DNA from: Mesorhizobium australicum
GTDB taxonomy: Bacteria; Pseudomonadota; Alphaproteobacteria; Rhizobiales; Rhizobiaceae
NCBI RefSeq assembly: GCF_900177325.1
Contig: NZ_FXBL01000002.1
Coordinates: forward strand, 124,001-188,000
Reading direction: 5' to 3'
DNA length: 64,000 nt
Positions 1-64,000 of this stretch are shown here, in pieces; position 1 is the stretch's first letter; each line of letters opens with the position of its first letter. Below the pieces are notes generated by a model. That model did no database searches and had not been told where the DNA came from. It saw only the letters and a program-made list of their open reading frames with translations. A program made the translations under genes and the position numbers.

Positions 1-609
1 TTCACCGCCATTCCTTCTCTCAACAAGATGCTGGTGCTGGAGTTGGCGCGTTGCGAGTTCATCCTGCGCCGCGAGAACGTCATCGCGCTCGGCAACTCCG
101 GCACCGGCAAGTCCCATGTCGCGCTCGCTCTTGGCCTTGCCGCCTGCCAGAAGGGGTTCTCCGTCGCCTTCACTACCGCAGCCGCCCTGGTGCATCAGCT
201 CATGGAGGCACGCGACGAGAGGCGTCTGCTGAAGACGCAGCGCGAACTGCAGGCGGTGAAGCTGCTCATCGTCGACGAACTCGGCTACGTGCCGCTGTCG
301 CCAACCGGAGCGGAATTGCTGTTCGAGGTGTTCTCCCAGCGTTACGAGCGCGGCTCCACCATCGTCACCTCGAACCTGCCTTTTGAAGACTGGACCTCGG
401 TTCTGGGCTCCGAACGGCTCACCGGCGCACTGCTCGATCGCCTCACCCACCACGTTCATATCCTGACCATGAACGGCGACAGCTACCGGCTCAAGCAATC
501 CGCCGGCCGCCGTCGGGCAGCCACGATTGACGCGGCGGAGCAAAACCAGGCCACAGTCGAAACAGGCGATCAAGCCGACGCGTCTCAAGTCGATCCGGCA
601 ACCGTCTGA
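1..609 (+). CDS. istB: IS21 helper ATPase IstB (5' end outside window)
   Basis: AAA+ ATPase that assists the IS21 transposase IstA in target handling. The reading frame is open from base 1, so the true start lies upstream; the first visible Met is at 28. Walker A GNSGTGKS is near codons 22-29 of the visible Met-initiated part, Walker B LLIVDELG about 50 residues later, and the family sequence SQRYERGSTIVTSN and the C-terminal GDSYRLK are present. It ends at TGA 607-609. It is not related to the second IS21 at 55952-58171 beyond family level. Confidence 0.88.
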   Translation, partial: FTAIPSLNKMLVLELARCEFILRRENVIALGNSGTGKSHVALALGLAACQKGFSVAFTTAAALVHQLMEARDERRLLKTQRELQAVKLLIVDELGYVPLSPTGAELLFEVFSQRYERGSTIVTSNLPFEDWTSVLGSERLTGALLDRLTHHVHILTMNGDSYRLKQSAGRRRAATIDAAEQNQATVETGDQADASQVDPATV

Positions 610-749
610 GCCTTCACCCGCCAGATCCTGCCGGCCGCTCGCTCGCTACGGCGCTATGGAAAAGCGCGCTTCGCGAGCGGCCTACGCCGAGCCCTCACTG
701 GCCTGCTTTTACTCCGCCCCAGTGGCCTGGTTTTGCTCCGCCGTTGACA
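1..749 (+). mobile_element. IS21-family element, right-hand remnant
   Basis: The 3' part of an IS21 element: the istB helper gene followed by about 140 bp of noncoding end. The end holds two imperfect direct repeats of the type TGGCCTG-TTTT-CTCCGCC at about 698-742, as expected for multiple transposase-binding sites, and finishes with TTGACA at 744-749. The next base starts recognisable urease alpha sequence, so 749/750 is the insertion or deletion boundary. The other end lies outside the window. Confidence 0.8.
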
Positions 750-2440
750 GGCAGGCATATGTCACGCTTTTCGGCCCGACGGCCGGCGATCTCGTGCGGC
801 TCGGCGACACCAGCCTTCTGGCGGAAATTGAGCACGACTTCACCGTCCGTGGCCACGAGTTGGTCATTGGCGCGGGAAAGACCTACCGCGACGGCGAGGG
901 CTACTGTGCGACCGCGAAATATTCGGACCGGGCGCTCGACTTCGTGATCCAGAACGCGACCGTCATCGATGCCGAGCTCGGCATCGTGAAGGCGGATATA
1001 GGCATTCGCGACGGGCTCATCGCCGGCGTCGGCAAGGCGGGCAATCCGCATGTCATGCCGGGCGTCCATCCCGACCTTGTCGTCGGCCACATGACGACCC
1101 CGATCAACGGACAGGACTTCATCGTCACAGCCGGTGCGATCGAATGCCACGCCCACATCCAGTCGCCCGAGCAGTCGAACCAGGCGCTTGCCGGCGGCAT
1201 CACGACGCTGATCGGCGGCTCACCGGGGCCGGTCTTTGAGGTTGGCGGCGGAAGCCCCACCAATCTCGGCCTCTTCCTGCAGGCGACCGAATGGTCATGC
1301 CTCAACTTCGCGCTCTTCGGCCGCGGCGGCTCCGACCCGTCGGCCGTCGAGGAATCCGTCGCCGCAGGCGCCATGGGCGTCAAGATCCACGAGGATTTCG
1401 GCGCCTCTTCCGGCGTGATCGACGCAACTCTCCACGCGGCCGACCGCAACGACTTTGCCGTCCATCTGCACACCGATTCGATCAACGAGTTCGGCTATTG
1501 CGAGGATACGTTGCGCGCCATCGCGGGCCGCAGCATTCACATGTACCATGTCGAGGGCGCCGGTGGCGGCCATGCGCCCGACCTGCTCGTCGTCACTTCG
1601 CATCCCAACGTCCTGCCGTCCTCGACCAATCCCACCAATCCCTACACCGCCTACGCCCTCGAAGAGGGCGTACCGATGACCATGGTCGGGCACAGCCTCA
1701 ACTACAATGCGCCGGAAGACGTGGCTTTCGGCGAGGCGCGCATTCGGCCGCAGACCATGGTCGCGGAGGACTTCCTCCACGACATGGGGGCGATCTCGAT
1801 CTTCGGCACCGACAGCCAAGGCATGGGCCGGCTTGCCGAGAATGTCGCCAAGTGCTGGCAGCTTGCCAGCGTCATGAAGGATCGCGCCGGCCGCCTGCCC
1901 GAGGAGACGACGGCGCGTGCCGACAACGAGCGGATCAAGCGTTATATCGCGAAGTACACGATCAATCCCGCGATAGCCGCCGGGATCGACGACCATGTCG
2001 GCTCGATCAGGCCAGGAAAGCTGGCCGATCTCGTGCTCTGGCCGCGCGCCTCGTTCGGGGTCAAGCCGCAGATGGTCTTCAAAAGCGGCTTCGTCGCATG
2101 GTCGGCGATGGGCGATGCGAACGGCAGCCTGCCGTTCGCGGAGCCCGTGATACACCGCCCGATGTGGGGGTCTCTGGGAGAGGTGCCGGCAAAGCTCGGC
2201 CTGACATTCTTCTCGCGCCTCGCGATCGAGGCGGACGTGCCGAAGAAGCTCGGACTGCGCAAGCGCGCGGTGCAGATCAAGAACACGCGCAAGCTGGGAA
2301 AGCTGGACATGGTTCGCAACACCGCAATGCCTCATATCGAGGTCGACCCCCGGACTTCCGAGGTGCGGGCGGACGGCAGGCTCCTGACCGCGGACCCGCC
2401 GTCAACCGTTCCCTTGTTCCGAAGGTACATGCTGCGATGA
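750..2440 (+). pseudogene. ureC: Urease alpha subunit, 5' end cut by IS21 (ureC1)
   Basis: About 563 codons of a urease catalytic subunit, beginning at RQAYVTLFGPTAGD, so only the first few codons of the native gene are missing; they are replaced in frame by IS21 sequence. The urease metal ligands are all visible: ECHAHIQ (two His), GVKIHED (Lys that is carbamylated, and His), [18 protein letters not shown] and GTDSQGMGR (Asp). The flap motif, MVCHHL in Klebsiella-type enzymes, reads MVGHSL, so the flap Cys is Gly and one His is Ser while the catalytic His remains. The loop corresponding to HATTCTPGPW is replaced and shorter. The TGA stop overlaps the ATG of ureG1. Expression is doubtful because the native start and ribosome site are gone. 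It is a relative, not a recent copy, of the ureC at 34038. Confidence 0.85.
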
Positions 2441-2918
2441 CGGCCGCCGCGCGCCTGGGCATCGGCGGCCCGGTCGGCTCTGGGAAGACGGCGCTTGTCG
2501 AACGGCTGATCCCGGCCCTGGCGAACCGTGGAGTCAACCTCGCCGTGATCACCAACGATCTCGTCACCGCGGAAGACGCGGAGCGGGTTCGCAGGTCCGG
2601 GCTGATCGACCCTGCCAGGGTCCTTGCGGTCGAGGCGGGGGCATGTCCGCACACCGTTATTCGCGAAGACCCCACCCCCAATATCGAGGCGTGCGACGAG
2701 CTCGAACGGGCCTTCCCCGGTCTTGAGCTGATTCTCGTCGAGAGCGGCGGCGACAATCTCGCCTCGACCTTTTCTCGCGACCTCGCAGACTATTGGCTCT
2801 TCGTGATCGACGTGGCCGGCGGCGACGACATCCCGCGAAAGCGGGGACCGGGAGTCGTGAAGGCCGATGCTCTGATCATCAACAAGCTGGACCTCGCTCC
2901 GCATGTCGGCGTGAAGGG
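2437..2918 (+). pseudogene. ureG: Urease accessory GTPase UreG, 3' truncated (ureG1)
   Basis: UreG delivers nickel to apo-urease using GTP. The ATG overlaps the ureC1 stop (ATGA), so the two were translationally coupled. About 160 codons remain, with the P-loop GGPVGSGKT, the metal-binding CPH within [25 protein letters not shown] and the [10 protein letters not shown] guanine-specificity region. Just after this, near 2918, the frame runs into IS110 sequence, so the last 40 or so residues are lost. The C-U-E-type order (ureC directly followed by ureG) matches the intact operon at 34038-36383, suggesting both loci descend from the same unusual urease operon type. Confidence 0.85.
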
Positions 2919-3223
2919 CGCTGTGTCGCAACGACGATTGCCTCAGCATCGGCAGCATCGTTTTTCTGCCTTTTCACAAAGGGCCGCACGCATTGCGGCG
3001 CGATCAGTCTCACCTCATGGCCAAGCTTGACCATTTCGCGTGCCCAGTAGCTCGCGCTACCGCATGCTTCCATCACAACCACAGCAGACGGCTGGCATGC
3101 CATGAACTGCCGGAACCGTGACCGCGTCAGCTTCTTACGGAATTTCAACTGCCCCGTCATTGTTGCGCCGTGAAGCTGGAAAGCGTTCTTTGCCAGGTCC
3201 ACCCCGATCATTGTATCTTCCAT
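2919..3223 (-). pseudogene. IS110-family transposase, N-terminal fragment A
   Basis: About 100 residues beginning MEDTMIGVDLAKNAFQLHG, the RuvC-like start of IS110/IS1111 transposases (DEDD enzymes), continuing to [13 protein letters not shown] and then stopping at the ureG1 junction. Ser-tyrosine-type C-terminal domain absent. Inactive remnant. Confidence 0.75.
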
Positions 3224-3254
3224 TTGCCGTCCTCTACTTTGGGGAGGGCGGCAA

Positions 3255-3517
3255 CCATCCCATCTTCTGCCGCTTAACATATGGCTTCACGTAAGACGCC
3301 GGCATCAGTCGCACCTCATGGCCAAGCCCCGCCAAAAGCCGAGCCCAATGGTGTCACCTGTCGCGCAAGCCTCGATACCGACCAGACCTTCAAAGAAACC
3401 TATGACATCGTCGCGACGCCGCTTCCGGCGGACCAGGATTGCGCCGGCGGCATCGACGCCGTGAACCTGAAAGACCTGCTTGGCGATATCCAGACCGATT
3501 GTGGTAATCTTTTCCAT
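3255..3517 (-). pseudogene. IS110-family transposase, N-terminal fragment B (frameshifted)
   Basis: A second, different IS110 start: MEKITTIGLDIAKQVFQVHG, then LVGIEACATG, a frameshift, and GLGHEVRLMPASYVKP in another frame down to about 3258. It lies directly upstream of fragment A in the same direction, so two separate IS110 insertions or recombination scars abut here. Confidence 0.7.
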
Positions 3518-3939
3518 GGACGGCTCCCTCAGGTGACTTCAGACAGCCACACCATGGCACCTCGATGCCGGGAGCGGAGGCCGTCCACCTCATCACTCCA
3601 CTGGGCATAGCTCGTCTCTCGATTCATACGACAAAAATGCTCGTTTCCGGTGTTGACGGATATTATATAAGAGGTAACCTCTTCTGTAAGGTTAAGATCC
3701 ATTGCGACAGATGATCTGAAAATGCCTCTGTGGTCTCGGAAAGAGAACGCAATGCGGCAGTGCGGTTGTCTTTCGATAAGATCGATCTCTTAGGCTGATA
3801 GCAATCAGCTCACAGATCACGGAGCGCGTCCTCCGGTAATTCTGGACCGCCCTGTACTAGCGCCACGCCCTAAGCCACCTGCCATAATAGGGGCCGAGTG
3901 GTTGCGCGTTAACTTGCTTAACACAACGGAGACCAAGGA
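3518..3939. other. Gap with probable regulatory sequence before the first leaderless binding protein
   Basis: No gene recognised. The left part is probably IS110 noncoding sequence. It contains a perfect 7-bp inverted repeat at 3669-3683 listed separately, and a short inverted repeat GTTAA-N5-TTAAC at about 3908-3922 just before the ribosome-binding region of the gene at 3940. Confidence 0.4.
3669..3683. promoter_or_regulatory. Perfect inverted repeat AAGAGGT-A-ACCTCTT, possible operator
   Basis: Seven-base arms around a single central A, directly downstream of the AT-rich TATTATATAA (3661-3670), which could be a -10 region. Arm length and spacing are typical for a dimeric repressor site, but no regulator is assigned. 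Confidence 0.35.
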
Positions 3940-5490
3940 ATGATTGGGAACATTGAAAGACGCGGTGGAACACTAAAAGTTGGACTCGACGCGGAGGTTG
4001 ATATCATCGACCCGCCGGCATCCTTCGGTGGCTGGAATACGGGGCGTGTTGTTCAACAGATATTCGAAAGCCTTGTAGAGGATGATCTTTCGGCCGAGGG
4101 TTTACCTTACACGCGCCTCGTTCCGGCGCTTGCTGAGAAGTACCATGTGTCGGAGGACGGACGTATCTATACGTTCTCGCTGCGGCGGAATGTTCGATTC
4201 CATGACGGCACACCATTCGATGCCGAGGCGGCCAAATTCAACATTGACAGGATGTGGAATTCCGCTGCGCCACAGTACTCGCCCGTAGCTGCTGACTACA
4301 ATCAGCTTGCAATACAAAGCATCCGTCACGTTGAAGTCGTGGATAGTCATACATTGCAAATTATTCTTAGCGAACCATACGCGGACTTTCTCCGATACAT
4401 GACCCAGGAAGACGCGCCGGGCTCTTTCGTCTTTGTTAGCCCGAGCGCCTTAAAAAAGTATGGGAATGAAGGAATCGCCGATCGAGCGCCTGGCACTGGG
4501 CCGTTCCGATTCAAAGGACGTTGCAGTACCCGCTTCGGAATTGGCGTAATTCTAGAACGCAACGAAAACTATTGGGGTGAGCCTCCGTATCTTGACGAGC
4601 TCATCTTTGTTCCGTTGCCGGATGCTGCAGAGCGGGCCGCGGCATTGGAGCGAGGCGATGTTGACGTTGTCTATGGACCGGATCCTTTTCGTCTGTCGGC
4701 GCTGCGGGAACGCGGCTTTGTGGTCAAGGAGGTAGCAGTCCCTTATCTATGGTACTTCTCTTTCAATATGCGAGAGAGTCCATTAGATGATGTTCGTGTG
4801 AGGCGGGCCATCGCGCATGCGATCAACCGCACGGAACTCAGTAATCAGCTGTTTGGTGAAGCTACCACTGCAGCCGTCGGGATCATTCCCCCAGCTTCAC
4901 CATCCTTCGAGCCGGATTTTCCAGACTACTATCCATACGATCCTTCCAGAGCAAAGGCATTACTCGCCGAAGCTGGCGTTCCCAACGGTTTTCACTTCAA
5001 GATGCTTGTAGCTCGCGCGGGCGGTGAGATTAGTCCGCTGGCGATATGCGATTGGCTAGCGTCTGATCTATCGCAAATCGGCATCACGTCAGAGGTGGAG
5101 GTTCGAGATGACTGGGTATCGTATTGCGAGGAATGGCATCGCGGTATCCCACCCGGCATCGGCGCATCCGAGATGAGCTGGGGAATGTCTTGTGACGTTT
5201 GGCTGGAGCAAGTCTTGCATTCCCGTAACAGTTCGCCAAAAGGCTTTAACACGGGATATTACAATAGGGTCGAAGTAGATCGATTGCTCGACCTTGCCCG
5301 GACTGAACAAGTCGAATTTCGCCGCGTTGAACTTTACCGAATTGCTCACCGTCTAATCATGGAGGATTTGCCAATTCTGCCACTTCTTAACCTTGGGTCT
5401 GGCAATGTCGTCCACGCTCCAAACGTCAAGGGGTTCAAGTTTCCGGCGCAAAACTGGCACGACTTCCGGCAGGTATGGTTGGAGCGATAG
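3940..5490 (+). CDS. Family 5 (peptide/nickel-type) substrate-binding protein lacking a signal peptide, paralogue 1
   Basis: A 516-residue SBP_bac_5 protein of full family length: LKVGLDAEVDIIDPPASF near the N-terminus, FHDGTPFDAEAAKFNIDRMW, the APGTGPFRF region, NENYWGEPPYLDELIF and a C-terminal LIMEDLPILPLL. What is missing is the export signal. The protein starts MIGNIERRGG and the upstream codons in the same frame contain TAA stops at about 3913 and 3922, so no upstream extension can supply a leader. GGAGA at 3929 fits the ATG at 3940. It precedes an exported binding protein and a complete ABC transporter. Close paralogues lie at 40234 and 52854. It would act in the cytoplasm unless exported unusually; a sensor, chaperone or ligand-trap role is only a guess. 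Confidence 0.85.
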   Translation: MIGNIERRGGTLKVGLDAEVDIIDPPASFGGWNTGRVVQQIFESLVEDDLSAEGLPYTRLVPALAEKYHVSEDGRIYTFSLRRNVRFHDGTPFDAEAAKFNIDRMWNSAAPQYSPVAADYNQLAIQSIRHVEVVDSHTLQIILSEPYADFLRYMTQEDAPGSFVFVSPSALKKYGNEGIADRAPGTGPFRFKGRCSTRFGIGVILERNENYWGEPPYLDELIFVPLPDAAERAAALERGDVDVVYGPDPFRLSALRERGFVVKEVAVPYLWYFSFNMRESPLDDVRVRRAIAHAINRTELSNQLFGEATTAAVGIIPPASPSFEPDFPDYYPYDPSRAKALLAEAGVPNGFHFKMLVARAGGEISPLAICDWLASDLSQIGITSEVEVRDDWVSYCEEWHRGIPPGIGASEMSWGMSCDVWLEQVLHSRNSSPKGFNTGYYNRVEVDRLLDLARTEQVEFRRVELYRIAHRLIMEDLPILPLLNLGSGNVVHAPNVKGFKFPAQNWHDFRQVWLER

Positions 5491-5597
5491 CGCTATGATG
5501 GAGTGCCGCCTGAATCGCGTCAGGCTATACGCATGAAATTGTTTGCATCTGAATTCCAGCAGAAATCGCTTAATCAGGTGATAGGGAGGATCAGTCG

Positions 5598-7154
5598 ATG
5601 AAATTCGTGAAGCTTATCGGATTTATTTTTGCAGCTGTCGCAACCGCATTCATGCTCGCGGGACCGACGGTGGCCGCTCCAGGCGGGATGATAACTTGGG
5701 GAAAACCTTCAGAGGTGCTCTCCACCGACGCACACCTGTCAGCCGATGGCACCTCGTGGACAATGTACTATCTTATCTATGACACTTTGGTCACAACAAC
5801 GGATGACCTGAAAATAGCGCCGGGACTCGCGGAGTCATGGGAGCAGCCCACGCCGACGACGTACATCTTCAAGCTGCGAAAAAATGCGGCATTTTCAAGC
5901 GGCCGCCCTCTGACGTCCGCTGACGTTGTCGGTAGCCTCAAGCGATTGGCGGATCCAAAGTTGGGCAGCTATGCGGGCCGTCAGATTGGCGATGTCAAGC
6001 AGGTCGTTGCACTAGACGATCACACTGTGAAGCTTGAGCTTAAGCAACCAAATACGGCGGTTCTATCCGTTTTGTCTGTCAGCATGACCGCTATCTATCC
6101 TATACAGGAACTAGAGAACGGAACTTTCGATCCGACAAAGGAGATGTTGGGTTCTGGGCCATTCATGGTGGTCGAGCATCGTCAAGACGAATCTTGGACT
6201 TTGGTGCGTAATCCACACTACTGGCGCCAAGGATATCCCATCGTTGACAAGGTGCTTGTTCGAATCATTCAGGATGATGCAGCGCGCCTAGCAGGCTTGC
6301 GCGACGGCAGTGTCGATATTGCGAATTTCGAGAACCCAGATGCAGCTACACTGCTGAAGGGCATCCTCAATGTAGAGCCCATTATTCAGAAGACGACCAA
6401 TTATTTCCGACTCGACGTCAGTGCTCTGCAGGACGACTCGCCATTCAAGGACATCCGAGTACGGCATGCCATGGCTCTTGCCCTTGATCGTCAGCGTATA
6501 GTGGATGCCGTGTTTGGCGGAGAGTCTGCCGTCGATTATGTAGTACCGCAGGCATTCGGTAAGCCAGTTTGCCGAGATCATCCGGACTACGTTACCCCTC
6601 GAGAGAAACGGATCGTCCAGGCCCGGGAGCTATTGCAAGAAGCGGGCGCGGAAAACCTTAAGGTGGGAATCGTTGCCTCATCGGTTCTGGTAACATTTCC
6701 GCTTATCGCGCAAGTCATGAAGGCGAACTTGGCTGATGTTGGGATTGATGCCGAGGTTCAGCAAATTCCAGTGGCTGACTGGTATCAGCGCGTGTTCAGT
6801 GCGAAGACAGACTTTGACTTGGCACTGTCCTGGCTCGCCGGATATTCGAATCCAACTCAGATTCTCTCAAACTGGAATCCGGAGTGGGTAGGGTGGAACG
6901 CCGGGTTCATGACGCCGAGCGCAGAGTACAATAAAGCGGTGAATAAGGTTCGGCAACTTCCAGACGGGCCGGAACGCGATCGCGTTATCGAGCAAGCTTG
7001 CCAGATCATCTACGACCAAGCCAACATGCTTCCCCTGGTCAGTAAGCCCGACTATCTCGGCTATCGAAAGGATAAGATTAAGGCGAGGTTCAGTTCCATT
7101 GAGGGGAATTTCAACACACTGAAATACATCACGGAATTCTCTCGACAAGACTAG
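5598..7154 (+). CDS. Exported family 5 substrate-binding protein of a peptide/nickel-type ABC transporter
   Basis: 518 residues with a clear signal peptide (MKFVKLIGFIFAAVATAFML, cleavage near residue 27 after VAA). SBP_bac_5 features follow: GLAESWEQPTPTTYIFKLR, FSSGRPLTSADVVGSLKRL, LGSGPFMVVEH, NPHYWRQGYPIVDKV and FKDIRVRHAMALALDR. GGGAGG at 5584-5589 precedes the ATG. It is the likely periplasmic receptor for the permeases and ATPases that follow. It is distant from the leaderless protein just upstream, so they are not a simple duplication. The ligand cannot be read from the sequence. Confidence 0.88.
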   Translation: MKFVKLIGFIFAAVATAFMLAGPTVAAPGGMITWGKPSEVLSTDAHLSADGTSWTMYYLIYDTLVTTTDDLKIAPGLAESWEQPTPTTYIFKLRKNAAFSSGRPLTSADVVGSLKRLADPKLGSYAGRQIGDVKQVVALDDHTVKLELKQPNTAVLSVLSVSMTAIYPIQELENGTFDPTKEMLGSGPFMVVEHRQDESWTLVRNPHYWRQGYPIVDKVLVRIIQDDAARLAGLRDGSVDIANFENPDAATLLKGILNVEPIIQKTTNYFRLDVSALQDDSPFKDIRVRHAMALALDRQRIVDAVFGGESAVDYVVPQAFGKPVCRDHPDYVTPREKRIVQARELLQEAGAENLKVGIVASSVLVTFPLIAQVMKANLADVGIDAEVQQIPVADWYQRVFSAKTDFDLALSWLAGYSNPTQILSNWNPEWVGWNAGFMTPSAEYNKAVNKVRQLPDGPERDRVIEQACQIIYDQANMLPLVSKPDYLGYRKDKIKARFSSIEGNFNTLKYITEFSRQD

Positions 7155-7303
7155 AGAGGACAGATATAGATTTTTGTGATCTCAACAACAGGCGGGCTGG
7201 GGGCGGTGTCGTTCAAAAAAGAACCGACCCCACGCATTGCACCACTTGACAGTATCGCGGACGTCCAGATGATCGCTTAAAAAGCGAGTTATTGGGAGTG
7301 GAG

Positions 7304-8269
7304 ATGCAAATCATTCAATACGTAATCGGAAGAGTCCTTGTGGCATTGGCAACAATGCTCGGCGCCTCAATTGTCATCTTTACGGCGGTGAGGATGGTTC
7401 CGGGCGGGTTTGAACAGGTTGTGCTTGGCCCCTTAGCGACGCCGGAGTCCCGTGCTGTTGTTATTGCGAAGTTCGCACTCGATCGTTCGATTATCGAGCA
7501 GTATGGTCACTGGCTGACTGCGGCAACACACGGCGATTTCGGTATATCGATGGTCACCCAAACATCGGTAACCCAAGAGTTGATACGGCGAGCACCGGCC
7601 ACGATCCAACTCGCATTGATGTCTCTGCTCATGGCGCTTTCTATTGGACTGCCGCTCGGAGTCATCTCAGGGTTGACCAATGGCCGCCCCTGGCAACGAA
7701 GTTTGGGGCGGTTCTTAGGAGCACTGGGCGCCAGCATCCCGGACTTCGTTTTGGGAAGCCTGTTCTTGTTCGTCTTTACGGTCTGGTCGTTGGGACTTAC
7801 CATCGGCGGATTCGTTCCATTCTTTGAAGATCCATGGACGAATCTGAGAGCCATGGTTTTGCCTGCTATTACACTAGCCGTCTTCGGGATCGCTCTCATC
7901 CTGAGAACGGCGCGCGATGCGGTAAAAACAGTCATGACGGAGGGATACATAGCATTTGCGGTTGCGTGTGGAGAGCCACCTTCAAGGATCGTTCGTCATC
8001 ACGTACTCCGAAACGCCGCTGTCCCGATCATCACAGTTACTGCAACCTATCTAGGGTATCTTCTCGGCGGTGCCATTGTCGTCGAGGTCCTGTTCTCGAT
8101 CCCGGGCGTTGGCCTCTACACCTACAATGGCTTGATGAATCGTGACTACGCGATTGTACAGGCTGGTGTTCTCGTGGCCGCAGCCGTCTTCATCGCGATC
8201 AACATGATCGCCGACACCATCTATTCATTGCTCGATCCACGAATCAGCGCGCAAAAGAGAGAGATATGA
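7304..8269 (+). CDS. ABC transporter permease, DppB/OppB type
   Basis: 321 residues starting MQIIQYVIGRVLVALATML, a typical DppB-type first membrane segment, with the ATG preceded by GGGAGTGGAG. The family features VRMVPGG, the motif around ALAVAC-GEPPSRIVRHHVLRN (EAA loop that docks to the ATPase) and GGAIVVEVLFSIPGVG are present. A TTG 12 bases upstream is a possible but weaker start. The stop overlaps the next ATG (ATGA), so translation is coupled. Confidence 0.87.
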   Translation: MQIIQYVIGRVLVALATMLGASIVIFTAVRMVPGGFEQVVLGPLATPESRAVVIAKFALDRSIIEQYGHWLTAATHGDFGISMVTQTSVTQELIRRAPATIQLALMSLLMALSIGLPLGVISGLTNGRPWQRSLGRFLGALGASIPDFVLGSLFLFVFTVWSLGLTIGGFVPFFEDPWTNLRAMVLPAITLAVFGIALILRTARDAVKTVMTEGYIAFAVACGEPPSRIVRHHVLRNAAVPIITVTATYLGYLLGGAIVVEVLFSIPGVGLYTYNGLMNRDYAIVQAGVLVAAAVFIAINMIADTIYSLLDPRISAQKREI

Positions 8270-9129
8270 AAAGACGGCTAGCGAGTGCTGTCCGTGGCTT
8301 CGTGAGTTTCGCATGGAATGATCGATTGTCTGGTGTGGCAGCGTTGGTTCTTGTGAGCTTGCTCCTTCTCAGCCTAATCGGACCCTACTTGCCACTAGGC
8401 GACCCGGAGGGGATTGGGGCTGGTCCCCGCCTTGCACCGCCCTCGCTTGAGTTCCCGCTCGGCACCGATGAGCTTGGGCGCTCTTACCTACCCCGGCTGA
8501 TTCGGGGGATCTCTGCTACCTTCCTGCTGGCTACGACTGCTGTCATGGTGACGGCAATCATCGGCGGAGTCACAGGTATGTTGTCGGCCTACAAGGGGGG
8601 ATTCTTTGATGGGCTGGTTGTCCGGATAGCAGACATCTTCTTTGCCTTTCCCATTGTTCTAACAGGACTTCTTGTCACTGCTATAGTAGGGCCTGGAACA
8701 CTTTCCGTGCTTGCGGTAATTGCGTCCGCCACCCTTCCAATGTTCATCCGCTTGGTCCGATCGGTTACATTAGGCATAGCAGCGAGGGGATTCGTAACGG
8801 CAGCGGAGGTAGCAGGCGCTTCAACGACCCGAGTCCTGATCGTTCACTTACTACCCAACATTATGGGCGCAACTGTCATTCAGCTAACCTACGCGATCTC
8901 TATCGGAATGTTGATCGAAGGTGTGCTGAGTTTCCTCGGAATCGGCGTTCAACCCCCTCATGCTTCTCTCGGATCCCTACTAAGACAAGGAGTTCTCTAT
9001 TTGACGGTCGCCCCTTGGATGGTTTTTTCATCGGGTTTTCTTCTGACGCTCGCAATCCTATCGATCAATCTATTGGGTGACGGCTTAAGGGACGCCATTG
9101 ACCCACTTCGAGACCGAGCCCTGCGATGA
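8266..9129 (+). CDS. ABC transporter permease, DppC/OppC type
   Basis: 287 residues; second inner-membrane subunit. N-terminal membrane segment VAALVLVSLLLLSLIGPYL, then PLGTDELGRSYLPRLIRG, which is the hallmark of DppC-type permeases, and the EAA-type loop FVTAAEVAGASTTRVLIVHL. It overlaps both neighbours by four bases (ATGA at each end), indicating a tightly coupled operon. Confidence 0.87.
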   Translation: MKRRLASAVRGFVSFAWNDRLSGVAALVLVSLLLLSLIGPYLPLGDPEGIGAGPRLAPPSLEFPLGTDELGRSYLPRLIRGISATFLLATTAVMVTAIIGGVTGMLSAYKGGFFDGLVVRIADIFFAFPIVLTGLLVTAIVGPGTLSVLAVIASATLPMFIRLVRSVTLGIAARGFVTAAEVAGASTTRVLIVHLLPNIMGATVIQLTYAISIGMLIEGVLSFLGIGVQPPHASLGSLLRQGVLYLTVAPWMVFSSGFLLTLAILSINLLGDGLRDAIDPLRDRALR

Positions 9130-10118
9130 GCGACCTTGTCGAGATTCGAGATCTCCATATCAGCTATGAAACGGCGCGGGGTATCGTCTATGCGCTCGAC
9201 GGCGTAGACCTGACTGTCTATCCATCACAGATACTGGGAATTGTTGGCGAGAGTGGATCGGGGAAAAGTACACTTGGAATGGCTATTGGTCGGCTATTGC
9301 CCTCCAATAGCCTCCGAACCTCTGGGGACCTGTTCGTCAACGGTAAGTCCATTTTTGACATCGGAGACGAGCAGATTCGGCTCCTTCGCCAAACCTCACT
9401 CGGTTTCGTTTTTCAGAACCCGATGAGCACCTTGGATCCGACAATGCGCGTTGGCAGACAGATACGTCTTGTTTTGAATGGACCCGCTTCGGATGATTCA
9501 ATTTATGAGTTGCTTCGAAGAGTTGGCCTGCCAGACGTCAAACGAGTAGCAAGAAGCTATCCGCACCAGCTGTCCGGAGGTATGGCACAGCGGGTCGTTG
9601 TCGCAATGGCCATCTCGAGGCAACCTTCGTTACTGATTGCCGACGAGCCGACAGCATCGCTCGATGCGTCTGTGCGTGAGCAAATCCTAAGACTGCTCCT
9701 TTCAGTTCGCGAAGAGACCGGCGTTGCGATCATTTTACTCAGCCACGAACTTGGCCTCGTTGCTAAATATTGTGACACAATTGCTGTGATGTATGGTGGT
9801 CGTCTTATTGAGGCCGGCTCGAACGTGTCAGTATTTGGTCGTCCAGGCCATCCGTACACAAAGGCGCTACTCGAAGCGGCGCCTGGGAGCGAAAGGCCAG
9901 GCGATTGGCTCGAGGCAATTCCTGGCGTTCCACCAGTACTCCAGAGTTCTGCACATGGCTGTGTCTTTGAACCACGTTGCAAATTTGCGCAAGAGACGTG
10001 CCGGACGGTTCGACCGGCCCTTCGCCCCATCGAGAACCGCTTGGTCGCCTGCCATCGTGCAGAAGAGGTCTTGAGGGCCGAGCCGTCCACCGCAGCCACC
10101 CACGGAAGGATCGCTTGA
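9126..10118 (+). CDS. ABC transporter ATPase, DppD/OppD type
   Basis: 330 residues. Walker A GESGSGKS, Q-loop FVFQNPMSTLDP, signature LSGGMAQRVV, Walker B LLIADEPTASLD and the switch His in LLSHELGLV are all present, followed by the oligopeptide-transporter C-terminal region with a cysteine-rich stretch (GCVFEPRCKFAQETC), which in this family often binds an iron-sulfur cluster or contributes to the interface. It energises uptake with the partner ATPase downstream. Confidence 0.88.
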   Translation: MSDLVEIRDLHISYETARGIVYALDGVDLTVYPSQILGIVGESGSGKSTLGMAIGRLLPSNSLRTSGDLFVNGKSIFDIGDEQIRLLRQTSLGFVFQNPMSTLDPTMRVGRQIRLVLNGPASDDSIYELLRRVGLPDVKRVARSYPHQLSGGMAQRVVVAMAISRQPSLLIADEPTASLDASVREQILRLLLSVREETGVAIILLSHELGLVAKYCDTIAVMYGGRLIEAGSNVSVFGRPGHPYTKALLEAAPGSERPGDWLEAIPGVPPVLQSSAHGCVFEPRCKFAQETCRTVRPALRPIENRLVACHRAEEVLRAEPSTAATHGRIA

Positions 10119-11059
10119 TGAATACGCCAGTTGTAGAACTGGACGGCGTTGACGTCGTCTTTTCCGGCGGGGCATTTTGGGCACGACAGAGAATTCATGC
10201 TGTAAAAGGTGTTTGTTTGTCAATTGAGGAGAACGAGATCCTAGGATTGGTTGGCGAGTCAGGGTCCGGAAAGACGACGCTTGGACGTCTATGTATGGGA
10301 TTGGTCAAACCATCCGGAGGCGACGTTCGGTTCGAAGGAAAATCATTATCCGATCGCCGAGGTCTGGTGCGAGCAGAGCGATCAATTGTCCTGCAGCAGC
10401 CGGAGTGGGCGCTCAATCCGCGTCTGCTTGTCGGAACCTCGGTTTCCGAGCCACTCGATATAATCGGAATAGAATCACGTACGGAGCGAAAAAGGCGGGT
10501 TGTCGAAATGCTGGAACGGGTCGGGCTCGACCGGAGCTTTGCCTCTCGATTTCCGCATGAGCTATCGGGAGGTCAACGTCAGCGGGTGGCAATCGCACGT
10601 GCCTTGATCACGCAACCGAGCTTTATCGTTCTGGACGAGGCGGTCAGTGCGTTAGATGTGTCCGTGCAGACCCATGTGCTAAACTTAATAAAAAAGTTAC
10701 AAGCGGCACAGCGTTTCTCTGCGTTATTCATCTCCCATGACATGGCTGCAACTCGGTATGTCTCGAACCGAATTGCAGTGATGTATGCCGGCGAAATAGT
10801 TGAAATCGCGCCATCTGTGACCTTCTATGAGAAACCACAGCACCCGTATAGCCGAGCGCTTCTCCTCTCGCTGAGGGATCATGAGCGCTCCCAATTTGAG
10901 TTAAAGGTGGCGAATGATCTCATCGCTAAGGACGGCTGCTCGCTGAGCCATCGTTGCGCTTGGGCCGACGATGTCTGTCGTTCGATGAAAGCTGCTATTC
11001 GACCGCTAAACAACGGCAAGGTGGCCTGTCACAGAGCGGAAGAAATAGTCCAGGTTTGA
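10118..11059 (+). CDS. ABC transporter ATPase, DppF/OppF type
   Basis: 313 residues from the ATG overlapping the previous stop (TGATG). Walker A GESGSGKT, signature LSGGQRQRVA, Walker B FIVLDEAVSALD and switch FISHDMAAT are visible, as is a C-terminal cysteine set (CSLSHRCAWADDVC). An in-frame GTG/ATG further upstream would only extend into the previous gene and is rejected. Walker B has DEAVSALD in place of the usual DEPTSALD, a common DppF variant. Last gene of the transporter operon. Confidence 0.88.
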   Translation: MNTPVVELDGVDVVFSGGAFWARQRIHAVKGVCLSIEENEILGLVGESGSGKTTLGRLCMGLVKPSGGDVRFEGKSLSDRRGLVRAERSIVLQQPEWALNPRLLVGTSVSEPLDIIGIESRTERKRRVVEMLERVGLDRSFASRFPHELSGGQRQRVAIARALITQPSFIVLDEAVSALDVSVQTHVLNLIKKLQAAQRFSALFISHDMAATRYVSNRIAVMYAGEIVEIAPSVTFYEKPQHPYSRALLLSLRDHERSQFELKVANDLIAKDGCSLSHRCAWADDVCRSMKAAIRPLNNGKVACHRAEEIVQV

Positions 11060-11802
11060 ACATAGGCATCAAAAAGCCTCATCGAGCGGCAGCTGGAGAT
11101 GGTTCGGGAGCACTTAATGATCCGCAGGAGACCAATTGGACTGTAAAGCAAAGAGCCATCTGAGACTAAACACAGTCGATGCTACTTTGATCTCGCGCAA
11201 CGGCAATTGGGTTTGACCGAAACCGGATACCCACAAAAGGGATGGGACCTTGAGATGATGTCATGTCGATTGGCTTCATTTTCTGTCGAACTTAGCGCCA
11301 TCCGAGGAAGGATAACCTCATCAGACTAATAGACATTGCCGGACACGTGTGGGGTCTGCACGCTCGGGGCTACGGTGTTGTGACTTCAGACGATACTTCT
11401 CTACGGTGGATTTCGGGCAGCATGATCTTCAACTCTGTGCTCGTCGACGATATACTGCAAGTTTTTAATCCATCGACGGTGTAGACCACAATATTCTTGC
11501 GTAGTTTGGACGCAGGATAATCATCGTATGCGCTGAAGCGGATCTCTGCCATGTTCGACGTCAAGGCTTTGAAGTTCTTGATCGGCTGAGCAAGGATGGC
11601 AATGCACAAGAAGCCCTCGAGATGACGGTCAATTTTGAGATTTCTGGGAGGCGGGCTGATTGGCCGAAAGGCTCGACCCTGGAGATGGCACCGGCACCAA
11701 TTTAGCGGAACGGCGCTTTTAAACGCCGACTACCAGTGCCCCACCTGTCAGGCCTGCACCCGCCGCCGCCAGCAGGAGTTTCTCACCTGGCTGAAAGGGA
11801 GC
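11060..11802. other. Gap without recognisable gene
   Basis: About 740 bases between the transporter operon and an IS3 copy. Short open frames occur on both strands (for example 11370-11609, minus) but none shows family features, a credible ribosome site or conserved motifs I recognise. It is probably decayed sequence. Confidence 0.4.
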
Positions 11803-11877
11803 TGGCCTTCCCCCTGAAAACGGGTCCATTTTGAGAGTTAGAGTTTCGGCTATTTTGGGCTTTGAAAGGAGCACGGA

Positions 11878-12156
11878 ATGGCACGGAAGAACTATACTGC
11901 CGAGCAGATCATCGGGATGTTGCGAGAAGCGGAGGTCCGGCTTTCGCAAGGCGAGAAGACCGGTTCGATCTGCCGGGGTCTTGGGATATCGGAACAGAGC
12001 TACTATCGCTGGCGTCGAGAGTATGGTGGCCTGAAGGTGACCCAGGCAGCACGACTGAAAGCTCTGGAGAAGGAGAACGCCCGGCTCAGGAAGGCGGTCT
12101 CCAACCTGACGCTGGATGCTCTGATCCTGAAGGAGGTTGTCGAGGGAAAGTACTAA
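11878..12156 (+). CDS. IS3 transposase OrfA (copy 1)
   Basis: 92 residues: an N-terminal helix-turn-helix ([15 protein letters not shown], then [20 protein letters not shown]) followed by a leucine-zipper-like coil ([20 protein letters not shown]). It binds the element ends and, by a -1 ribosomal frameshift near its 3' end, is fused to OrfB to make the active transposase. Confidence 0.9.
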
Positions 12157-13070
12157 GCCCTTCGCGACGTCGTGCTGGCGTTGCCCATGCGCGTGCGGTG
12201 TTCGGTGTTACCGAGCGCCGTGCATGCCGGGTGGTTGGCCAGCACCGTTCGACCCAGCGCCGGTGTTTGCGGCCCCGCTCCGACGAGAAGCGCCTGACGG
12301 CGGATATTGTCAGACTGGCCTCGATCTACGGTCGCTATGGATACCGCCGCATCACCGCTCTGCTTCGACAGGAAGGATGGACGGTGAATGCCAAGCGGGT
12401 CGAGCGGATCTGGCGTCGCGAAGGGCTGAAAGTGCCGCATAGACAGCCGAAGCGCGGCCGTTTGTGGCTTAACGACGGGTCGTGCACCCGGCTTCGGCCG
12501 ACCCACCGCGGCCACGTCTGGAGCTACGACTTCGTTGCCGATCGCACTCATGACGGCAAGGCCTTCCGGATGCTGACTGTCATTGATGAGTTCAGCCGCG
12601 AGTGCCTGGCCATCCATGTTCAGCGCCAGATCAAAAGCGACGATGTCCTGGCGATACTAGCCCAACTGTTCACCAGGCATGGTCCGCCAGAGCATATCCG
12701 GTCCGACAATGGCAGCGAATTTACCGCCACGGCCGTTCGCGAATGGCTTGGCCGCATCGGTGTGAAGACACTCTACATCGAACCCGGCTCGCCCTGGGAA
12801 AACGGATACTGCGAGAGCTTCAATGGCAAGCTGCGCGATGAACTGCTCAACGGTGAAATCTTCTACACGCTGAAGGAGGCACAGATCGTGATCGAGAACT
12901 GGCGTCGGCACTACAACACTGTCAGGCCGCACAGCTCGCTCGGCTATCTCCCGCCAGCTCCGGAAAGCATCTTGCCCCGCGCCGCTACAATGATCTACGC
13001 TCCGCCCCGGTCAGCCAATCTCGGCGACCATAACCGCCGGAACTCTAACTTATCCGGTGGACCTCCCTAA
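12150..13070 (+). CDS. IS3 transposase OrfB (copy 1), made by -1 frameshift
   Basis: The rve/DDE integrase part, in the -1 frame relative to OrfA with no good start of its own. HTH_21-type region [13 protein letters not shown], then the catalytic D in [11 protein letters not shown] in [10 protein letters not shown] and E in [15 protein letters not shown] are intact. About 300 residues, apparently functional. Confidence 0.88.
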
Positions 13071-13249
13071 TGGGGCAGGCCATGTTCATGGGCTCTTCCC
13101 TGAGTGTGAACCTTAGTCACTTCCTTTTCTGGAGTGAAATTGTCATGTTTTAGGTGGTTTGGAAAGATAGATAATAGCTTTATGGTCGCCATCGATGGTT
13201 TCACGTTCGCGGAGTGCGAGATTTCGGAGCAATATGCGATTTCAACTTT

Positions 13250-13279
13250 CCCATACCCATACCCATACTCATACCCATG
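13250..13279. repeat. Hexanucleotide tandem repeat (CCCATA)n
   Basis: Five six-base units: CCCATA three times, CTCATA, then CCCATG. Too short and without spacers to be a CRISPR. It is upstream of and in frame with the possible small gene at 13303, encoding a run of His-Thr if translated from further upstream. Confidence 0.8.
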
Positions 13280-13302
13280 CCTATCCGGGATGCCGCGTGA
13301 GG

Positions 13303-13515
13303 ATGGCCGAAGAGGGCGTTGAAAGCGAAGAGCTTGCCGAATTCAGCGACGGCGTGATCGTTCGGTGCCGGCACAGGCGCGAGAGCGACGCGATCATCCT
13401 GACGATCTTACCGCACAGGACGGCACGCGGCACAAATATCGACGAAAAGACCTGGAAGTTGCTGCCAGAGACCCAGAAAGGCGAATGGAAGATCGCAGCA
13501 CGGCTGAGTGGCTGA
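13303..13515 (+). CDS. Small hypothetical protein
   Basis: 70 residues starting MAEEGVESEELAEF, mixed charge, no membrane segment or known motif. The frame is open further upstream through the hexamer repeat, but that part is low-complexity and unlikely to be native. It ends just before the convergent DUF454 gene. Function unknown, and it may be a fragment. Confidence 0.35.
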   Translation: MAEEGVESEELAEFSDGVIVRCRHRRESDAIILTILPHRTARGTNIDEKTWKLLPETQKGEWKIAARLSG

Positions 13516-13516
13516 G

Positions 13517-13906
13517 TCAGGACGGCCTTGTGAACACGTAGGCAAGGCCCCCAAGCATGAGGCCAACGACGGCGGCCATCAATAACGGGCCGGGATGGCT
13601 TCCAAACCAGAACAGGACGAAGCCAATCGAGGTGCCGGCGAGCGACATCATCTTCGCCTTGCGCGGGATAGCTCCACGCTCGCGCCAGTCGCGCAGTGTC
13701 GGCCCGAAACGTGGGTGATCGAGCAGCCAGCTTTCGAGCCGGCGCGAGGAGCGGGCAAAACATGCGGCCGCCAGGATCAGAAACGGTGTGGTCGGCAGGA
13801 CGGGCAGGAAGGCCCCTATAAAGCCGAGCGCAACGAAGAGCAGGCCGGTTGTGAGATAGACAGCGCGCAGGGCAGGGGAGCTTTGCAGGCCTGGCTTCTC
13901 GGTCAC
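13517..13906 (-). CDS. DUF454 (YbaN-family) small membrane protein
   Basis: 129 residues with the family arrangement: two close hydrophobic segments (AVYLTTGLLFVALGFIGAFL then LPTTPFLILAAACFARSS), a soluble stretch WLLDHPRFGPTLRDWRERGAI and a C-terminal hydrophobic hairpin. LPVLPTTPFLILAAACFARSS is the conserved block of the family. Inner-membrane protein of unknown function. It looks like ordinary chromosomal GC-rich sequence caught between IS remnants. Confidence 0.8.
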   Translation of the reverse strand: MTEKPGLQSSPALRAVYLTTGLLFVALGFIGAFLPVLPTTPFLILAAACFARSSRRLESWLLDHPRFGPTLRDWRERGAIPRKAKMMSLAGTSIGFVLFWFGSHPGPLLMAAVVGLMLGGLAYVFTRPS

Positions 13907-13913
13907 GATCGTT

Positions 13914-14200
13914 TCACAGCCTTACCGCTTCGGGCCTGAAGCCGGTGCCGATCAACCGCCCGGTCAGATGCGGAAGGAGCCGTGATCGGGCGATGAAGCG
14001 CATAAAGACGGGTGGTCCCGAGGAGGGCGTTCCGCTCTGCGGCTTTCGACGTCGCCGCATCATAAGCTGGACCTTCTGTGTTGCCTTGGTCGGGAAATTT
14101 CTGCGCTTTTGGACCGCTCGAAGATGCTTGTCGGTGAGCGTCCCGTTCCGGAGTGGTTCGGAAAGGATGTTGGCGGTCGCGATGGCAGTCTTGGCCTGCC
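13914..14200 (-). pseudogene. C-terminal remnant of a FAD-dependent monooxygenase
   Basis: About 92 codons reading ANILSEPLRNGTLTDKHL, VQKRRNFPTKATQKVQLMM and LIGTGFRPEAVRL, then a TGA stop. This resembles the C-terminus of UbiH/PhzS-like FAD hydroxylases, which commonly end in a GxRPE motif. The upstream part was lost when IS66 sequence joined near 14205. Assigned from pattern only. Confidence 0.5.
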
Positions 14201-14206
14201 TCGCTA

Positions 14207-14708
14207 GGGAGGTCCACCGGCTTCGTCGCGACCATCACCTTGACCGCACCCGTCGGCCCGGCCACGACGGCGCCTTCAGCGCACGGATCACCGCCGCCAC
14301 CGTCCTGGCGTCGGCGCCACGACCGACCCGCATGGCGACGCCGTCAATCTCCAGCTCGATCACGCCGGCTTCTCGCGCGGCCTTCCGCTTCCGTGTCGAT
14401 CTCGCGCGCTTCCCCGCCGGTTCGGGCTCCGGTGCCGCGACCACTGCTGGAACAAACAATGGCTCCGGTGCCGGCGCATTCCCCAACGGCACCCGCGCGG
14501 ACAGGCGCCAGGCGAACAGCTGCTGCGGGGACAGTGCATATCGCCGGGCCACCGCGCTCACGGTCTCGCCGGCATCGTAGCTTTCCGCCACGATCCGCGC
14601 CTTCTCCTCCGGCAACCATTCGCGCCGCCGTCCAGAACCCGTGAATATCTCAAGCCGTCGAACCGGCTCCTCGTCCCTGGACTTAAGCGTAAGCTCTGAA
14701 ATCGTCAT
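14207..14708 (-). mobile_element. IS66-family remnant (tnpA plus start of tnpB)
   Basis: Holds a complete tnpA and only the first about 19 codons of tnpB (MAGPTGAVKVMVATKPVDL from 14265 downwards). The rest of the element is gone, replaced by the monooxygenase remnant. Confidence 0.75.
14235..14708 (-). CDS. tnpA: IS66 accessory protein TnpA
   Basis: 157 residues with a helix-turn-helix type region (RREWLPEEKARIVAES, TVSAVARRYALSPQQLFAWR), typical IS66 OrfA. The C-terminus overlaps the tnpB start, as usual. Not functional without tnpB and tnpC, which are missing here. Confidence 0.78.
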   Translation of the reverse strand: MTISELTLKSRDEEPVRRLEIFTGSGRRREWLPEEKARIVAESYDAGETVSAVARRYALSPQQLFAWRLSARVPLGNAPAPEPLFVPAVVAAPEPEPAGKRARSTRKRKAAREAGVIELEIDGVAMRVGRGADARTVAAVIRALKAPSWPGRRVRSR

Positions 14709-15538
14709 GTGTCGAAGCCCTCAAAGGCTCCGAGCATCGTGGCTCATGACCACGCGCGAAAGGTGGTGCCGCAACAGCGCTCACATCTGACTGACTTCGA
14801 ATGGCGCATGATTGCGCCGCTGTTGCCCAACAAGCCGCGAGGCGTGCCGCGTGTCGACGACCGGCGGGTGCTCAATGGCATCTTTTGGGTGCTGCGATCC
14901 AGTGCGCCATGGCGCGATCTACCTGAGCGCTACGGCCCGCGCACCTCTTGTTACAATCGCTTCGTTCGATGGCGAAAAGCAGGTGTCTGGGATCGCCTGA
15001 TGGATGCCATCACCAAAGCCCACGATGGCAAGGCGCAGATGATCGACACCTCTGTTGTTCGCGTCCACCAGCAAGGTGCGACGGCAAAAAGGGGGATCGA
15101 GATCATTGTCTCGGCCGCTCCCGGGGCGGGCTGACAACCAAAATCCACGCCTTTGTCGACGCGCAGGGCAGGCCGATAAAACTGACGCTGTCCGCAGGCC
15201 AGAAGAGCGACATCGCCTCGGCGGAAGACCTCATCGTTGACCTTCCAGAGGGCGCGATGCTCTTGGCCGACAAGGGCTACGATGCCAACGCGCTACGCAC
15301 TGTAGTCAAGGATCGCAGGGCGTGGGCCAACATCCCGCCCAAGTCGGATCGCAAAGACCCGATCTGCTTCAGCCCCTTCCTCTACAAGGCGCGCAACCTC
15401 ATTGAGCGCTTCTTCAACAAGGCCAAACAGTTCCGTCGTGTGGCCACACGCTACGACAAGCTGGCCGAAAACTATCTCGCCGCACTTAAGCTCGTCGCAA
15501 ACCGCATCTGGCTACGCGATAATGAGTCTACGTCCTAA
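14709..15538 (+). CDS. IS5-family (IS427-type) transposase, two frames
   Basis: OrfA (14709-15134) has LTDFEWRMIAPLLPNKPRG and VLNGIFWVLRSSAPWRDLP with the first Asp in MIDTSVVRVHQ. OrfB continues in the -1 frame with SRGGLTTKIHAFVDAQG, LADKGYDANALR and the E in RNLIERFFNKAKQFRRVATRY. The switch lies at an A-rich/G-rich run near 15087-15097, a likely programmed -1 slip, so the transposase may still be made. The first codons of OrfA may belong to flanking IS66 sequence; the start used is a GTG. Confidence 0.8.
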
Positions 15539-15750
15539 CTTCCTTCATGGATGCTCTCTCCTCTAAGTGACGTTCTAGCGAATATCACTCTGGCACATTG
15601 CGATATCGTCGGGCGGGGCATCCACTCCATCAGCTCTCAGCGCAAATCAACACGTCGAAATCCGTGTGTATGACACGTGAGGATTTTCTCTATGACCTGT
15701 TTGTAGGCTGAGGTTCAACGAACGAAATAGATCAGACATGTCTTTCCCAA

Positions 15751-17230
15751 TCAATCATTCGTCCATACTGAAGCCAACCATTCAAAGTTTTCGATCGGAT
15801 AAGTTTGTTTGCCGAGCTTATTGAACAAAAAATTACTCAAATTTGAACTTGTCACTCCGGGACTTGCGCATTCGATTGTTGCCTGTGTTATCGCCTCGAA
15901 GACTGGCCGACAATACATACGCGATTTTAGAAGAATAAATCGAAAATCAGACGGATTTAGCCCGTTTGTTGAAAATATCCCGAGATCCCACGGCTCATGA
16001 GGCTTCTCGCTTACTAGAATAGTAGCTTCCTTAGTCTCAAAGACGCCTGTTTTACCCATGGAGCAGCTCATGCCCGTGTAAGTGGGGGCAGAAATCGTAT
16101 AATTTCCGTCGCCAAGAGACCTGACAATACCGTCCAGTTGTAAAGGCGCGTAATCAGAATCCCAGCGATTACCAATAGAAAGTGAAACTTTTTCTCCGAT
16201 TCCCGCCGCCGCCATAAAAGCAACCGCTTGAGGGTCGGCTATAGGGCCAGCCAGAATGCTGGTAGCCCCCATCTCCAACGCTTTCTTCAACACATGCATC
16301 GTATCGCATGTTCCACCGGACATACAGTTATCACCATGATCAAGCAGCAGCACAGGACCCTTGCTGGAAGGCAAGGCGAGGGCCCTTTGAAGAGATGAAG
16401 TTGGTTGCTCTTCCTCATAGATGAAGTTTGCTCGATCGTCCCAAATTTTACGCGCAATCTCCTCCGCTGCAGCCTCGCCCACAGGGGCTAATTCGGAAAC
16501 CACCGACTGACATTCCGGCGTCAGGGATATCCGCCAACGGAAACCCGCCAAAGACAGAGACTGCCAATATTTCGTCTTTTCGTTCCATCTCCCTGGCGGC
16601 GTCCAGCGCACGTTTCATGGCTCCCGGCGTACGGGTATCCATGCACAAGGTACTAGCCAGAAGTGGAATATGACAGAACGTATTGCGGACATGGTCCTCC
16701 CCATCCAACAAGCGCGCAAATAAGCGGGCCACCCGCTCTCCAGTCTCGTACATGTCGACATGGGGATATGTCCTAAATCCTATCACGATATCTGCGTTCG
16801 CCACCAATCGCTGGGATATATTAGCATGCAAATCTAATGCGACTCCGATAGGCACGCCAGGCGCCAGTCTCCTCAAACGGTCAAGCAATTCGCCTTCACC
16901 ATCGTCGTAACTTTCCGTAACCATTGCACCATGCAAATCGAGCAGAATTCCATCACATCCGCCCTGAACAGCCAAAACGACAGCATTCGCCATCTGCTCG
17001 AACGCATCATCGCACACGATACCGCTGGGATACGCCGTCGCGAACACGGGAGTCGCAACGATCGCATCTCTTGTTTTTGCGAAGTCGAGAAATGCTCCCA
17101 TCGCGGTAGCGGATCCTTCGGCTGCAATTTTTGCCTGAGCATCCCAAGCGGGAGAAAATGACGAAATAGGCGTCTTCAAGGGCGAAAATGTATTCGTTTC
17201 GTGGCTTATGCGCGCGATGATGAGTTTCAT
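15751..17230 (-). pseudogene. M81-family (MlrC-like) metallopeptidase, frameshifted
   Basis: Starts MKLIIARISHETNTFSPL, the conserved start of the microcystinase C (MlrC)/M81 family. Zinc-ligand-type motifs ILLDLHGAMVTE and GVALDLHANIS are present. The frame is open to PDAGMSV near 16505, after which the homologous sequence continues in a different frame (SELAPVGEAAAEEIARKIW) through LLLDHGDNCMSGG to SRMYCRPVFEAITQ and the stop at 15751. One indel near 16490-16510 therefore breaks the gene. The family cleaves small peptides or amide-type compounds. Together with the next gene it formed a two-gene amide/peptide hydrolase unit. Confidence 0.75.
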
Positions 17231-17314
17231 GTAGTGATCCCTGTAGTATTCCTCGATCAAACTTTCCAACCCGGATGCCGCATTGGTTGAAGAATTCTGC
17301 GTCGAGCGAAATAG

Positions 17315-18637
17315 CTACGCTTTAAGAATTTTTCCAATCTGCTGCCAGTTCCCTGGATTCAGAACGAGCATAACCTTTCCATCCGAGTCACGCTTGAAGG
17401 CGATTCGTTGCAGAATTTCGCTCGCGAAAAGGAAACTGTTTGCTTCACGGCCTGCTGAAACTAGTGTTTCTCCAGGCTCAATCCCAAAAATGCTGCACTC
17501 GCCAATAGATCTCAAAGTGAGGTTGTTTCCAGTTTGGCGGACTTCGACCAGTCCTTCGGTCCCGAACTTGAATGTCTGTGACAGTTCAGCCGGTTCGAAG
17601 ATCGTGGTTTCAGTAGTGCTATAAGGGTCGATATGGGGAATACTATTCAACACGGCCGACCACATGGTTTCGGATGCCACGACGGCCAAGTCCGTCGGAT
17701 GAAGGCCCGGATTTTCTATCTCGGCCGTTGAGACCGCGAAAAGAATGTCCCCGTCATTAACCGTGCCGAGCGGCTGTATCATCCGCCCCATGGAGGTGTG
17801 AACCTGCACGGCCAGACGGTTCAGTTCGGCATAAGTCAATTTTTGGTTAGTTACCACAGCGCTGATGGTCGTGTTGGCGGGATTGCCGACCCGTCGACGC
17901 CTTCCCATAATGGAGTTGCGATCAGAGTAAAGCTCGTTCGGAATTTGCGCGAGCAGCTTATCGATATGCTTGGCGTTCTCGGGTAAGAGTTGCGCGCCCG
18001 CGACTACCGCACCCGAACGGTCGACCACCACTCCTACGCTGTTGACCACAGAAAAGGTTGCGATCTTGGTCTCGCCCACTTGTGCAAAAGCACCACCCTG
18101 TCCTGAATGAAGCCAAAGGCCGAAATAAGCGCCCTGCATAGTATTTCTGCCGGCCCCTTGGGCGCCGAGCGGAAACACGCCAGGCCTAGCGGCTGACAGC
18201 GCGGCTCGCCCCAGTCTGTCATCAGGATGATAAGGAGTAAGTCTACGAAGACCGTAGTCATAGATAATAGCGCCTGCGACCGTGGCCAGGTTATTCCAGT
18301 GCCCGGAACGATGAGCGTTGTCCTTTAAAGCAGCCGCCACACCAGCGGCGGTGCCAAGGCCATACCAGGATCCGCCTGAAATCGTAATAGCATCGAGGTT
18401 GGGAAAATCGTGTCCTTGGCGAAGCCAATCGAGATTGTAGGAACCTGGCGCACCCCCACGAACATCGACGGTGCCAACAGCTTTATTAGGAAACCAGAAT
18501 ACCGTTGCGCCCGTAGGGCCATCAGGATATTCGGCGGTACCGATATACATAGAGGGAAAATCAAATTCCAGAACTGGGCCTGTCGGTCCGGTCCGGATGG
18601 TGAGATCTGCCTGGTCAGTCAACGGGATATCCTCCAC
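17315..18637 (-). CDS. P1-family (DmpA/NylC-like) N-terminal-nucleophile amidohydrolase
   Basis: 440 residues. Features of the S58/P1 family: GGSWYGLGTAAGVAAAL, GAQGAGRNTMQGAYFG and the self-cleavage site at N255-T256 within GNPANTTISAVVTN, where the new N-terminal Thr would be the nucleophile. DGDILFAVST follows. The NTTI sequence is closer to NylC-type oligoamide hydrolases than to DmpA (NGS). An extra C-terminal stretch of about 110 residues (from about residue 330), predicted beta-rich, is not part of the usual fold and resembles DUF3471-like domains; this is tentative. The start is a GTG at 18635-18637. Upstream of the broken M81 gene on the same strand, 84 bases apart. Substrate unknown; an amide or peptide is likely. 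Confidence 0.72.
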   Translation of the reverse strand: MEDIPLTDQADLTIRTGPTGPVLEFDFPSMYIGTAEYPDGPTGATVFWFPNKAVGTVDVRGGAPGSYNLDWLRQGHDFPNLDAITISGGSWYGLGTAAGVAAALKDNAHRSGHWNNLATVAGAIIYDYGLRRLTPYHPDDRLGRAALSAARPGVFPLGAQGAGRNTMQGAYFGLWLHSGQGGAFAQVGETKIATFSVVNSVGVVVDRSGAVVAGAQLLPENAKHIDKLLAQIPNELYSDRNSIMGRRRRVGNPANTTISAVVTNQKLTYAELNRLAVQVHTSMGRMIQPLGTVNDGDILFAVSTAEIENPGLHPTDLAVVASETMWSAVLNSIPHIDPYSTTETTIFEPAELSQTFKFGTEGLVEVRQTGNNLTLRSIGECSIFGIEPGETLVSAGREANSFLFASEILQRIAFKRDSDGKVMLVLNPGNWQQIGKILKA

Positions 18638-18659
18638 TCCATCTATAACCTCGGGTGAC

Positions 18660-19520
18660 TACCTGTTGGGCAGCACCCGCCCGCGGCATGAACATCCAGC
18701 CTCGGATCGAGTTTCCAGAATACATAACCTAGCCAAATCCGTTAGGTCGCTTGGCCGAGAGCCGAATGTTATCTCAACGTGAAAATTAATGCTCTGCTCG
18801 ATCAGTAAGTAGTACGGCAATTCCACGCGGATAACCAAGATCGGAAAAATCTCTCGCCACTCTCGCATGTCCGGCCCAATCATGTTCCGCCTCAAAGCGA
18901 GCAGACCCACGCAGTCCTGTCGGCAGCAATTTCATTTTCAAGTATCTTAGCAACCATATGATGATTACAGGGAAAAATCGTCTAATCAAGGATGTTTATT
19001 ATACCATTATGACGAGAGTCACTGTTGAAACCACTCGTCAGCAGTTTGAAGCGTGAATACCGCTTTCGTAAAAGGAGAGGATGTCGCTGCTAACGAACTG
19101 AAGGTCTGAGTTGCCAAAATGACCTGACAGCTGACGATCGGCGTGCTACAGGAAAGCGATTGATCGATTCATTTTCGGCAAGCCGCGGCCTAGTCGGGAA
19201 GCCTCCAAACCCTAAAAATTCAGGAGCTGATGTGTATCGTTGCCGGGTTAAGAGGAGGAAGGATTCTGGAACATCGCTTGAAACAGAATGCTGTGAAAGA
19301 CGTCAAGCTCAAAGCGCAGGTTCGACAATCCTCATATCGCTGTAGCCGGTGCCATTGAATCGACGCTTCAATCGGATATCATTACATTCAATTACTACCT
19401 ATTCCACATTACATAGTTCTTGCTGACACAATTGGCGTAGCCGTTAATTGGTTGTCAACAAAATCCATGAGCGGCGCGCCAATGATTCAATGTTACTTGA
19501 TGTGAGAGGAAGGGATTGAA
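18660..19520. other. Long intergenic region, possible decayed small gene
   Basis: On the minus strand, fragments in two frames (18786-18935 from MKLLPTGLRGSARFEAEHDW, and 18659-18800 with HVEITFGSRPSDLTDLARL) read as one protein-like sequence with a frameshift, possibly a dead gene, family not recognised. The right part holds the formamidase promoter region and a small stem (ATTGAA-N7-TTCAAT, 19354-19372). Confidence 0.35.
19420..19448 (+). promoter_or_regulatory. Possible promoter of the formamidase gene
   Basis: TTGCTG, 17 bases, GTTAAT. Moderate match to the vegetative consensus, about 70 bases before the start. No alternative is better in this stretch. Confidence 0.3.
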
Positions 19521-20528
19521 ATGAGCGGTCTTGGTGGGCTTAATAAATCTCCGAATGGTGTCGTGCTTGGCCTTGTACAGCTTCAGTTACCGAATGTAGC
19601 AACAAAGGAGGATCTTAACGCACAGACTGACAAGATCGTTAGCATGGTTAAGAAGGCACGCAACAATATGCCATCGATGGATTTGGTTGTGTTTCCTGAA
19701 TATTCGCTACATGGCGCATCAATGGATACCAATCCTGAAATTATGTGCTCGCTTGATGGACCAGAGGTAGCAGCCTTCAAAAGGGCTTGCCTCGACAACA
19801 AGATTTGGGGATGTTTCTCCATTATGGAGATGAACCCGGACGGTAATCCATACAATTCGGGGATTATCATCGATGATAGAGGTAAGATTCAGCTCTATTA
19901 TCGCAAGATGCATCCATGGGTTCCCGTGGAGCCATGGGAGCCAGGTAACATTGGAATCCCGATTTGCGACGGACCAAATGGCAGCAAACTTGCTCTTATC
20001 ATTTGCCATGATGGTATGTTCCCTGAAATGGCTCGAGAATCTGCGTATAAGGGGGCGAATATCATCTTGCGTACCGCTGGATATACCGCTCCAATCCGAC
20101 ACGCTTGGCATATAACCAATCAAGCCAATGCCTTTTGTAATCTCGCTTATACAGCCAGTGTTTGCATGGCAGGTACTGATGGCACCTTCAATTCAATGGG
20201 TGAAGGAATGATTGTTAATTTTGACGGTCAACCGATCGTGACTGGCAATGGCATACCAGATGAAATTATTACGGCCGAAGTGCGCCCCGATCTATGCGAC
20301 GAGGCTCGACGCCTATGGGGTGTAGAGAACAACATCTATCAATTTGGTCACCGCGGATTTGTAGCGGTGAAGGACGGTGCGCAGGATTGTCCGTACACGT
20401 ATATGCGTGATTTGATTGAGGGCCGTTACGCTCTTCAGTGGGAGAGCGCGGTTGTGGTCACAGATGGTACCGGTTGCGGTTTCGCGCTTCCTAACCGCCG
20501 CTATGAGTCCGCCCGAAAGCAGCCGTGA
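19521..20528 (+). CDS. amiF: Formamidase (nitrilase superfamily)
   Basis: 335 residues, the size of Helicobacter AmiF (about 334). Hydrolyses formamide to formate and ammonia in the cytoplasm. Catalytic triad by pattern: E60 in VVFPEYSLHG, K129 in LYYRKMHPW and C162 in LIICHDGMFPE. The stretch HPWVPVEPWEPG and the C-terminal GRYALQWES are characteristic of AmiF/AmiE rather than general nitrilases. AGAGGAAGG precedes the ATG. It stands alone, upstream of the folate genes: its product formate is the substrate of the Fhs ligase encoded at 22323. AmiF was chosen over AmiE (acetamidase) because of length and overall resemblance; substrate range is not proven. Confidence 0.87.
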   Translation: MSGLGGLNKSPNGVVLGLVQLQLPNVATKEDLNAQTDKIVSMVKKARNNMPSMDLVVFPEYSLHGASMDTNPEIMCSLDGPEVAAFKRACLDNKIWGCFSIMEMNPDGNPYNSGIIIDDRGKIQLYYRKMHPWVPVEPWEPGNIGIPICDGPNGSKLALIICHDGMFPEMARESAYKGANIILRTAGYTAPIRHAWHITNQANAFCNLAYTASVCMAGTDGTFNSMGEGMIVNFDGQPIVTGNGIPDEIITAEVRPDLCDEARRLWGVENNIYQFGHRGFVAVKDGAQDCPYTYMRDLIEGRYALQWESAVVVTDGTGCGFALPNRRYESARKQP

Positions 20529-20774
20529 CAGGAAAAGTGTTACCTCATAGACGTCTGAACAAACTTATTGAGCGGTGGATATGACGAATGTATTGCGTCC
20601 CTTGATCCTTCCGCGTGGCACATTTGCTAGATAGCTACCAGACACGTAGGTCAAATTCGGGGCCGAAATCGTCGAAATAAGACACAATCAAGAACCAACA
20701 TAAAACATATAATGAGTTCAATTGGCTGGAAAATGTGCTTTCCGGACTCTGTCAGCGCTCCCTGAGAAATACCT
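20529..20774. other. Spacer between formamidase and the folate block
   Basis: No gene or clear terminator identified. It ends at the promoter described next. Confidence 0.4.
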
Positions 20775-20803
20775 TGACAACAATCGAATAAAGAAAATAA
20801 GAC
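20775..20803 (+). promoter_or_regulatory. Strong vegetative-type promoter for the gcvT-like gene
   Basis: Perfect -35 TTGACA at 20775-20780, 17-base spacer, -10 ATAAGA at 20798-20803. Predicted transcription start near 20810, immediately before the first hairpin of the leader. Confidence 0.6.
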
Positions 20804-20809
20804 AACTGG

Positions 20810-20890
20810 TGTGCAGCGGGTAAGCTGCATGGAATTGGGGTATTTGAGGCCCCCGACGGGCGCGGAAGCGCTGTCGGGGGTTTTTGTTTT
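20810..20890 (+). promoter_or_regulatory. Structured leader, candidate folate-type riboswitch/attenuator
   Basis: Hairpin 1: TGCAGC (20813-20818), loop GGGTAA, GCTGCA (20825-20830). Then GGGG (20838-20841) can pair with CCCC (20851-20854). The same C run is the 5' arm of the terminator at 20851-20881, so the two structures exclude each other. A ligand that holds the GGGG/CCCC helix would prevent termination, or the reverse if it favours the other fold. The downstream gene product uses tetrahydrofolate, and alphaproteobacteria have a class of small folate riboswitches (THF-II); membership was not verified. Confidence 0.5.
20851..20889 (+). terminator. Intrinsic terminator inside the gcvT leader
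   Basis: CCCCCGAC (20851-20858) pairs with GTCGGGGG (20874-20881). An inner GCGC/GCGC stem is capped by a GGAA tetraloop, and TTTTTGTTT follows directly. Located about 26 bases before the start codon, hence an attenuator rather than the end of an upstream gene. Confidence 0.75.
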
Positions 20891-20914
20891 GCGGACCAGG
20901 AGGAGAAACCCGCT

Positions 20915-22021
20915 ATGAAAAAGACTCCATTTTACGACAGTGGCCTTGAATATGGGGCCAAAATGGTTGAGCTCTTTGGCTACTACCTGCCTTGGGAATA
21001 CGGCGCCGGACACACGAAAGAGCATTTGGGAACGAGAGAGGGTGTGTCCGTATGCGATCTCGATTACATGGCCGAGTTCGTTATCGAAGGGCCGGACGCG
21101 CTTGGCTTCATCCAGATGCTCGCAACCAACGATTTCTCCAAGAAGACCGTTGGCTCGGTGCAGTACACAGCCATGTGTGACGAGAACGGCCTGATGATCG
21201 ACGATTGCACTATCTGGTGCATGGCCCAGAACAAGTACATGATCATCAGTGGCTCTGAGGACGACTATGAATGGGTGTCGAAACAGGCCAAGAGCTATAA
21301 TGTTACGGTAACCAATGTCACCGACGAGCATACGACGCTTGCCGTGCAAGGGCCGATGGCCAATCGTGTGCTCCAGCAGTTGACGGACATCGATTTGTCG
21401 ACGCTTGGCTACTATCGTTTCCGGCCGGCGAAAATCTCGGGCATCGAATGCTTGGTTGCGCGCATGGGTTACACGGGTGAGGCGGGCTTCGAACTCCATT
21501 TTGCATCGAAAGATGGGGCGACCATCTGGAATCTGGTCATGAATGCCGGCAAGCAGCATAATATAGTTCCATGTGCTCAGGCCGCACTGGAGAGCTTGCG
21601 TCAGGAGGCCGGATATCTCCTGGTGGGAAAAGATCACGATCGCAAAACCAATCCTTTCGAAGCTGGCATCGGGTTCACCGTGAAGTTCTCCAAAGAAGAC
21701 TTCATCGGAAAAGCCGCCTTGCAGAAAATCGCGCGCGAGGGAGTAAAGCGGCGGATGGTTTGGCTTGATATCCCGTCCGGTGACGTGGCTGAGACGGGAG
21801 ACAAGATCTTCGTCGGTGATGTTGAGGTCGGTGCTGTAACCAGTGGATCGTTTTCACCCACCAGAAAGCGAGGAACTGCCATGGCCTACATCAATCCGCG
21901 CCATGCGGTTCCCAGCCTGGATGTGCAAATCGCGCTTGCAAACGGCAAGAAGGCTTCCGCGAAGCTGTCCGTGATGCCGTTGTATGATCCCGGTGATACC
22001 CGCACGAAGAGCTTTGCGTAA
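20915..22021 (+). CDS. GcvT-like tetrahydrofolate-dependent aminomethyl/methyl transferase
   Basis: 368 residues in the GcvT/DmdA superfamily. It removes a one-carbon group from a substrate and passes it to tetrahydrofolate. Visible family parts: LGTREGVSVCDLDYMAEF, VQYTAMCDENGLMIDD, MGYTGEAGFELHF (glycine-rich folate-pocket segment), AALESLRQEAGY and the C-terminal barrel with VGAVTSGSFSPTRKRGTAMAYI. AGGAGGAG gives a strong ribosome site before the ATG. No gcvH or gcvP is nearby, so it is probably not part of a glycine cleavage system and the donor is unknown (for instance an N-methyl or S-methyl compound). Transcription is probably controlled by the attenuator-like leader. Confidence 0.8.
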   Translation: MKKTPFYDSGLEYGAKMVELFGYYLPWEYGAGHTKEHLGTREGVSVCDLDYMAEFVIEGPDALGFIQMLATNDFSKKTVGSVQYTAMCDENGLMIDDCTIWCMAQNKYMIISGSEDDYEWVSKQAKSYNVTVTNVTDEHTTLAVQGPMANRVLQQLTDIDLSTLGYYRFRPAKISGIECLVARMGYTGEAGFELHFASKDGATIWNLVMNAGKQHNIVPCAQAALESLRQEAGYLLVGKDHDRKTNPFEAGIGFTVKFSKEDFIGKAALQKIAREGVKRRMVWLDIPSGDVAETGDKIFVGDVEVGAVTSGSFSPTRKRGTAMAYINPRHAVPSLDVQIALANGKKASAKLSVMPLYDPGDTRTKSFA

Positions 22022-22030
22022 CTTGTCTGA

Positions 22031-22068
22031 TGCTGAAATCTTCCTCTTTCGAGAGGGGGATTTCAGCA
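22031..22068 (+). terminator. Long hairpin after the gcvT-like gene
   Basis: GCTGAAATC (22032-22040) pairs with GATTTCAGC (22059-22067), with an inner CCTCT-TTCG-AGAGG stem. No T run follows, so it may be a mRNA-stabilising hairpin or a weak terminator. Confidence 0.5.
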
Positions 22069-22180
22069 AGGGTGATGACTGCAATCCTTGTGGAAGTCTC
22101 GCTGGCAGACATTGTCGAGCCTATAAGTTTTTATTTCGCCCCTGGTGACTTTGTGAACTGATCCATTCAGGCTTAGATTC

Positions 22181-22230
22181 GCCGGGATAAGTGTTGCGGT
22201 TTGCACGTAGTTGTGGAGCCATATCCCGGC
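22181..22230 (+). promoter_or_regulatory. Structured leader before fhs
   Basis: A perfect 9-bp stem, GCCGGGATA (22181-22189) with TATCCCGGC (22222-22230), encloses about 32 bases that can themselves fold (GTG...CAC). A second hairpin (TCCCG-CGCCG-CGGGA) follows about 20 bases later. It resembles an aptamer closed by P1, but no known class was matched. Confidence 0.4.
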
Positions 22231-22322
22231 TTGCTCCGCTTCCCGCGCCGCGGGACGGAAGGCACCTCGTTTCTAGTAAGACCATAGCCCTTCAAATCCA
22301 CAATCAGCCGAGGAAGAATCCC

Positions 22323-24002
22323 ATGGCGGAAGTAAAGAGCGACATCTCGATAGCGCGCGCAGCGAAGAAGAAGCCGATCCAGGAGGTTGGCGCGAAGATC
22401 GGCATTCCGAGCGAGCATTTGCTGCCTTACGGGCATGACAAGGCCAAGGTCTCGGCCGACTTCATCAAGTCGGTGCAGAAGAACAAGGACGGCAAGCTGA
22501 TCCTTGTGACGGCGATCAACCCGACGCCGGCTGGCGAAGGCAAGACGACGACGACGGTTGGCCTGGGCGACGGCTTGAACCGCATCGGCAAGAAGGCGGT
22601 GATCTGCATCCGCGAGGCCTCGCTCGGTCCGAACTTCGGCATGAAGGGCGGCGCTGCCGGCGGCGGCTATGCCCAGGTCGTGCCGATGGACGACATGAAC
22701 CTGCACTTCACCGGCGACTTCCACGCCATCACCAGTGCGCACAACCTTCTGTCGGCGCTGCTCGACAACCACATCTACTGGGGTAACGAGCTCGGCATCG
22801 ACACCCGCCGCGTGGTGTGGCGCCGCGTCATGGACATGAACGACCGCGCGCTGCGCGAGATCGTGGTGTCGCTGGGCGGCGTTGCCAACGGCTATCCGCG
22901 CGAGGCCGGCTTCGACATCACCGTTGCTTCGGAAGTCATGGCGATCCTGTGCCTTGCCAAGGACCTGAAGGACCTCGAAAAGCGCCTCGGCGACATCATC
23001 GTTGCCTACAAGCGCGACAAGAGCCCGGTGTTTGCGCGTGAACTGAAGGCGCACCGCGCCATGGCGGTTCTCCTGAAGGACGCCATCCAGCCGAACCTTG
23101 TGCAGACGCTGGAGAACAACCCGGCCTTCGTGCATGGCGGCCCGTTCGCCAACATCGCCCACGGCTGCAACTCGGTGATGGCCACCACCACCGCCTTGAA
23201 GCTCGGCGAATATGTCGTGACCGAGGCCGGCTTCGGCGCTGATCTCGGCGCGGAAAAATTCTTCGACATCAAGTGCCGCAAGGCTGGCCTGAAGCCTGCC
23301 GCCGCCGTCATCGTGGCCACCGTGCGCGCCATGAAGATGAATGGCGGGGTGAAGAAGGAGGACCTCGGGCCTGAGAATGTCGAGGCGGTGAAGAAGGGCT
23401 GCCCCAACCTTGGCCGCCACATCGAGAACGTGCACCAGTTCGGGGTTCCGGTGGTGGTTGCGATCAACCACTTCTATTCCGACACCGATGCCGAGATCGC
23501 GGCGCTGAAGGCCTATGTCAAGGAGCAGGGTGCGGAAGCGATCCTGTGCAAGCACTGGGCGCATGGCTCGGCCGGCATCGAGGAGCTTGCGAAGAAGGTG
23601 GTCGAGATCGCCGAGGGCGGGGCCTCGCAGTTCGCGCCGCTCTATGGCGACGACCTTGGCCTGTTCGACAAGATCGACACCATCGTCAAGCGCATCTACC
23701 GCGGTTCGGAGGCGATTGCCGACAAGTCGATCCGCGACCAGCTGCACCAGTGGGAGAAGCAGGGCTACGGCAATCTTCCGGTGTGCATGGCCAAGACGCA
23801 GTATTCGTTCTCGACCGATCCGAACCTGCGCGGTGCGCCGACCGGCCACACCGTTCCGGTGCGCGAGGTTCGCCTTGCCGCCGGCGCCGGCTTCGTCGTC
23901 GCCATCTGCGGCGAGATCATGACCATGCCGGGCCTGCCCTCCAAGCCGTCGTCCGAGAACATCCATCTCGACGACAATGGCGACATCGAAGGCCTGAGCT
24001 GA
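22323..24002 (+). CDS. fhs: Formate-tetrahydrofolate ligase
   Basis: 559 residues. ATP-dependent joining of formate to tetrahydrofolate, giving 10-formyl-THF, in the cytoplasm. The P-loop region [51 protein letters not shown] and C-terminal [10 protein letters not shown] are family hallmarks. Start ATG 22323 ([18 protein letters not shown]) was chosen over the longer open frame because the homology begins here. folD follows after 26 bases. Codon use is visibly GC-rich compared with the amide genes around it, suggesting a different origin within the island. Linked in function to the formamidase, which makes formate. Confidence 0.93.
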
Positions 24003-24028
24003 CAACGGGAAAGCGAGGAAATTTGCCC

Positions 24029-24928
24029 ATGGCTTCTGTAATAGACGGCAAGGTTGTAGCGGCGGATGTGGTTGCCAAGGTTAAGGCTGAGGCGGACAAG
24101 CTTATCGCCGAGACGGGCGTTGTGCCCGGCATTGCGGTGGTCATCGTCGGCCATGATCCTGCCAGCCAGGTCTATGTCGCGTCGAAGGGCAAGAAGGCCA
24201 AGGAATGCGGCTTCAACTCGATCGAACATGCGCTGCCGGCTGAAACCAGCGAGGAAGAGCTGGTGGCGGTGGTCGAGAAGCTGAATGCCGATCCGGCCAT
24301 CCACGGCATCCTCGTGCAGTTGCCGCTGCCGGGCCACATCGATTCCGGCCGCATCATCCAGACGATCGCGCCGGAAAAGGACGTCGACGGCTTCCACTTC
24401 ATCAATGTCGGCAAGCTCGGCACCGGCGAACTGGACACCGCCTTCGTGCCGTGCACGCCGGCCGGCTCGATGCTTTTGATCGAACGCGCGCTTGGCCGCG
24501 ATCTGTCGGGGCTGAGCGCGGTCGTGGTCGGCCGCTCCAACATAGTCGGCAAGCCGATGGCCAATCTGTTGCTCAACGCCAATGCCACGGTGACGATCGC
24601 GCACAGCCGCACCAAGGATCTGCCAGGCCTGTGCCGCAGCGCCGATATCCTGGTTGCCGCCGTTGGTCGTCCCGAGATGATCAAGGGCGACTGGGTCAAG
24701 CCAGGCGCCACTGTCATCGACGTCGGTATCAACCGCTTGCCGGCGGACGCCAACGGCAAAGCGCGGCTTGTCGGCGACGTTGCCTATGACGAGGCCGCGA
24801 CCAATGCCGGTTCGATCACCCCGGTGCCGGGCGGCGTCGGTCCTATGACCATCGCACTCCTGATGGCCAACACCGTCATCTCCGCTTCCCGCGCCGCGGG
24901 GCGGGCCTTATCTCTTGGCGATAGCTGA
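24029..24928 (+). CDS. folD: Methylene-THF dehydrogenase/methenyl-THF cyclohydrolase
   Basis: 299 residues. Interconverts 5,10-methylene-, methenyl- and 10-formyl-THF. Conserved blocks: [13 protein letters not shown] (the Lys region of the active site), [50 protein letters not shown] (NADP pocket) and [16 protein letters not shown]. Together with Fhs and the GcvT-like protein it makes a complete one-carbon set able to run in either direction. Confidence 0.93.
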
Positions 24929-24942
24929 CGTCGATTAAGGCA

Positions 24943-25575
24943 ATGCAGCCACAAGTGGCGCAGTTTCCACGAATTCGTCTGGTGCTCGTCGAACGCAATC
25001 AGTTGGTGCTATCGGCATTGCAGCACATATTCGCTCACGATGACCGGTTCGAACTGACTGGTCACGTAGAAAGCGGCCAAGCCTTTCTCGAAATGATCGA
25101 AATCAATCGGGCGAATTTCGATATTGCCATTATCAGCTCCAAATTAGCTGACATGAACGCTGCAAAACTGCTGACGGAACTGCGACACCGGGAGGTTGGG
25201 ATACGCATCGTCATTTTCTCAAACGACATCGGAATCCTCAAGCAGTGCTTGCATCTCGGCGCCCACGGCTTCTGTTACCAGTTCGATGATCCTGCAGTAC
25301 TGCTAGATACGTTGATCGCAGTGGCTCACGGCCATCTTTGTATCCCGCACACCGACATGGCCAAAATCCATGAAACACCGTTATCAACATTGACGCCGCG
25401 TGAAATTGAACTGCTCGGCGTTCTGGCGAACGGATGGACCAACCTACAAATCGCAACCAGAATGGGTATCTCCGAGAACACGGTCAAATACCATTTAAGG
25501 AATCTCTATGACAAAATCGGCGTCCATAACCGGGCCGCCGCAGTTGCCTTATTCTTTGCTGGTATCCAACGTTAA
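24943..25575 (+). CDS. LuxR/NarL-family regulator with degenerate receiver
   Basis: 210 residues: receiver-like domain 11-125 and a LuxR helix-turn-helix at about 147-208 (LTPREIELLGVLANGWTNLQIA, then GISENTVKYHLRNLYDKIGV). In the receiver the phospho-acceptor position is S65 (DIAIISSKL where LLD-R-M is usual) and the acidic pair near the N-terminus reads VERN, so phosphorylation is unlikely. The HTH is intact. It is 14 bases after folD and upstream of the urtA leader. A truncated relative with matching downstream noncoding sequence is at 60621. It may regulate the amide operon or the folate genes by ligand or protein binding. Confidence 0.82.
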   Translation: MQPQVAQFPRIRLVLVERNQLVLSALQHIFAHDDRFELTGHVESGQAFLEMIEINRANFDIAIISSKLADMNAAKLLTELRHREVGIRIVIFSNDIGILKQCLHLGAHGFCYQFDDPAVLLDTLIAVAHGHLCIPHTDMAKIHETPLSTLTPREIELLGVLANGWTNLQIATRMGISENTVKYHLRNLYDKIGVHNRAAAVALFFAGIQR

Positions 25576-25810
25576 TAGAATGATGCCGTGAGTGCTAGAG
25601 CGTTAAGGGATGCTTCGTGCGCGAGATTGGTGTCCAGAGCTCAGGCGTTGGCGATTCTTAACGGCTCAAGACAGGTCAGAACAAAAAGACAGCGCTGAGA
25701 AAGCAGGACCACCCATCATTCCTGCCGGCGTGCGAATGAGGGGACTCTGCTAATCATGTTTGCGTCACGATGGTTCGGTAAATTTTAGCGTCTTAAAAGA
25801 TATGTTTATT
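25576..25810. other. Spacer downstream of luxR-like gene
   Basis: No gene. About 170 bases of it (to GTGCGAATGAGGGG near 25742) are recognisably similar to 60775-60894, which shows that a larger luxR region was duplicated. Confidence 0.5.
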
Positions 25811-26028
25811 GTTGACGCCGTTTTAGATGTGTGCGAACTTTTCTAGAGTAGCGGGTTAGCTGCTCTTATTTCTGTGCCAAGCGTAACTCCCGGATATGGT
25901 TCCGGCTAGTACGTTAATGTGGCACGCTACATTCTCAAAAGCTGAAGCATCATTTCACTGTCGACGACGGCGGCTATTCCTATTCGGTCTTAGCCTCGGA
26001 GGAAGTGAGAACCATAAAGGGGAAAGCA
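25811..26028 (+). promoter_or_regulatory. urtA1 leader: TTGACG box and two conserved hairpins
   Basis: Homologous to the leader at 51228-51442. TTGACG at 25812-25817. Hairpin 1: 25845-25866, AGAGTAGC, loop GGGTTA, GCTGCTCT. Hairpin 2: about 25887-25911, ACT-C-CCGGA, loop TATGGT, TCCGG-CT-AGT. Pairs differ from the second copy by compensating changes. AAAGGGGA is the ribosome site for ATG 26029. The leader precedes an operon that also encodes the RNA-binding antiterminator AmiR. Confidence 0.55.
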
Positions 26029-26073
26029 ATGAGAATATCACTAAAGAGAGTTCTGTTTTTGTTTGCCGCGACT

Positions 26074-27379
26074 GGACGCCTCGAACTACCCGGATTTCGG
26101 CGCTGGTAGGACGGAGATGAGGTCTGGCGCGGCCTGATGCGCGGCGATTGCTTCGGTTTTGGTCTTTAGGCCGGCGCAGGGCGCCGATTTTGGCGTTGCG
26201 ACGGCGGTTTTCGCCGCTCACGCGGTCATGCGGACGCAGTTCGCCCCTCGTGCCAGACGAAGCGGGTGAGATTGTAGGCGAGATTGGCCATGCCGATCTT
26301 GGTTCTGGCGCGGGCGATACCGATGGTGCGGACGAACAGGCCCATCCTGGACTTCTGCTGGGCGAAGACGTGCTCGACGAATGCGCGGGTTTTCGATCTC
26401 CGACCATTGGCCCGCGACGTCGCCTCGCTCATCGGCCGACCTTTCGGCTTCTTCTGATGAATGTCGGAAACGTAGCCGTTCTTCTCCAGCCACTCCTCGT
26501 TCTTCTTCGAGCGATAAGCCGTGTCGGCCCAGACCGTCGAACTGGTGTTGTTCTTGTCGAGCACATTGCGGAGCTGGGCGCCGTCATAGGCCGCCGCGCT
26601 GGTGACATTCCAGCCACGGATGAGGCCGTGCCGGCGATCGATCGAGGCATGGTTCTTGTAACCGAAGGCGGGAATGGCGATGTCGCGCGGTTGCGGCTTT
26701 CCATCCTCGGCCGCCTTGGCCTTCGAGAACTTCACCGTCCAACGCGCATCGCGATCCTTCTGGCGCAGCTTCGCGGGCTTGTCTTTCCACTCGTCCGGTA
26801 TCTTGCCCGCTTTGATGTCGGCCTTCTCGGCATCGGTGTTTCGCTGCTTCGGCGCCGCCACGATGGTGGCGTCGACAATCTGACCGCCCATGGCAAGATA
26901 GCCGGCCCTGGTGAGGTGCTTGTCGAAACGGGCGAACAGGTTCTCCACCGCGCGGGCTTGTGTGAGATGCTCGCGGAACAGCCAGATCGTCTTGGCATCA
27001 GGCACGCGATCGCCCAGCCCCAACCCGAGAAAACGCATGAACGAGAGCCGATCCTGGATCTGGAATTCGGCCTGATCATCCGACAGACTGTAAAGCGCCT
27101 GCAACACCATGATCTTGAACATCAGCACCGCATCGTAGGGCGGCCTGCCGCCCTTGGCGCCGTCGGAGCGTTTCAGCGCCTTGGCCAACGGCTTTCGGAA
27201 AACCTCCCATGGCACCACCGCGTTCAGCTTTTCCAGAGGATCGCCCGCCTCGCTCAGTCGAGCATACCGCTCGTCAATGTCCCAAAACCCGGCCTGTCCC
27301 CGCATCCATCCCCTCCCGGCAAATCACCGGGGCAGTGAATCATCCCGAGCCGTCAATGGCGAGGTTTTTCGAGGCGTCC
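26074..27379 (-). mobile_element. IS5-family element, copy 1
   Basis: 1306 bp with terminal GGACGCCTCGAA / TTCGAGGCGTCC inverted repeats and a GACT target duplication (26070-26073, 27380-27383). It looks identical to copy 2 (48793-50098), so both are recent. Confidence 0.93.
26226..27305 (-). CDS. IS5 transposase (copy 1)
   Basis: 359 residues. DDE transposase: QIVDATIVAAPKQRN (first Asp), VWADTAYRSKK (second Asp), SKTRAFVEHVFAQQKSRMGL (Glu). Complete and apparently functional. The long open frame on the opposite strand is a shadow caused by GC-rich codons. Confidence 0.92.
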   Translation of the reverse strand: MRGQAGFWDIDERYARLSEAGDPLEKLNAVVPWEVFRKPLAKALKRSDGAKGGRPPYDAVLMFKIMVLQALYSLSDDQAEFQIQDRLSFMRFLGLGLGDRVPDAKTIWLFREHLTQARAVENLFARFDKHLTRAGYLAMGGQIVDATIVAAPKQRNTDAEKADIKAGKIPDEWKDKPAKLRQKDRDARWTVKFSKAKAAEDGKPQPRDIAIPAFGYKNHASIDRRHGLIRGWNVTSAAAYDGAQLRNVLDKNNTSSTVWADTAYRSKKNEEWLEKNGYVSDIHQKKPKGRPMSEATSRANGRRSKTRAFVEHVFAQQKSRMGLFVRTIGIARARTKIGMANLAYNLTRFVWHEGRTASA

Positions 27380-28613
27380 GACTGCGCTATGGACCGGAGG
27401 AGCCATTGCCGAGGACAATCCCATTGTGTTGGGCATTCCGGTCGGCTTAAGCGGCGCAAATAGCATCGTAGCTCCGTCAATGGTTCAGGCGGCCGAACTT
27501 GCAGTCTCCGAAATCAACGCTGCAGGGGGGATTTTAAGCAGAAAGCTCGCCCTGGAAGTTGCCGATGATGGATCCGGTGCCGCAGGGGCTCAAAAAGCAT
27601 ATGACTCCCTGGTATTCCAAAAGAAAGTGGATGCCATAGCTGCTATGGAGACGACTGCAGCTCGCAATGCAGGATTGCCAATCATTACTAGGGGAAAAAT
27701 CCCTTATATCTATAGCTCTTTTTACGAGGGTGGTTCCTGCAATAAGTATCAGCACATAAACGCATGGGTGCCACAGCAAATGGTTTCACTCATGGTCGAC
27801 TACTTCATGAAAGATCAAGGTGCGAAAACATTCTTTCTTGTCGGTAGTGACTATGCTTTCGGTCGTGGACTCCTCGGTGACACCAACAAATATATTACGG
27901 AGAAAGGCGGCACGGTCGTTGGTGAAGAATACAATCCGATGGACGCGAACGATTGGACGGCAATCATCAGCATGATCCGGGCAGCCAATCCCGACGTGAT
28001 CTTGACCTCTACCGCGGCCGGTGCACCGAACGTTACCTTTACGAAGCAGCTTCGCTCAGCTGGTATAACTGCAAAGTATGGGAATTATGCATTGGATGAA
28101 GGTACAGCGAAGACTTTGGGTCCTGATGCTGAGGGAATTTATCTTGGTGGAACATACTACACTAGCATCGATTCGGAGAAGAATGCGCAGTTCCTGAAGG
28201 CAATGAAGGAGAAGTTTGGCACGAAAACAGAAACGCCTAACGAACTCTCCGTTCCTCTATATGATGCCGTTCATCTCTATGCCCTGTCGGTGGTAAAAGC
28301 CGGCACGACAGACACGGATGCCGTGGTCAAAGCTCTAAGTGAAGTAACTTTTGATGGTCCGAGGGGACCTGTGCAAATGTCGAAACAACGGCACGCCCCA
28401 CTGACAATGTATCTCGCACAGGTGAATGCTCAAGGCGACACGAGTATTATAAAATCCTACCCGAATGTAGTCCTGGTGATCAATGCCCTGATCTGTGAAT
28501 GGGTGGGCGGCATGTCTTACCATGCTGCCTATTAATTTTGGCCTTCCCCCTGAAAACGGGTCCATTTTGAGAGTTAGAGTTTCGGCTATTTTGGGCTTTG
28601 AAAGGAGCACGGA

Positions 28614-28892
28614 ATGGCACGGAAGAACTATACTGCCGAGCAGATCATCGGGATGTTGCGAGAAGCGGAGGTCCGGCTTTCGCAAGGCGAGAAGACCGGT
28701 TCGATCTGCCGGGGTCTTGGGATATCGGAACAGAGCTACTATCGCTGGCGTCGAGAGTATGGTGGCCTGAAGGTGACCCAGGCAGCACGACTGAAAGCTC
28801 TGGAGAAGGAGAACGCCCGGCTCAGGAAGGCGGTCTCCAACCTGACGCTGGATGCTCTGATCCTGAAGGAGGTTGTCGAGGGAAAGTACTAA
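28614..28892 (+). CDS. IS3 transposase OrfA (copy 2)
   Basis: Same 92-residue protein as in copy 1: HTH plus leucine-zipper-like coil. Confidence 0.9.
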
Positions 28893-29806
28893 GCCCTTCG
28901 CGACGTCGTGCTGGCGTTGCCCATGCGCGTGCGGTGTTCGGTGTTACCGAGCGCCGTGCATGCCGGGTGGTTGGCCAGCACCGTTCGACCCAGCGCCGGT
29001 GTTTGCGGCCCCGCTCCGACGAGAAGCGCCTGACGGCGGATATTGTCAGACTGGCCTCGATCTACGGTCGCTATGGATACCGCCGCATCACCGCTCTGCT
29101 TCGACAGGAAGGATGGACGGTGAATGCCAAGCGGGTCGAGCGGATCTGGCGTCGCGAAGGGCTGAAAGTGCCGCATAGACAGCCGAAGCGCGGCCGTTTG
29201 TGGCTTAACGACGGGTCGTGCACCCGGCTTCGGCCGACCCACCGCGGCCACGTCTGGAGCTACGACTTCGTTGCCGATCGCACTCATGACGGCAAGGCCT
29301 TCCGGATGCTGACTGTCATTGATGAGTTCAGCCGCGAGTGCCTGGCCATCCATGTTCAGCGCCAGATCAAAAGCGACGATGTCCTGGCGATACTAGCCCA
29401 ACTGTTCACCAGGCATGGTCCGCCAGAGCATATCCGGTCCGACAATGGCAGCGAATTTACCGCCACGGCCGTTCGCGAATGGCTTGGCCGCATCGGTGTG
29501 AAGACACTCTACATCGAACCCGGCTCGCCCTGGGAAAACGGATACTGCGAGAGCTTCAATGGCAAGCTGCGCGATGAACTGCTCAACGGTGAAATCTTCT
29601 ACACGCTGAAGGAGGCACAGATCGTGATCGAGAACTGGCGTCGGCACTACAACACTGTCAGGCCGCACAGCTCGCTCGGCTATCTCCCGCCAGCTCCGGA
29701 AAGCATCTTGCCCCGCGCCGCTACAATGATCTACGCTCCGCCCCGGTCAGCCAATCTCGGCGACCATAACCGCCGGAACTCTAACTTATCCGGTGGACCT
29801 CCCTAA
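28886..29806 (+). CDS. IS3 transposase OrfB (copy 2), made by -1 frameshift
   Basis: Same DDE integrase part as in copy 1, catalytic D, D and E intact. Read through a -1 frameshift from OrfA. Confidence 0.88.
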
Positions 29807-29821
29807 TGGGGCAGGCCAGTC

Positions 29822-29921
29822 GGTCGCCTAAAAGGCGGCCCTAGTGAGGCTGTAAGGGCTGACAGGAATAGACGATCTTTCATATCGGCTCGGATTTTTG
29901 CCGTTCCCAATTGTAGGGAAC
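29822..29921 (+). promoter_or_regulatory. Two hairpins in front of urtB
   Basis: GGTCGCC-TAAAA-GGCGGCC (29822-29840) directly after the IS3 end, and GTTCCC-N7-GGGAAC (about 29903-29921) just before the ribosome site CGGAG. The first may be the natural stabilising hairpin between a binding-protein gene and its permease gene; the second could modulate urtB translation. Confidence 0.4.
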
Positions 29922-29933
29922 TCGGAGACGTAG

Positions 29934-30770
29934 ATGATAGCAACGATACTAGACATCATAACAACTGCTGCGATATTATACATAGTGGCTTCGGGGCTGC
30001 TCCTCGTATTCGGCGTTATGAAGCTTATCAATTTCGCACATGGCGGATTGATGACGCTTGGCGGATACGCTGCCGTTATTGCCACAGCGCTTGGGTTGAA
30101 TCCCTGGATAGGCATTCCTCTGGCGGCGGTCTTTGGGGCGATTGTTGGTCTCGGCATGGAGCGTGTTGTTGTACGGTCGTTATACAATCGGCCGCTCGAT
30201 GCTATCCTAGCCACCTGGGGCCTGAGCATCATCATTGGCCAGATCATAACTCTGGTCTTCGATCGTGGTGTTCATTTCGCTGAACCTCCAGTTCGAGGGG
30301 TGGTCAGTCTCATCGGTGAGTCATATTCGATCTACAGGCTGGTGCTTACCGTTCTCGCACTACTGCTGGGACTTGGTTTGACCTTGATACTCAAGGGTAC
30401 ATCACTAGGTCTCTCCACGCGCGCCGTCATCATGAACGAAGATCTTGCGCGCGGACTTGGAATAAATAGCGGGCTCGTTCGCACGGTGACATTCACCCTT
30501 GGCTCTGGGCTGGCCGCCGTTGCCGGCGCTTTGATAACACCTCTTTCGAGTGTCTATCCGGATATGGGCACAGCCTGGCTAATCAGCGCATTTATGCTCG
30601 TGCTGGTATCGGGCTCCTCTCTTTATAGCTTGGCTATTGCAAGTGTTGTGTTGGGCGGAGCACAAGTGATTGTCAGTGGTTATTTCGGAGCGGTCCTAGG
30701 CGGCATGACAATTGCGGCTCTTGCCGCGGTAATTCTCCGTATTCGACCGCAGGGGTTTTCTTATGAGTGA
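29934..30770 (+). CDS. Branched-chain/urea-type ABC permease (UrtB/LivH-like)
   Basis: 278 residues, about eight hydrophobic segments. LivH-type motifs KLINFAHGGLMTLGGYAA and ATWGLSIIIGQ are visible. First permease of an importer for urea or short amides, judged by its position between a urtA-like gene and a urease operon. It overlaps the next gene by 8 bases. Insertion of IS3 upstream has separated it from urtA1; expression may now depend on read-through or an IS promoter. Confidence 0.83.
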   Translation: MIATILDIITTAAILYIVASGLLLVFGVMKLINFAHGGLMTLGGYAAVIATALGLNPWIGIPLAAVFGAIVGLGMERVVVRSLYNRPLDAILATWGLSIIIGQIITLVFDRGVHFAEPPVRGVVSLIGESYSIYRLVLTVLALLLGLGLTLILKGTSLGLSTRAVIMNEDLARGLGINSGLVRTVTFTLGSGLAAVAGALITPLSSVYPDMGTAWLISAFMLVLVSGSSLYSLAIASVVLGGAQVIVSGYFGAVLGGMTIAALAAVILRIRPQGFSYE

Positions 30771-32586
30771 TGTGAACTTGAAGGAATGGGGCAAAGCGCA
30801 TCACCTTCGGCCACGGGCAAGCCCGCTAACGAGGATGGTCGTTGTAGCAACTATAGCTCTGATCGGTGTTGGCGTCACGCCCTTCTTTATAGATGCGTAT
30901 TCAGTCAACGTTCTCGTAAGATCGATGATATACGCGTCTATCGCTCTTTCCGTCGATATTCTCTGGGGTTACCTTGGAGTTTTGACTTTCGGGCAGTCGG
31001 CATTTTTTGCGGCAGGAGCTTATGTCACCGCCCTGATATTTACCTATCAGGGATTTTCCGCCGAATTGGCTTTTGCTGCTCTTGTAGTCGGTATCGCGGT
31101 CGCCGTGGCGATGGCAGGATTGGTTGCGTTTCTTGCCTTTTGGCATGGCGCAACTGATCTATATGCTTCGGTTATCACTCTTGTCTTGCCGATTGTTGTC
31201 ACGCAACTCCTATTTTCCGGTGGAACCTTCACGGGGTCCAGCAGCGGTCTTACCGGTTTCGAGACCGTTCCTCTCAGTATTGAAGCCTGGTTTTGGGTTG
31301 TCGGAGCTTGGCTGGTCATTTTGACAAGCGCGGCATGGCTTTACACGCGCAGTGATGCCGGGCAGCTTCTGGTTGCCATCCGGGAAAACGAGCAGCGTTG
31401 CCAGTATCTCGGCTTGAACACATCGAAGATCAAAGCGGTCATCTTTCTCATCTGTGCGGGAATAGGTGCAATCGCCGGATGGATGTATGCTAATTATACG
31501 ATGGTGGTTGCACCGGAGATTGCTGGCTTTGTGTTCGGAACGGAGCTTCTGATCTGGGTAGCGCTGGGCGGACGGGGCACGTTGTTTGGACCTGTTATCG
31601 GCACACTTATCATTGACTATGCGAGCGCACACCTCCAGGGCGACTTCCCGTTCATATGGAAACTGGTCATAGGCGTCATTTTCGTTTCGGTCATCGTAGC
31701 CTTGCCACGCGGCCTCCTGCCGGTGGTTTCGAATTCCATGAATTGGCTTCGCAGGCTCGTCATCACGGCGCATCCGAAGGAGCGCGCACCGATGCAGCTG
31801 CGCCAAGCGAACGAACGTAGCTCCACCGCGACTAGCGAAGATGGAGGAGCAGCACTTGTTGTGAGCGGTGTCGAAAAACGCTTCGGTAGTCTCGAGGTCC
31901 TGTCCGGTATCGATTTTGAAGCTACCTATGGCGAAATTGTCAGCCTCGTTGGACCCAATGGAGCCGGAAAAACCACGCTTATGACCTGTATCGCAGACGG
32001 TCTGAAGCGCAGCAGCGGCGCGATATCAGTCGCCGGTGTGGACATAGGGCATCGTCCACCGAACCAATGTGTGCGTCTTGGCGTCGGCCGTAAATTCCAG
32101 ATGGCCAATGTTTTCGACACGCTGACCGTGGGGGAATGCCTTCAGATCGCGCGAGCTCGTCTCGATGGCTTATCTAAATGGCAAAAATCAGGTGTCTGCA
32201 GCCTTCCGCAGTCTGCTTTGCATATTATCCGGGCGACCGGCTTGGATAACGACCTGGACGTGCCTGCGCAAGTGCTGTCGCACGGAAAGAAGCAAGCTTT
32301 GGAGTTGGCGATGGTTCTCGCTCTCGAGCCCAAGGTCATTCTTCTGGACGAGCCCACAGCTGGCCTTACTAAGGCTGAGCGTACGCTTATTGGAACGATC
32401 CTGACCGAACTTGCCAAAACGGAACAACTCTGCATCCTGCTGGTGGAGCATGATCTGGATTTCGTCCGAGAGATTTCTTCACGGGTGATTGTTCTGCACC
32501 AAGGCCGGATTGTTCTTAATGGATCGGTTGATGAGGTGGTGAATTCCGAGCTTGTCAAATCGGTCTACGCTGGGTCTGGGCACTGA
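30763..32586 (+). CDS. Fused permease-ATPase (UrtC/LivM-UrtD/LivG)
   Basis: 607 residues in one frame. 1-335: LivM-type permease (SVDILWGYLGVLTFGQSAFFAAGAY, LGLNTSKIKAVIFLICAG). A linker of about 20 residues follows (QANERSSTATSEDGG). 357-607: LivG-type ATPase with Walker A GPNGAGKTT, signature VLSHGKKQALELAM, Walker B VILLDEPTAGL and switch LLVEHDLDFV. Usually these are separate proteins; fusion fixes the ratio of the two parts. The signature is LSHGKK rather than LSGGQ, as in many UrtD/LivG proteins. Confidence 0.86.
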   Translation: MSDVNLKEWGKAHHLRPRASPLTRMVVVATIALIGVGVTPFFIDAYSVNVLVRSMIYASIALSVDILWGYLGVLTFGQSAFFAAGAYVTALIFTYQGFSAELAFAALVVGIAVAVAMAGLVAFLAFWHGATDLYASVITLVLPIVVTQLLFSGGTFTGSSSGLTGFETVPLSIEAWFWVVGAWLVILTSAAWLYTRSDAGQLLVAIRENEQRCQYLGLNTSKIKAVIFLICAGIGAIAGWMYANYTMVVAPEIAGFVFGTELLIWVALGGRGTLFGPVIGTLIIDYASAHLQGDFPFIWKLVIGVIFVSVIVALPRGLLPVVSNSMNWLRRLVITAHPKERAPMQLRQANERSSTATSEDGGAALVVSGVEKRFGSLEVLSGIDFEATYGEIVSLVGPNGAGKTTLMTCIADGLKRSSGAISVAGVDIGHRPPNQCVRLGVGRKFQMANVFDTLTVGECLQIARARLDGLSKWQKSGVCSLPQSALHIIRATGLDNDLDVPAQVLSHGKKQALELAMVLALEPKVILLDEPTAGLTKAERTLIGTILTELAKTEQLCILLVEHDLDFVREISSRVIVLHQGRIVLNGSVDEVVNSELVKSVYAGSGH

Positions 32587-32598
32587 GGAGAGTTGACT

Positions 32599-33306
32599 AT
32601 GACGGAAACAGTGCTCGCTTTGAAGGGCCTCACCACGGGGTACGGGCAGGCCCCCGTGGTCCGCGACGTCGATTTGACGATCGACCGCGGTGAAATTCTT
32701 GCTGTGGTTGGCAAGAATGGTATGGGCAAGACCACGCTTCTCAAATCAATCATGGGATACCTGCCCAAGTTTTCCGGCACCGTTTCGCTCTCCGGGCAAT
32801 CGGTCAGCGACGGCAAGCCCCATCAAATTGCTCGGCTTGGCGTAGCTTACATACCGCAGGAAAAGGCGTTGTTTCAGGATCTTACGGTCGAGGAGAATAT
32901 TCGTTTGGCATTGCGTGGTTCGGCGGACTGGAGCGAGGCAAGGGACACGATCAGCCGTTGCTTTCCGTTCCTGCTGGATCGCTTGCGGCAAAAAGCCGGG
33001 ACGCTAAGTGGCGGCGAACAGAAGATGCTTCTGATGACGCGCTCACTGGCCGTGGGAGCCAAGGTTCTTCTGATCGACGAGATAAGCGAGGGTCTGCAGC
33101 CATCGGTAATTTCCAACCTCGTCAAGATCATCCAAGCGGAGAGGGATCGTCTGGGCCTCGCCGTTCTGCTGGTTGAGCAGAACCTTTCCTTCACTTGCGC
33201 CGTTTCCGATAAATACGTCCTTCTGGATAAAGGCGAAATATCCGGGTCTGGAAATACCCAGGATCCGGATACCCATGCAAAAATCCTAGCGCATATAAGC
33301 CTTTGA
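32599..33306 (+). CDS. ABC ATPase, UrtE/LivF type
   Basis: 235 residues starting at ATG 32599 (MTETVLALKGL), eight bases after GAGGAG; a TTG two codons upstream is possible but less good. Walker A GKNGMGKTT, signature LSGGEQKMLLMTRSLA, Walker B LLIDEISEGLQ and VLLVEQNLSF are present. Completes the importer with UrtB and the UrtCD fusion. Confidence 0.87.
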   Translation: MTETVLALKGLTTGYGQAPVVRDVDLTIDRGEILAVVGKNGMGKTTLLKSIMGYLPKFSGTVSLSGQSVSDGKPHQIARLGVAYIPQEKALFQDLTVEENIRLALRGSADWSEARDTISRCFPFLLDRLRQKAGTLSGGEQKMLLMTRSLAVGAKVLLIDEISEGLQPSVISNLVKIIQAERDRLGLAVLLVEQNLSFTCAVSDKYVLLDKGEISGSGNTQDPDTHAKILAHISL

Positions 33307-33343
33307 TCACTCTTAATTAGTTTCGAAGTTCGGAGGATATCCA

Positions 33344-34045
33344 GTGTACCTGACCAAAAAAGAAAGTGACAGGCTTCTGGTTTTTGTCGCAGCCGAACTG
33401 GCACGGCGCCGCCGGGCCAGCGGACTGAGACTAAACTTACCGGAGGCGAGGGCGATAATAGCCGACGCTATCCATGAGGGAGCTAGGCAAGGGAAGTCCG
33501 TTTCGGAATTAATGGCATTTGGCCGCACCATACTGAACGCTGAGGAAGTTCAGTCGGGCGTCGTATCGTTGCTCGAAATGCTGATGGTCGAACCTATGTT
33601 CCCAGACGGCCAAAAGCTCGTCTGTGTGCATGACCCCGTAAGCCCACCACAGGATGTCGAAGAGGAAGAGGAGCCGGGTTGCTACCGCTTGGCGGAAGAC
33701 GGGATAGAAATCAATGTGGGTCGCGCGACCACACAGGTCGTCGTTCGCAACATGGGCGACCGCCCCATTCAGATCGGCTCTCATTTCCACTTCTTTGAGG
33801 TAAACCCCGAGTTGGATTTCGATAGGGTTGCAGCGTTCGGCTTCCGTCTTGATATTCCAGCTGGAACGACGGTTCGGTTCGAGCCAGGGGATGAGAAAAC
33901 CGTGGATCTTGTTGCCATTGGAGGCGACCGACGCGTGGAGGGGCTCAACAGCCTGACGGAAGGTCTCCTGGACGATCCGGAGGTAAAACACAGGGCAATC
34001 GCACGCGCAGCGGCCGAAGGTTTCAGGGGAGCCCAAAATGGCTAA
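33344..34045 (+). CDS. ureAB: Urease gamma-beta fusion (UreAB)
   Basis: 233 residues. Residues 1-100 are urease gamma ([46 protein letters not shown]). A short acidic linker follows ([10 protein letters not shown]), and 117-233 are beta ([54 protein letters not shown]). The fusion resembles Helicobacter UreA in layout. The start is a GTG 7 bases after GGAGG. It overlaps ureC by 8 bases. Structural subunits of the enzyme whose catalytic subunit follows. Confidence 0.9.
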
Positions 34046-35753
34046 GCTTCTGTCGCGTCGTCAATATGTCGAGTTGTACGGACCGTCGACCGGAGACCGG
34101 GTGCGTCTCGCTGACACCGAACTTTGGGCGGAAGTCGAGCGAGATCTTTTGGTGCCGGGCGACGAGCTCGTGTTCGGAGCTGGAAAAACCATAAGAGTGG
34201 GCACTGGCTGTCATGGCCACATCACCGCGGCGGGCGGGGCGCTCGATCTCGTCATCACCAACGCCACGATCATCGATCCAGTCCTCGGGATAATCAAAGC
34301 GGACATCGGGATTAAGGATGGCCTGATCGCCGGCATTGGCAAGGCCGGAGATCCGCGGATCATGGATGGGGTGGACCCAAGATTAATCGTCGGCACCAAC
34401 ACCGATGTTCGCGCAGCGGAGGGCCTGATCGTCACGGCAGGGGGGCTCGATTGCCACGTTCATTTCATCGACCCGGGTCAGTGCGAAGAGGCGCTGTCCA
34501 GCGGCATCACCACTTTGTTCGGCGGCGGGCTTGGAGCCACAACGGTTCCGATCGCCTCCACCGGCACGGTCAATCTTGGACTCATGCTTCAGGCTGCTGA
34601 GGTCTTTCCTGTTAACTTCGGCTTCTTTGGAAAGGCTGCGTCAGACAGTAGCGACCCCCTTCTCGAGCAACTCGACGCTGGGGCTGCCGGATTGAAAATT
34701 CACGAGGATTGGGGTGCGACAACCGCTGCGATCCATTCTGCATTGGTAGCTGCTGATGAAGCGGATGTGCAAATCCAATTGCACACCGACACGCTCAATG
34801 AGTTCGGTTTTTTAGAGCGGACCTTGAAGGCCATCAATGGCCGCACCATCCATGCCTACCATGTCGAAGGGGCTGGCGGAGGGCATGCGCCCGATATCAT
34901 CAAGGTGTGCGGCTTCGAAAACGTGCTGCCTTCGTCGACCAACCCGACCAACCCTTACACCATCAATACATTCGACGAGCATTTCGACATGGCGATGGTC
35001 AGTCATAACCTGAATCCGAGATTGCCCGAAGACATTGCCTTTGCCGAATCCCGGATTCGGCACGAAACTATTGCCGCGGAAGGCGTGTTGCACGATATCG
35101 GCGCAATCAGCGCCATCGGTTCCGATTCCCAAGGCATGGGCCGCATTGCCGAAACAATCGCTCGTACGTGGCAGACAGCGTCACGTATGAAGATACAGCG
35201 CGGGGCTCTGCCGGAGGATAGCGGTCGTGGTAATGACAATACCCGGATCAAGCGCTTTATCGCCAAGTACACCATCAATCCCGCGCGGATGTTTGGCGTG
35301 GACAAATATGTTGGCTCGCTCGAACCCGGCAAGCTGGCCGACCTCGTTTTCTGGAAGCCGGGGCTGTTCGGCATCAAGCCGGAGGCCGTCTTCAAGTCGG
35401 GCTTTCCGGTTATGGCAGTGATGGGTGAGGCGAACGCGTCACTCAATTGCTGCGAGCCGCTGCGCTACCGGCCTCAGTGGGGCTCGTTCGGACGCGCCGT
35501 CCAATCGCTTTCGGTACGCTTCGTGTCGCAGCGGGCACTCGACCACGACATTGCCGGAAAGCTGGAACTGCGATCACGATGCGTGGCTGTTTCCGGAACC
35601 CGAAAGCTTTCCAAGAAACACATGCTTTGGAACGACAAAGCTCCAAGAGTAACGGTCGATCCCGAAACCTACCAAGTGGAAGTGGACGGTGAACATTGCA
35701 CGTCGCTGCCCGCCACCAAACTGCCGCTTGGGCCTCTCTACACATTGAAATAG
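34038..35753 (+). CDS. ureC: Urease alpha subunit, divergent (UreC)
   Basis: 571 residues (Klebsiella UreC: 567). Hydrolyses urea, or possibly a related amide, with a two-nickel centre. All metal ligands are in place: H140 and H142, K220 (carbamylated Lys), H222 by position, H249, H275, D363. Catalytic His H323 is kept. The flap motif reads MVSHNL: S322 replaces the flap Cys and N324 the second His. The segment which in Klebsiella reads HATTCTPGPW and lines the active site is replaced by the shorter [12 protein letters not shown]. The same two changes, in other residues, occur in ureC1 at 750, so this is a property of the subfamily. It may alter substrate, rate or inhibitor sensitivity. Confidence 0.9.
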
Positions 35754-35762
35754 GAGCGATTC

Positions 35763-36383
35763 ATGTCTGCAAAAGCCGTGCGTATCGGCATCGGGGGGCC
35801 GGTGGGCTCCGGGAAGACGAGGCTTATCGAGCGTCTCCTGCCTCTTATCCACGAGGCGGGGCTGAAGCCTGCGGTCATCACCAATGACCTGGTCACCCTG
35901 GAGGACGCGTTGCGGGTCAAGGCGAGTGGCCTCATCGAGGAAACGCTGGTTATCGGCGTTGAAACCGGCGCATGCCCTCATACCGCGATCAGGGAAGACC
36001 CTTCGGTAAACATTCAGGCTGCCGACACCCTGGAACGCGAGAATCCGCTCGATTTGATTTTGATTGAGAGTGGCGGCGACAATTTGGCGGCAACGTTCTC
36101 CTCGGAGCTCGTCGACTACTGGATTTTCGTGATCGATTGCGCCGCTGGCGACGATATACCGCGCAAGCGGGGGCTTGGAATGCTCCAAGCCGATCTCCTT
36201 GTCGTCAATAAGATTGACCTGGTTCCGCATGTGGGGGCTGATCTCGACCGCATCCGTCATGACGTTCAGATCAATCGCCCTCAAAGGCCGACCATTTACA
36301 CCAATTTGCGTTCGCCGGAGGGAGCTGTGGAGGTTTTCAAAGCCATGAAAACTGATGCCCTTTTCGGTTGCGGGGTTCATTGA
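35763..36383 (+). CDS. ureG: Urease accessory GTPase UreG
   Basis: 206 residues. P-loop GPVGSGKT (12-19), ITNDLVT, the CPH nickel/zinc site in [25 protein letters not shown] and VVNKIDL. Forms the nickel-insertion complex with UreD, UreF and UreE encoded downstream. Its place directly after ureC, before ureD, is unusual (commonly last) and is shared with the ruined locus at 2437. Confidence 0.92.
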
Positions 36384-36389
36384 TCGGAC

Positions 36390-37223
36390 ATGGTACGTTC
36401 GTCCGGCCTACTTGATCTAGAATTTGCCGCTGACCGCCTGGGGAAAACGCATCTTATGCAACGGAGCCAACGATTTCCACTGCATTTCACCACTCCTCTC
36501 TTTTTAGACGAGCGGCAGCCTGGCATGGCTTTCGTCTACGTCCAAAACCCCTCGGGAGCGGTGTTTGACGGCGATAAGCTGGAACTGCGGATTGCTGCGC
36601 GGGACGGTGGCAAGCTTCATGTAACGAGCACGTCCGCAACGAAGCTACACCGCATGTTGGAAGGGTCGGCGTTGCAGAAGGTACAATTGGAGGTAACGCA
36701 GGGATCATACATCGAGTATCTGCCGGACCAACTAATCCCGCAGGCACAGTCATCTTACGACCAAGAGACCATGATCGACCTCGAGCGAGGGTCTATGTTG
36801 GTTGCAAGCGAAATCATTTCACCAGGACGCCTGGCCCGTGGCGAGGTCTTCGCGTTCGATCGTCTCAAACTAGAAACGCAAATAAAGGTCGGTGGAAGTA
36901 CGCTTTTCACTGACCGCATGCTTATGGAACCGGCGGCGCTTCCAATCAATACAAGAGGCGTTCTTGGTTCCTTCCTCTATTCGGGAAACCTGCTGGCGCT
37001 TGCTCCGGGCGGGAATGCAAAGGGGATATACGAGGCTGCCACATCCCTGGAAATGATGGGTGAAGACTTTCGACTAGGTGTGGGTGCCTTACCCGGAGCG
37101 GTTGGCATTGTTGTGAGGGTCCTTGCTCGGTCATCATCAGTAGCTATGCGACTCATGGACGAAACTTGGTCCCGCGTTCGAATGCAGATGATTGGCGCGC
37201 CAGCCCCATCTCGGAGGAAATAG
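36390..37223 (+). CDS. ureD: Urease accessory protein UreD
   Basis: 277 residues, scaffold on which UreF and UreG assemble at the apo-urease. Recognisable: LHVTSTSATKLHRM, YIEYLPDQLIPQAQSSYDQ and GRLARGEVFAFDRLKLETQI. Divergent from enterobacterial UreD but of normal length. Starts 6 bases after ureG. Confidence 0.85.
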   Translation: MVRSSGLLDLEFAADRLGKTHLMQRSQRFPLHFTTPLFLDERQPGMAFVYVQNPSGAVFDGDKLELRIAARDGGKLHVTSTSATKLHRMLEGSALQKVQLEVTQGSYIEYLPDQLIPQAQSSYDQETMIDLERGSMLVASEIISPGRLARGEVFAFDRLKLETQIKVGGSTLFTDRMLMEPAALPINTRGVLGSFLYSGNLLALAPGGNAKGIYEAATSLEMMGEDFRLGVGALPGAVGIVVRVLARSSSVAMRLMDETWSRVRMQMIGAPAPSRRK

Positions 37224-37226
37224 ATT

Positions 37227-37721
37227 ATGCTTGTCTCGAATAGAATAATTGGCGCCCTCGATGCAACCAAGTACACCGCCGGCGTAGTAGATTTCATAGA
37301 AATATCATGGGCGGAGGCAAGTAAGCGACGGCTCCGGCGACGCACAAAGGGTGGGCTCGACTTTGCTGTGTCTATGGAGCACGGTCAGTATATTTTCGAC
37401 GGAGCGATTCTATTTAGCAACGATGATCATACAATCGTCGCTCAAAGACCTGTGGAGCTTGCGCTGGTCGTAGATATCGATCATACGAACTCGATCCCAG
37501 ACATCGTCCGCCAGGCTACGCTTATCGGTCACGCTTTCGGAAACCAGCACGTGCCGGTTGAGGTAGACGGCTGTCGCATTCTCGTGCCGATGCTCTCAAG
37601 TGAGGAACTGATGGCCAAAACGGTTCGAGATCTTAAACTGGGCGAATTGTCGCTTCGTTTTGACTATGTTCGGCTCGGAGTTTCTCGTCCACTTGTAGTG
37701 TCAGGACACTCTCATGGGTGA
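37227..37721 (+). CDS. ureE: Urease nickel chaperone UreE
   Basis: 164 residues. The N-terminal peptide-binding part has RRLRRRTKGGLDFAVSM and the metal-binding half has the conserved GHAFGNQHVPVEV (His of the dimer interface). The tail is short (GHSHG) rather than the long His-rich tail of Klebsiella UreE, so nickel storage capacity is probably small. Overlaps ureF by 8 bases. Confidence 0.85.
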   Translation: MLVSNRIIGALDATKYTAGVVDFIEISWAEASKRRLRRRTKGGLDFAVSMEHGQYIFDGAILFSNDDHTIVAQRPVELALVVDIDHTNSIPDIVRQATLIGHAFGNQHVPVEVDGCRILVPMLSSEELMAKTVRDLKLGELSLRFDYVRLGVSRPLVVSGHSHG

Positions 37722-38421
37722 AGCGTCGCTAGAGCCCCCCAATCGTGCGAGCTTTCTGACGGCCCTCCAGCTGGCCGACAGTTCTCTGCCAATAGGACGT
37801 TATGTTCACTCCTTCGGATTGGAAGCACTGCTCAACGAGATCCCAAAAAACTCGATTCAAATCGTGGAAATTGTCAAAGCGGTACTACTCCATGGTACGG
37901 GTCGCTCTGACGCAGTTGCCACTGCTCATGCGCATCGAATGTTTTCAATGGCCGACCTTGTCCAACTGCATAAGATCGACGAACATCTCTTAGCTCTGAA
38001 GCTGTCGGTGCCTGCGCGGAACGCATCGATCTCGTCTGGACGTCATCTGGCAAAGTTGGCACCACGGATATGGCCTCACAGTGTACTCGCTACGTTTTGC
38101 CAAGAAGTGCAAGCGGGCGAGGGCGGTAACCTTGCCGTCGTCACAGCAGCAATATCGGCTTCCCAAGGAATAGGCCTTGAGAACACTGTTCTCGCTGAAT
38201 TGCGAGGTGCGGCAAGTGGTCTTTTTTCGGCTGCAGTACGTCTGGGACGGATGGGATCGGTAGACGCACAAATTCAACTTCACCAATGCGTTCCGACTAT
38301 TATCCAAGCCGCGGAACGAGCCTTGGATATGGATTTGGAAGACATGAGTTCGACTACTCTCGAATTGGATATTGCGATGTTACAGCTTCAGCGCAATCCA
38401 CTACGCCAATTCGCGACGTAG
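37714..38421 (+). CDS. ureF: Urease accessory protein UreF
   Basis: 235 residues, mostly helical. LQLADSSLPIGRYVHSFGLEALL is the UreF start signature; the C-terminus HQCVPTIIQAAERALD is also typical. Links UreD to UreG in the activation complex. The stop is 13 bases from amiC. Confidence 0.85.
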   Translation: MGEASLEPPNRASFLTALQLADSSLPIGRYVHSFGLEALLNEIPKNSIQIVEIVKAVLLHGTGRSDAVATAHAHRMFSMADLVQLHKIDEHLLALKLSVPARNASISSGRHLAKLAPRIWPHSVLATFCQEVQAGEGGNLAVVTAAISASQGIGLENTVLAELRGAASGLFSAAVRLGRMGSVDAQIQLHQCVPTIIQAAERALDMDLEDMSSTTLELDIAMLQLQRNPLRQFAT

Positions 38422-38434
38422 CGGGAATTACGAG

Positions 38435-39607
38435 ATGCGCGGCGTTGATGAATTACAGGAGTCCTACCGCTTGGAAGGCACTTGGCCGGTTGGTATCCTA
38501 TTCTCGAGGAGTGGTATAACGGCGATCTCTGAGATTTCTCAACTACAGGGCACCTTACTTGCCATTTCCGAGATAAATTTAGCAGGTGGCGTGCTTGGAA
38601 AACCGATCTCACCCTTAATCCTCGACCCCGCCTCCGATCCACAACGCTACGCCCAATTCGCCAGTTCGCTGCTGATGGATAGAGGGGTGACTAATATATT
38701 TGGCTGTTCGGCTTCCTACAGTCGAAAAGCAGTGATTCCTGTAATAGAGCGGCGTGGAGGACTTCTTTGGTACTCAATTGGCTATGAAGGGTTTGAATAC
38801 TCGTCGAATATTATATATACCGGACCGGCACCAAATCAACTTCATCTACCACTCGCCGAATATCTTTTTCCCCGGTACGGTCGAAAGCTGATGTGTGTGG
38901 GAACCGATTATCTTTTCCCACGTGAATCGAACCGAATTATGCAAGATCTCGTGTCCGAGATTGGTGGCAGTATTGTTGGTGAACACTATCTGCCGTTTAA
39001 TGCACAGAGAGACGCCTTTTCGAATATCGTCAAAGAGGCGAGAGCGCTCGGTGCCGATGTGATCTTCTCCACGGTGGTGGGACCTGGAATAGCGGCACTT
39101 TATGATGCGTATGCCACCGAGAATCTTGATCCATCTGTCATGCCAATCGCCTCCCTGACGACGAACGAAACGCATTGTCAAGAAATGTGGTTCGAACCGT
39201 TGCCGGGGCATATCGTTTCCGCCCCATACTTCGAAACAGTAGGATCGCCACGAAATAGTAATTTTGTTGCCAACTATCATCAGCGTTTCGGAGCTAAACG
39301 GCCGACCGATGCTTGTGCCGAGGCCGCGTATTTCACCGTTCTGCTATTTGCCCGAGCTTTAGAGCGTGCTGGAACACTGGACCCTGAACGACTTCGAGCC
39401 GAAGTGCTCGGATTAGAAATCTCTGCTCCTCAAGGCGTGGTTATGGTCGATCCTGATAATAGCCACACTTATCTCTGGCCACGAATTGGAATGACGGAAG
39501 CTGGAAGAAAATTTAGAGTTGTCGCAGAATTCAAACAGGCAATGAAACCCGATCCGTATCTTATGAACTATGTGGGATTGGGTCGAATTAACCACGTTCA
39601 AGGATAG
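38435..39607 (+). CDS. amiC: AmiC-like cytoplasmic amide sensor
   Basis: 390 residues (Pseudomonas AmiC: 385), periplasmic-binding-protein fold without a signal peptide. Very similar to AmiC around YEGFEYSSNIIYTGPAPNQ, GTDYLFPRESNRIM, DVIFSTVVGPGIAALYDA and PIASLTTNE. In the model system AmiC binds AmiR and silences it until an amide is bound. Start ATG 38435 (MRGVDELQESYRLEGTWPVG) preferred over an earlier one inside ureF. Directly followed by amiR. Confidence 0.85.
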   Translation: MRGVDELQESYRLEGTWPVGILFSRSGITAISEISQLQGTLLAISEINLAGGVLGKPISPLILDPASDPQRYAQFASSLLMDRGVTNIFGCSASYSRKAVIPVIERRGGLLWYSIGYEGFEYSSNIIYTGPAPNQLHLPLAEYLFPRYGRKLMCVGTDYLFPRESNRIMQDLVSEIGGSIVGEHYLPFNAQRDAFSNIVKEARALGADVIFSTVVGPGIAALYDAYATENLDPSVMPIASLTTNETHCQEMWFEPLPGHIVSAPYFETVGSPRNSNFVANYHQRFGAKRPTDACAEAAYFTVLLFARALERAGTLDPERLRAEVLGLEISAPQGVVMVDPDNSHTYLWPRIGMTEAGRKFRVVAEFKQAMKPDPYLMNYVGLGRINHVQG

Positions 39608-39618
39608 AAAGAAGCTTC

Positions 39619-40221
39619 ATGTCCGGTGAGGCGCTGATTCGAGAATTGCGGAAACTGCAAGTTTGGGTGATTCATCCAGAGGACGCAGCTTGTAATGAAC
39701 TTATTCGACATCTGAAGCGGATCGGGTGCCAGGTCAATACACAGTGGCCAATTCCCGAAAGTTGGCCAGTTCATGCCGATGTCGTCTTCTGTCTTTTTAG
39801 CGGACATCTTCCTATCGACGTAAGTGCCTTGAGGAACGGCCGGGAAGGCACACTTATCGGGATTGTGGAATATGAGAGCCCGACCATTGTTCGTGAACTA
39901 TTGGACGCTGATGCGCAGGCCATCATCGCGAAGCCCATCCATCCTTTCGGCATCCTATCGACTTTATCCGTCGCTAGTTCGCGCTACCGTTTTGAACGCA
40001 GACAAAATAGTAAAATCGTCAAGCTTGAGGAAACTTTACGATCACGCCGCGTAGTGAACAACGCGGTTCGACGTCTGGCGACCGAGCGATCGATTAGCGA
40101 AGATCAAGCATATCAACTAATCCGACGTTGGTCTCTGGAGCAGCGTGTATCGATGACACGGATCGCTGACCACTTCATCGCCATAGATGAAGGAAGAGAT
40201 GATTATTCCGAGGAATTCTAA
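39619..40221 (+). CDS. amiR: AmiR-like ANTAR-domain RNA-binding antiterminator
   Basis: 200 residues (AmiR: 196). A pseudo-receiver without phospho-acceptor motif (1-125), a coiled coil (IVKLEETLRSRRVVNNAV) and an ANTAR domain (about 140-195: RLATERSISEDQAYQLIRRWSLEQRVSMTRIADHFI). ANTAR domains bind paired RNA hairpins and prevent termination. The natural target should be a leader of the same operon, hence the interest of 25811-26028. amiC and amiR are 11 bases apart. Confidence 0.85.
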   Translation: MSGEALIRELRKLQVWVIHPEDAACNELIRHLKRIGCQVNTQWPIPESWPVHADVVFCLFSGHLPIDVSALRNGREGTLIGIVEYESPTIVRELLDADAQAIIAKPIHPFGILSTLSVASSRYRFERRQNSKIVKLEETLRSRRVVNNAVRRLATERSISEDQAYQLIRRWSLEQRVSMTRIADHFIAIDEGRDDYSEEF

Positions 40222-40233
40222 AGGAGATACAAG

Positions 40234-41789
40234 ATGAAATCTGAAACTGAATTAGATTCTTTCCTTCGTGTTGCTCTTGACTGGGAGGTAGACCCCATGG
40301 ATCCGCCGGCATCCTTCGGGGGGTGGAATACAGGTCGAGTGGTTCAGCAGGTATTTGAAGGCTTATTCGAGGATGACCTTGAGAACGAAGAAGCAAGCCC
40401 GACAAAACTTATCCCTGCGCTCTCAAAATCAGTTGATATTTCTGACGATGGACTGAAATATACATTTCATCTGAGAGAAGGAATCCAATTCCATGATGGA
40501 ACGTCTTTCGACGCTGAGGCGGTTCGTTACAATATAGATCGGATGTGGAATCCCAAAGCTCCCCATTATTCGCCCGTGGCAGCGGACTATAATCGAATTG
40601 GACTAGAGGTACTGGATTCCATGGAGATTTTGGGGCAATACACGGTCAAACTCACATTGAAGGAACCTTTTCCAGAGTTTCTCCGTTACATGACTCAAGA
40701 AGATGCTCCCGGCGCGCACGTCTACATCAGCCCTGAGGCATTAGAGAGACTAGGGAACTCGGGTATTGCCGATCATGCTCCCGGAACTGGCCCGTTTCGT
40801 TTTAATGAGCGGTTTCAGACGCCTTTCGGAAGCGGTGTTCGGCTGCAGCGAAATGAGAATTACTGGGGGGCGCACCCAAGCTTAAGGGTATTGAGTTTAA
40901 ACCGTATCCGGAGTTGAAAGATCGGTATGAGGCACTACTCACCGACAATGTCGATTTTGCTTATGGCTTGGAAGGTAGTGATCTCGACGAACTAGAGCGA
41001 CGCGGTTTCATTGTAAAAGAGTGTCGGGTTCCATACATTTGGTATTTCATTTTTAATATGCGCGATCCAGTTCTTCGTGACACTAGAGTGCGTCATGCTA
41101 TTGCCCATGCAATCAATCGGCAAGAATTGAGCGATAGCGTCTTTCGGGGAGATACAGCGGTCGCATCTGGAATGTTACCACCAGCCTCGCCAGCCTTCGA
41201 CGACAATTACAAATTTCCTTACGAATACGATCCAGAACGGGCGCGGCAGCTTCTCAAGGAGGCAGGTGTCCCGTCCGATTGGCGATTGCGTATCATGACG
41301 GCAAATGCTGGTTCTGGGCAGCTCATGCCCGTGCAAATATGTGATTATCTCGCGAAGAGCCTCGAAGTAATAGGATGTGGTGCAGAGATAGTCCGAACAG
41401 AAGACTGGGTCGTCTACTGCAACGAGTGGCGTTCTGGTTTGCCGGATGGCGCGGGCGTCTCACAAATGAGTTGGGGTATGTCTTGTGACATTTGGCTGGA
41501 CCAGGTGCTGCACTCGAGAAATTGCTCTCCATTTGGGTTCAATGCAGGGTACTATTCTAATTCAAAAGTTGATGGCCTTTTAGATAGAGCGCGTGAAACT
41601 CAGAATGATGGCCAACGGGCTCAGCTTTACCGAAAGGCTAATGAATTGATTATGGAGGATCTTCCGGTACTTCCCATGTTAACTTTGCGACGTGGTGCTG
41701 TCTGTTATCACCCCCGCGTAAGGGGTTTTCGTAACCCTCACCAGAATTGGCATTCGTTCAAAAATATTTGGATAGAATCCAGAACTTGA
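40234..41789 (+). pseudogene. Leaderless family 5 binding protein, paralogue 2, frameshifted at a poly-G run
   Basis: Full-length homologue (518 codons) of the proteins at 3940 and 52854: LRVALDWEVDPMDPPASFGG, FHDGTSFDAEAVRYNIDRMW, TQEDAPGAHVYISPEAL. AAAGGAG is ideally spaced before the ATG and an in-frame TAA lies directly upstream, so there is no signal peptide. At 40865-40870 there are six Gs where the paralogue at 52854 has seven; the frame is lost after NENYWG and resumes in the next frame with KPYPELKDRYEALL. It could be a real lesion, slippage-controlled or a sequencing error. Sits 12 bases after amiR, thus in the regulatory end of the operon. Confidence 0.82.
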
Positions 41790-41922
41790 ACGTCGTTGTG
41801 ACCTTAGAGTTATTGATGCTTTTGCCTGCGACTACTTGTAGTATCGGCGCGGACGGATTGCGGTCTGCGTCGATAATGCATTGAAGATAAATACTATGAG
41901 ACCGAACGCAAAGAGACAGACA

Positions 41923-42525
41923 ATGCAAAAAAGTTTGACTAAAGTAATGATGGCTATAGCCATATTCGCCGCAAGCTCCACCGTTGCCAGCGCCCATGTC
42001 GGTGTCGGCGATGCGAGCGGTTTCGCGCACGGCTTCATGCATCCGATTGGAGGCATCGACCATATCCTCGCCATGGTCATGGTTGGCCTGTTCGCCGCGC
42101 AATTGGGCGGCCGCGCCATGTGGCTGGTGCCGGCTGCCTTTGTCGGCGTCATGGCTGTGGGTGGCGTCGTCGGCTTTTCCGGCATTGAGATGCCGTTTGT
42201 CGAACTCGGCATCGGCCTGTCCATCGTCGTGCTTGGTGCGGCGGTGGCATTTGGCCTGAAGCCGGTCGTTGCCGCGGCGATGGGACTGGTCGGCTTCTTT
42301 GCCCTGTTCCATGGCTTTGCCCATGGCGCGGAGATGCCGGACAGCGTTGCTGGCCTTGCTTACGGCGCAGGCTTCGTTGTCGCAACCGCGCTGCTGCATG
42401 CCGCTGGCCTGGGCCTCGGGTCGATCGCGGCAAGCGGGGCTGGTCCGCGGGGTGAAACGCTGGTCCGGGCAGCAGGCGCGCTTACTGCAGTTGCCGGCGT
42501 GGCCGTCGTCACAGGGGTCATTTGA
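41923..42525 (+). CDS. HupE/UreJ-family nickel permease-like membrane protein
   Basis: 200 residues. Signal-like first segment (MQKSLTKVMMAIAIFAASST, ending ...VASAH), then the family sequence HVGVGDASGFAHGFMHPIGGIDHILAM, rich in His, and further hydrophobic segments with FHGFAHGAEMP. Proteins of this family accompany ureases and hydrogenases and probably supply nickel. Start ATG 41923; an earlier ATG is possible. Codon use is more GC-rich than in the preceding genes. Confidence 0.83.
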   Translation: MQKSLTKVMMAIAIFAASSTVASAHVGVGDASGFAHGFMHPIGGIDHILAMVMVGLFAAQLGGRAMWLVPAAFVGVMAVGGVVGFSGIEMPFVELGIGLSIVVLGAAVAFGLKPVVAAAMGLVGFFALFHGFAHGAEMPDSVAGLAYGAGFVVATALLHAAGLGLGSIAASGAGPRGETLVRAAGALTAVAGVAVVTGVI

Positions 42526-42584
42526 TCCATCGTCGAGGCTGCGTAGCCTTCTCTGGAGGTAGCGCCGCCCGATTTCCCGCATAC

Positions 42585-42632
42585 TGACCTGCCACGGGTA
42601 ATTTCCTCCATCTGAGATTAGAGTCCGGCCCT
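42585..42632. repeat. Solo end of a type E IS3 element
   Basis: TGACCTGCCAC followed by bases that are nearly the inverse of the right end of the IS3 at 54532-55781 (including CTCCATCTGAGATTAGAGTC). Only about 48 bases remain. Confidence 0.65.
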
Positions 42633-43019
42633 TGATTGCTCTGATCCCATTGTTTGGACCGCCGGAGGTTAGAGTTTTCCGGCGTTTTCACGATGGCGGG
42701 CTGGTTGCGCCATCGGGATTGATCAACGAGATCGGGACCTTGTGCCCGATCGCCCCATGCGGGCGTTCCTCATTGTAGTATCTGCGCCAATTCTCCATCT
42801 TTTTCGGCGGCATCCGCAAGCGTCAGGAACCAGTGGGCGTTCAAACACTCCGCTCGGAAGCGGCCGTTGAAGGCTTCGATATAGGCGTTGTCGGGTTGTC
42901 GGTTGGCTTTCCGGGCCGGCTGAAGTCGAGCGTCACGCCTCTTGTGTAGGCCCACAGGTCGAGATCTCGTGACACGAACCGAGCCCTGATCGTATCCATC
43001 CGGCCAAGACCGCGAGAGA

Positions 43020-43319
43020 TCAGGAATTTGGTTTGTCTGCCATGACGCGCTTGATCATTCCCGGATCGCATTGGGAATCCGCGAGGAACTGTCGCACACC
43101 GCCGTCCCAGGTCCGTACGTCTGCGAGGAACTCCTTCAGGCTTTCGATGCCTCGGTCGGTGAAGGTAGTGATGCCCTCTTCGCTTCCGTCGTGGACATGG
43201 ATCATCTCGCCGTAGTCGATGTTCTCCGAATTGCCGGTGATTTCCTGGAGGAGTTCGAGGTTCTCGCCTATCAGCGTGGCGACGTATTCGATGGTGTAGA
43301 CACGGGTTGGGCGTGCCAT
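43020..43319 (-). CDS. Fourth gene of IS66 element A, unknown function
   Basis: 99 residues from MARPTRVYTIEYVATLIGEN. Its ATG overlaps the tnpC stop (TGATG). Conserved with the corresponding gene of IS66-B: ARxxxxYT, IGENLEL, the acidic DGSE, and a C-terminal LADVRTWDGGVRQFLADSQC. No known domain. Because two divergent elements keep it in the same coupled place, it is probably a real element gene. Confidence 0.75.
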   Translation of the reverse strand: MARPTRVYTIEYVATLIGENLELLQEITGNSENIDYGEMIHVHDGSEEGITTFTDRGIESLKEFLADVRTWDGGVRQFLADSQCDPGMIKRVMADKPNS

Positions 43320-44956
43320 CAGGCGGCCTCTTGCCGGGCGTCTCCGGCGGGAGACCAGTTCCACGGCAGCAGTTCAGGTACTCTGGATACGGGGAAGCTG
43401 GGCATCCTGGCGAGCACGTCCGCCAGCCAGGCCTGCGGGTCGATATTGTTCATCTTTGCCGTAACGATCAGGGAATACATGAAAGCGGCGCGCTCGCCTC
43501 CGCGCTGGGAACCGGCGAAGAGCCATGCCTTTCTGCCGAGAGCGATACCGCGCAGAGCGCGTTCGGCGGCGTTGTTCGTAAGACAAAGCCTGCCGTCTTC
43601 GAGGAAACGGGTGAAGGCCTCCCAGCGTCCCTCCTTCTCGAACATGTAGTTGATCGCCTTGGCAACGGGATTGTGCCTGGACATTTGCGCGCGCTGGGCC
43701 TTGAGCCAGTCGTGCAATTCCTCGACGAGAGGGCGGGCATGCTGCTGTCGGGCAGCAAGCCGCTTCTCGGCAGGCATACCGTTTATCCCACGCTCGATGT
43801 CGAACAGGGCGTCGATAAGAGCCACGGCCTGAAACGCGACAGGCGAGATCTCGTGACCGGGTTTGCCTTTGCGCACATTGCCGGCAATGTCTGCCAGTTC
43901 GAAGAACTTGCGCCGCGCATGGCTCCAGCACAGGGCGCTGAGCACCGGCGCGGGGCTGCGGCCTGCACGATAGAGGTCGTTGTAGCCACCGTAGGCGTCA
44001 GCCTGCAGTGTGCCGCTCCATCCAGCGAGATGCCGGTTGGGATGGGTCTTCTCACGATCGGAAGAGAAGTAGAAAAGTGCCGCGGGAGGAGCGCCGCCCG
44101 CGAAGGGGCGGTCATCGCGGACGTAGGTCCAGAGCCGGGCCTGCCTCGTTGCTCCCCGAGCCAGAAGCGGCACGGTGGTGTCATCCCCATGCAACCTCTC
44201 GGCGGCGAGAACATGTGCCCGGATCAGATCATGGACCGGCTGCAGGGCGGTGGCGCAAGCGCCGACCTGATCGGCCAGCGTGGAGAGGCTGAGATCGACG
44301 CCTTCCCTGGCATAACGCTCGGCCTGGCGGTTCAGGGGCTGATGCTGGCCGAACTTCTCGAAGAGGATCGTCGCCAGCAGGTTCGGTCCCGCCCATCCGC
44401 GCGGTGTGGCATGGAAGGGCGCCGGTGGCTGGCTAATCTTCTCGCAATCCCGGCAGGTGAACTTCTCGCGCACCGTCTGGATTACCTTCCACTGGCGAGG
44501 GATCATCTCCAGCGTCTCGGTTATGTCTTCGCCCATCTTCAAGATTCGGGGCGAACCGCAGCAGGTGCAGGTCGAGGGAGCCTCGATAACCAGACGCTCG
44601 CGCGGTAAGTGTTCCGGAAATGGTTTGCGCACCGGACGACGACGTTCGAAGGCGGAAACATTCGTGTTCTTCGCCGCGGCGCGTTCTGCCGCTATCTCGT
44701 CTTCGGTTGCGTCGGCCTCGAGTTCTTCGAGCTGCAACTCCATCTGGTCGATCAGCCGGGCACGGCGTTCCGAACTCTGGCCATACTGCTCGCGTCGCAA
44801 TTTGGCGATCTCGAGCTTGAGGTGCCTGATCATCGCCTCGGAGCTTGAGACGACGGCGCGGACCTGCGCAAGTTCGGTCTCGGCCAAGACGGCGCGAGCC
44901 TCCGATGCCGCAAGCGCTTCGCGTAATCTGGCAATCTCCGAAGCGGCTTCATCCAT
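43319..44956 (-). CDS. tnpC: IS66 transposase TnpC (element A)
   Basis: 545 residues. N-terminal coil (AALAASEARAVLAETELAQV), a zinc-type segment CTCCGSPRILKMGED, then the DDE core: LHGDDTTVPLL, QADAYGGYNDLY and NNAAERALRGIALGRKAWLF. Complete. Confidence 0.9.
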   Translation of the reverse strand: MDEAASEIARLREALAASEARAVLAETELAQVRAVVSSSEAMIRHLKLEIAKLRREQYGQSSERRARLIDQMELQLEELEADATEDEIAAERAAAKNTNVSAFERRRPVRKPFPEHLPRERLVIEAPSTCTCCGSPRILKMGEDITETLEMIPRQWKVIQTVREKFTCRDCEKISQPPAPFHATPRGWAGPNLLATILFEKFGQHQPLNRQAERYAREGVDLSLSTLADQVGACATALQPVHDLIRAHVLAAERLHGDDTTVPLLARGATRQARLWTYVRDDRPFAGGAPPAALFYFSSDREKTHPNRHLAGWSGTLQADAYGGYNDLYRAGRSPAPVLSALCWSHARRKFFELADIAGNVRKGKPGHEISPVAFQAVALIDALFDIERGINGMPAEKRLAARQQHARPLVEELHDWLKAQRAQMSRHNPVAKAINYMFEKEGRWEAFTRFLEDGRLCLTNNAAERALRGIALGRKAWLFAGSQRGGERAAFMYSLIVTAKMNNIDPQAWLADVLARMPSFPVSRVPELLPWNWSPAGDARQEAA

Positions 44957-45016
44957 GGTGGAAAGGTTACCATGATAGCCGCCGAAAACCTAACAAAAAC
45001 AGATAAATATGGACGA

Positions 45017-45367
45017 TCAACCTGCCTTCGAAGGTCGCTGCGTCCAGCGCGGATTACGCCAGTCGATCCCTTCGAGAAGATAGCCCAATTGCGCTGACGA
45101 AACAGGAACGGCAGAGCCGATATGGCTGATTGGCCAGATGAACTTTCCGGCCTCCAGGCGCTTCATATAGAGCGACATGCCAACCCCGTCATGCCACAGG
45201 ACCTTGATCAGATCGCCCTTGCGTCCCCGGAAACAAAAGAGTTCGCCGCCATGAGGATCGCGCCCGAGCCCTTCCTGCACCTTCAGCGCCAGGCTGTTCA
45301 TGCCGCAACGCATGTCCGTCACGCCACCCGCGATCCAGACCTTCACCCCGGCCGGAAATGCGATCAT
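45017..45367 (-). CDS. tnpB: IS66 TnpB (element A)
   Basis: 116 residues: GVKVWIAGGVTDMRCGMNSL, LFCFRGRKGDLIKVLWHDG, FIWPISHIG. Standard IS66 Orf2, required for transposition, role unclear. Overlaps tnpA by 4 bases. Confidence 0.88.
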   Translation of the reverse strand: MIAFPAGVKVWIAGGVTDMRCGMNSLALKVQEGLGRDPHGGELFCFRGRKGDLIKVLWHDGVGMSLYMKRLEAGKFIWPISHIGSAVPVSSAQLGYLLEGIDWRNPRWTQRPSKAG

Positions 45368-45768
45368 GACGCGTCCAGAACCGGCAACAGACGGACCAGG
45401 ATGTTCGGATCGAGCGAGGCCGGGATCGTCAGGCGGCGGCCATTCGGTAGACCGATCTCGATCCGCACGTCATCATCAGTCCGAGGCTGCGACACCACCT
45501 CACGAGGCTCGGCTTCCGGCGGCGAAATCGCCAGCGGCACGAAGCCATGGTAAGCCGCACGGCCAAGAACGCCGCTCCGGTACTCCCGACGCCAGATCGT
45601 AAGCAGCGAGCGCGATAACCCGTAGCGCCGAGCCGTCGCCGAACCCTGCCGATAGCCCTGCAAGCTCTCCTCGACGATGCGGATCTTCTCTTCATCCGTC
45701 CAGACCCGCCGACGGCCCAGGTCACCGGCAGCCAGAACCTCAATTTGTGAAACGACTGTAGCGCATGA
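45364..45768 (-). CDS. tnpA: IS66 TnpA (element A)
   Basis: 134 residues from MSCATVVSQIEVLAAGDLGRR; helix-turn-helix (VWTDEEKIRIVEE, TARRYGLSRSLLTIWRREY). An upstream ATG would add 8 residues. Confidence 0.82.
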   Translation of the reverse strand, partial: SCATVVSQIEVLAAGDLGRRRVWTDEEKIRIVEESLQGYRQGSATARRYGLSRSLLTIWRREYRSGVLGRAAYHGFVPLAISPPEAEPREVVSQPRTDDDVRIEIGLPNGRRLTIPASLDPNILVRLLPVLDAS

Positions 45769-46035
45769 CATAAGGCATGCACTTAAAGCCAATCATCAAA
45801 TCATGGCAGACGGCTTTCGGCGCAGGGGTACCCCTGATCGACCCGGATCTTCGGATAGCCGATCGTGGGGCAAACCTGTTCCAGCGTCCTGACCACATCT
45901 TCGGCCCGGTAGCTGAACCGCGGGTCGAGCGTGAGCGTCCGGTGAGCGGATTTTGCTGAACGAGCCAGTTAGGCGATGTTCTGGCATTAGAACCAGCATT
46001 AGTGCTGACACTAATATCAGATCTGAGAGGTTGGC

Positions 46036-46398
46036 ATGGCTCGCATGGAGATCATTTCCGGCGTTGAGCGTAGGCGGCGGTGGTCGAAGGAAGCGAAGCT
46101 GGCGATATTGGCTGAAGCCGATCAACCGGGCGTTCGCATTGGTGATGTCGCTCGTCGCCATGACATTTATCCTGCGCAGATCCGTTTATGGCGGAAAACG
46201 CTTAGCCACTTGGATGTGTCAGCCTCGTTCCTGCCGGTCCACCTGGTCAACGAAATAAGCCTCGGGCAGATGCCGGCGGCCGGCGGGGGGCCAGTGCTTA
46301 TCAAGATCCAGCTACGAAATGGTCGCAGTTTGAAAGTTCCGGCGGACATTGAACGCAAGACGCTGTCATCGTTGATCGCGTGTGTTGAGGCTGCATGA
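46036..46398 (+). CDS. tnpA: IS66 TnpA (element B)
   Basis: 120 residues: WSKEAKLAILAEADQPGVRI, VARRHDIYPAQIRLWRKTL. Overlaps tnpB by 4 bases. Confidence 0.85.
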   Translation: MARMEIISGVERRRRWSKEAKLAILAEADQPGVRIGDVARRHDIYPAQIRLWRKTLSHLDVSASFLPVHLVNEISLGQMPAAGGGPVLIKIQLRNGRSLKVPADIERKTLSSLIACVEAA

Positions 46399-46742
46399 TC
46401 GGGCCGACAGGAAATGTGCGGGTCTACTTGGCTTGCGGGGTGACCGATATGCGGCGCGGTATCGATGGTCTGTCTGCTATGGTCGAGGCGGTGATCAAGG
46501 AAGCGCCGGGTTCCGGAGCGATCTTCGGGTTCCGTGGAAAGCGCGCCGACCGGATCAAGCTTCTATGGTGGGATGGCCAAGGGTTCTGCCTATTCTACAA
46601 GATTCTCGAGCGCGGATACTTTCCTTGGCCGACGGCGAAAGATGGTGTTGCGCATCTGACGCAGGCTCAGTTGTCGATGCTTGTTGAAGGGATTGACTGG
46701 CGCCGACCAGCGTGGACTTCCGCCCCTGGCCGAACGGGTTAA
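46395..46742 (+). CDS. tnpB: IS66 TnpB (element B)
   Basis: 115 residues: VRVYLACGVTDMRRGIDGL, FGFRGKRADRIKLLWWDGQG, VEGIDWRRPAW. Complete. Confidence 0.88.
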   Translation: MIGPTGNVRVYLACGVTDMRRGIDGLSAMVEAVIKEAPGSGAIFGFRGKRADRIKLLWWDGQGFCLFYKILERGYFPWPTAKDGVAHLTQAQLSMLVEGIDWRRPAWTSAPGRTG

Positions 46743-46802
46743 AAGCTATATTTTACAGAGACATCCGAGGCAAAACGCTAGTGCTTTCGCTGCAAATCGG
46801 CT

Positions 46803-48367
46803 ATGTTTTTGGGCATGAAAGCACCGCCGCTGGACAGTCAGGACGAGCTATTGGCATTGCGCGCGCTCGTCGCTGAACAGGCGGTGAAACTCAGCGCGCA
46901 AGAAGCCGAAGTCATCAAACGCGACTCGATCATCGGTCTTCTGCGCGCGCAGCTGGAACTGCTCCGACATCGGCAGCACGGCGCATCCTCAGAAAAGATC
47001 GATCGAAAGATTGAGCAATTCGAACTGATGCTCGAGGAGATCGAATCCTCTCGCGCCGAGGCTGATGCTCGTTCCGGAAAAGGCCTGCTGCCAGATCTGG
47101 ATGATACCCCCGACAAGCCGAAACGCAGACCTCTGCCGGATGGCCTTCCAACTGAAGAGCGGGTGTACGCAGCGCCCTGCAGTTGCCCGACTTGTGGTGG
47201 CCTGTCCTTCCTGAAGGCGGCCGACAAGGTGGTCCAGGTGATGGAGCATGTGCCGGCTTCCGGCATATTGAGAAGCGCATGGTCTGTAAGGACTGCGATA
47301 CAACGGTATCGGGTGAGATGCCGAGCTTGCCGATCGAGCGAGGCAAACCTGGACCAGGACTGCTCGCACACATCATGGTCGCCAAATTTGACGATCATAT
47401 CCCACTCTACCGTTTGTCCGAGATGTACGACCGGCTGGGGGTAGACATCTCCCGCTCCGTCATGGCGGACTGGGTCGGTCGCGTGTCAGTCCTGCTGGCC
47501 CCGCTCATCCTGCTGATCAGAGCCCACATCGCGGCCGTCGATCGAATACACACGGACGATACCCCGGTCGATGTCCTCGACCCAGGACGAGGAAAGACGA
47601 AAACCGGCAGGGTCTGGGTCTATGTCTTCGATGGCAGCGGCTACAAGGATCCCACGCCCGGAGCGATCGCCTATTACTATAGCCCCGACCGAAAGGGCGT
47701 GCATCCGGCTGAACACCTCGCTCACTTCAGCGGCGTAATGCATGCGGATGGGTATGCTGGCTACAGCAAGCTTTACGGCAACCAGATCATCGAAGCTGCC
47801 TGCATGGCGCATGTGCGCCGTAAGTTCCATGATGTGATCAAGCTCAAGCCATCTCCGATCGCCGACGAGGCTCTGTCGCGCATCGGTGCACTCTACGATA
47901 TCGAGGACCGTATCCGCGGCATGTCGGCTGACGAGAGGCGAACACTGCGCCAGCAACACGCCAGACCCATTCTGGCGGACCTCAAGGCCTGGATTGAAAC
48001 GACGCTTTCGACGCTGCCGCAGAAACAGAAGCTAGCAGAAGCGATGCGATATGCTCTCTCGCGATGGGCAGCTTTGAGCGTCTACATTGACGATGGCCGT
48101 GTCGAAATCGATAACAACATAGCTGAGCGCGCTATGAGGCCACTCGGAATTGGAAGAAAAAATTGGCTCTTTGCTGGGTCAGACAAGGGCGGCGAGCGCA
48201 TCGCCAATATCCTGACCATCATCGAGACAGCTAAGCTCCATGGCCGCAATCCAGAGGCCTATCTGACAGACGTCCTGACCAGGATCCAGAGCCATCCGAA
48301 GGATCGACTTGAGGAACTGCTCCCGTGGCAGTGGGCTCCGGCAAAAGACCGGTACGAGGCTGCGTGA
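46803..48367 (+). pseudogene. tnpC: IS66 transposase TnpC (element B), one frameshift
   Basis: Starts MFLGMKAPPLDSQDELLALR and reads correctly to VMEHVPAS near 47262. It then needs a shift of frame (one base missing) to continue HIEKRMVCKDCDTTVSGEMP through the DDE core (IHTDDTPVD, HADGYAGYSKLY, NNIAERAMRPLGIGRKNWL). The element is probably no longer active. Confidence 0.85.
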
Positions 48368-48672
48368 TGGCGCGCTCAAGGATCATCTATACCCTCAAAG
48401 AGGTCGCTGAGATGATCGGCGAGAACCTCGAGTTGATCGAAGAGGTGACCGCCAACTCGGATAATATCAGCGAGGGCGAATTGCTTTATGTCCGCGACGG
48501 CAGCGAATACGGCACGAAGGGCCTGACCGAGAACGGCGTGGACGAGCTCCAAAATCTCCTCGCCGACATAAGGACATGGGATGGTGGAATCCGCCAGTTT
48601 CTCGTCGATGAACAATGCGATCCGGATGTGGTCGAACGCGTTATGGCAGACGAGATGAAACGCGGCCTATAA
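48367..48672 (+). CDS. Fourth gene of IS66 element B, unknown function
   Basis: 101 residues from MARSRIIYTLKEVAEMIGEN, ATG overlapping the tnpC stop (TGATG). Shares with element A IGENLELIEEVTANSDNI, RDGSE and LADIRTWDGGIRQFLVDEQC. The N-terminus resembles a short HTH (YTLKEVAEMIGENLEL). No assigned function. Confidence 0.78.
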   Translation: MARSRIIYTLKEVAEMIGENLELIEEVTANSDNISEGELLYVRDGSEYGTKGLTENGVDELQNLLADIRTWDGGIRQFLVDEQCDPDVVERVMADEMKRGL

Positions 48673-48792
48673 TATCGGCCTCTCAACCAAGCGAAAATGC
48701 CTTCGCCGGACGCTCACGGTCGAGCACTGGGACGTAACGTGAGAACGTGTCGACGACCGTCAAGACGCGGATCTTCTTGCCCATCGCCAACT

Positions 48793-50098
48793 GGACGCCT
48801 CGAAAAACCTCGCCATTGACGGCTCGGGATGATTCACTGCCCCGGTGATTTGCCGGGAGGGGATGGATGCGGGGACAGGCCGGGTTTTGGGACATTGACG
48901 AGCGGTATGCTCGACTGAGCGAGGCGGGCGATCCTCTGGAAAAGCTGAACGCGGTGGTGCCATGGGAGGTTTTCCGAAAGCCGTTGGCCAAGGCGCTGAA
49001 ACGCTCCGACGGCGCCAAGGGCGGCAGGCCGCCCTACGATGCGGTGCTGATGTTCAAGATCATGGTGTTGCAGGCGCTTTACAGTCTGTCGGATGATCAG
49101 GCCGAATTCCAGATCCAGGATCGGCTCTCGTTCATGCGTTTTCTCGGGTTGGGGCTGGGCGATCGCGTGCCTGATGCCAAGACGATCTGGCTGTTCCGCG
49201 AGCATCTCACACAAGCCCGCGCGGTGGAGAACCTGTTCGCCCGTTTCGACAAGCACCTCACCAGGGCCGGCTATCTTGCCATGGGCGGTCAGATTGTCGA
49301 CGCCACCATCGTGGCGGCGCCGAAGCAGCGAAACACCGATGCCGAGAAGGCCGACATCAAAGCGGGCAAGATACCGGACGAGTGGAAAGACAAGCCCGCG
49401 AAGCTGCGCCAGAAGGATCGCGATGCGCGTTGGACGGTGAAGTTCTCGAAGGCCAAGGCGGCCGAGGATGGAAAGCCGCAACCGCGCGACATCGCCATTC
49501 CCGCCTTCGGTTACAAGAACCATGCCTCGATCGATCGCCGGCACGGCCTCATCCGTGGCTGGAATGTCACCAGCGCGGCGGCCTATGACGGCGCCCAGCT
49601 CCGCAATGTGCTCGACAAGAACAACACCAGTTCGACGGTCTGGGCCGACACGGCTTATCGCTCGAAGAAGAACGAGGAGTGGCTGGAGAAGAACGGCTAC
49701 GTTTCCGACATTCATCAGAAGAAGCCGAAAGGTCGGCCGATGAGCGAGGCGACGTCGCGGGCCAATGGTCGGAGATCGAAAACCCGCGCATTCGTCGAGC
49801 ACGTCTTCGCCCAGCAGAAGTCCAGGATGGGCCTGTTCGTCCGCACCATCGGTATCGCCCGCGCCAGAACCAAGATCGGCATGGCCAATCTCGCCTACAA
49901 TCTCACCCGCTTCGTCTGGCACGAGGGGCGAACTGCGTCCGCATGACCGCGTGAGCGGCGAAAACCGCCGTCGCAACGCCAAAATCGGCGCCCTGCGCCG
50001 GCCTAAAGACCAAAACCGAAGCAATCGCCGCGCATCAGGCCGCGCCAGACCTCATCTCCGTCCTACCAGCGCCGAAATCCGGGTAGTTCGAGGCGTCC
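48793..50098 (+). mobile_element. IS5-family element, copy 2
   Basis: 1306 bp, same ends as copy 1, opposite orientation; target duplication AACT (48789-48792, 50099-50102). Inserted in the OrfB of the IS3 type C element. Confidence 0.93.
48867..49946 (+). CDS. IS5 transposase (copy 2)
   Basis: Same 359-residue DDE transposase as copy 1, no difference noticed. Confidence 0.92.
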   Translation: MRGQAGFWDIDERYARLSEAGDPLEKLNAVVPWEVFRKPLAKALKRSDGAKGGRPPYDAVLMFKIMVLQALYSLSDDQAEFQIQDRLSFMRFLGLGLGDRVPDAKTIWLFREHLTQARAVENLFARFDKHLTRAGYLAMGGQIVDATIVAAPKQRNTDAEKADIKAGKIPDEWKDKPAKLRQKDRDARWTVKFSKAKAAEDGKPQPRDIAIPAFGYKNHASIDRRHGLIRGWNVTSAAAYDGAQLRNVLDKNNTSSTVWADTAYRSKKNEEWLEKNGYVSDIHQKKPKGRPMSEATSRANGRRSKTRAFVEHVFAQQKSRMGLFVRTIGIARARTKIGMANLAYNLTRFVWHEGRTASA

Positions 50099-50480
50099 AA
50101 CTGGTCGTGGACGAAGTCCATCGCCCAGGTCTCGTTGGGCCGCGTGGCTTCGCAACGGTCTTCCCGCAGCTTCGCCTTGACCCGCCGCTTCGGCGTCTTG
50201 TTCCGGAGCTGAAGACCCAAATCCCTGTAAATAGGATAGGTTCGCTTCATGTTGATGTCCCAGCCTTCGCGCTTGAGCATCACGTGAATACGCCGGTAGC
50301 CGTAGCGAACCCGCGTTGCGCAGATGTCCTTGATCCGAGCCTCGATGCCGGCCTGGTCGCGGCGGCGGGACTTGTAGCGATAGGTCGAAGTGTCGAACTC
50401 CAGAACCCGGCAGGCCCGCCGGATCGACACGTTCCAATCAGCACACGTCTCCGCCACCAGCTCGCGTTTGCGACCAGGCC

Positions 50481-50747
50481 TTACAGTTTTCGGCGGATGA
50501 CGTCCTGGAGCATCTCCTTGTCCAGCGACAGGTCGGCGACGAGTTTCCGTAGCTTGGCATTCTCGTCCTCGAGCCGCTTCAGCCGCTTCATCTCCGTCGG
50601 CAGCAGCCCGTCGTATTTCTTTTTCCAGTTGAAGTAGGTCGCTTGACTAATCCCGGCGCGGCGACAAATCTCCGCAACCGGAATCCCGTCTGCCCCCTGC
50701 TTCAGAATGAACGCCTTCTGCGCGTCCGAAAACCTCGATGCCTTCAT
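50481..50747 (-). CDS. IS3 type C OrfA
   Basis: 88 residues: MKASRFSDAQKAFILKQGAD, ICRRAGISQATYFNWKKKY and a coil [20 protein letters not shown]. Intact, but its OrfB partner is destroyed. Confidence 0.85.
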   Translation of the reverse strand: MKASRFSDAQKAFILKQGADGIPVAEICRRAGISQATYFNWKKKYDGLLPTEMKRLKRLEDENAKLRKLVADLSLDKEMLQDVIRRKL

Positions 50748-50819
50748 CGTTCTCCGCTCCCCCAGCCAGGAAAGCTAGCGCGGAAAACTCCAATTATGAA
50801 CGGTCCAATTCTGTGGGTT

Positions 50820-51170
50820 CAGAGCAACCGCCGTCGAAAGCCGCTACGGACAAGTCAATCGCTTGGCGCAAACGATCGAGTGGCTCTCCGAAAACGATCG
50901 GGTACATCGCCTGCGAAACCAGAGCGATGGCGCGCGACATCGGACTGGAGCCGAGGACAACGCCCGGTACGGAGCCCGCAGTCAAACGGCATGGCAGAGG
51001 CCTTCGTAGGCCATGAAGCGCGACTACATCCGCATCTCACCCTGCCGGACGCCAGAACCGTAATGGAAAACCTTCCTTTGTGGATCGAGCGTTACAACAC
51101 TCTTCATCCCCACAAAGCACTCGGCTATCGTTCACCCTGCGAGTTCATCGCAGAGCAAACCCAACCGTGA
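50820..51170 (+). pseudogene. IS2-type (IS3 family) OrfB, C-terminal remnant
   Basis: Reads AVESRYGQVNRLAQTIEWLS, then in other frames ETRAMARDIGLEPRTTP, QSNGMAEAFV and LPLWIERYNTLHPHKALGYR. Several frameshifts, no N-terminal part. Confidence 0.7.
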
Positions 51171-51227
51171 TCGTGTCCGATCATTCAGGGGCAACAACAG
51201 TCGCCTGCCAGAACCCGAAAACTAATA

Positions 51228-51442
51228 TTGACGTCATTTTGGTTATGTGCAAGCTTTCTCTCTCAGTGGCGGGCTAGCCACTGTAACATCAGCGCCGAGT
51301 TCGACTTGCAGGTTTTCCTGCCAGTGCGATTATGTGGCGCGTGGCATTCTCAAAACTGAACATTATTTCATCGCCTGAGATGGCTGTTGTCGGCATTTGG
51401 CCGCAGCCTCGAAGGAGGTGAAAGATCAATAAGGGGAACGCA
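51228..51442 (+). promoter_or_regulatory. urtA2 leader: TTGACG box and two conserved hairpins
   Basis: Homologue of 25811-26028. TTGACG 51228-51233. Hairpin 1: CAGTGGC (51264-51270), loop GGGCTA, GCCACTG (51277-51283), perfect. Hairpin 2: ACT-T-GCAGG, loop TTTT, CCTGC-C-AGT (about 51304-51324). Stem bases differ from copy 1 in pairs. A block ATGTGGC-CG...CATTCTCAAAA after the hairpins is also conserved. AGGGGAA is the ribosome site. Confidence 0.55.
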
Positions 51443-52603
51443 ATGAGAACATCACTAAAAAAAGCTCTGGTATTGTTTGCGGCAACCGCACTTTCAATCG
51501 GAGGGGCCTTTGCTGAAGACGATCCAATTGTATTGGGTATACCAGGGGGATTAAGTGGTGCAAACAGTGTCACCGCCCCCGCAGTGTTGCAGGCAATGGA
51601 GCTTGCGATTTCAGAAATTAATGACGCCGGAGGAGTGTTGAACAGGAAGTTCGCCATGGAACTTGCCGACAGTGCCTCGAGTGCCGCGGGAGCCCAGAAA
51701 GCGTATGACTATCTCGTGTTTCAAAAGAAAGTTAATGTCATAATTTCATCGGAACCAAGTTCGGCCAGAAACGCAGGGCTACCGATCATCACTAGAGGAA
51801 AAATCCCCTATATCTATACTTCGTTCTATGAGGGTGGGTCTTGCAACAAATATCAACATATTGATGCTTGGGTACCACAGCAGATGGTGTCTCTCATGGT
51901 CGACGCCTTTATGAAAGATAAGGGTGCCAAAACATTCTTCCTGGTTGGAAACGACTACGCCTTTGGCCGTGGCCTCCTAGGCGACACTAACAAGTACATC
52001 ACGGAGAAGGGCGGCACCGTCGTCGGAGAAGAATATAATCCGATCGACGCGAGCGATTGGACGTCGATTATCAGCAAAATCCGTGAGGCCAATCCAGACG
52101 CCATTATAACGTCGACAGCAGCCGGCGCGCCGAATGTCACGTTTACGAAGCAACTGCGATCAGCTGGTGTGACCGCATTGTACGGGAATTATGCACTCGA
52201 TGAAGGTACTGCAAAAAGCTTGGGTGCTGATGCAGAAGGTATTTATCTCGGTGGCACATACTACACCAGCATCGATTCTGAGAGTAACGCGAAGTTTCTG
52301 AAAGCATTAAAGGACAAATTTGGGGCCGAGACAAAAACCGCGAGCGAACTCTCGGTCCCTCAATATGATGCCATTCATCTCTATGCCCTAGCTGTCGCAA
52401 AAGCCGGCACAACGGACACCGATGCTGTTGTAAAGGCTCTGAGCGAAGTCACTTTCGATGGTCCGAGAGGTCCAATACAAATGTCGAAGCAGCGCCATGC
52501 ACCGCTGACAATGTATCTCGCTCAGGTGAATGCTCAGGGCGATACTAAAATTATTAAGACAGAGCCAAATGTAGATCCGGGCGAGCAATGTCCTGATCTT
52601 TAA
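51443..52603 (+). CDS. Amide/urea ABC transporter substrate-binding protein (UrtA/FmdD-like), intact
   Basis: 386 residues. Signal peptide MRTSLKKALVLFAATALSIG to about residue 25 (AFA/ED). Type 1 periplasmic binding fold: DPIVLGIPGGLSGANS, ARNAGLPIITRGKIPYIYTS, FYEGGSCNKYQH, GNDYAFGRGLLGDTNKY, TSTAAGAPNVTFTKQL. It is very similar to the broken copy at 26029 and may take over its role with UrtB, UrtCD and UrtE encoded 20 kb away. No permease follows it here. Ligand inferred from the operon of its paralogue, not from residues. Confidence 0.85.
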   Translation: MRTSLKKALVLFAATALSIGGAFAEDDPIVLGIPGGLSGANSVTAPAVLQAMELAISEINDAGGVLNRKFAMELADSASSAAGAQKAYDYLVFQKKVNVIISSEPSSARNAGLPIITRGKIPYIYTSFYEGGSCNKYQHIDAWVPQQMVSLMVDAFMKDKGAKTFFLVGNDYAFGRGLLGDTNKYITEKGGTVVGEEYNPIDASDWTSIISKIREANPDAIITSTAAGAPNVTFTKQLRSAGVTALYGNYALDEGTAKSLGADAEGIYLGGTYYTSIDSESNAKFLKALKDKFGAETKTASELSVPQYDAIHLYALAVAKAGTTDTDAVVKALSEVTFDGPRGPIQMSKQRHAPLTMYLAQVNAQGDTKIIKTEPNVDPGEQCPDL

Positions 52604-52853
52604 TTCGCATACCTTGACACTTCGTTGGACCAAGGAATTTTTCCGCCCGTACAAACGTGTTGACCGAAATGCCTTCCTAGAGCGGTTCTGACAATTCAGT
52701 GAAAACCAGGATCGCTCTAGGCTCAACGTCAAATTCTCCAAAATCTAGCAGATAGATAACCAACATCGTCGCGCATGAGAGTTCTCCACGCTTGCGCGTT
52801 GGTGAATTTGGAATGTAGCGGCGCCCTGCGGATAGCTAAAACGAAAGAAAACT

Positions 52854-54407
52854 ATGAGAAAGCATGAAAATCTTCCTAAGTCTACTCTCCGTGTAGCCCT
52901 CGACTGGGAGGTCGACGCCATTGATCCGCCCACTTCATTTGGCGGGTGGACTACCGGCAGAGTGGTTCAGCAGGTGTTCGAAAGTCTTTTTGAGGACGAT
53001 CTGGAGGATGAGGCGGCCAACCCGACACGACTCATTCCCGCGCTTGCCACTTCGGTTGAAATCTCCAATGACGGACTTCAATACTTATTTCGCTTGCGAG
53101 ACGGAGTGCGATTTCACGATGGATGTCGGTTCGACGCGGAGGCGGTACGGTTCAATATAGAACGCATGTGGAATCCCCAGGCTCCTCAATATTCCCCTGT
53201 GGCAGCAGATTATAACAGGATTGGTCTTGAAGCATTAAAATCGGTGGAAGTCCTCGACCCACTGTCGGTCCTGATGACGCTGGAGGAACCTTTTCCAGAG
53301 TTTCTTCGATACATGACGCAAGAGGATGCACCCGGTGCGCATGTCTATCTCAGCCCACAAGCACTGAAAATTCATGGAAACGCGGGTATCGCGGATCGTG
53401 CGCCAGGTACTGGCCCGTTTCGGTTTGATTGTCGCTTTTCAACGCGTTTCGGCAGTGGAGTCCGGCTGATTGGCAACAACGACTATTGGGGGGGAGTCCC
53501 TAGGCTAGATGGGATCGAATTTAAACCCTACCCGAAATCGGAAGATCGGTATGAAGCGTTGCTCAACGGAGAAGCCGATTTGGCTTATGGTCTTGAGGGA
53601 ACCGATCTTGATGAGTTGAAGCGACGTGGCTTTGTTGTTGTCGACGGCCAAGTACCTCATGTTTGGTACTTTATTTTTAATATGCGAGATCCCGTTCTTT
53701 GTGACGTTCGCGTCCGTCATGCAATCGCGCATGCGCTCGACCGCGATGCGCTTTGCAACGACATTTTCAAGGGACATACAGTTGCCGCATCCGGCATGTT
53801 GCCTCCGGCCTCGCCAGCCTTTGATGGAACGTACTGTTTTCCTTATGAATATGATCCGGAACGTGCACGGCAACTTTTGAAGGAAGCAGGTGTAGCTTCC
53901 AATTGGCGTTTGCACATCATGTCGGCAAAGGCCGGCGGGGGGGATACTGTTCGGATCTGCGACTATCTTGCTACGAGTCTGGAAGCGGTTGGGTATGGCG
54001 CGGAAATCGTGTGGACAGAGGATTGGATTTCTTATTGCCACCAATGGCGATCTGGTTTGCCGGATGGCGTCGGTGTTTCGCATATGAGTTGGGGTATGTC
54101 TTGCGATGTTTGGCTGGACCAGGTGCTGCATTCACGAAATAGCTCGCCGCATGGGTTCAACGCAGGATATTATTCTAATCCAACAGTTGACAACTTGTTG
54201 GACAAAGCACGGCGATCACAGGATGACCTTCAGCGACTCCAGCTCTATCGGCGAGCCAATAAACAAATTATGGACGATTTACCGGTGCTACCAGTACTAA
54301 ATTTGCGGCGTGGCAACGTTTGTTATCACCCGCGAGTCAAAGGGTTTTGCAATCCAAGTCAAGATTGGAATTCGTTCAAAAATGTATGGATAGATTCGAA
54401 TATTTGA
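52854..54407 (+). CDS. Leaderless family 5 binding protein, paralogue 3, intact
   Basis: 517 residues, closest to the protein at 40234. Starts MRKHENLPKSTLRVALDWEV with an in-frame TAG seven codons upstream, so it cannot have a signal peptide. Contains FDAEAVRFNIERMWNPQAP, TQEDAPGAHVYLSPQAL, NNDYWGGVPRLDGIEFKPYP and LDQVLHSRNSSPHGFNAGYY. The G run at the frameshift site of paralogue 2 has seven Gs here and the frame is intact. 250 bases after urtA2. Probably cytoplasmic; ligand unknown. Confidence 0.85.
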   Translation: MRKHENLPKSTLRVALDWEVDAIDPPTSFGGWTTGRVVQQVFESLFEDDLEDEAANPTRLIPALATSVEISNDGLQYLFRLRDGVRFHDGCRFDAEAVRFNIERMWNPQAPQYSPVAADYNRIGLEALKSVEVLDPLSVLMTLEEPFPEFLRYMTQEDAPGAHVYLSPQALKIHGNAGIADRAPGTGPFRFDCRFSTRFGSGVRLIGNNDYWGGVPRLDGIEFKPYPKSEDRYEALLNGEADLAYGLEGTDLDELKRRGFVVVDGQVPHVWYFIFNMRDPVLCDVRVRHAIAHALDRDALCNDIFKGHTVAASGMLPPASPAFDGTYCFPYEYDPERARQLLKEAGVASNWRLHIMSAKAGGGDTVRICDYLATSLEAVGYGAEIVWTEDWISYCHQWRSGLPDGVGVSHMSWGMSCDVWLDQVLHSRNSSPHGFNAGYYSNPTVDNLLDKARRSQDDLQRLQLYRRANKQIMDDLPVLPVLNLRRGNVCYHPRVKGFCNPSQDWNSFKNVWIDSNI

Positions 54408-54549
54408 TCCGACGGACATCGTTGCCACATATTATTAATGCGCCGCTTCAGGCCGCAGATTGTTGAGGTGAGCGGCTATGTTCCATCACGCAACGGAATG
54501 GTCGGGTATTGAGACGTTAGTCTCGAAAGGGTGACCTGCCACTGAACTG

Positions 54550-55455
54550 TCATCCAGCGGCGATTAGAGCCTCGACCGTTTCTGTTACGCCGTTTGGCGT
54601 GGGTTGAGCAATCGGCGCAGTGTTGGAGCCGGTTGCGGCGATAACCTCGGCGAAGGCCGCCGGGGTCTGGTAGCCGAGCGAGGAATGGGGTCTCGCGGTG
54701 TTGAAATCCTCCCTCCACTCGGCGATGGCGCTTCGGGCGTGGTCGAGGCCGAAAAACAGGCTTTCGTTCAAAAGCTCGTCGCGCATCCGGCCGTTGAAGG
54801 ATTCGACGTAGCCGTTTTGCATCGGCTTGCCCGGCGCGATGTAGTGCCACTCGACGCGATGATCCTTCGACCAGGCGAGGATTGCGTTCGATGTGAACTC
54901 CGTGCCGTGGTCGGAGACGATCATGTCCGGCTTGCCGCGCTCGGCGATCAGGTCCGTCAGTTCGCGAGCGACACGGCGGCCGGAGATCGAAGTGTCCGGG
55001 ATCGCGGCCAGACACTCCCGGGTCACGTCATCGACGATGTTCAGCACACGAAAGCGCCGCCCGCAGGCGAACTGGTCGTGCACGAAATCCAGCGACCAGC
55101 GTGCATTTGGCCGAGCCTGGACCAGGATCGGCGCTCGGGTGCCCTCGGCTCGCCGACGTGTCCGACGCTTGCGCACGGTCAGCCCTTCCTCACGGTAGAG
55201 CCGATAGATGCGATTGATCCCCGACGGCTCGCCTTCGCGCCTAAGCAGGATGAACAGCCGCCGATAGCCGAAGCGTCGGCGCTCGTTGGCAAGATCGCGC
55301 AACCTGGTGCGCAATCCCATCTCGGCCGGGCGCCTTGACTGGTAGCGGATCATCTTGCGATCGGCACCGACGAAGGAACAGGCCCGACGCTCCGACAGGC
55401 CCATGACGGCCTGCAGATGCGCGACGGCTTCGCGCTTGGCGGCGGGCCCTACCAT
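54550..55455 (-). CDS. IS3 type E transposase OrfB
   Basis: 301 residues. [30 protein letters not shown] (first Asp), [15 protein letters not shown] (second Asp; DHG in place of the more common DNG), [18 protein letters not shown] (Glu), [12 protein letters not shown]. Complete; read from OrfA by frameshift or coupling. Confidence 0.88.
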
Positions 55456-55715
55456 TTTTTTGACAGAAGCTCGCGCAGCGCCGAGGCTTCCAGCATCTGA
55501 TCGGCGAGCAGCTTCTTCAGCTTCGCATTCTCGTCTTCCAGGGCCTTCAGGCGTTTGGCGTCGGACACGTCCATCCCGCCATACTTCGCCTTCCAGTTAT
55601 ACAGCGTCGCCTCGGAAACCCCGTGCTTGCGAGCCAGATCGCCAGCCTTCGCGCCCGCCTCATGCTCGCGCAGAACCGCAATGATCTGCTCTTCCGTAAA
55701 TCGCTTTCGCTTCAT
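55449..55715 (-). CDS. IS3 type E OrfA
   Basis: 88 residues: [37 protein letters not shown], coil [20 protein letters not shown]. Overlaps OrfB by 7 bases. Confidence 0.88.
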
Positions 55716-56025
55716 CAGTCCGTCCTTCGATCATGGGCCGGACTCTAATCTCAGATGGAGGAAAAACTCAGTGGCAGGTCAAAGACGCTGGAGGACGAGA
55801 ACACGAAGCTGAAGCGGTTGCTGGCGGACGCGATGCTCGACAATGCTGCTTTGAAGGACCTTTTGGGAAAGAAGTGGTGACGCCCGCAGCCCAGCGGAAC
55901 GCTGTCGCTCACCTGATGAACCAACATCGGATGAGCGAACGGCGGGCGTGTTGTCAGGCGAAATGAGAAATTGCCCCCCGGACGAAAGGAAGAACTGACC
56001 CCCTCTCTTTTGAGAGGACGGATAG

Positions 56026-57315
56026 ATGACGACAGAGCTTTCGGCGACACCTGCATTCTCGGGGACAATGCAGGGAGAGGCGATGCTTCAAGCGGAAGAA
56101 GTTGTGGCGATGCTGCGCCTTCATGAACGAGGCTGGGGAGCGAAGCGGATTGCACAGGAGTTTGGCTGCGCGCGAAACACGGTTCGGCGATATCTTCGCG
56201 AAGGCGGTGTGATTGCCTATCGGCAACCTCGTCGTCGAACAGCCTTCGACGGATTGGATGATTGGCTTCGCGAGCGGTTTTTCCGCCATGGCGGCAATGC
56301 CGACGTTATCCGCCAGGAACTGGCGAGCGAACATGGGATCGTGATCGGTCTCCGCTCGGTGGAGTTACGAGTGCAGCGCTGGCGGCGGGAATTGAAGGCG
56401 CAGAAGCGCGCGACGATCCGCTTCGAGACAGCGCCGGGCCATCAGATGCAGATCGATTTTGGTGACACTCGCGTTTGGATCGGGGGTGAGCGGGTTCGAG
56501 TGCACCTGTTCGTGGGAACACTGGGCTATTCGCGGCGGATGCATATCCGGCCTTCGCTGCGTGAGCGTCAGGCGGACTGGTTTGAGGGGATGGAAGGCTC
56601 CTTCCTGCGTTTCGGCGGGGTTCCGGCGGAAGTTCTTCTGGATAATGCCAAAGCCCTGGTTGAGCATCATGACGCGGTGACGCGCGAGGTGAAGTTCAAT
56701 GCCCGCCTGCATGCCTTTGCCCGATACTGGGGCTTCACGCCGCGAGCCTGTGCGCCATATCGGGCGCGGACGAAAGGCAAAGATGAGCGCGGGGTTGGCT
56801 ACGTCAAGAAGAACGCGATCGCCGGCCGCCGGTTCGAGAACTGGGCTGCGTTCGAGGCCCATCTGGACCGGTGGATACGCGAGGTCGCCGACCAGCGGGA
56901 GCACGGCACGACCGGCATTGCGCCATCAGAGCGGTTTGCTGCTGAAGCTGGTGCGCTGCGCCCCTTGGCTGGCCGTGCGCCGTTCGGGCAATTGCGGGAT
57001 CTGGTGCGCAAGGTCCAGGCCGACTGTGCGATCGACCTCGACACGAACAGCTACTCGGTGCCTTGGCGTCTGATCGGCGAGACCGTTCAGGTTGTCGTGC
57101 TGGCGGGCCGTGTGATCATCCGGCATGCGGGCCAGGTCGTTGCCGATCATGCTCTGTGCCGGGGAAGGCGACAACGCATCGTGGACCGGGCGCATTTTGT
57201 CGGTGTCGCCGGTGCCGATGGTGTGGTGCGGGCCGCCGCGCCCATCGACATTCTCCCTCCCACCCTGTTGCGTCCGCTTGCAGAATACGAGGCGGTTGTC
57301 GGAGGGGGCTGGTGA
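56026..57315 (+). CDS. istA: IS21 transposase IstA
   Basis: 429 residues. N-terminal HTH (MLRLHERGWGAKRIAQEFGC, ARNTVRRYLREGG) and rve core with MQIDFGDTRVW, PAEVLLDNAKAL and KGKDERGVGYVKKN as D, D, E. A Met 18 codons in could also be the start. The stop overlaps the istB start (TGATG). Confidence 0.9.
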   Translation: MTTELSATPAFSGTMQGEAMLQAEEVVAMLRLHERGWGAKRIAQEFGCARNTVRRYLREGGVIAYRQPRRRTAFDGLDDWLRERFFRHGGNADVIRQELASEHGIVIGLRSVELRVQRWRRELKAQKRATIRFETAPGHQMQIDFGDTRVWIGGERVRVHLFVGTLGYSRRMHIRPSLRERQADWFEGMEGSFLRFGGVPAEVLLDNAKALVEHHDAVTREVKFNARLHAFARYWGFTPRACAPYRARTKGKDERGVGYVKKNAIAGRRFENWAAFEAHLDRWIREVADQREHGTTGIAPSERFAAEAGALRPLAGRAPFGQLRDLVRKVQADCAIDLDTNSYSVPWRLIGETVQVVVLAGRVIIRHAGQVVADHALCRGRRQRIVDRAHFVGVAGADGVVRAAAPIDILPPTLLRPLAEYEAVVGGGW

Positions 57316-58115
57316 TGACGACTGTGGATCACGACCTCCTGATCGCAACGCTCGACCGGCTGAAGCTGACAGCGATCCGCGACCAACTTGACACGCTGCT
57401 GGACGAGGCGGCGCGCTCGAAGATGACCTTGCGCGAGGCGCTGGCCTTCTTGGTGTCGCGCGAGATCGCTCGCCGCGACGAGCGGCGCATCTCCATGTCG
57501 AGCAAGCTGGCGCAGTTCCCGTTCGTACGCGAACTGGACAGCTTCGACTTCGATGCTCAGCCATCGCTGGATCAGGGTCAGATCAGGGAACTGGCTACCT
57601 GTCGCTGGATCGCGCACGGCGACACAGTCCTGTTCCTCGGACCTCCAGGCACGGGCAAGACCCATCTGGCTGTCAGTCTCGGCCGCGAGGCGATCCGCCA
57701 GAATTACAACGTGCAGTTCGTCACGGCCGCCACGCTGGTCGCAATGCTGGCCAAGGCACACAGCGACGGCACGCTCGACAAACAGTTGACGATCCTGTCG
57801 CGACCGAAGCTGCTGATCATCGACGAACTGGGCTATCTGCCCTTCGAGGCCAATGCCGCCCATCTGTTCTTCCAACTGGTGTCGCGGCGCTACGAGAAGG
57901 GCTCGATTCTGATCACCTCCAACCGTTCGGTGGGAGAATGGGGCAATGTCTTCGGTGATCCTGTGGTCGCCACCGCCATTCTGGACCGCCTGCTGCACCA
58001 TTCGACGGTGATCACCATCCGGGGCGACAGCTATCGCCTGCGCGAAAAACGCCGGTCCGGCCTTCTGCAGAAAACCGGATCGGCGCCAGAGACCAACGAA
58101 ACCACGAACCAATGA
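57315..58115 (+). CDS. istB: IS21 helper ATPase IstB
   Basis: 266 residues from ATG 57315 (MTTVDHDLLIATLDRLKLTA). Walker A GPPGTGKT, Walker B LLIIDELGYLPF, GSILITSNRSVGEWG, GDSYRLREKRR. Complete. Confidence 0.9.
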   Translation: MTTVDHDLLIATLDRLKLTAIRDQLDTLLDEAARSKMTLREALAFLVSREIARRDERRISMSSKLAQFPFVRELDSFDFDAQPSLDQGQIRELATCRWIAHGDTVLFLGPPGTGKTHLAVSLGREAIRQNYNVQFVTAATLVAMLAKAHSDGTLDKQLTILSRPKLLIIDELGYLPFEANAAHLFFQLVSRRYEKGSILITSNRSVGEWGNVFGDPVVATAILDRLLHHSTVITIRGDSYRLREKRRSGLLQKTGSAPETNETTNQ

Positions 58116-58650
58116 AAGGGGGGTTAGTTCTTCAATTCGAGAAAGGGGTCAGTTCCTGGATTCGCTTGACACGTGTAAAGCCATCGGCGTTTGCCGGATG
58201 ACGGTTCGTTACGAAAGCAGCCGTATCGACGACCATGACCTTCGGGAGCGAATGAAGGCATTGGCACATGAGCGCCGCCGCTTCGGTTATCGACGCCTTC
58301 ATGTGCTGCTCAGGCGCGAGGGCCACCTTGTGAACCACAAGCGGCTCTTCCGGCTCTATCGGGAGGAGAAGCTGACGGTGCGCAAGCGCGGCGGCCGCAA
58401 GCGAGCGATCGGCACACGCGCACCGATGCTGATCCCGATGGCAGCCAATGATCGCTGGTCGCTGGACTTCGTGTCGGATCAACTCACCGATGGGCGCAGG
58501 TTCCGGGTTCTTACGGTCGTCGACGATTGCACCAGAGAATGCCTGGGGCTCATCGCCGATACATCGCTTTCCGGCTTGCGGGTTGCCCGTGAGCTTGACC
58601 GGATCATCGAGGAACGCGGCAAACCCAGGATGATCGTCAGTGACAACGTC

Positions 58651-60308
58651 CTAAGAGCGGAAGGAAATGGAGCAGACGGTCAAAGTCTCTCTGTTCGCCA
58701 GCATGCTCTCGCTGCGTGACGCTGGTCAAGTCGGATGGTCGAACCAGGCGGCTTCCACCGGCAAGGGAAAAGGTCTCGTCCATAGCAAACACAGGGTACG
58801 CGTGATGGCGGCCCTCACCGTCCTCAACACGAGCTTCTGATCCAGGTGGAAGACCCGAACATTATCTACAGGGTCATCGAACCGATGCCCTCACGGCCCT
58901 AGCTGACAGAGGTTCTTCCACCTGGCACCCGCCCCTCGACGAAGGGCCGGTAATCGGAACCGCTTTTGACGACGGCGTGCACGACGCGCGCCATCTTGGC
59001 GGTAATAGCGGTCATCGCCTTGCGGCGCAGATTGGGATTGTCGCGATCTCGTGCGATGTAGCGTTCGAACTTGTGCCGGAAGCCGTTCTCACGCTGGCGG
59101 ATGGCAACCTGCCCGGCGATCCATAGGGTGCGGCGCAGCCTGGCATTGCCAAACTTCGAAAGCCGGGTCTGGCCGCGATATTGGCCGGACTGCTGGGTCG
59201 ACAGATCCAGTCCGCAGAACTTGAGAAACTGGCGATGGTGGTGGAAGCGGCGAAGATCTCCGGCTTCGGCGATGATCGTCAGTGCATTGATCGGCCCGAT
59301 GCCGGGGATTTGCCGCAGGAGCTGATAATCCTGGCTGTGCCGCAGCAGTTCGTCGGCCTGGGCTTCGATCGCATTGCGTTGCCGGATCAGGCTACGTGCT
59401 TCGGCAATGACCATCCGGAACATGCGAATGGCAGGAGCGTCAAGCGGCAACGGCAGTCCAATCGATGTACGCGCCGTCTGGTAAATATCCATGAGAATCT
59501 GCGTCTTGCTGACCTTGCGGCCGACGACATCCCAGGCTGCTTTGACGAACTCCTCCTTCGTCAGCGCCGTGATGCTTGCCGGCGTCGGAAAGGCATCGAG
59601 GAAGGCGAAGAACCAATCGCTGCGGCTGTTTCCCCGGAAGCGCTCGATCTCGGGAAAATACAGCGGCAGGTAATGCGTCAGGATGCGGTGCTGGATCTCG
59701 GTCTTGGCCCTGGCGATCGCCTCATGCGTCTTCGACAGTTCCTGCACGTCGTTGATGCCGACGCGCAGCGGATCGTGGTAGACCTGCGTCGCTCGGATCC
59801 TCAGCATGTGCAGGATCACCTGCGCATCCTTGGGATCGTTCTTGTCCCAGCTGTTGTGCAAGGCCTCCCGGGTCCGGGCGAGCGCCAGTGACGACACCAG
59901 CCGCACCTCGAAACCGGCCTCAGCCAGACGCCAGGCAATGGGCCGGTGATAGTTCCCCGTCGCCTCAAAGGCGCAGACCACTACGGATCGGCCATACGCC
60001 AGCAGAACATCGATCAGCCGGTCGTGCTCAGCACGGCTGTTGAGGACCGAAAGCCGACGGCGGCGCTTTTGCCCTGATGCTTCGATCAGAACCTCATTGC
60101 GCACCTTGGCAATGTCGATCGCTACCAGCACGGCATCGGCGGGTGTAGAATCTGCAACGGTCATGGTCGGTCTCTCCGGAATGGGTTGTGAACACTCACA
60201 TTCTAGAGAAACCTTGACTGACCATGGCCACCTCGACCGGTGCGCGCCTGCAGCGAAAAGCTGCGCGCACCGTCGTCTCGGCGGCTCCCTCTCTTCCTTC
60301 CGTAGGTG
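58651..60308 (-). mobile_element. IS110-family element
   Basis: Inserted between the codons for IVSDN and GSEF of the IS3 type D OrfB. Boundaries are deduced from the host sequence and are accurate to a few bases. About 250 bp of noncoding sequence precede 58899, as usual for IS110. Confidence 0.78.
58899..60164 (-). CDS. IS110 transposase (DEDD)
   Basis: 421 residues. N-terminal RuvC-like domain: VLVAIDIAKVRNEVLIE, VVCAFEATGNYHRPIAW, NDPKDAQVILHMLRI. C-terminal domain: QIPGIGPINALTIIAEAGD, then the region FCGLDLSTQQSGQYRGQTRL expected to contain the catalytic Ser. Complete. Unrelated in detail to the fragments at 2919-3517. DEDD/Ser enzymes of this family may use a guide RNA from the element's noncoding end. 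Confidence 0.9.
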   Translation of the reverse strand: MTVADSTPADAVLVAIDIAKVRNEVLIEASGQKRRRRLSVLNSRAEHDRLIDVLLAYGRSVVVCAFEATGNYHRPIAWRLAEAGFEVRLVSSLALARTREALHNSWDKNDPKDAQVILHMLRIRATQVYHDPLRVGINDVQELSKTHEAIARAKTEIQHRILTHYLPLYFPEIERFRGNSRSDWFFAFLDAFPTPASITALTKEEFVKAAWDVVGRKVSKTQILMDIYQTARTSIGLPLPLDAPAIRMFRMVIAEARSLIRQRNAIEAQADELLRHSQDYQLLRQIPGIGPINALTIIAEAGDLRRFHHHRQFLKFCGLDLSTQQSGQYRGQTRLSKFGNARLRRTLWIAGQVAIRQRENGFRHKFERYIARDRDNPNLRRKAMTAITAKMARVVHAVVKSGSDYRPFVEGRVPGGRTSVS

Positions 60309-60620
60309 CTATGGCAGCGAATTCACCAGCAACGCGATCCTGCAATGGACGGATCGGACCAAGGTGGATTGGCACTACATCGCACCCGGAAAACCCATCC
60401 AGAACGCTTTCATCGAAAGCTTCAATGGACGGCTGCGAGACGAATTCTTGAATGAAACCCTCTTCTCGTCACTGACCCATGCTCGCTCAGCGCTTTCAAC
60501 CTGGCGCAGCGATTACAACGATCATCGACCACATTCTGGCCTCGGCTGGCTGACACCTGCCGAGTTCGCTCAGACTATCAACCCGCGACGGGTTGCGGTG
60601 CTGCGCAGCCGAAATGGCGA

Positions 60621-60780
60621 AGGGATGGACCAATCTACAAATCGCAGCCACGATGGGTATCTAGGAAATCACCGTCAGTTTAGGAGCCTCTACAACAAAA
60701 TCGGCGTCCATAATCCGGCGGCCGCAGATGCTCTATCTCTGCCGGCATGGAACGCTATTTTTTTCAATTCTTCTGGATAA
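60621..60780 (+). pseudogene. 3' remnant of a second luxR-like gene
   Basis: Similar to 25425-25575: GWTNLQIA-type codons, MGI, LYNKIGVHNPAAADAL. No N-terminal part, frame disturbed. The similarity extends through noncoding sequence to 60894. Confidence 0.7.
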
Positions 60781-60894
60781 GGTCAGCGCTTGGGCGATCT
60801 CGATTCTTAACTGGAAGGCAGGTTAAACGAAAGATCGCGCTAGGAAAGCAGAATACACCTCCACCAATCCCGCGCCGGCATGCGAATGAGGGGC

Positions 60895-61026
60895 TGTCGC
60901 ACTGTATTCATTGACGAGACTCCGCTGTGAGCGTTTTCAATGATTTAGTCGTGTACTTAAATTGAGAATTTGTATTTAAAATGAGATTCGCCCTTGGCTC
61001 ACTGCACTTATTGTGAGATTTTGCCC
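60895..61026 (+). repeat. Left end of a Tn7/Tn5053-like transposon with TniA-binding-type repeats
   Basis: Terminal TGTCGC at 60895, exactly where similarity to the luxR downstream region ends. Repeats beginning TGTATTCA (60903), TGTACTTA (60952), TGTATTTA (60971) and TGCACTTA (61003), the last three followed by TGAGA(T/A)TT, spaced 19-49 bases. This arrangement is typical for TnsB/TniA binding sites. Confidence 0.65.
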
Positions 61027-61060
61027 GCCTAACGTTTGGCGTGAGTTCTTTGCAGGCTGC

Positions 61061-62665
61061 ATGAGCGACGATACCGAGAGTTACGAGGAAATGGCGCGCT
61101 GGAATGAGGCGTGTCGGCGCGAAGAGGCTATCCGCGGCCTCTTGGAGCGCTATCCAAAAAGCCTGAACGGTCAGGCCGTAGCGGATCTGGCCTGGGAACT
61201 GGATCTCAGCCGGGCCACTCTCTACAGGATGATCAAGCTGTTTCGAGCAGGTGGCACTGTAAGTTCACTGATGGACCGAAAGCGCGGGCGGCGCCAAGGA
61301 CATCGTGCGCTCGACAAAGATCGAGAAGCCGTTGTGCGTCGAACGATCGAAGGCTTTTATCTCAAACCGGAACGCCCATCCTTCGCCCGGTTGGTTCGCG
61401 AGGTCCAGATCGACTGCACCACGGCCGGTCTTGCTCCCCCAAATTGGCGCACCATCAAATCCCGCGTGGAAGAGATCGATCTGCAGGTGAGGGGGCGTAA
61501 GCGCGGCGAGAGCGAGGTCGTCAAAGCAACAACCGCTACGCCGGGAAGTTTTTCGGCGTCGCGGCCGCTTGAGCTCGTTCAAATCGACCATACCAAGGTC
61601 GACGTATTCGTGGTCGACGAAGACACGCGTCAGCCGCTCGGACGTCCGTGGCTAACACTGGCATTGGACATCTTTTCTCGGATGGTTGTGGGCTTCTATC
61701 TGACGATGGGGGCGCCCTCGCGATTGTCGACAAGCTTATGCATACTGCACTCGGTCTTCGACAAGACCGCGTGGTTGCAGGAGAGGGAGATCCATGAAGC
61801 TTGGCCAGTGGCCGGGCTTCCTGGCACGATCCATGTCGACAACGGCTCTGACTTCCGGAGTCGTGCATTCGAACGCGCTTGCCGGGACAATGGCATAAAG
61901 CTCGATTGGCGGCCGCCGGGAACTCCCCATTTCGGCGGCCACGTCGAACGGTTGATCGGTACGCAGATGGGCGCGGTTCACCTGCTGCCGGGATCGACCT
62001 CCAGCAGCATCGAGGAAAGGCGCGAGTATGATGCCAAATGCCATGCCGCACTGACACTGCGTGAGCTGGAGCGCTACATCGCACTCGAGATCGTCGGGCA
62101 GTACCATCATGCTATCCATGGCGCACTGCGTCGGCCGCCGATTGCGGTCTGGCGGCAGCATGAGAATGAGTTGGTGTTGCGTCTGCCGAAAGACCGTATG
62201 CAGTTCTGGATCTCGTTCCTGCCGGAGACAGAGAGAACGTTGCGACCGACCGGCATCCATCTCTTCCATATCCGCTACTGGTCGCCCGCTCTGTCCGCCG
62301 ACCTTGGACGGACCAAAGCCCGCCTGATTGTGAAATACGACCCCCGCGATCTGTCGCGCGTTTTTGTCAGGCGTCCCTCAGGCAACTTTGTGGAGGCGCG
62401 CTATGCCGATGTGACGCTTGCGCCGATTACATTGTGGGAGGCTCAGGCTGCACGGCGCAAACTCAACGCTGAGGGCAAGCGCGAAATCGACATGCATGTC
62501 CTTGTTCGTACAGCGCTTGCCCAGCGAGAACTGATCCAGGAGGCGAAACTCAAGACACAGGGGCGGCAGCGGCTTCCGAAACCGAATGTGGATGACGATG
62601 AACTGGGCTCGCTTCGCGGCGTGGATTCAAGCAAACCTGTTGCCTCCGTCGAAGATCTGGATTGA
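61061..62665 (+). CDS. tniA: TniA/TnsB-like DDE transposase
   Basis: 534 residues from MSDDTESYEEMARWNEACRR. HTH region (VADLAWELDLSRATLYRMIK), rve core with VQIDHTKVDVFV (D), IHVDNGSDFRS (D) and FGGHVERLIGT (E), and a Mu-type C-terminal barrel (LRPTGIHLFHIRYWSPAL). The open frame extends 16 codons upstream. First gene of the tniABQ set. Confidence 0.87.
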   Translation: MSDDTESYEEMARWNEACRREEAIRGLLERYPKSLNGQAVADLAWELDLSRATLYRMIKLFRAGGTVSSLMDRKRGRRQGHRALDKDREAVVRRTIEGFYLKPERPSFARLVREVQIDCTTAGLAPPNWRTIKSRVEEIDLQVRGRKRGESEVVKATTATPGSFSASRPLELVQIDHTKVDVFVVDEDTRQPLGRPWLTLALDIFSRMVVGFYLTMGAPSRLSTSLCILHSVFDKTAWLQEREIHEAWPVAGLPGTIHVDNGSDFRSRAFERACRDNGIKLDWRPPGTPHFGGHVERLIGTQMGAVHLLPGSTSSSIEERREYDAKCHAALTLRELERYIALEIVGQYHHAIHGALRRPPIAVWRQHENELVLRLPKDRMQFWISFLPETERTLRPTGIHLFHIRYWSPALSADLGRTKARLIVKYDPRDLSRVFVRRPSGNFVEARYADVTLAPITLWEAQAARRKLNAEGKREIDMHVLVRTALAQRELIQEAKLKTQGRQRLPKPNVDDDELGSLRGVDSSKPVASVEDLD

Positions 62666-62669
62666 GCCG

Positions 62670-63551
62670 TTGACCCTGGATAACATCCATCTGACGCAAG
62701 CGGCCAAAGACTTCCTCGGCGAGCCCGACATTCTACGCGTTCGCGCAATCAAGGCTCGCCGCTGGATATTCTATCCGCGCGCCAAGCAGGCGCTCGATCG
62801 CCTCAATTTGCTTCTCGATCACCCTCGCGGCACGCGCATGCCCTCGATCGCGATCTACGGCGACAGCGGCATGGGCAAGACGATGATCATGGAGAAATTC
62901 TGCGACAATAATCCGGCATCTTTTGATCCGACGACCGGCGTACAGACTATGCCGGTTCTGGCTATCGAAATGAGCGGCAAGCCGGGCGAGCGGCGTTTAT
63001 ATGCCGAAATTCTGGCTGCCCTTGGCGCACCACAGGCACCCCGCGCCGACATTGTACAGATGGAGCAGGCGGCGTTGCGACTTCTGAAAACGGTCGGCGT
63101 CCAGGTTCTGGTCATCGACGAAATACACAACATTCTCGCCGGCTCATACCGAGAACAGCGGGTCGTGCTGAACACGCTGCGGTTTCTGAGCAATCGGCTT
63201 CAGATCTCACTGGTGTGCTTCGGCGTTACCGAAGCCCGCGAGGCGATAAGCGGCGACGTTCAGCTTGCCCGCCGGTTCAGCGAGTTGACCTTGAACCGAT
63301 GGGCGGCCAACGAACAGTTCGAAGCGCTGGTTTCGTCCATATTGAGGAATATGCCGCTCCGCCGACCGACAGTGCTGACGCCGAAATCTCTGCGCCGAAT
63401 TCTGCAGATCAGCGGCGGCATCACTGCAAATATTTTCCAGGCGATTACGAGCCTAGCGGCCGATTCGATTGAGAGCGGCATCGAGCACATCACCGATGAA
63501 GCGGTGGAAAGCTGGTCGCCGCCAGTCGGCGCCGAAACAGCGTATGCATGA
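62670..63551 (+). CDS. tniB: TniB/TnsC-like AAA+ ATPase
   Basis: About 293 residues. Walker A GDSGMGKT, Walker B VLVIDEIHNILAG, LSNRLQISLVCFGV and LARRFSELTLNRW (sensor regions). Regulates target choice for TniA. The start is uncertain: a TTG at 62670 just after tniA is proposed, ATGs at 62586-62598 inside tniA are possible. The stop overlaps tniQ (ATGA). Confidence 0.83.
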   Translation: MTLDNIHLTQAAKDFLGEPDILRVRAIKARRWIFYPRAKQALDRLNLLLDHPRGTRMPSIAIYGDSGMGKTMIMEKFCDNNPASFDPTTGVQTMPVLAIEMSGKPGERRLYAEILAALGAPQAPRADIVQMEQAALRLLKTVGVQVLVIDEIHNILAGSYREQRVVLNTLRFLSNRLQISLVCFGVTEAREAISGDVQLARRFSELTLNRWAANEQFEALVSSILRNMPLRRPTVLTPKSLRRILQISGGITANIFQAITSLAADSIESGIEHITDEAVESWSPPVGAETAYA

Positions 63552-64000
63552 ACCGAGAACTCGGCAGCACGAGCGCGCTTCCGGTCATTCTCAAACCTGT
63601 GCCGGATGAGCTCCTGTCGTCATGGATTGCGCGCCATGCCGGTTTCTATGGCGTCTCCCCGCTCACAATGCTTCGTCATGCCATTCCGGAAGCAAAATCT
63701 TTGCGGCTGACCGATACAAAGCTGGGGCCAACCGACGCCGGCCACATTGCGAGGCTGTTTCGAACCCACTCGTCTGCAATTTTGGCAATGACCACATCAG
63801 GCTTCCCAAGTTCAGCAGCACGGCTCGTCGCGCCATGCGCTATTCAAAGTTGCTTCGCCTGTGCCGAACAAAACAGAGGGCAGGGCGCAACAACTGCGGT
63901 GCAGCGAAGCTGGACCGAGGGTTGGCGGATAACCTGCCCTGTCTGCGGACAACGGCAACAAGACAAAAGAGACGCAGCCTCGGCGCTGACAAGCTCGTCA
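63548..64000 (+). CDS. tniQ: TniQ-family protein (3' end outside window)
   Basis: 151 visible residues, open to the window end. VPDELLSSWIARHAGFYGVSPLTML is the TniQ N-terminal signature. A Cys set (CFACAEQ, then GWRITCPVCGQR) forms the expected zinc finger. TniQ/TnsD proteins direct target selection. Confidence 0.85.
   Translation, partial: MNRELGSTSALPVILKPVPDELLSSWIARHAGFYGVSPLTMLRHAIPEAKSLRLTDTKLGPTDAGHIARLFRTHSSAILAMTTSGFPSSAARLVAPCAIQSCFACAEQNRGQGATTAVQRSWTEGWRITCPVCGQRQQDKRDAASALTSSS

Follow-up and report, generated by a model that had tools for sequence, protein, structure and literature searches.

Binding proteins of family 5 (SBP_bac_5) are normally exported, those of the Dpp, Gsi, Nik and Cnt importers among them. 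SgrR-type regulators carry an SBP_bac_5 domain behind a DNA-binding domain. AmiC, the expected sensor of AmiR in the AmiC-AmiR amidase regulator, is reportedly a cytoplasmic relative of binding proteins. Among ureases, the flap residue is usually a cysteine. According to a survey of binding proteins, around 1% of the proteins retrieved with binding-protein profiles are predicted to be cytosolic, and the AmiC-AmiR structure is cited there for cytosolic proteins of this kind (PMC9602780). The leaderless SBP_bac_5 proteins considered here touch on each of these systems. With SgrR-type regulators they would share the cytoplasmic use of the domain, but they consist of the binding domain alone, without a DNA-binding domain. 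With AmiC they would share the status of a binding-protein relative kept in the cytoplasm, and an AmiC and AmiR pair is encoded beside one of them; however, the AmiC-like protein matches Peripla_BP_5, whereas the leaderless protein matches SBP_bac_5 only and, unlike the AmiC-AmiR pairing, occurs without AmiR. In contrast to the exported members of family 5, they lack a signal peptide, and the importer found in their urease operons is of the Urt type. These operons resemble the known bacterial urease operons with urtABCDE and ureDEFG in that UreC passes the TIGR01792 model and the accessory set is full, but differ from them by a fused ureAB, a fused urtCD, a serine at the flap and the extra leaderless SBP_bac_5 gene.

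The stretch analysed (64,000 nucleotides of Mesorhizobium australicum, hereafter the window) belongs to contig C2 (196 kb) of a genome of 5.86 Mb, and contains the following features:

743..2915, + strand: second, divergent ureC (Gly at the flap) and a cut ureG
3940..5490, + strand: copy A, leaderless SBP_bac_5 protein, 516 aa; intact; first branch of the leaderless clade
5598..7154, + strand: exported-type SBP_bac_5 protein, directly after copy A
7292..11059, + strand: four genes for Dpp-type permeases and ATPases, following copy A
27426..28535, + strand: UrtA-like binding protein of the operon importer (Peripla_BP_6); damaged-looking 5' end
29934..30770, + strand: UrtB-like permease
30763..32586, + strand: UrtC-UrtD fusion (permease and ATPase)
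32593..33306, + strand: UrtE-like ATPase
33344..34045, + strand: fused urease gamma-beta subunit (ureAB)
34038..35753, + strand: urease alpha subunit (ureC), Ser at the flap (MVSHNL), where the chromosomal control has Cys
35763..36383, + strand: ureG
36390..37223, + strand: ureD
37227..37721, + strand: ureE, GNxH motif kept
37714..38421, + strand: ureF
38435..39607, + strand: AmiC-like type I binding protein (Peripla_BP_5), without signal-like stretch
39619..40221, + strand: AmiR-like ANTAR antiterminator, ending 12 bp before copy B
40234..41789, + strand: copy B, leaderless SBP_bac_5 protein, the last gene in the urease operon, with a frameshift that splits it
51443..52603, + strand: second UrtA-like binding protein, signal-like N-terminus, directly before copy C
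52854..54407, + strand: copy C, leaderless SBP_bac_5 protein, 517 aa; intact

The urease operon spans 27426-41789, with a transposase gene lying between urtA and urtB. The frame of its urtA (27339-28535) lacks a start codon where the signal would be encoded, and the 5' end therefore looks damaged. As the AmiC-like protein also lacks a signal-like stretch, two cytoplasmic binding proteins from different Pfam families seem to be encoded in this single operon. Against the UrtA model, the AmiC-like protein reaches 317 bits, below the cut-off of 493.

Copies A and C match SBP_bac_5 (PF00496) at 274 and 242 bits, respectively (Pfam cut-off 32.4), and in both the protein starts with the mature domain, only six codons being open from the preceding in-frame stop to the Met; in copy B, four open codons separate the stop from the start. 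An earlier note had described the three copies as full-length proteins without export signal, each with an in-frame stop shortly upstream. All three are indeed leaderless, and copies A and C are intact, but in copy B a frameshift within a run of G breaks the gene into two pieces (40234-40917 and 40857/40914-41789), so ‘full-length’ is wrong for this copy. In Mesorhizobium sp. Root552, a locus (L035) nearly identical to the copy B region (99.9% over 6.9 kb) lacks this frameshift and has a premature stop elsewhere; the gene is thus broken in both records. Elsewhere in the family, the L040 copy is split, and some copies of the leaderless gene, such as these, do decay. Besides its broken copy, Root552 holds a further operon end (L034, 3678-5231) with an unbroken leaderless gene, 74% identical to copy C, and the genome of the window likewise carries other unbroken paralogues besides copy B. 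In that genome, 30 SBP_bac_5 matches correspond to 29 genes, six of which are leaderless: three in the window and three on a 232-kb contig, C3 (L012, L014 and L017). These six fall into a single sequence group (the pairs compared share 52-91% identity), whereas in the other 23 the domain is preceded by a hydrophobic stretch resembling a signal (best 11-residue mean of 1.36 or more; the export call combined hydrophobicity with inspection by eye, the weakest ones being inspected by eye). The leaderless state in the window is therefore more than chance.

Homologues were sought in one genome per species, starting from two conserved peptides. Of the 27 loci obtained, L057, at 28% identity, was dropped; the 26 others belong to the family (48-100% identity) and come from Mesorhizobium, Microvirga, Paracoccus, Roseovarius, Oricola, Pseudomonas, Cupriavidus, Aquabacterium, Marinobacter, Alcanivorax, Salinicola and others. 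The export signal expected of the binding protein of an ABC importer is absent from all family members that were extracted (32/32 by ATG position, and 31 aligned rows by hydrophobicity). Indeed, the core LRVALDWxVD begins 5-11 residues past the nearest ATG, as picked by script, in 32/32 members, a few of which have other start codons further upstream (31 codons in L038, 101 in L053), and the best 11-residue KD mean of the N-terminus does not exceed 1.06 in the 31 leaderless rows versus at least 1.66 in 49 exported relatives. In-frame stops lie close upstream in most members; in L038, L053 and L060 the frame is open for at least 40 codons, with no hydrophobic core there by eye. Furthermore, at 26 loci, selected for having ureF or amiR as the immediate upstream neighbour on the same strand, this neighbour ends from 4 bp past to 39 bp before the leaderless start, and a signal peptide would not fit in that space.

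Scored against a profile built from 31 members, the unbroken leaderless genes reached 846-939 bits and all other listed matches 440 bits or less (samples of 398, 385 and 394 genomes, with up to three candidates scored per genome). Among the 51 next loci from profile searches, one (L107) is leaderless and the 50 others are all signal- or anchor-like (49 measured for hydrophobicity and L091 considered exported by eye; L103 has an anchor-like stretch rather than a typical signal). Signal peptides in close homologues had been named beforehand as the observation that would tell against a leaderless class; since the closest homologues are signal-less too, and only the next-nearest look exported (50/50), this objection falls. 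The clade sought by phylogeny does exist: in a tree of 31 leaderless and 23 exported rows (a subset of those found), the leaderless proteins form one clade of a single origin with a support of 100/100, within which copy A, its sister on C3 and the Root552 copy branch first. The alignment left out broken sequences (copy B, L035 and L040), a cut one (L056) and copies or near-copies (L036, L044, L055 and L062). Owing to long branches in some exported rows, the exported sister group of the clade is unsure. As far as these sequences indicate, the export signal of this binding-protein family appears to have been lost once. The clade is under purifying selection, with a dN/dS of 0.07-0.17 in seven pairs of leaderless genes, and long invariant blocks run across the 31 aligned rows, one of which, YMTQEDA, also served as a search seed, so that its invariance is partly built in. 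From these N-termini, we strongly infer that the leaderless protein stays in the cytoplasm.

An AlphaFold2 model of copy C (pLDDT 88.4, pTM 0.89) predicts a complete two-lobed fold of family 5 (Dpp/Nik-type), and no domain other than SBP_bac_5 was detected in the leaderless proteins at E 0.001 with Pfam, hence no DNA- or RNA-binding domain. The specific models fit poorly: three members scored 130, 162 and 113 bits against the NikA model TIGR02294 (cut-off 393), and the GsiB model (NCBIfam) gave 179 bits against a cut-off of 594. The ligand residues checked in DppA and NikA are mostly absent. In a sequence alignment with Escherichia coli NikA, only W398 is matched out of the six residues that we take to form the Ni-complex site (R97, W100, R137, W398, Y402 and H416); H416 falls in a gap and the R137 position is a Gly in 31/31 members. 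In DppA, Arg383 falls in a gap and Asp436 stands opposite a Trp, in a locally unsure alignment (precursor numbering, the residues being those changed in entry 8z1z according to its title). A thiolate metal site built from conserved cysteines was considered and rejected, because Cys417 and Cys369 vary when more members are included and only Cys395 is invariant. Residues specific to the clade include the YMTQEDAP stretch, Cys395, Asp418, Gln423 and His426. A cytoplasmic ligand-binding role fits these proteins.

The urease encoded next to copy B is atypical. Its UreC scores 813.9 bits against the urease alpha equivalog TIGR01792 (cut-off 680) and, in an alignment with jack bean urease, its visible His and Lys motifs are conserved, but a serine takes the place of the flap cysteine. 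This serine was found at 27/27 operon-type loci read, several of them near-identical (L060 and Roseovarius included), versus a cysteine in 12 of 13 other UreC read in the same way (L069, L139-L141 and L144-L151), the thirteenth being the second UreC of the window, with its Gly. These controls agree with cysteine as the usual flap residue. The accessory proteins UreD, UreE, UreF and UreG are all encoded in the operon, and UreE keeps its GNxH motif in 17/17 aligned sequences. UreE_C gives no match in the UreE of the window and a weak match in four of five further UreE proteins, one of them above the cut-off. The idea that the leaderless protein replaces a UreE whose metal site had been suspected lost was abandoned, as the GNxH motif is kept throughout.

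Across loci, the operon comprises a Urt-type importer, fused ureAB, ureC, ureG, ureD, ureE, ureF and often a nitrilase, and its ure genes were retrieved in the fetched flank of 22 of the 26 named loci. In Roseovarius (L052), flap-Ser urease operon genes are found on the same scaffold, approximately 13 kb from the leaderless gene; this genus had been considered as a urease-free lineage, since the 21-kb locus holds no ure gene, and was rejected as such on account of the urease on that scaffold. The named loci without ure genes are L036 and L039, from Root552, which are the equivalents of copies C and A, and L056, where the gene is cut by the contig end and urt genes are present.

Plasmids display the same association. 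Out of 72,556 plasmids, 18 records contain the leaderless gene at 48-76% identity (the next match is at 36% among those listed, 40 of 108), and 17 contain an operon-type UreC at 70-100% identity (the next is at 58.8%, with 142 records below 60%; these counts are identity-band totals over 159 records, 60 of them listed). All 17 also hold the leaderless gene; accordingly, at most one of the 142 plasmids with another UreC can carry it. The two genes lie on one strand, 2.7-4.5 kb apart where the record start does not intervene. The 18th record, p035_A-VIM-1 (L152), keeps ureG, ureF and the leaderless gene, its operon being cut by IS26 before ureG. In the five plasmid records that were read (Aminobacter SR38, Enterobacter hormaechei, Ancylobacter polymorphus, Paracoccus yeei and Comamonas antarctica), the leaderless gene comes directly after ureF or after the amiC-amiR of the same operon, amiC-amiR being present in four and a nitrilase-family gene in four; on the Comamonas antarctica plasmid, the importer genes come after the leaderless gene. 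Among genomes of the family, UreC at 71% identity or more was found only in G000 and G998 (388 genomes), both of which have the leaderless gene (394 genomes), the two samples not being exactly identical. The constant companion of the leaderless gene is thus an atypical mobile urease operon, and not AmiR.

Neither copy A nor copy C directly adjoins an intact urease operon; both sit with importer genes. Copy C follows a second UrtA, a pair also found in Mesorhizobium Root157 (L031), and copy A precedes an exported-type SBP_bac_5 gene and a Dpp-type importer. Both kinds of importer have a binding protein of their own, the Urt-type importer of the urease operons and the Dpp-type importer downstream of copy A. 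The second ureC (743-2440, also at C2:118751-120442) is 53-55% identical to the operon type, and the region 746-2915 is an exact 2,170-bp copy of C2:118270-120439. The upstream ureC/ureG had been considered as a fixed urease neighbour of copy A; being part of this exact duplicate, they provide no evidence of urease linkage for copy A, and no ure gene was found in the 17 kb before its C3 sister. An IstB-type gene (28-609) lies next to the duplicate.

What would such a protein do? Our main reading, to which we give about even weight, is that the leaderless proteins serve this mobile urease system as a dedicated ligand-binding component in the cytoplasm. The protein would close, in the cytoplasm, on a small molecule brought in by the operon importer or made from its substrate. 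This ligand would be a urea-like or amide nitrogen compound, whether the one imported, a product of it or an effector; once closed, the protein would act on urease or its assembly proteins, coupling uptake to urease activity. We favour a cytoplasmic binder acting on urease or its assembly, as the family tracks the urease and has importer genes for neighbours even at loci that lack an adjacent intact urease operon. Counting against it are copies A and C, without adjacent intact urease operon, and copy B, broken in two records although the preceding ure genes are open; moreover, the tight linkage within the operon may reflect joint transfer rather than a joint mechanism. In a bolder form, which we put forward tentatively and with considerable doubt, a binding protein of the periplasmic peptide/nickel type would have been recruited to the cytoplasm, where it would bind a substrate or effector and switch or direct a flap-Ser urease whose substrate is not plain urea, or not plain urea alone; it would then be an unrecognised ligand-responsive accessory of bacterial ureases.

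The earlier note had linked the protein to AmiR or AmiC. A cytoplasmic sensor acting on AmiR, or otherwise on transcription, in the manner of AmiC, would agree with the gene order: at nine of the 26 loci measured, from the window, Mesorhizobium and Aminobacter, the leaderless gene immediately follows amiR, and at five of these the start and stop codons overlap. It would also agree with the nature of AmiC, itself a cytoplasmic binding-protein relative. As a general rule, however, an AmiR partnership had to be given up: in 12 genomes of the Paracoccus/Oricola/beta/gamma group tested with AmiR_N, AmiR shares a contig with the leaderless gene in four and is absent from that contig in eight (seven without any AmiR match and one with a sub-threshold match elsewhere, these drafts being possibly incomplete), and the 31.5-kb region of the complete Enterobacter plasmid (L059) has no AmiR, while the urease genes stay. 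Since, in addition, the operon already encodes AmiC and the leaderless protein shows no nucleic acid-binding domain, we hold such a sensor to be improbable. We also regard as improbable a cytoplasmic carrier or store of nickel chelates, similar to NikA or CntA, that would feed nickel to UreE or UreG. Five of the six NikA residues checked are not matched, a UreE with its GNxH motif is present, and copies A and C stand beside importer genes with no intact urease operon adjoining. Thus, the independence from AmiR, the lack of most of the Dpp/Nik residues checked and the presence of UreE lead us to prefer the binding of a substrate or effector over nickel supply.

The decay of copy B in two near-identical records and of the L040 copy would be expected of a passive passenger, i.e. 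a former transport protein caught in the operon that does nothing specific or merely buffers a metabolite, and we found no experimental role for the leaderless protein. Such a passenger is nonetheless quite unlikely given the low dN/dS, the long invariant blocks (with the reservation made above for YMTQEDA) and the retention of the gene on every one of the plasmids with an operon-type UreC. Finally, the protein could still be periplasmic, through an unrecognised export route or a misread start; family 5 is normally exported and the frame is open far upstream in L038, L053 and L060, but these open stretches have no visible hydrophobic core, near upstream stops exist in most members, and the close or overlapping ends of ureF or amiR leave no space for a signal. 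We consider this the least credible explanation, and very improbable.

Among the matches listed in the open-access literature, we found no paper on the present operon or on a leaderless SBP_bac_5 protein in a urease operon. Binding proteins turned cytoplasmic are known (AmiC); what seems new is the SBP_bac_5 family and the urease context. A whole clade of a large peptide/nickel binding family thus seems to have left the periplasm once and to be now part of a transferable urease system, carried by environmental and enterobacterial plasmids, some of them with resistance genes. This suggests a new job inside the cell for nutrient-binding proteins that normally act outside the membrane, and makes the leaderless protein a testable candidate for a new urease partner. 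The Cys-to-Ser change at the flap marks the urease as unusual. The database label ‘ABC transporter substrate-binding protein’ is probably misleading for the leaderless proteins.

Several minor observations concern the vicinity of these genes. Upstream of the operon (19521-25575) lie genes for a carbon-nitrogen hydrolase (19521), a GCV_T aminomethyltransferase (20915), FolD (23546) and a LuxR-type response regulator (24943). On plasmid pSR3 of Aminobacter sp. SR38, where one copy of the leaderless gene was found, the genes annotated around the operon include FolD, formate-tetrahydrofolate ligase, a response regulator and formaldehyde genes. In L063 (10773-18658), on C3, the sister of copy A is downstream of a GCV_T gene, and open reading frames upstream of it resemble, by eye, formaldehyde dehydrogenase and S-(hydroxymethyl)glutathione synthase. 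Speculatively, these nearby one-carbon genes could hint at a substrate with a one-carbon group. As for mobile elements, the urease operon occurs on two enterobacterial plasmids with resistance genes, p035_A-VIM-1 (L152) and pKPN1481-1 (L153), the latter with an IS26 before cut importer genes. In the window, two transposase genes of 402 aa each (28598-29806 and 11862-13070) give the same integrase-core matches and scores, the former being the one between the operon urtA and urtB, and the region 61013-63551 contains Mu/Tni-type transposase and TniB genes, possibly a transposition module.
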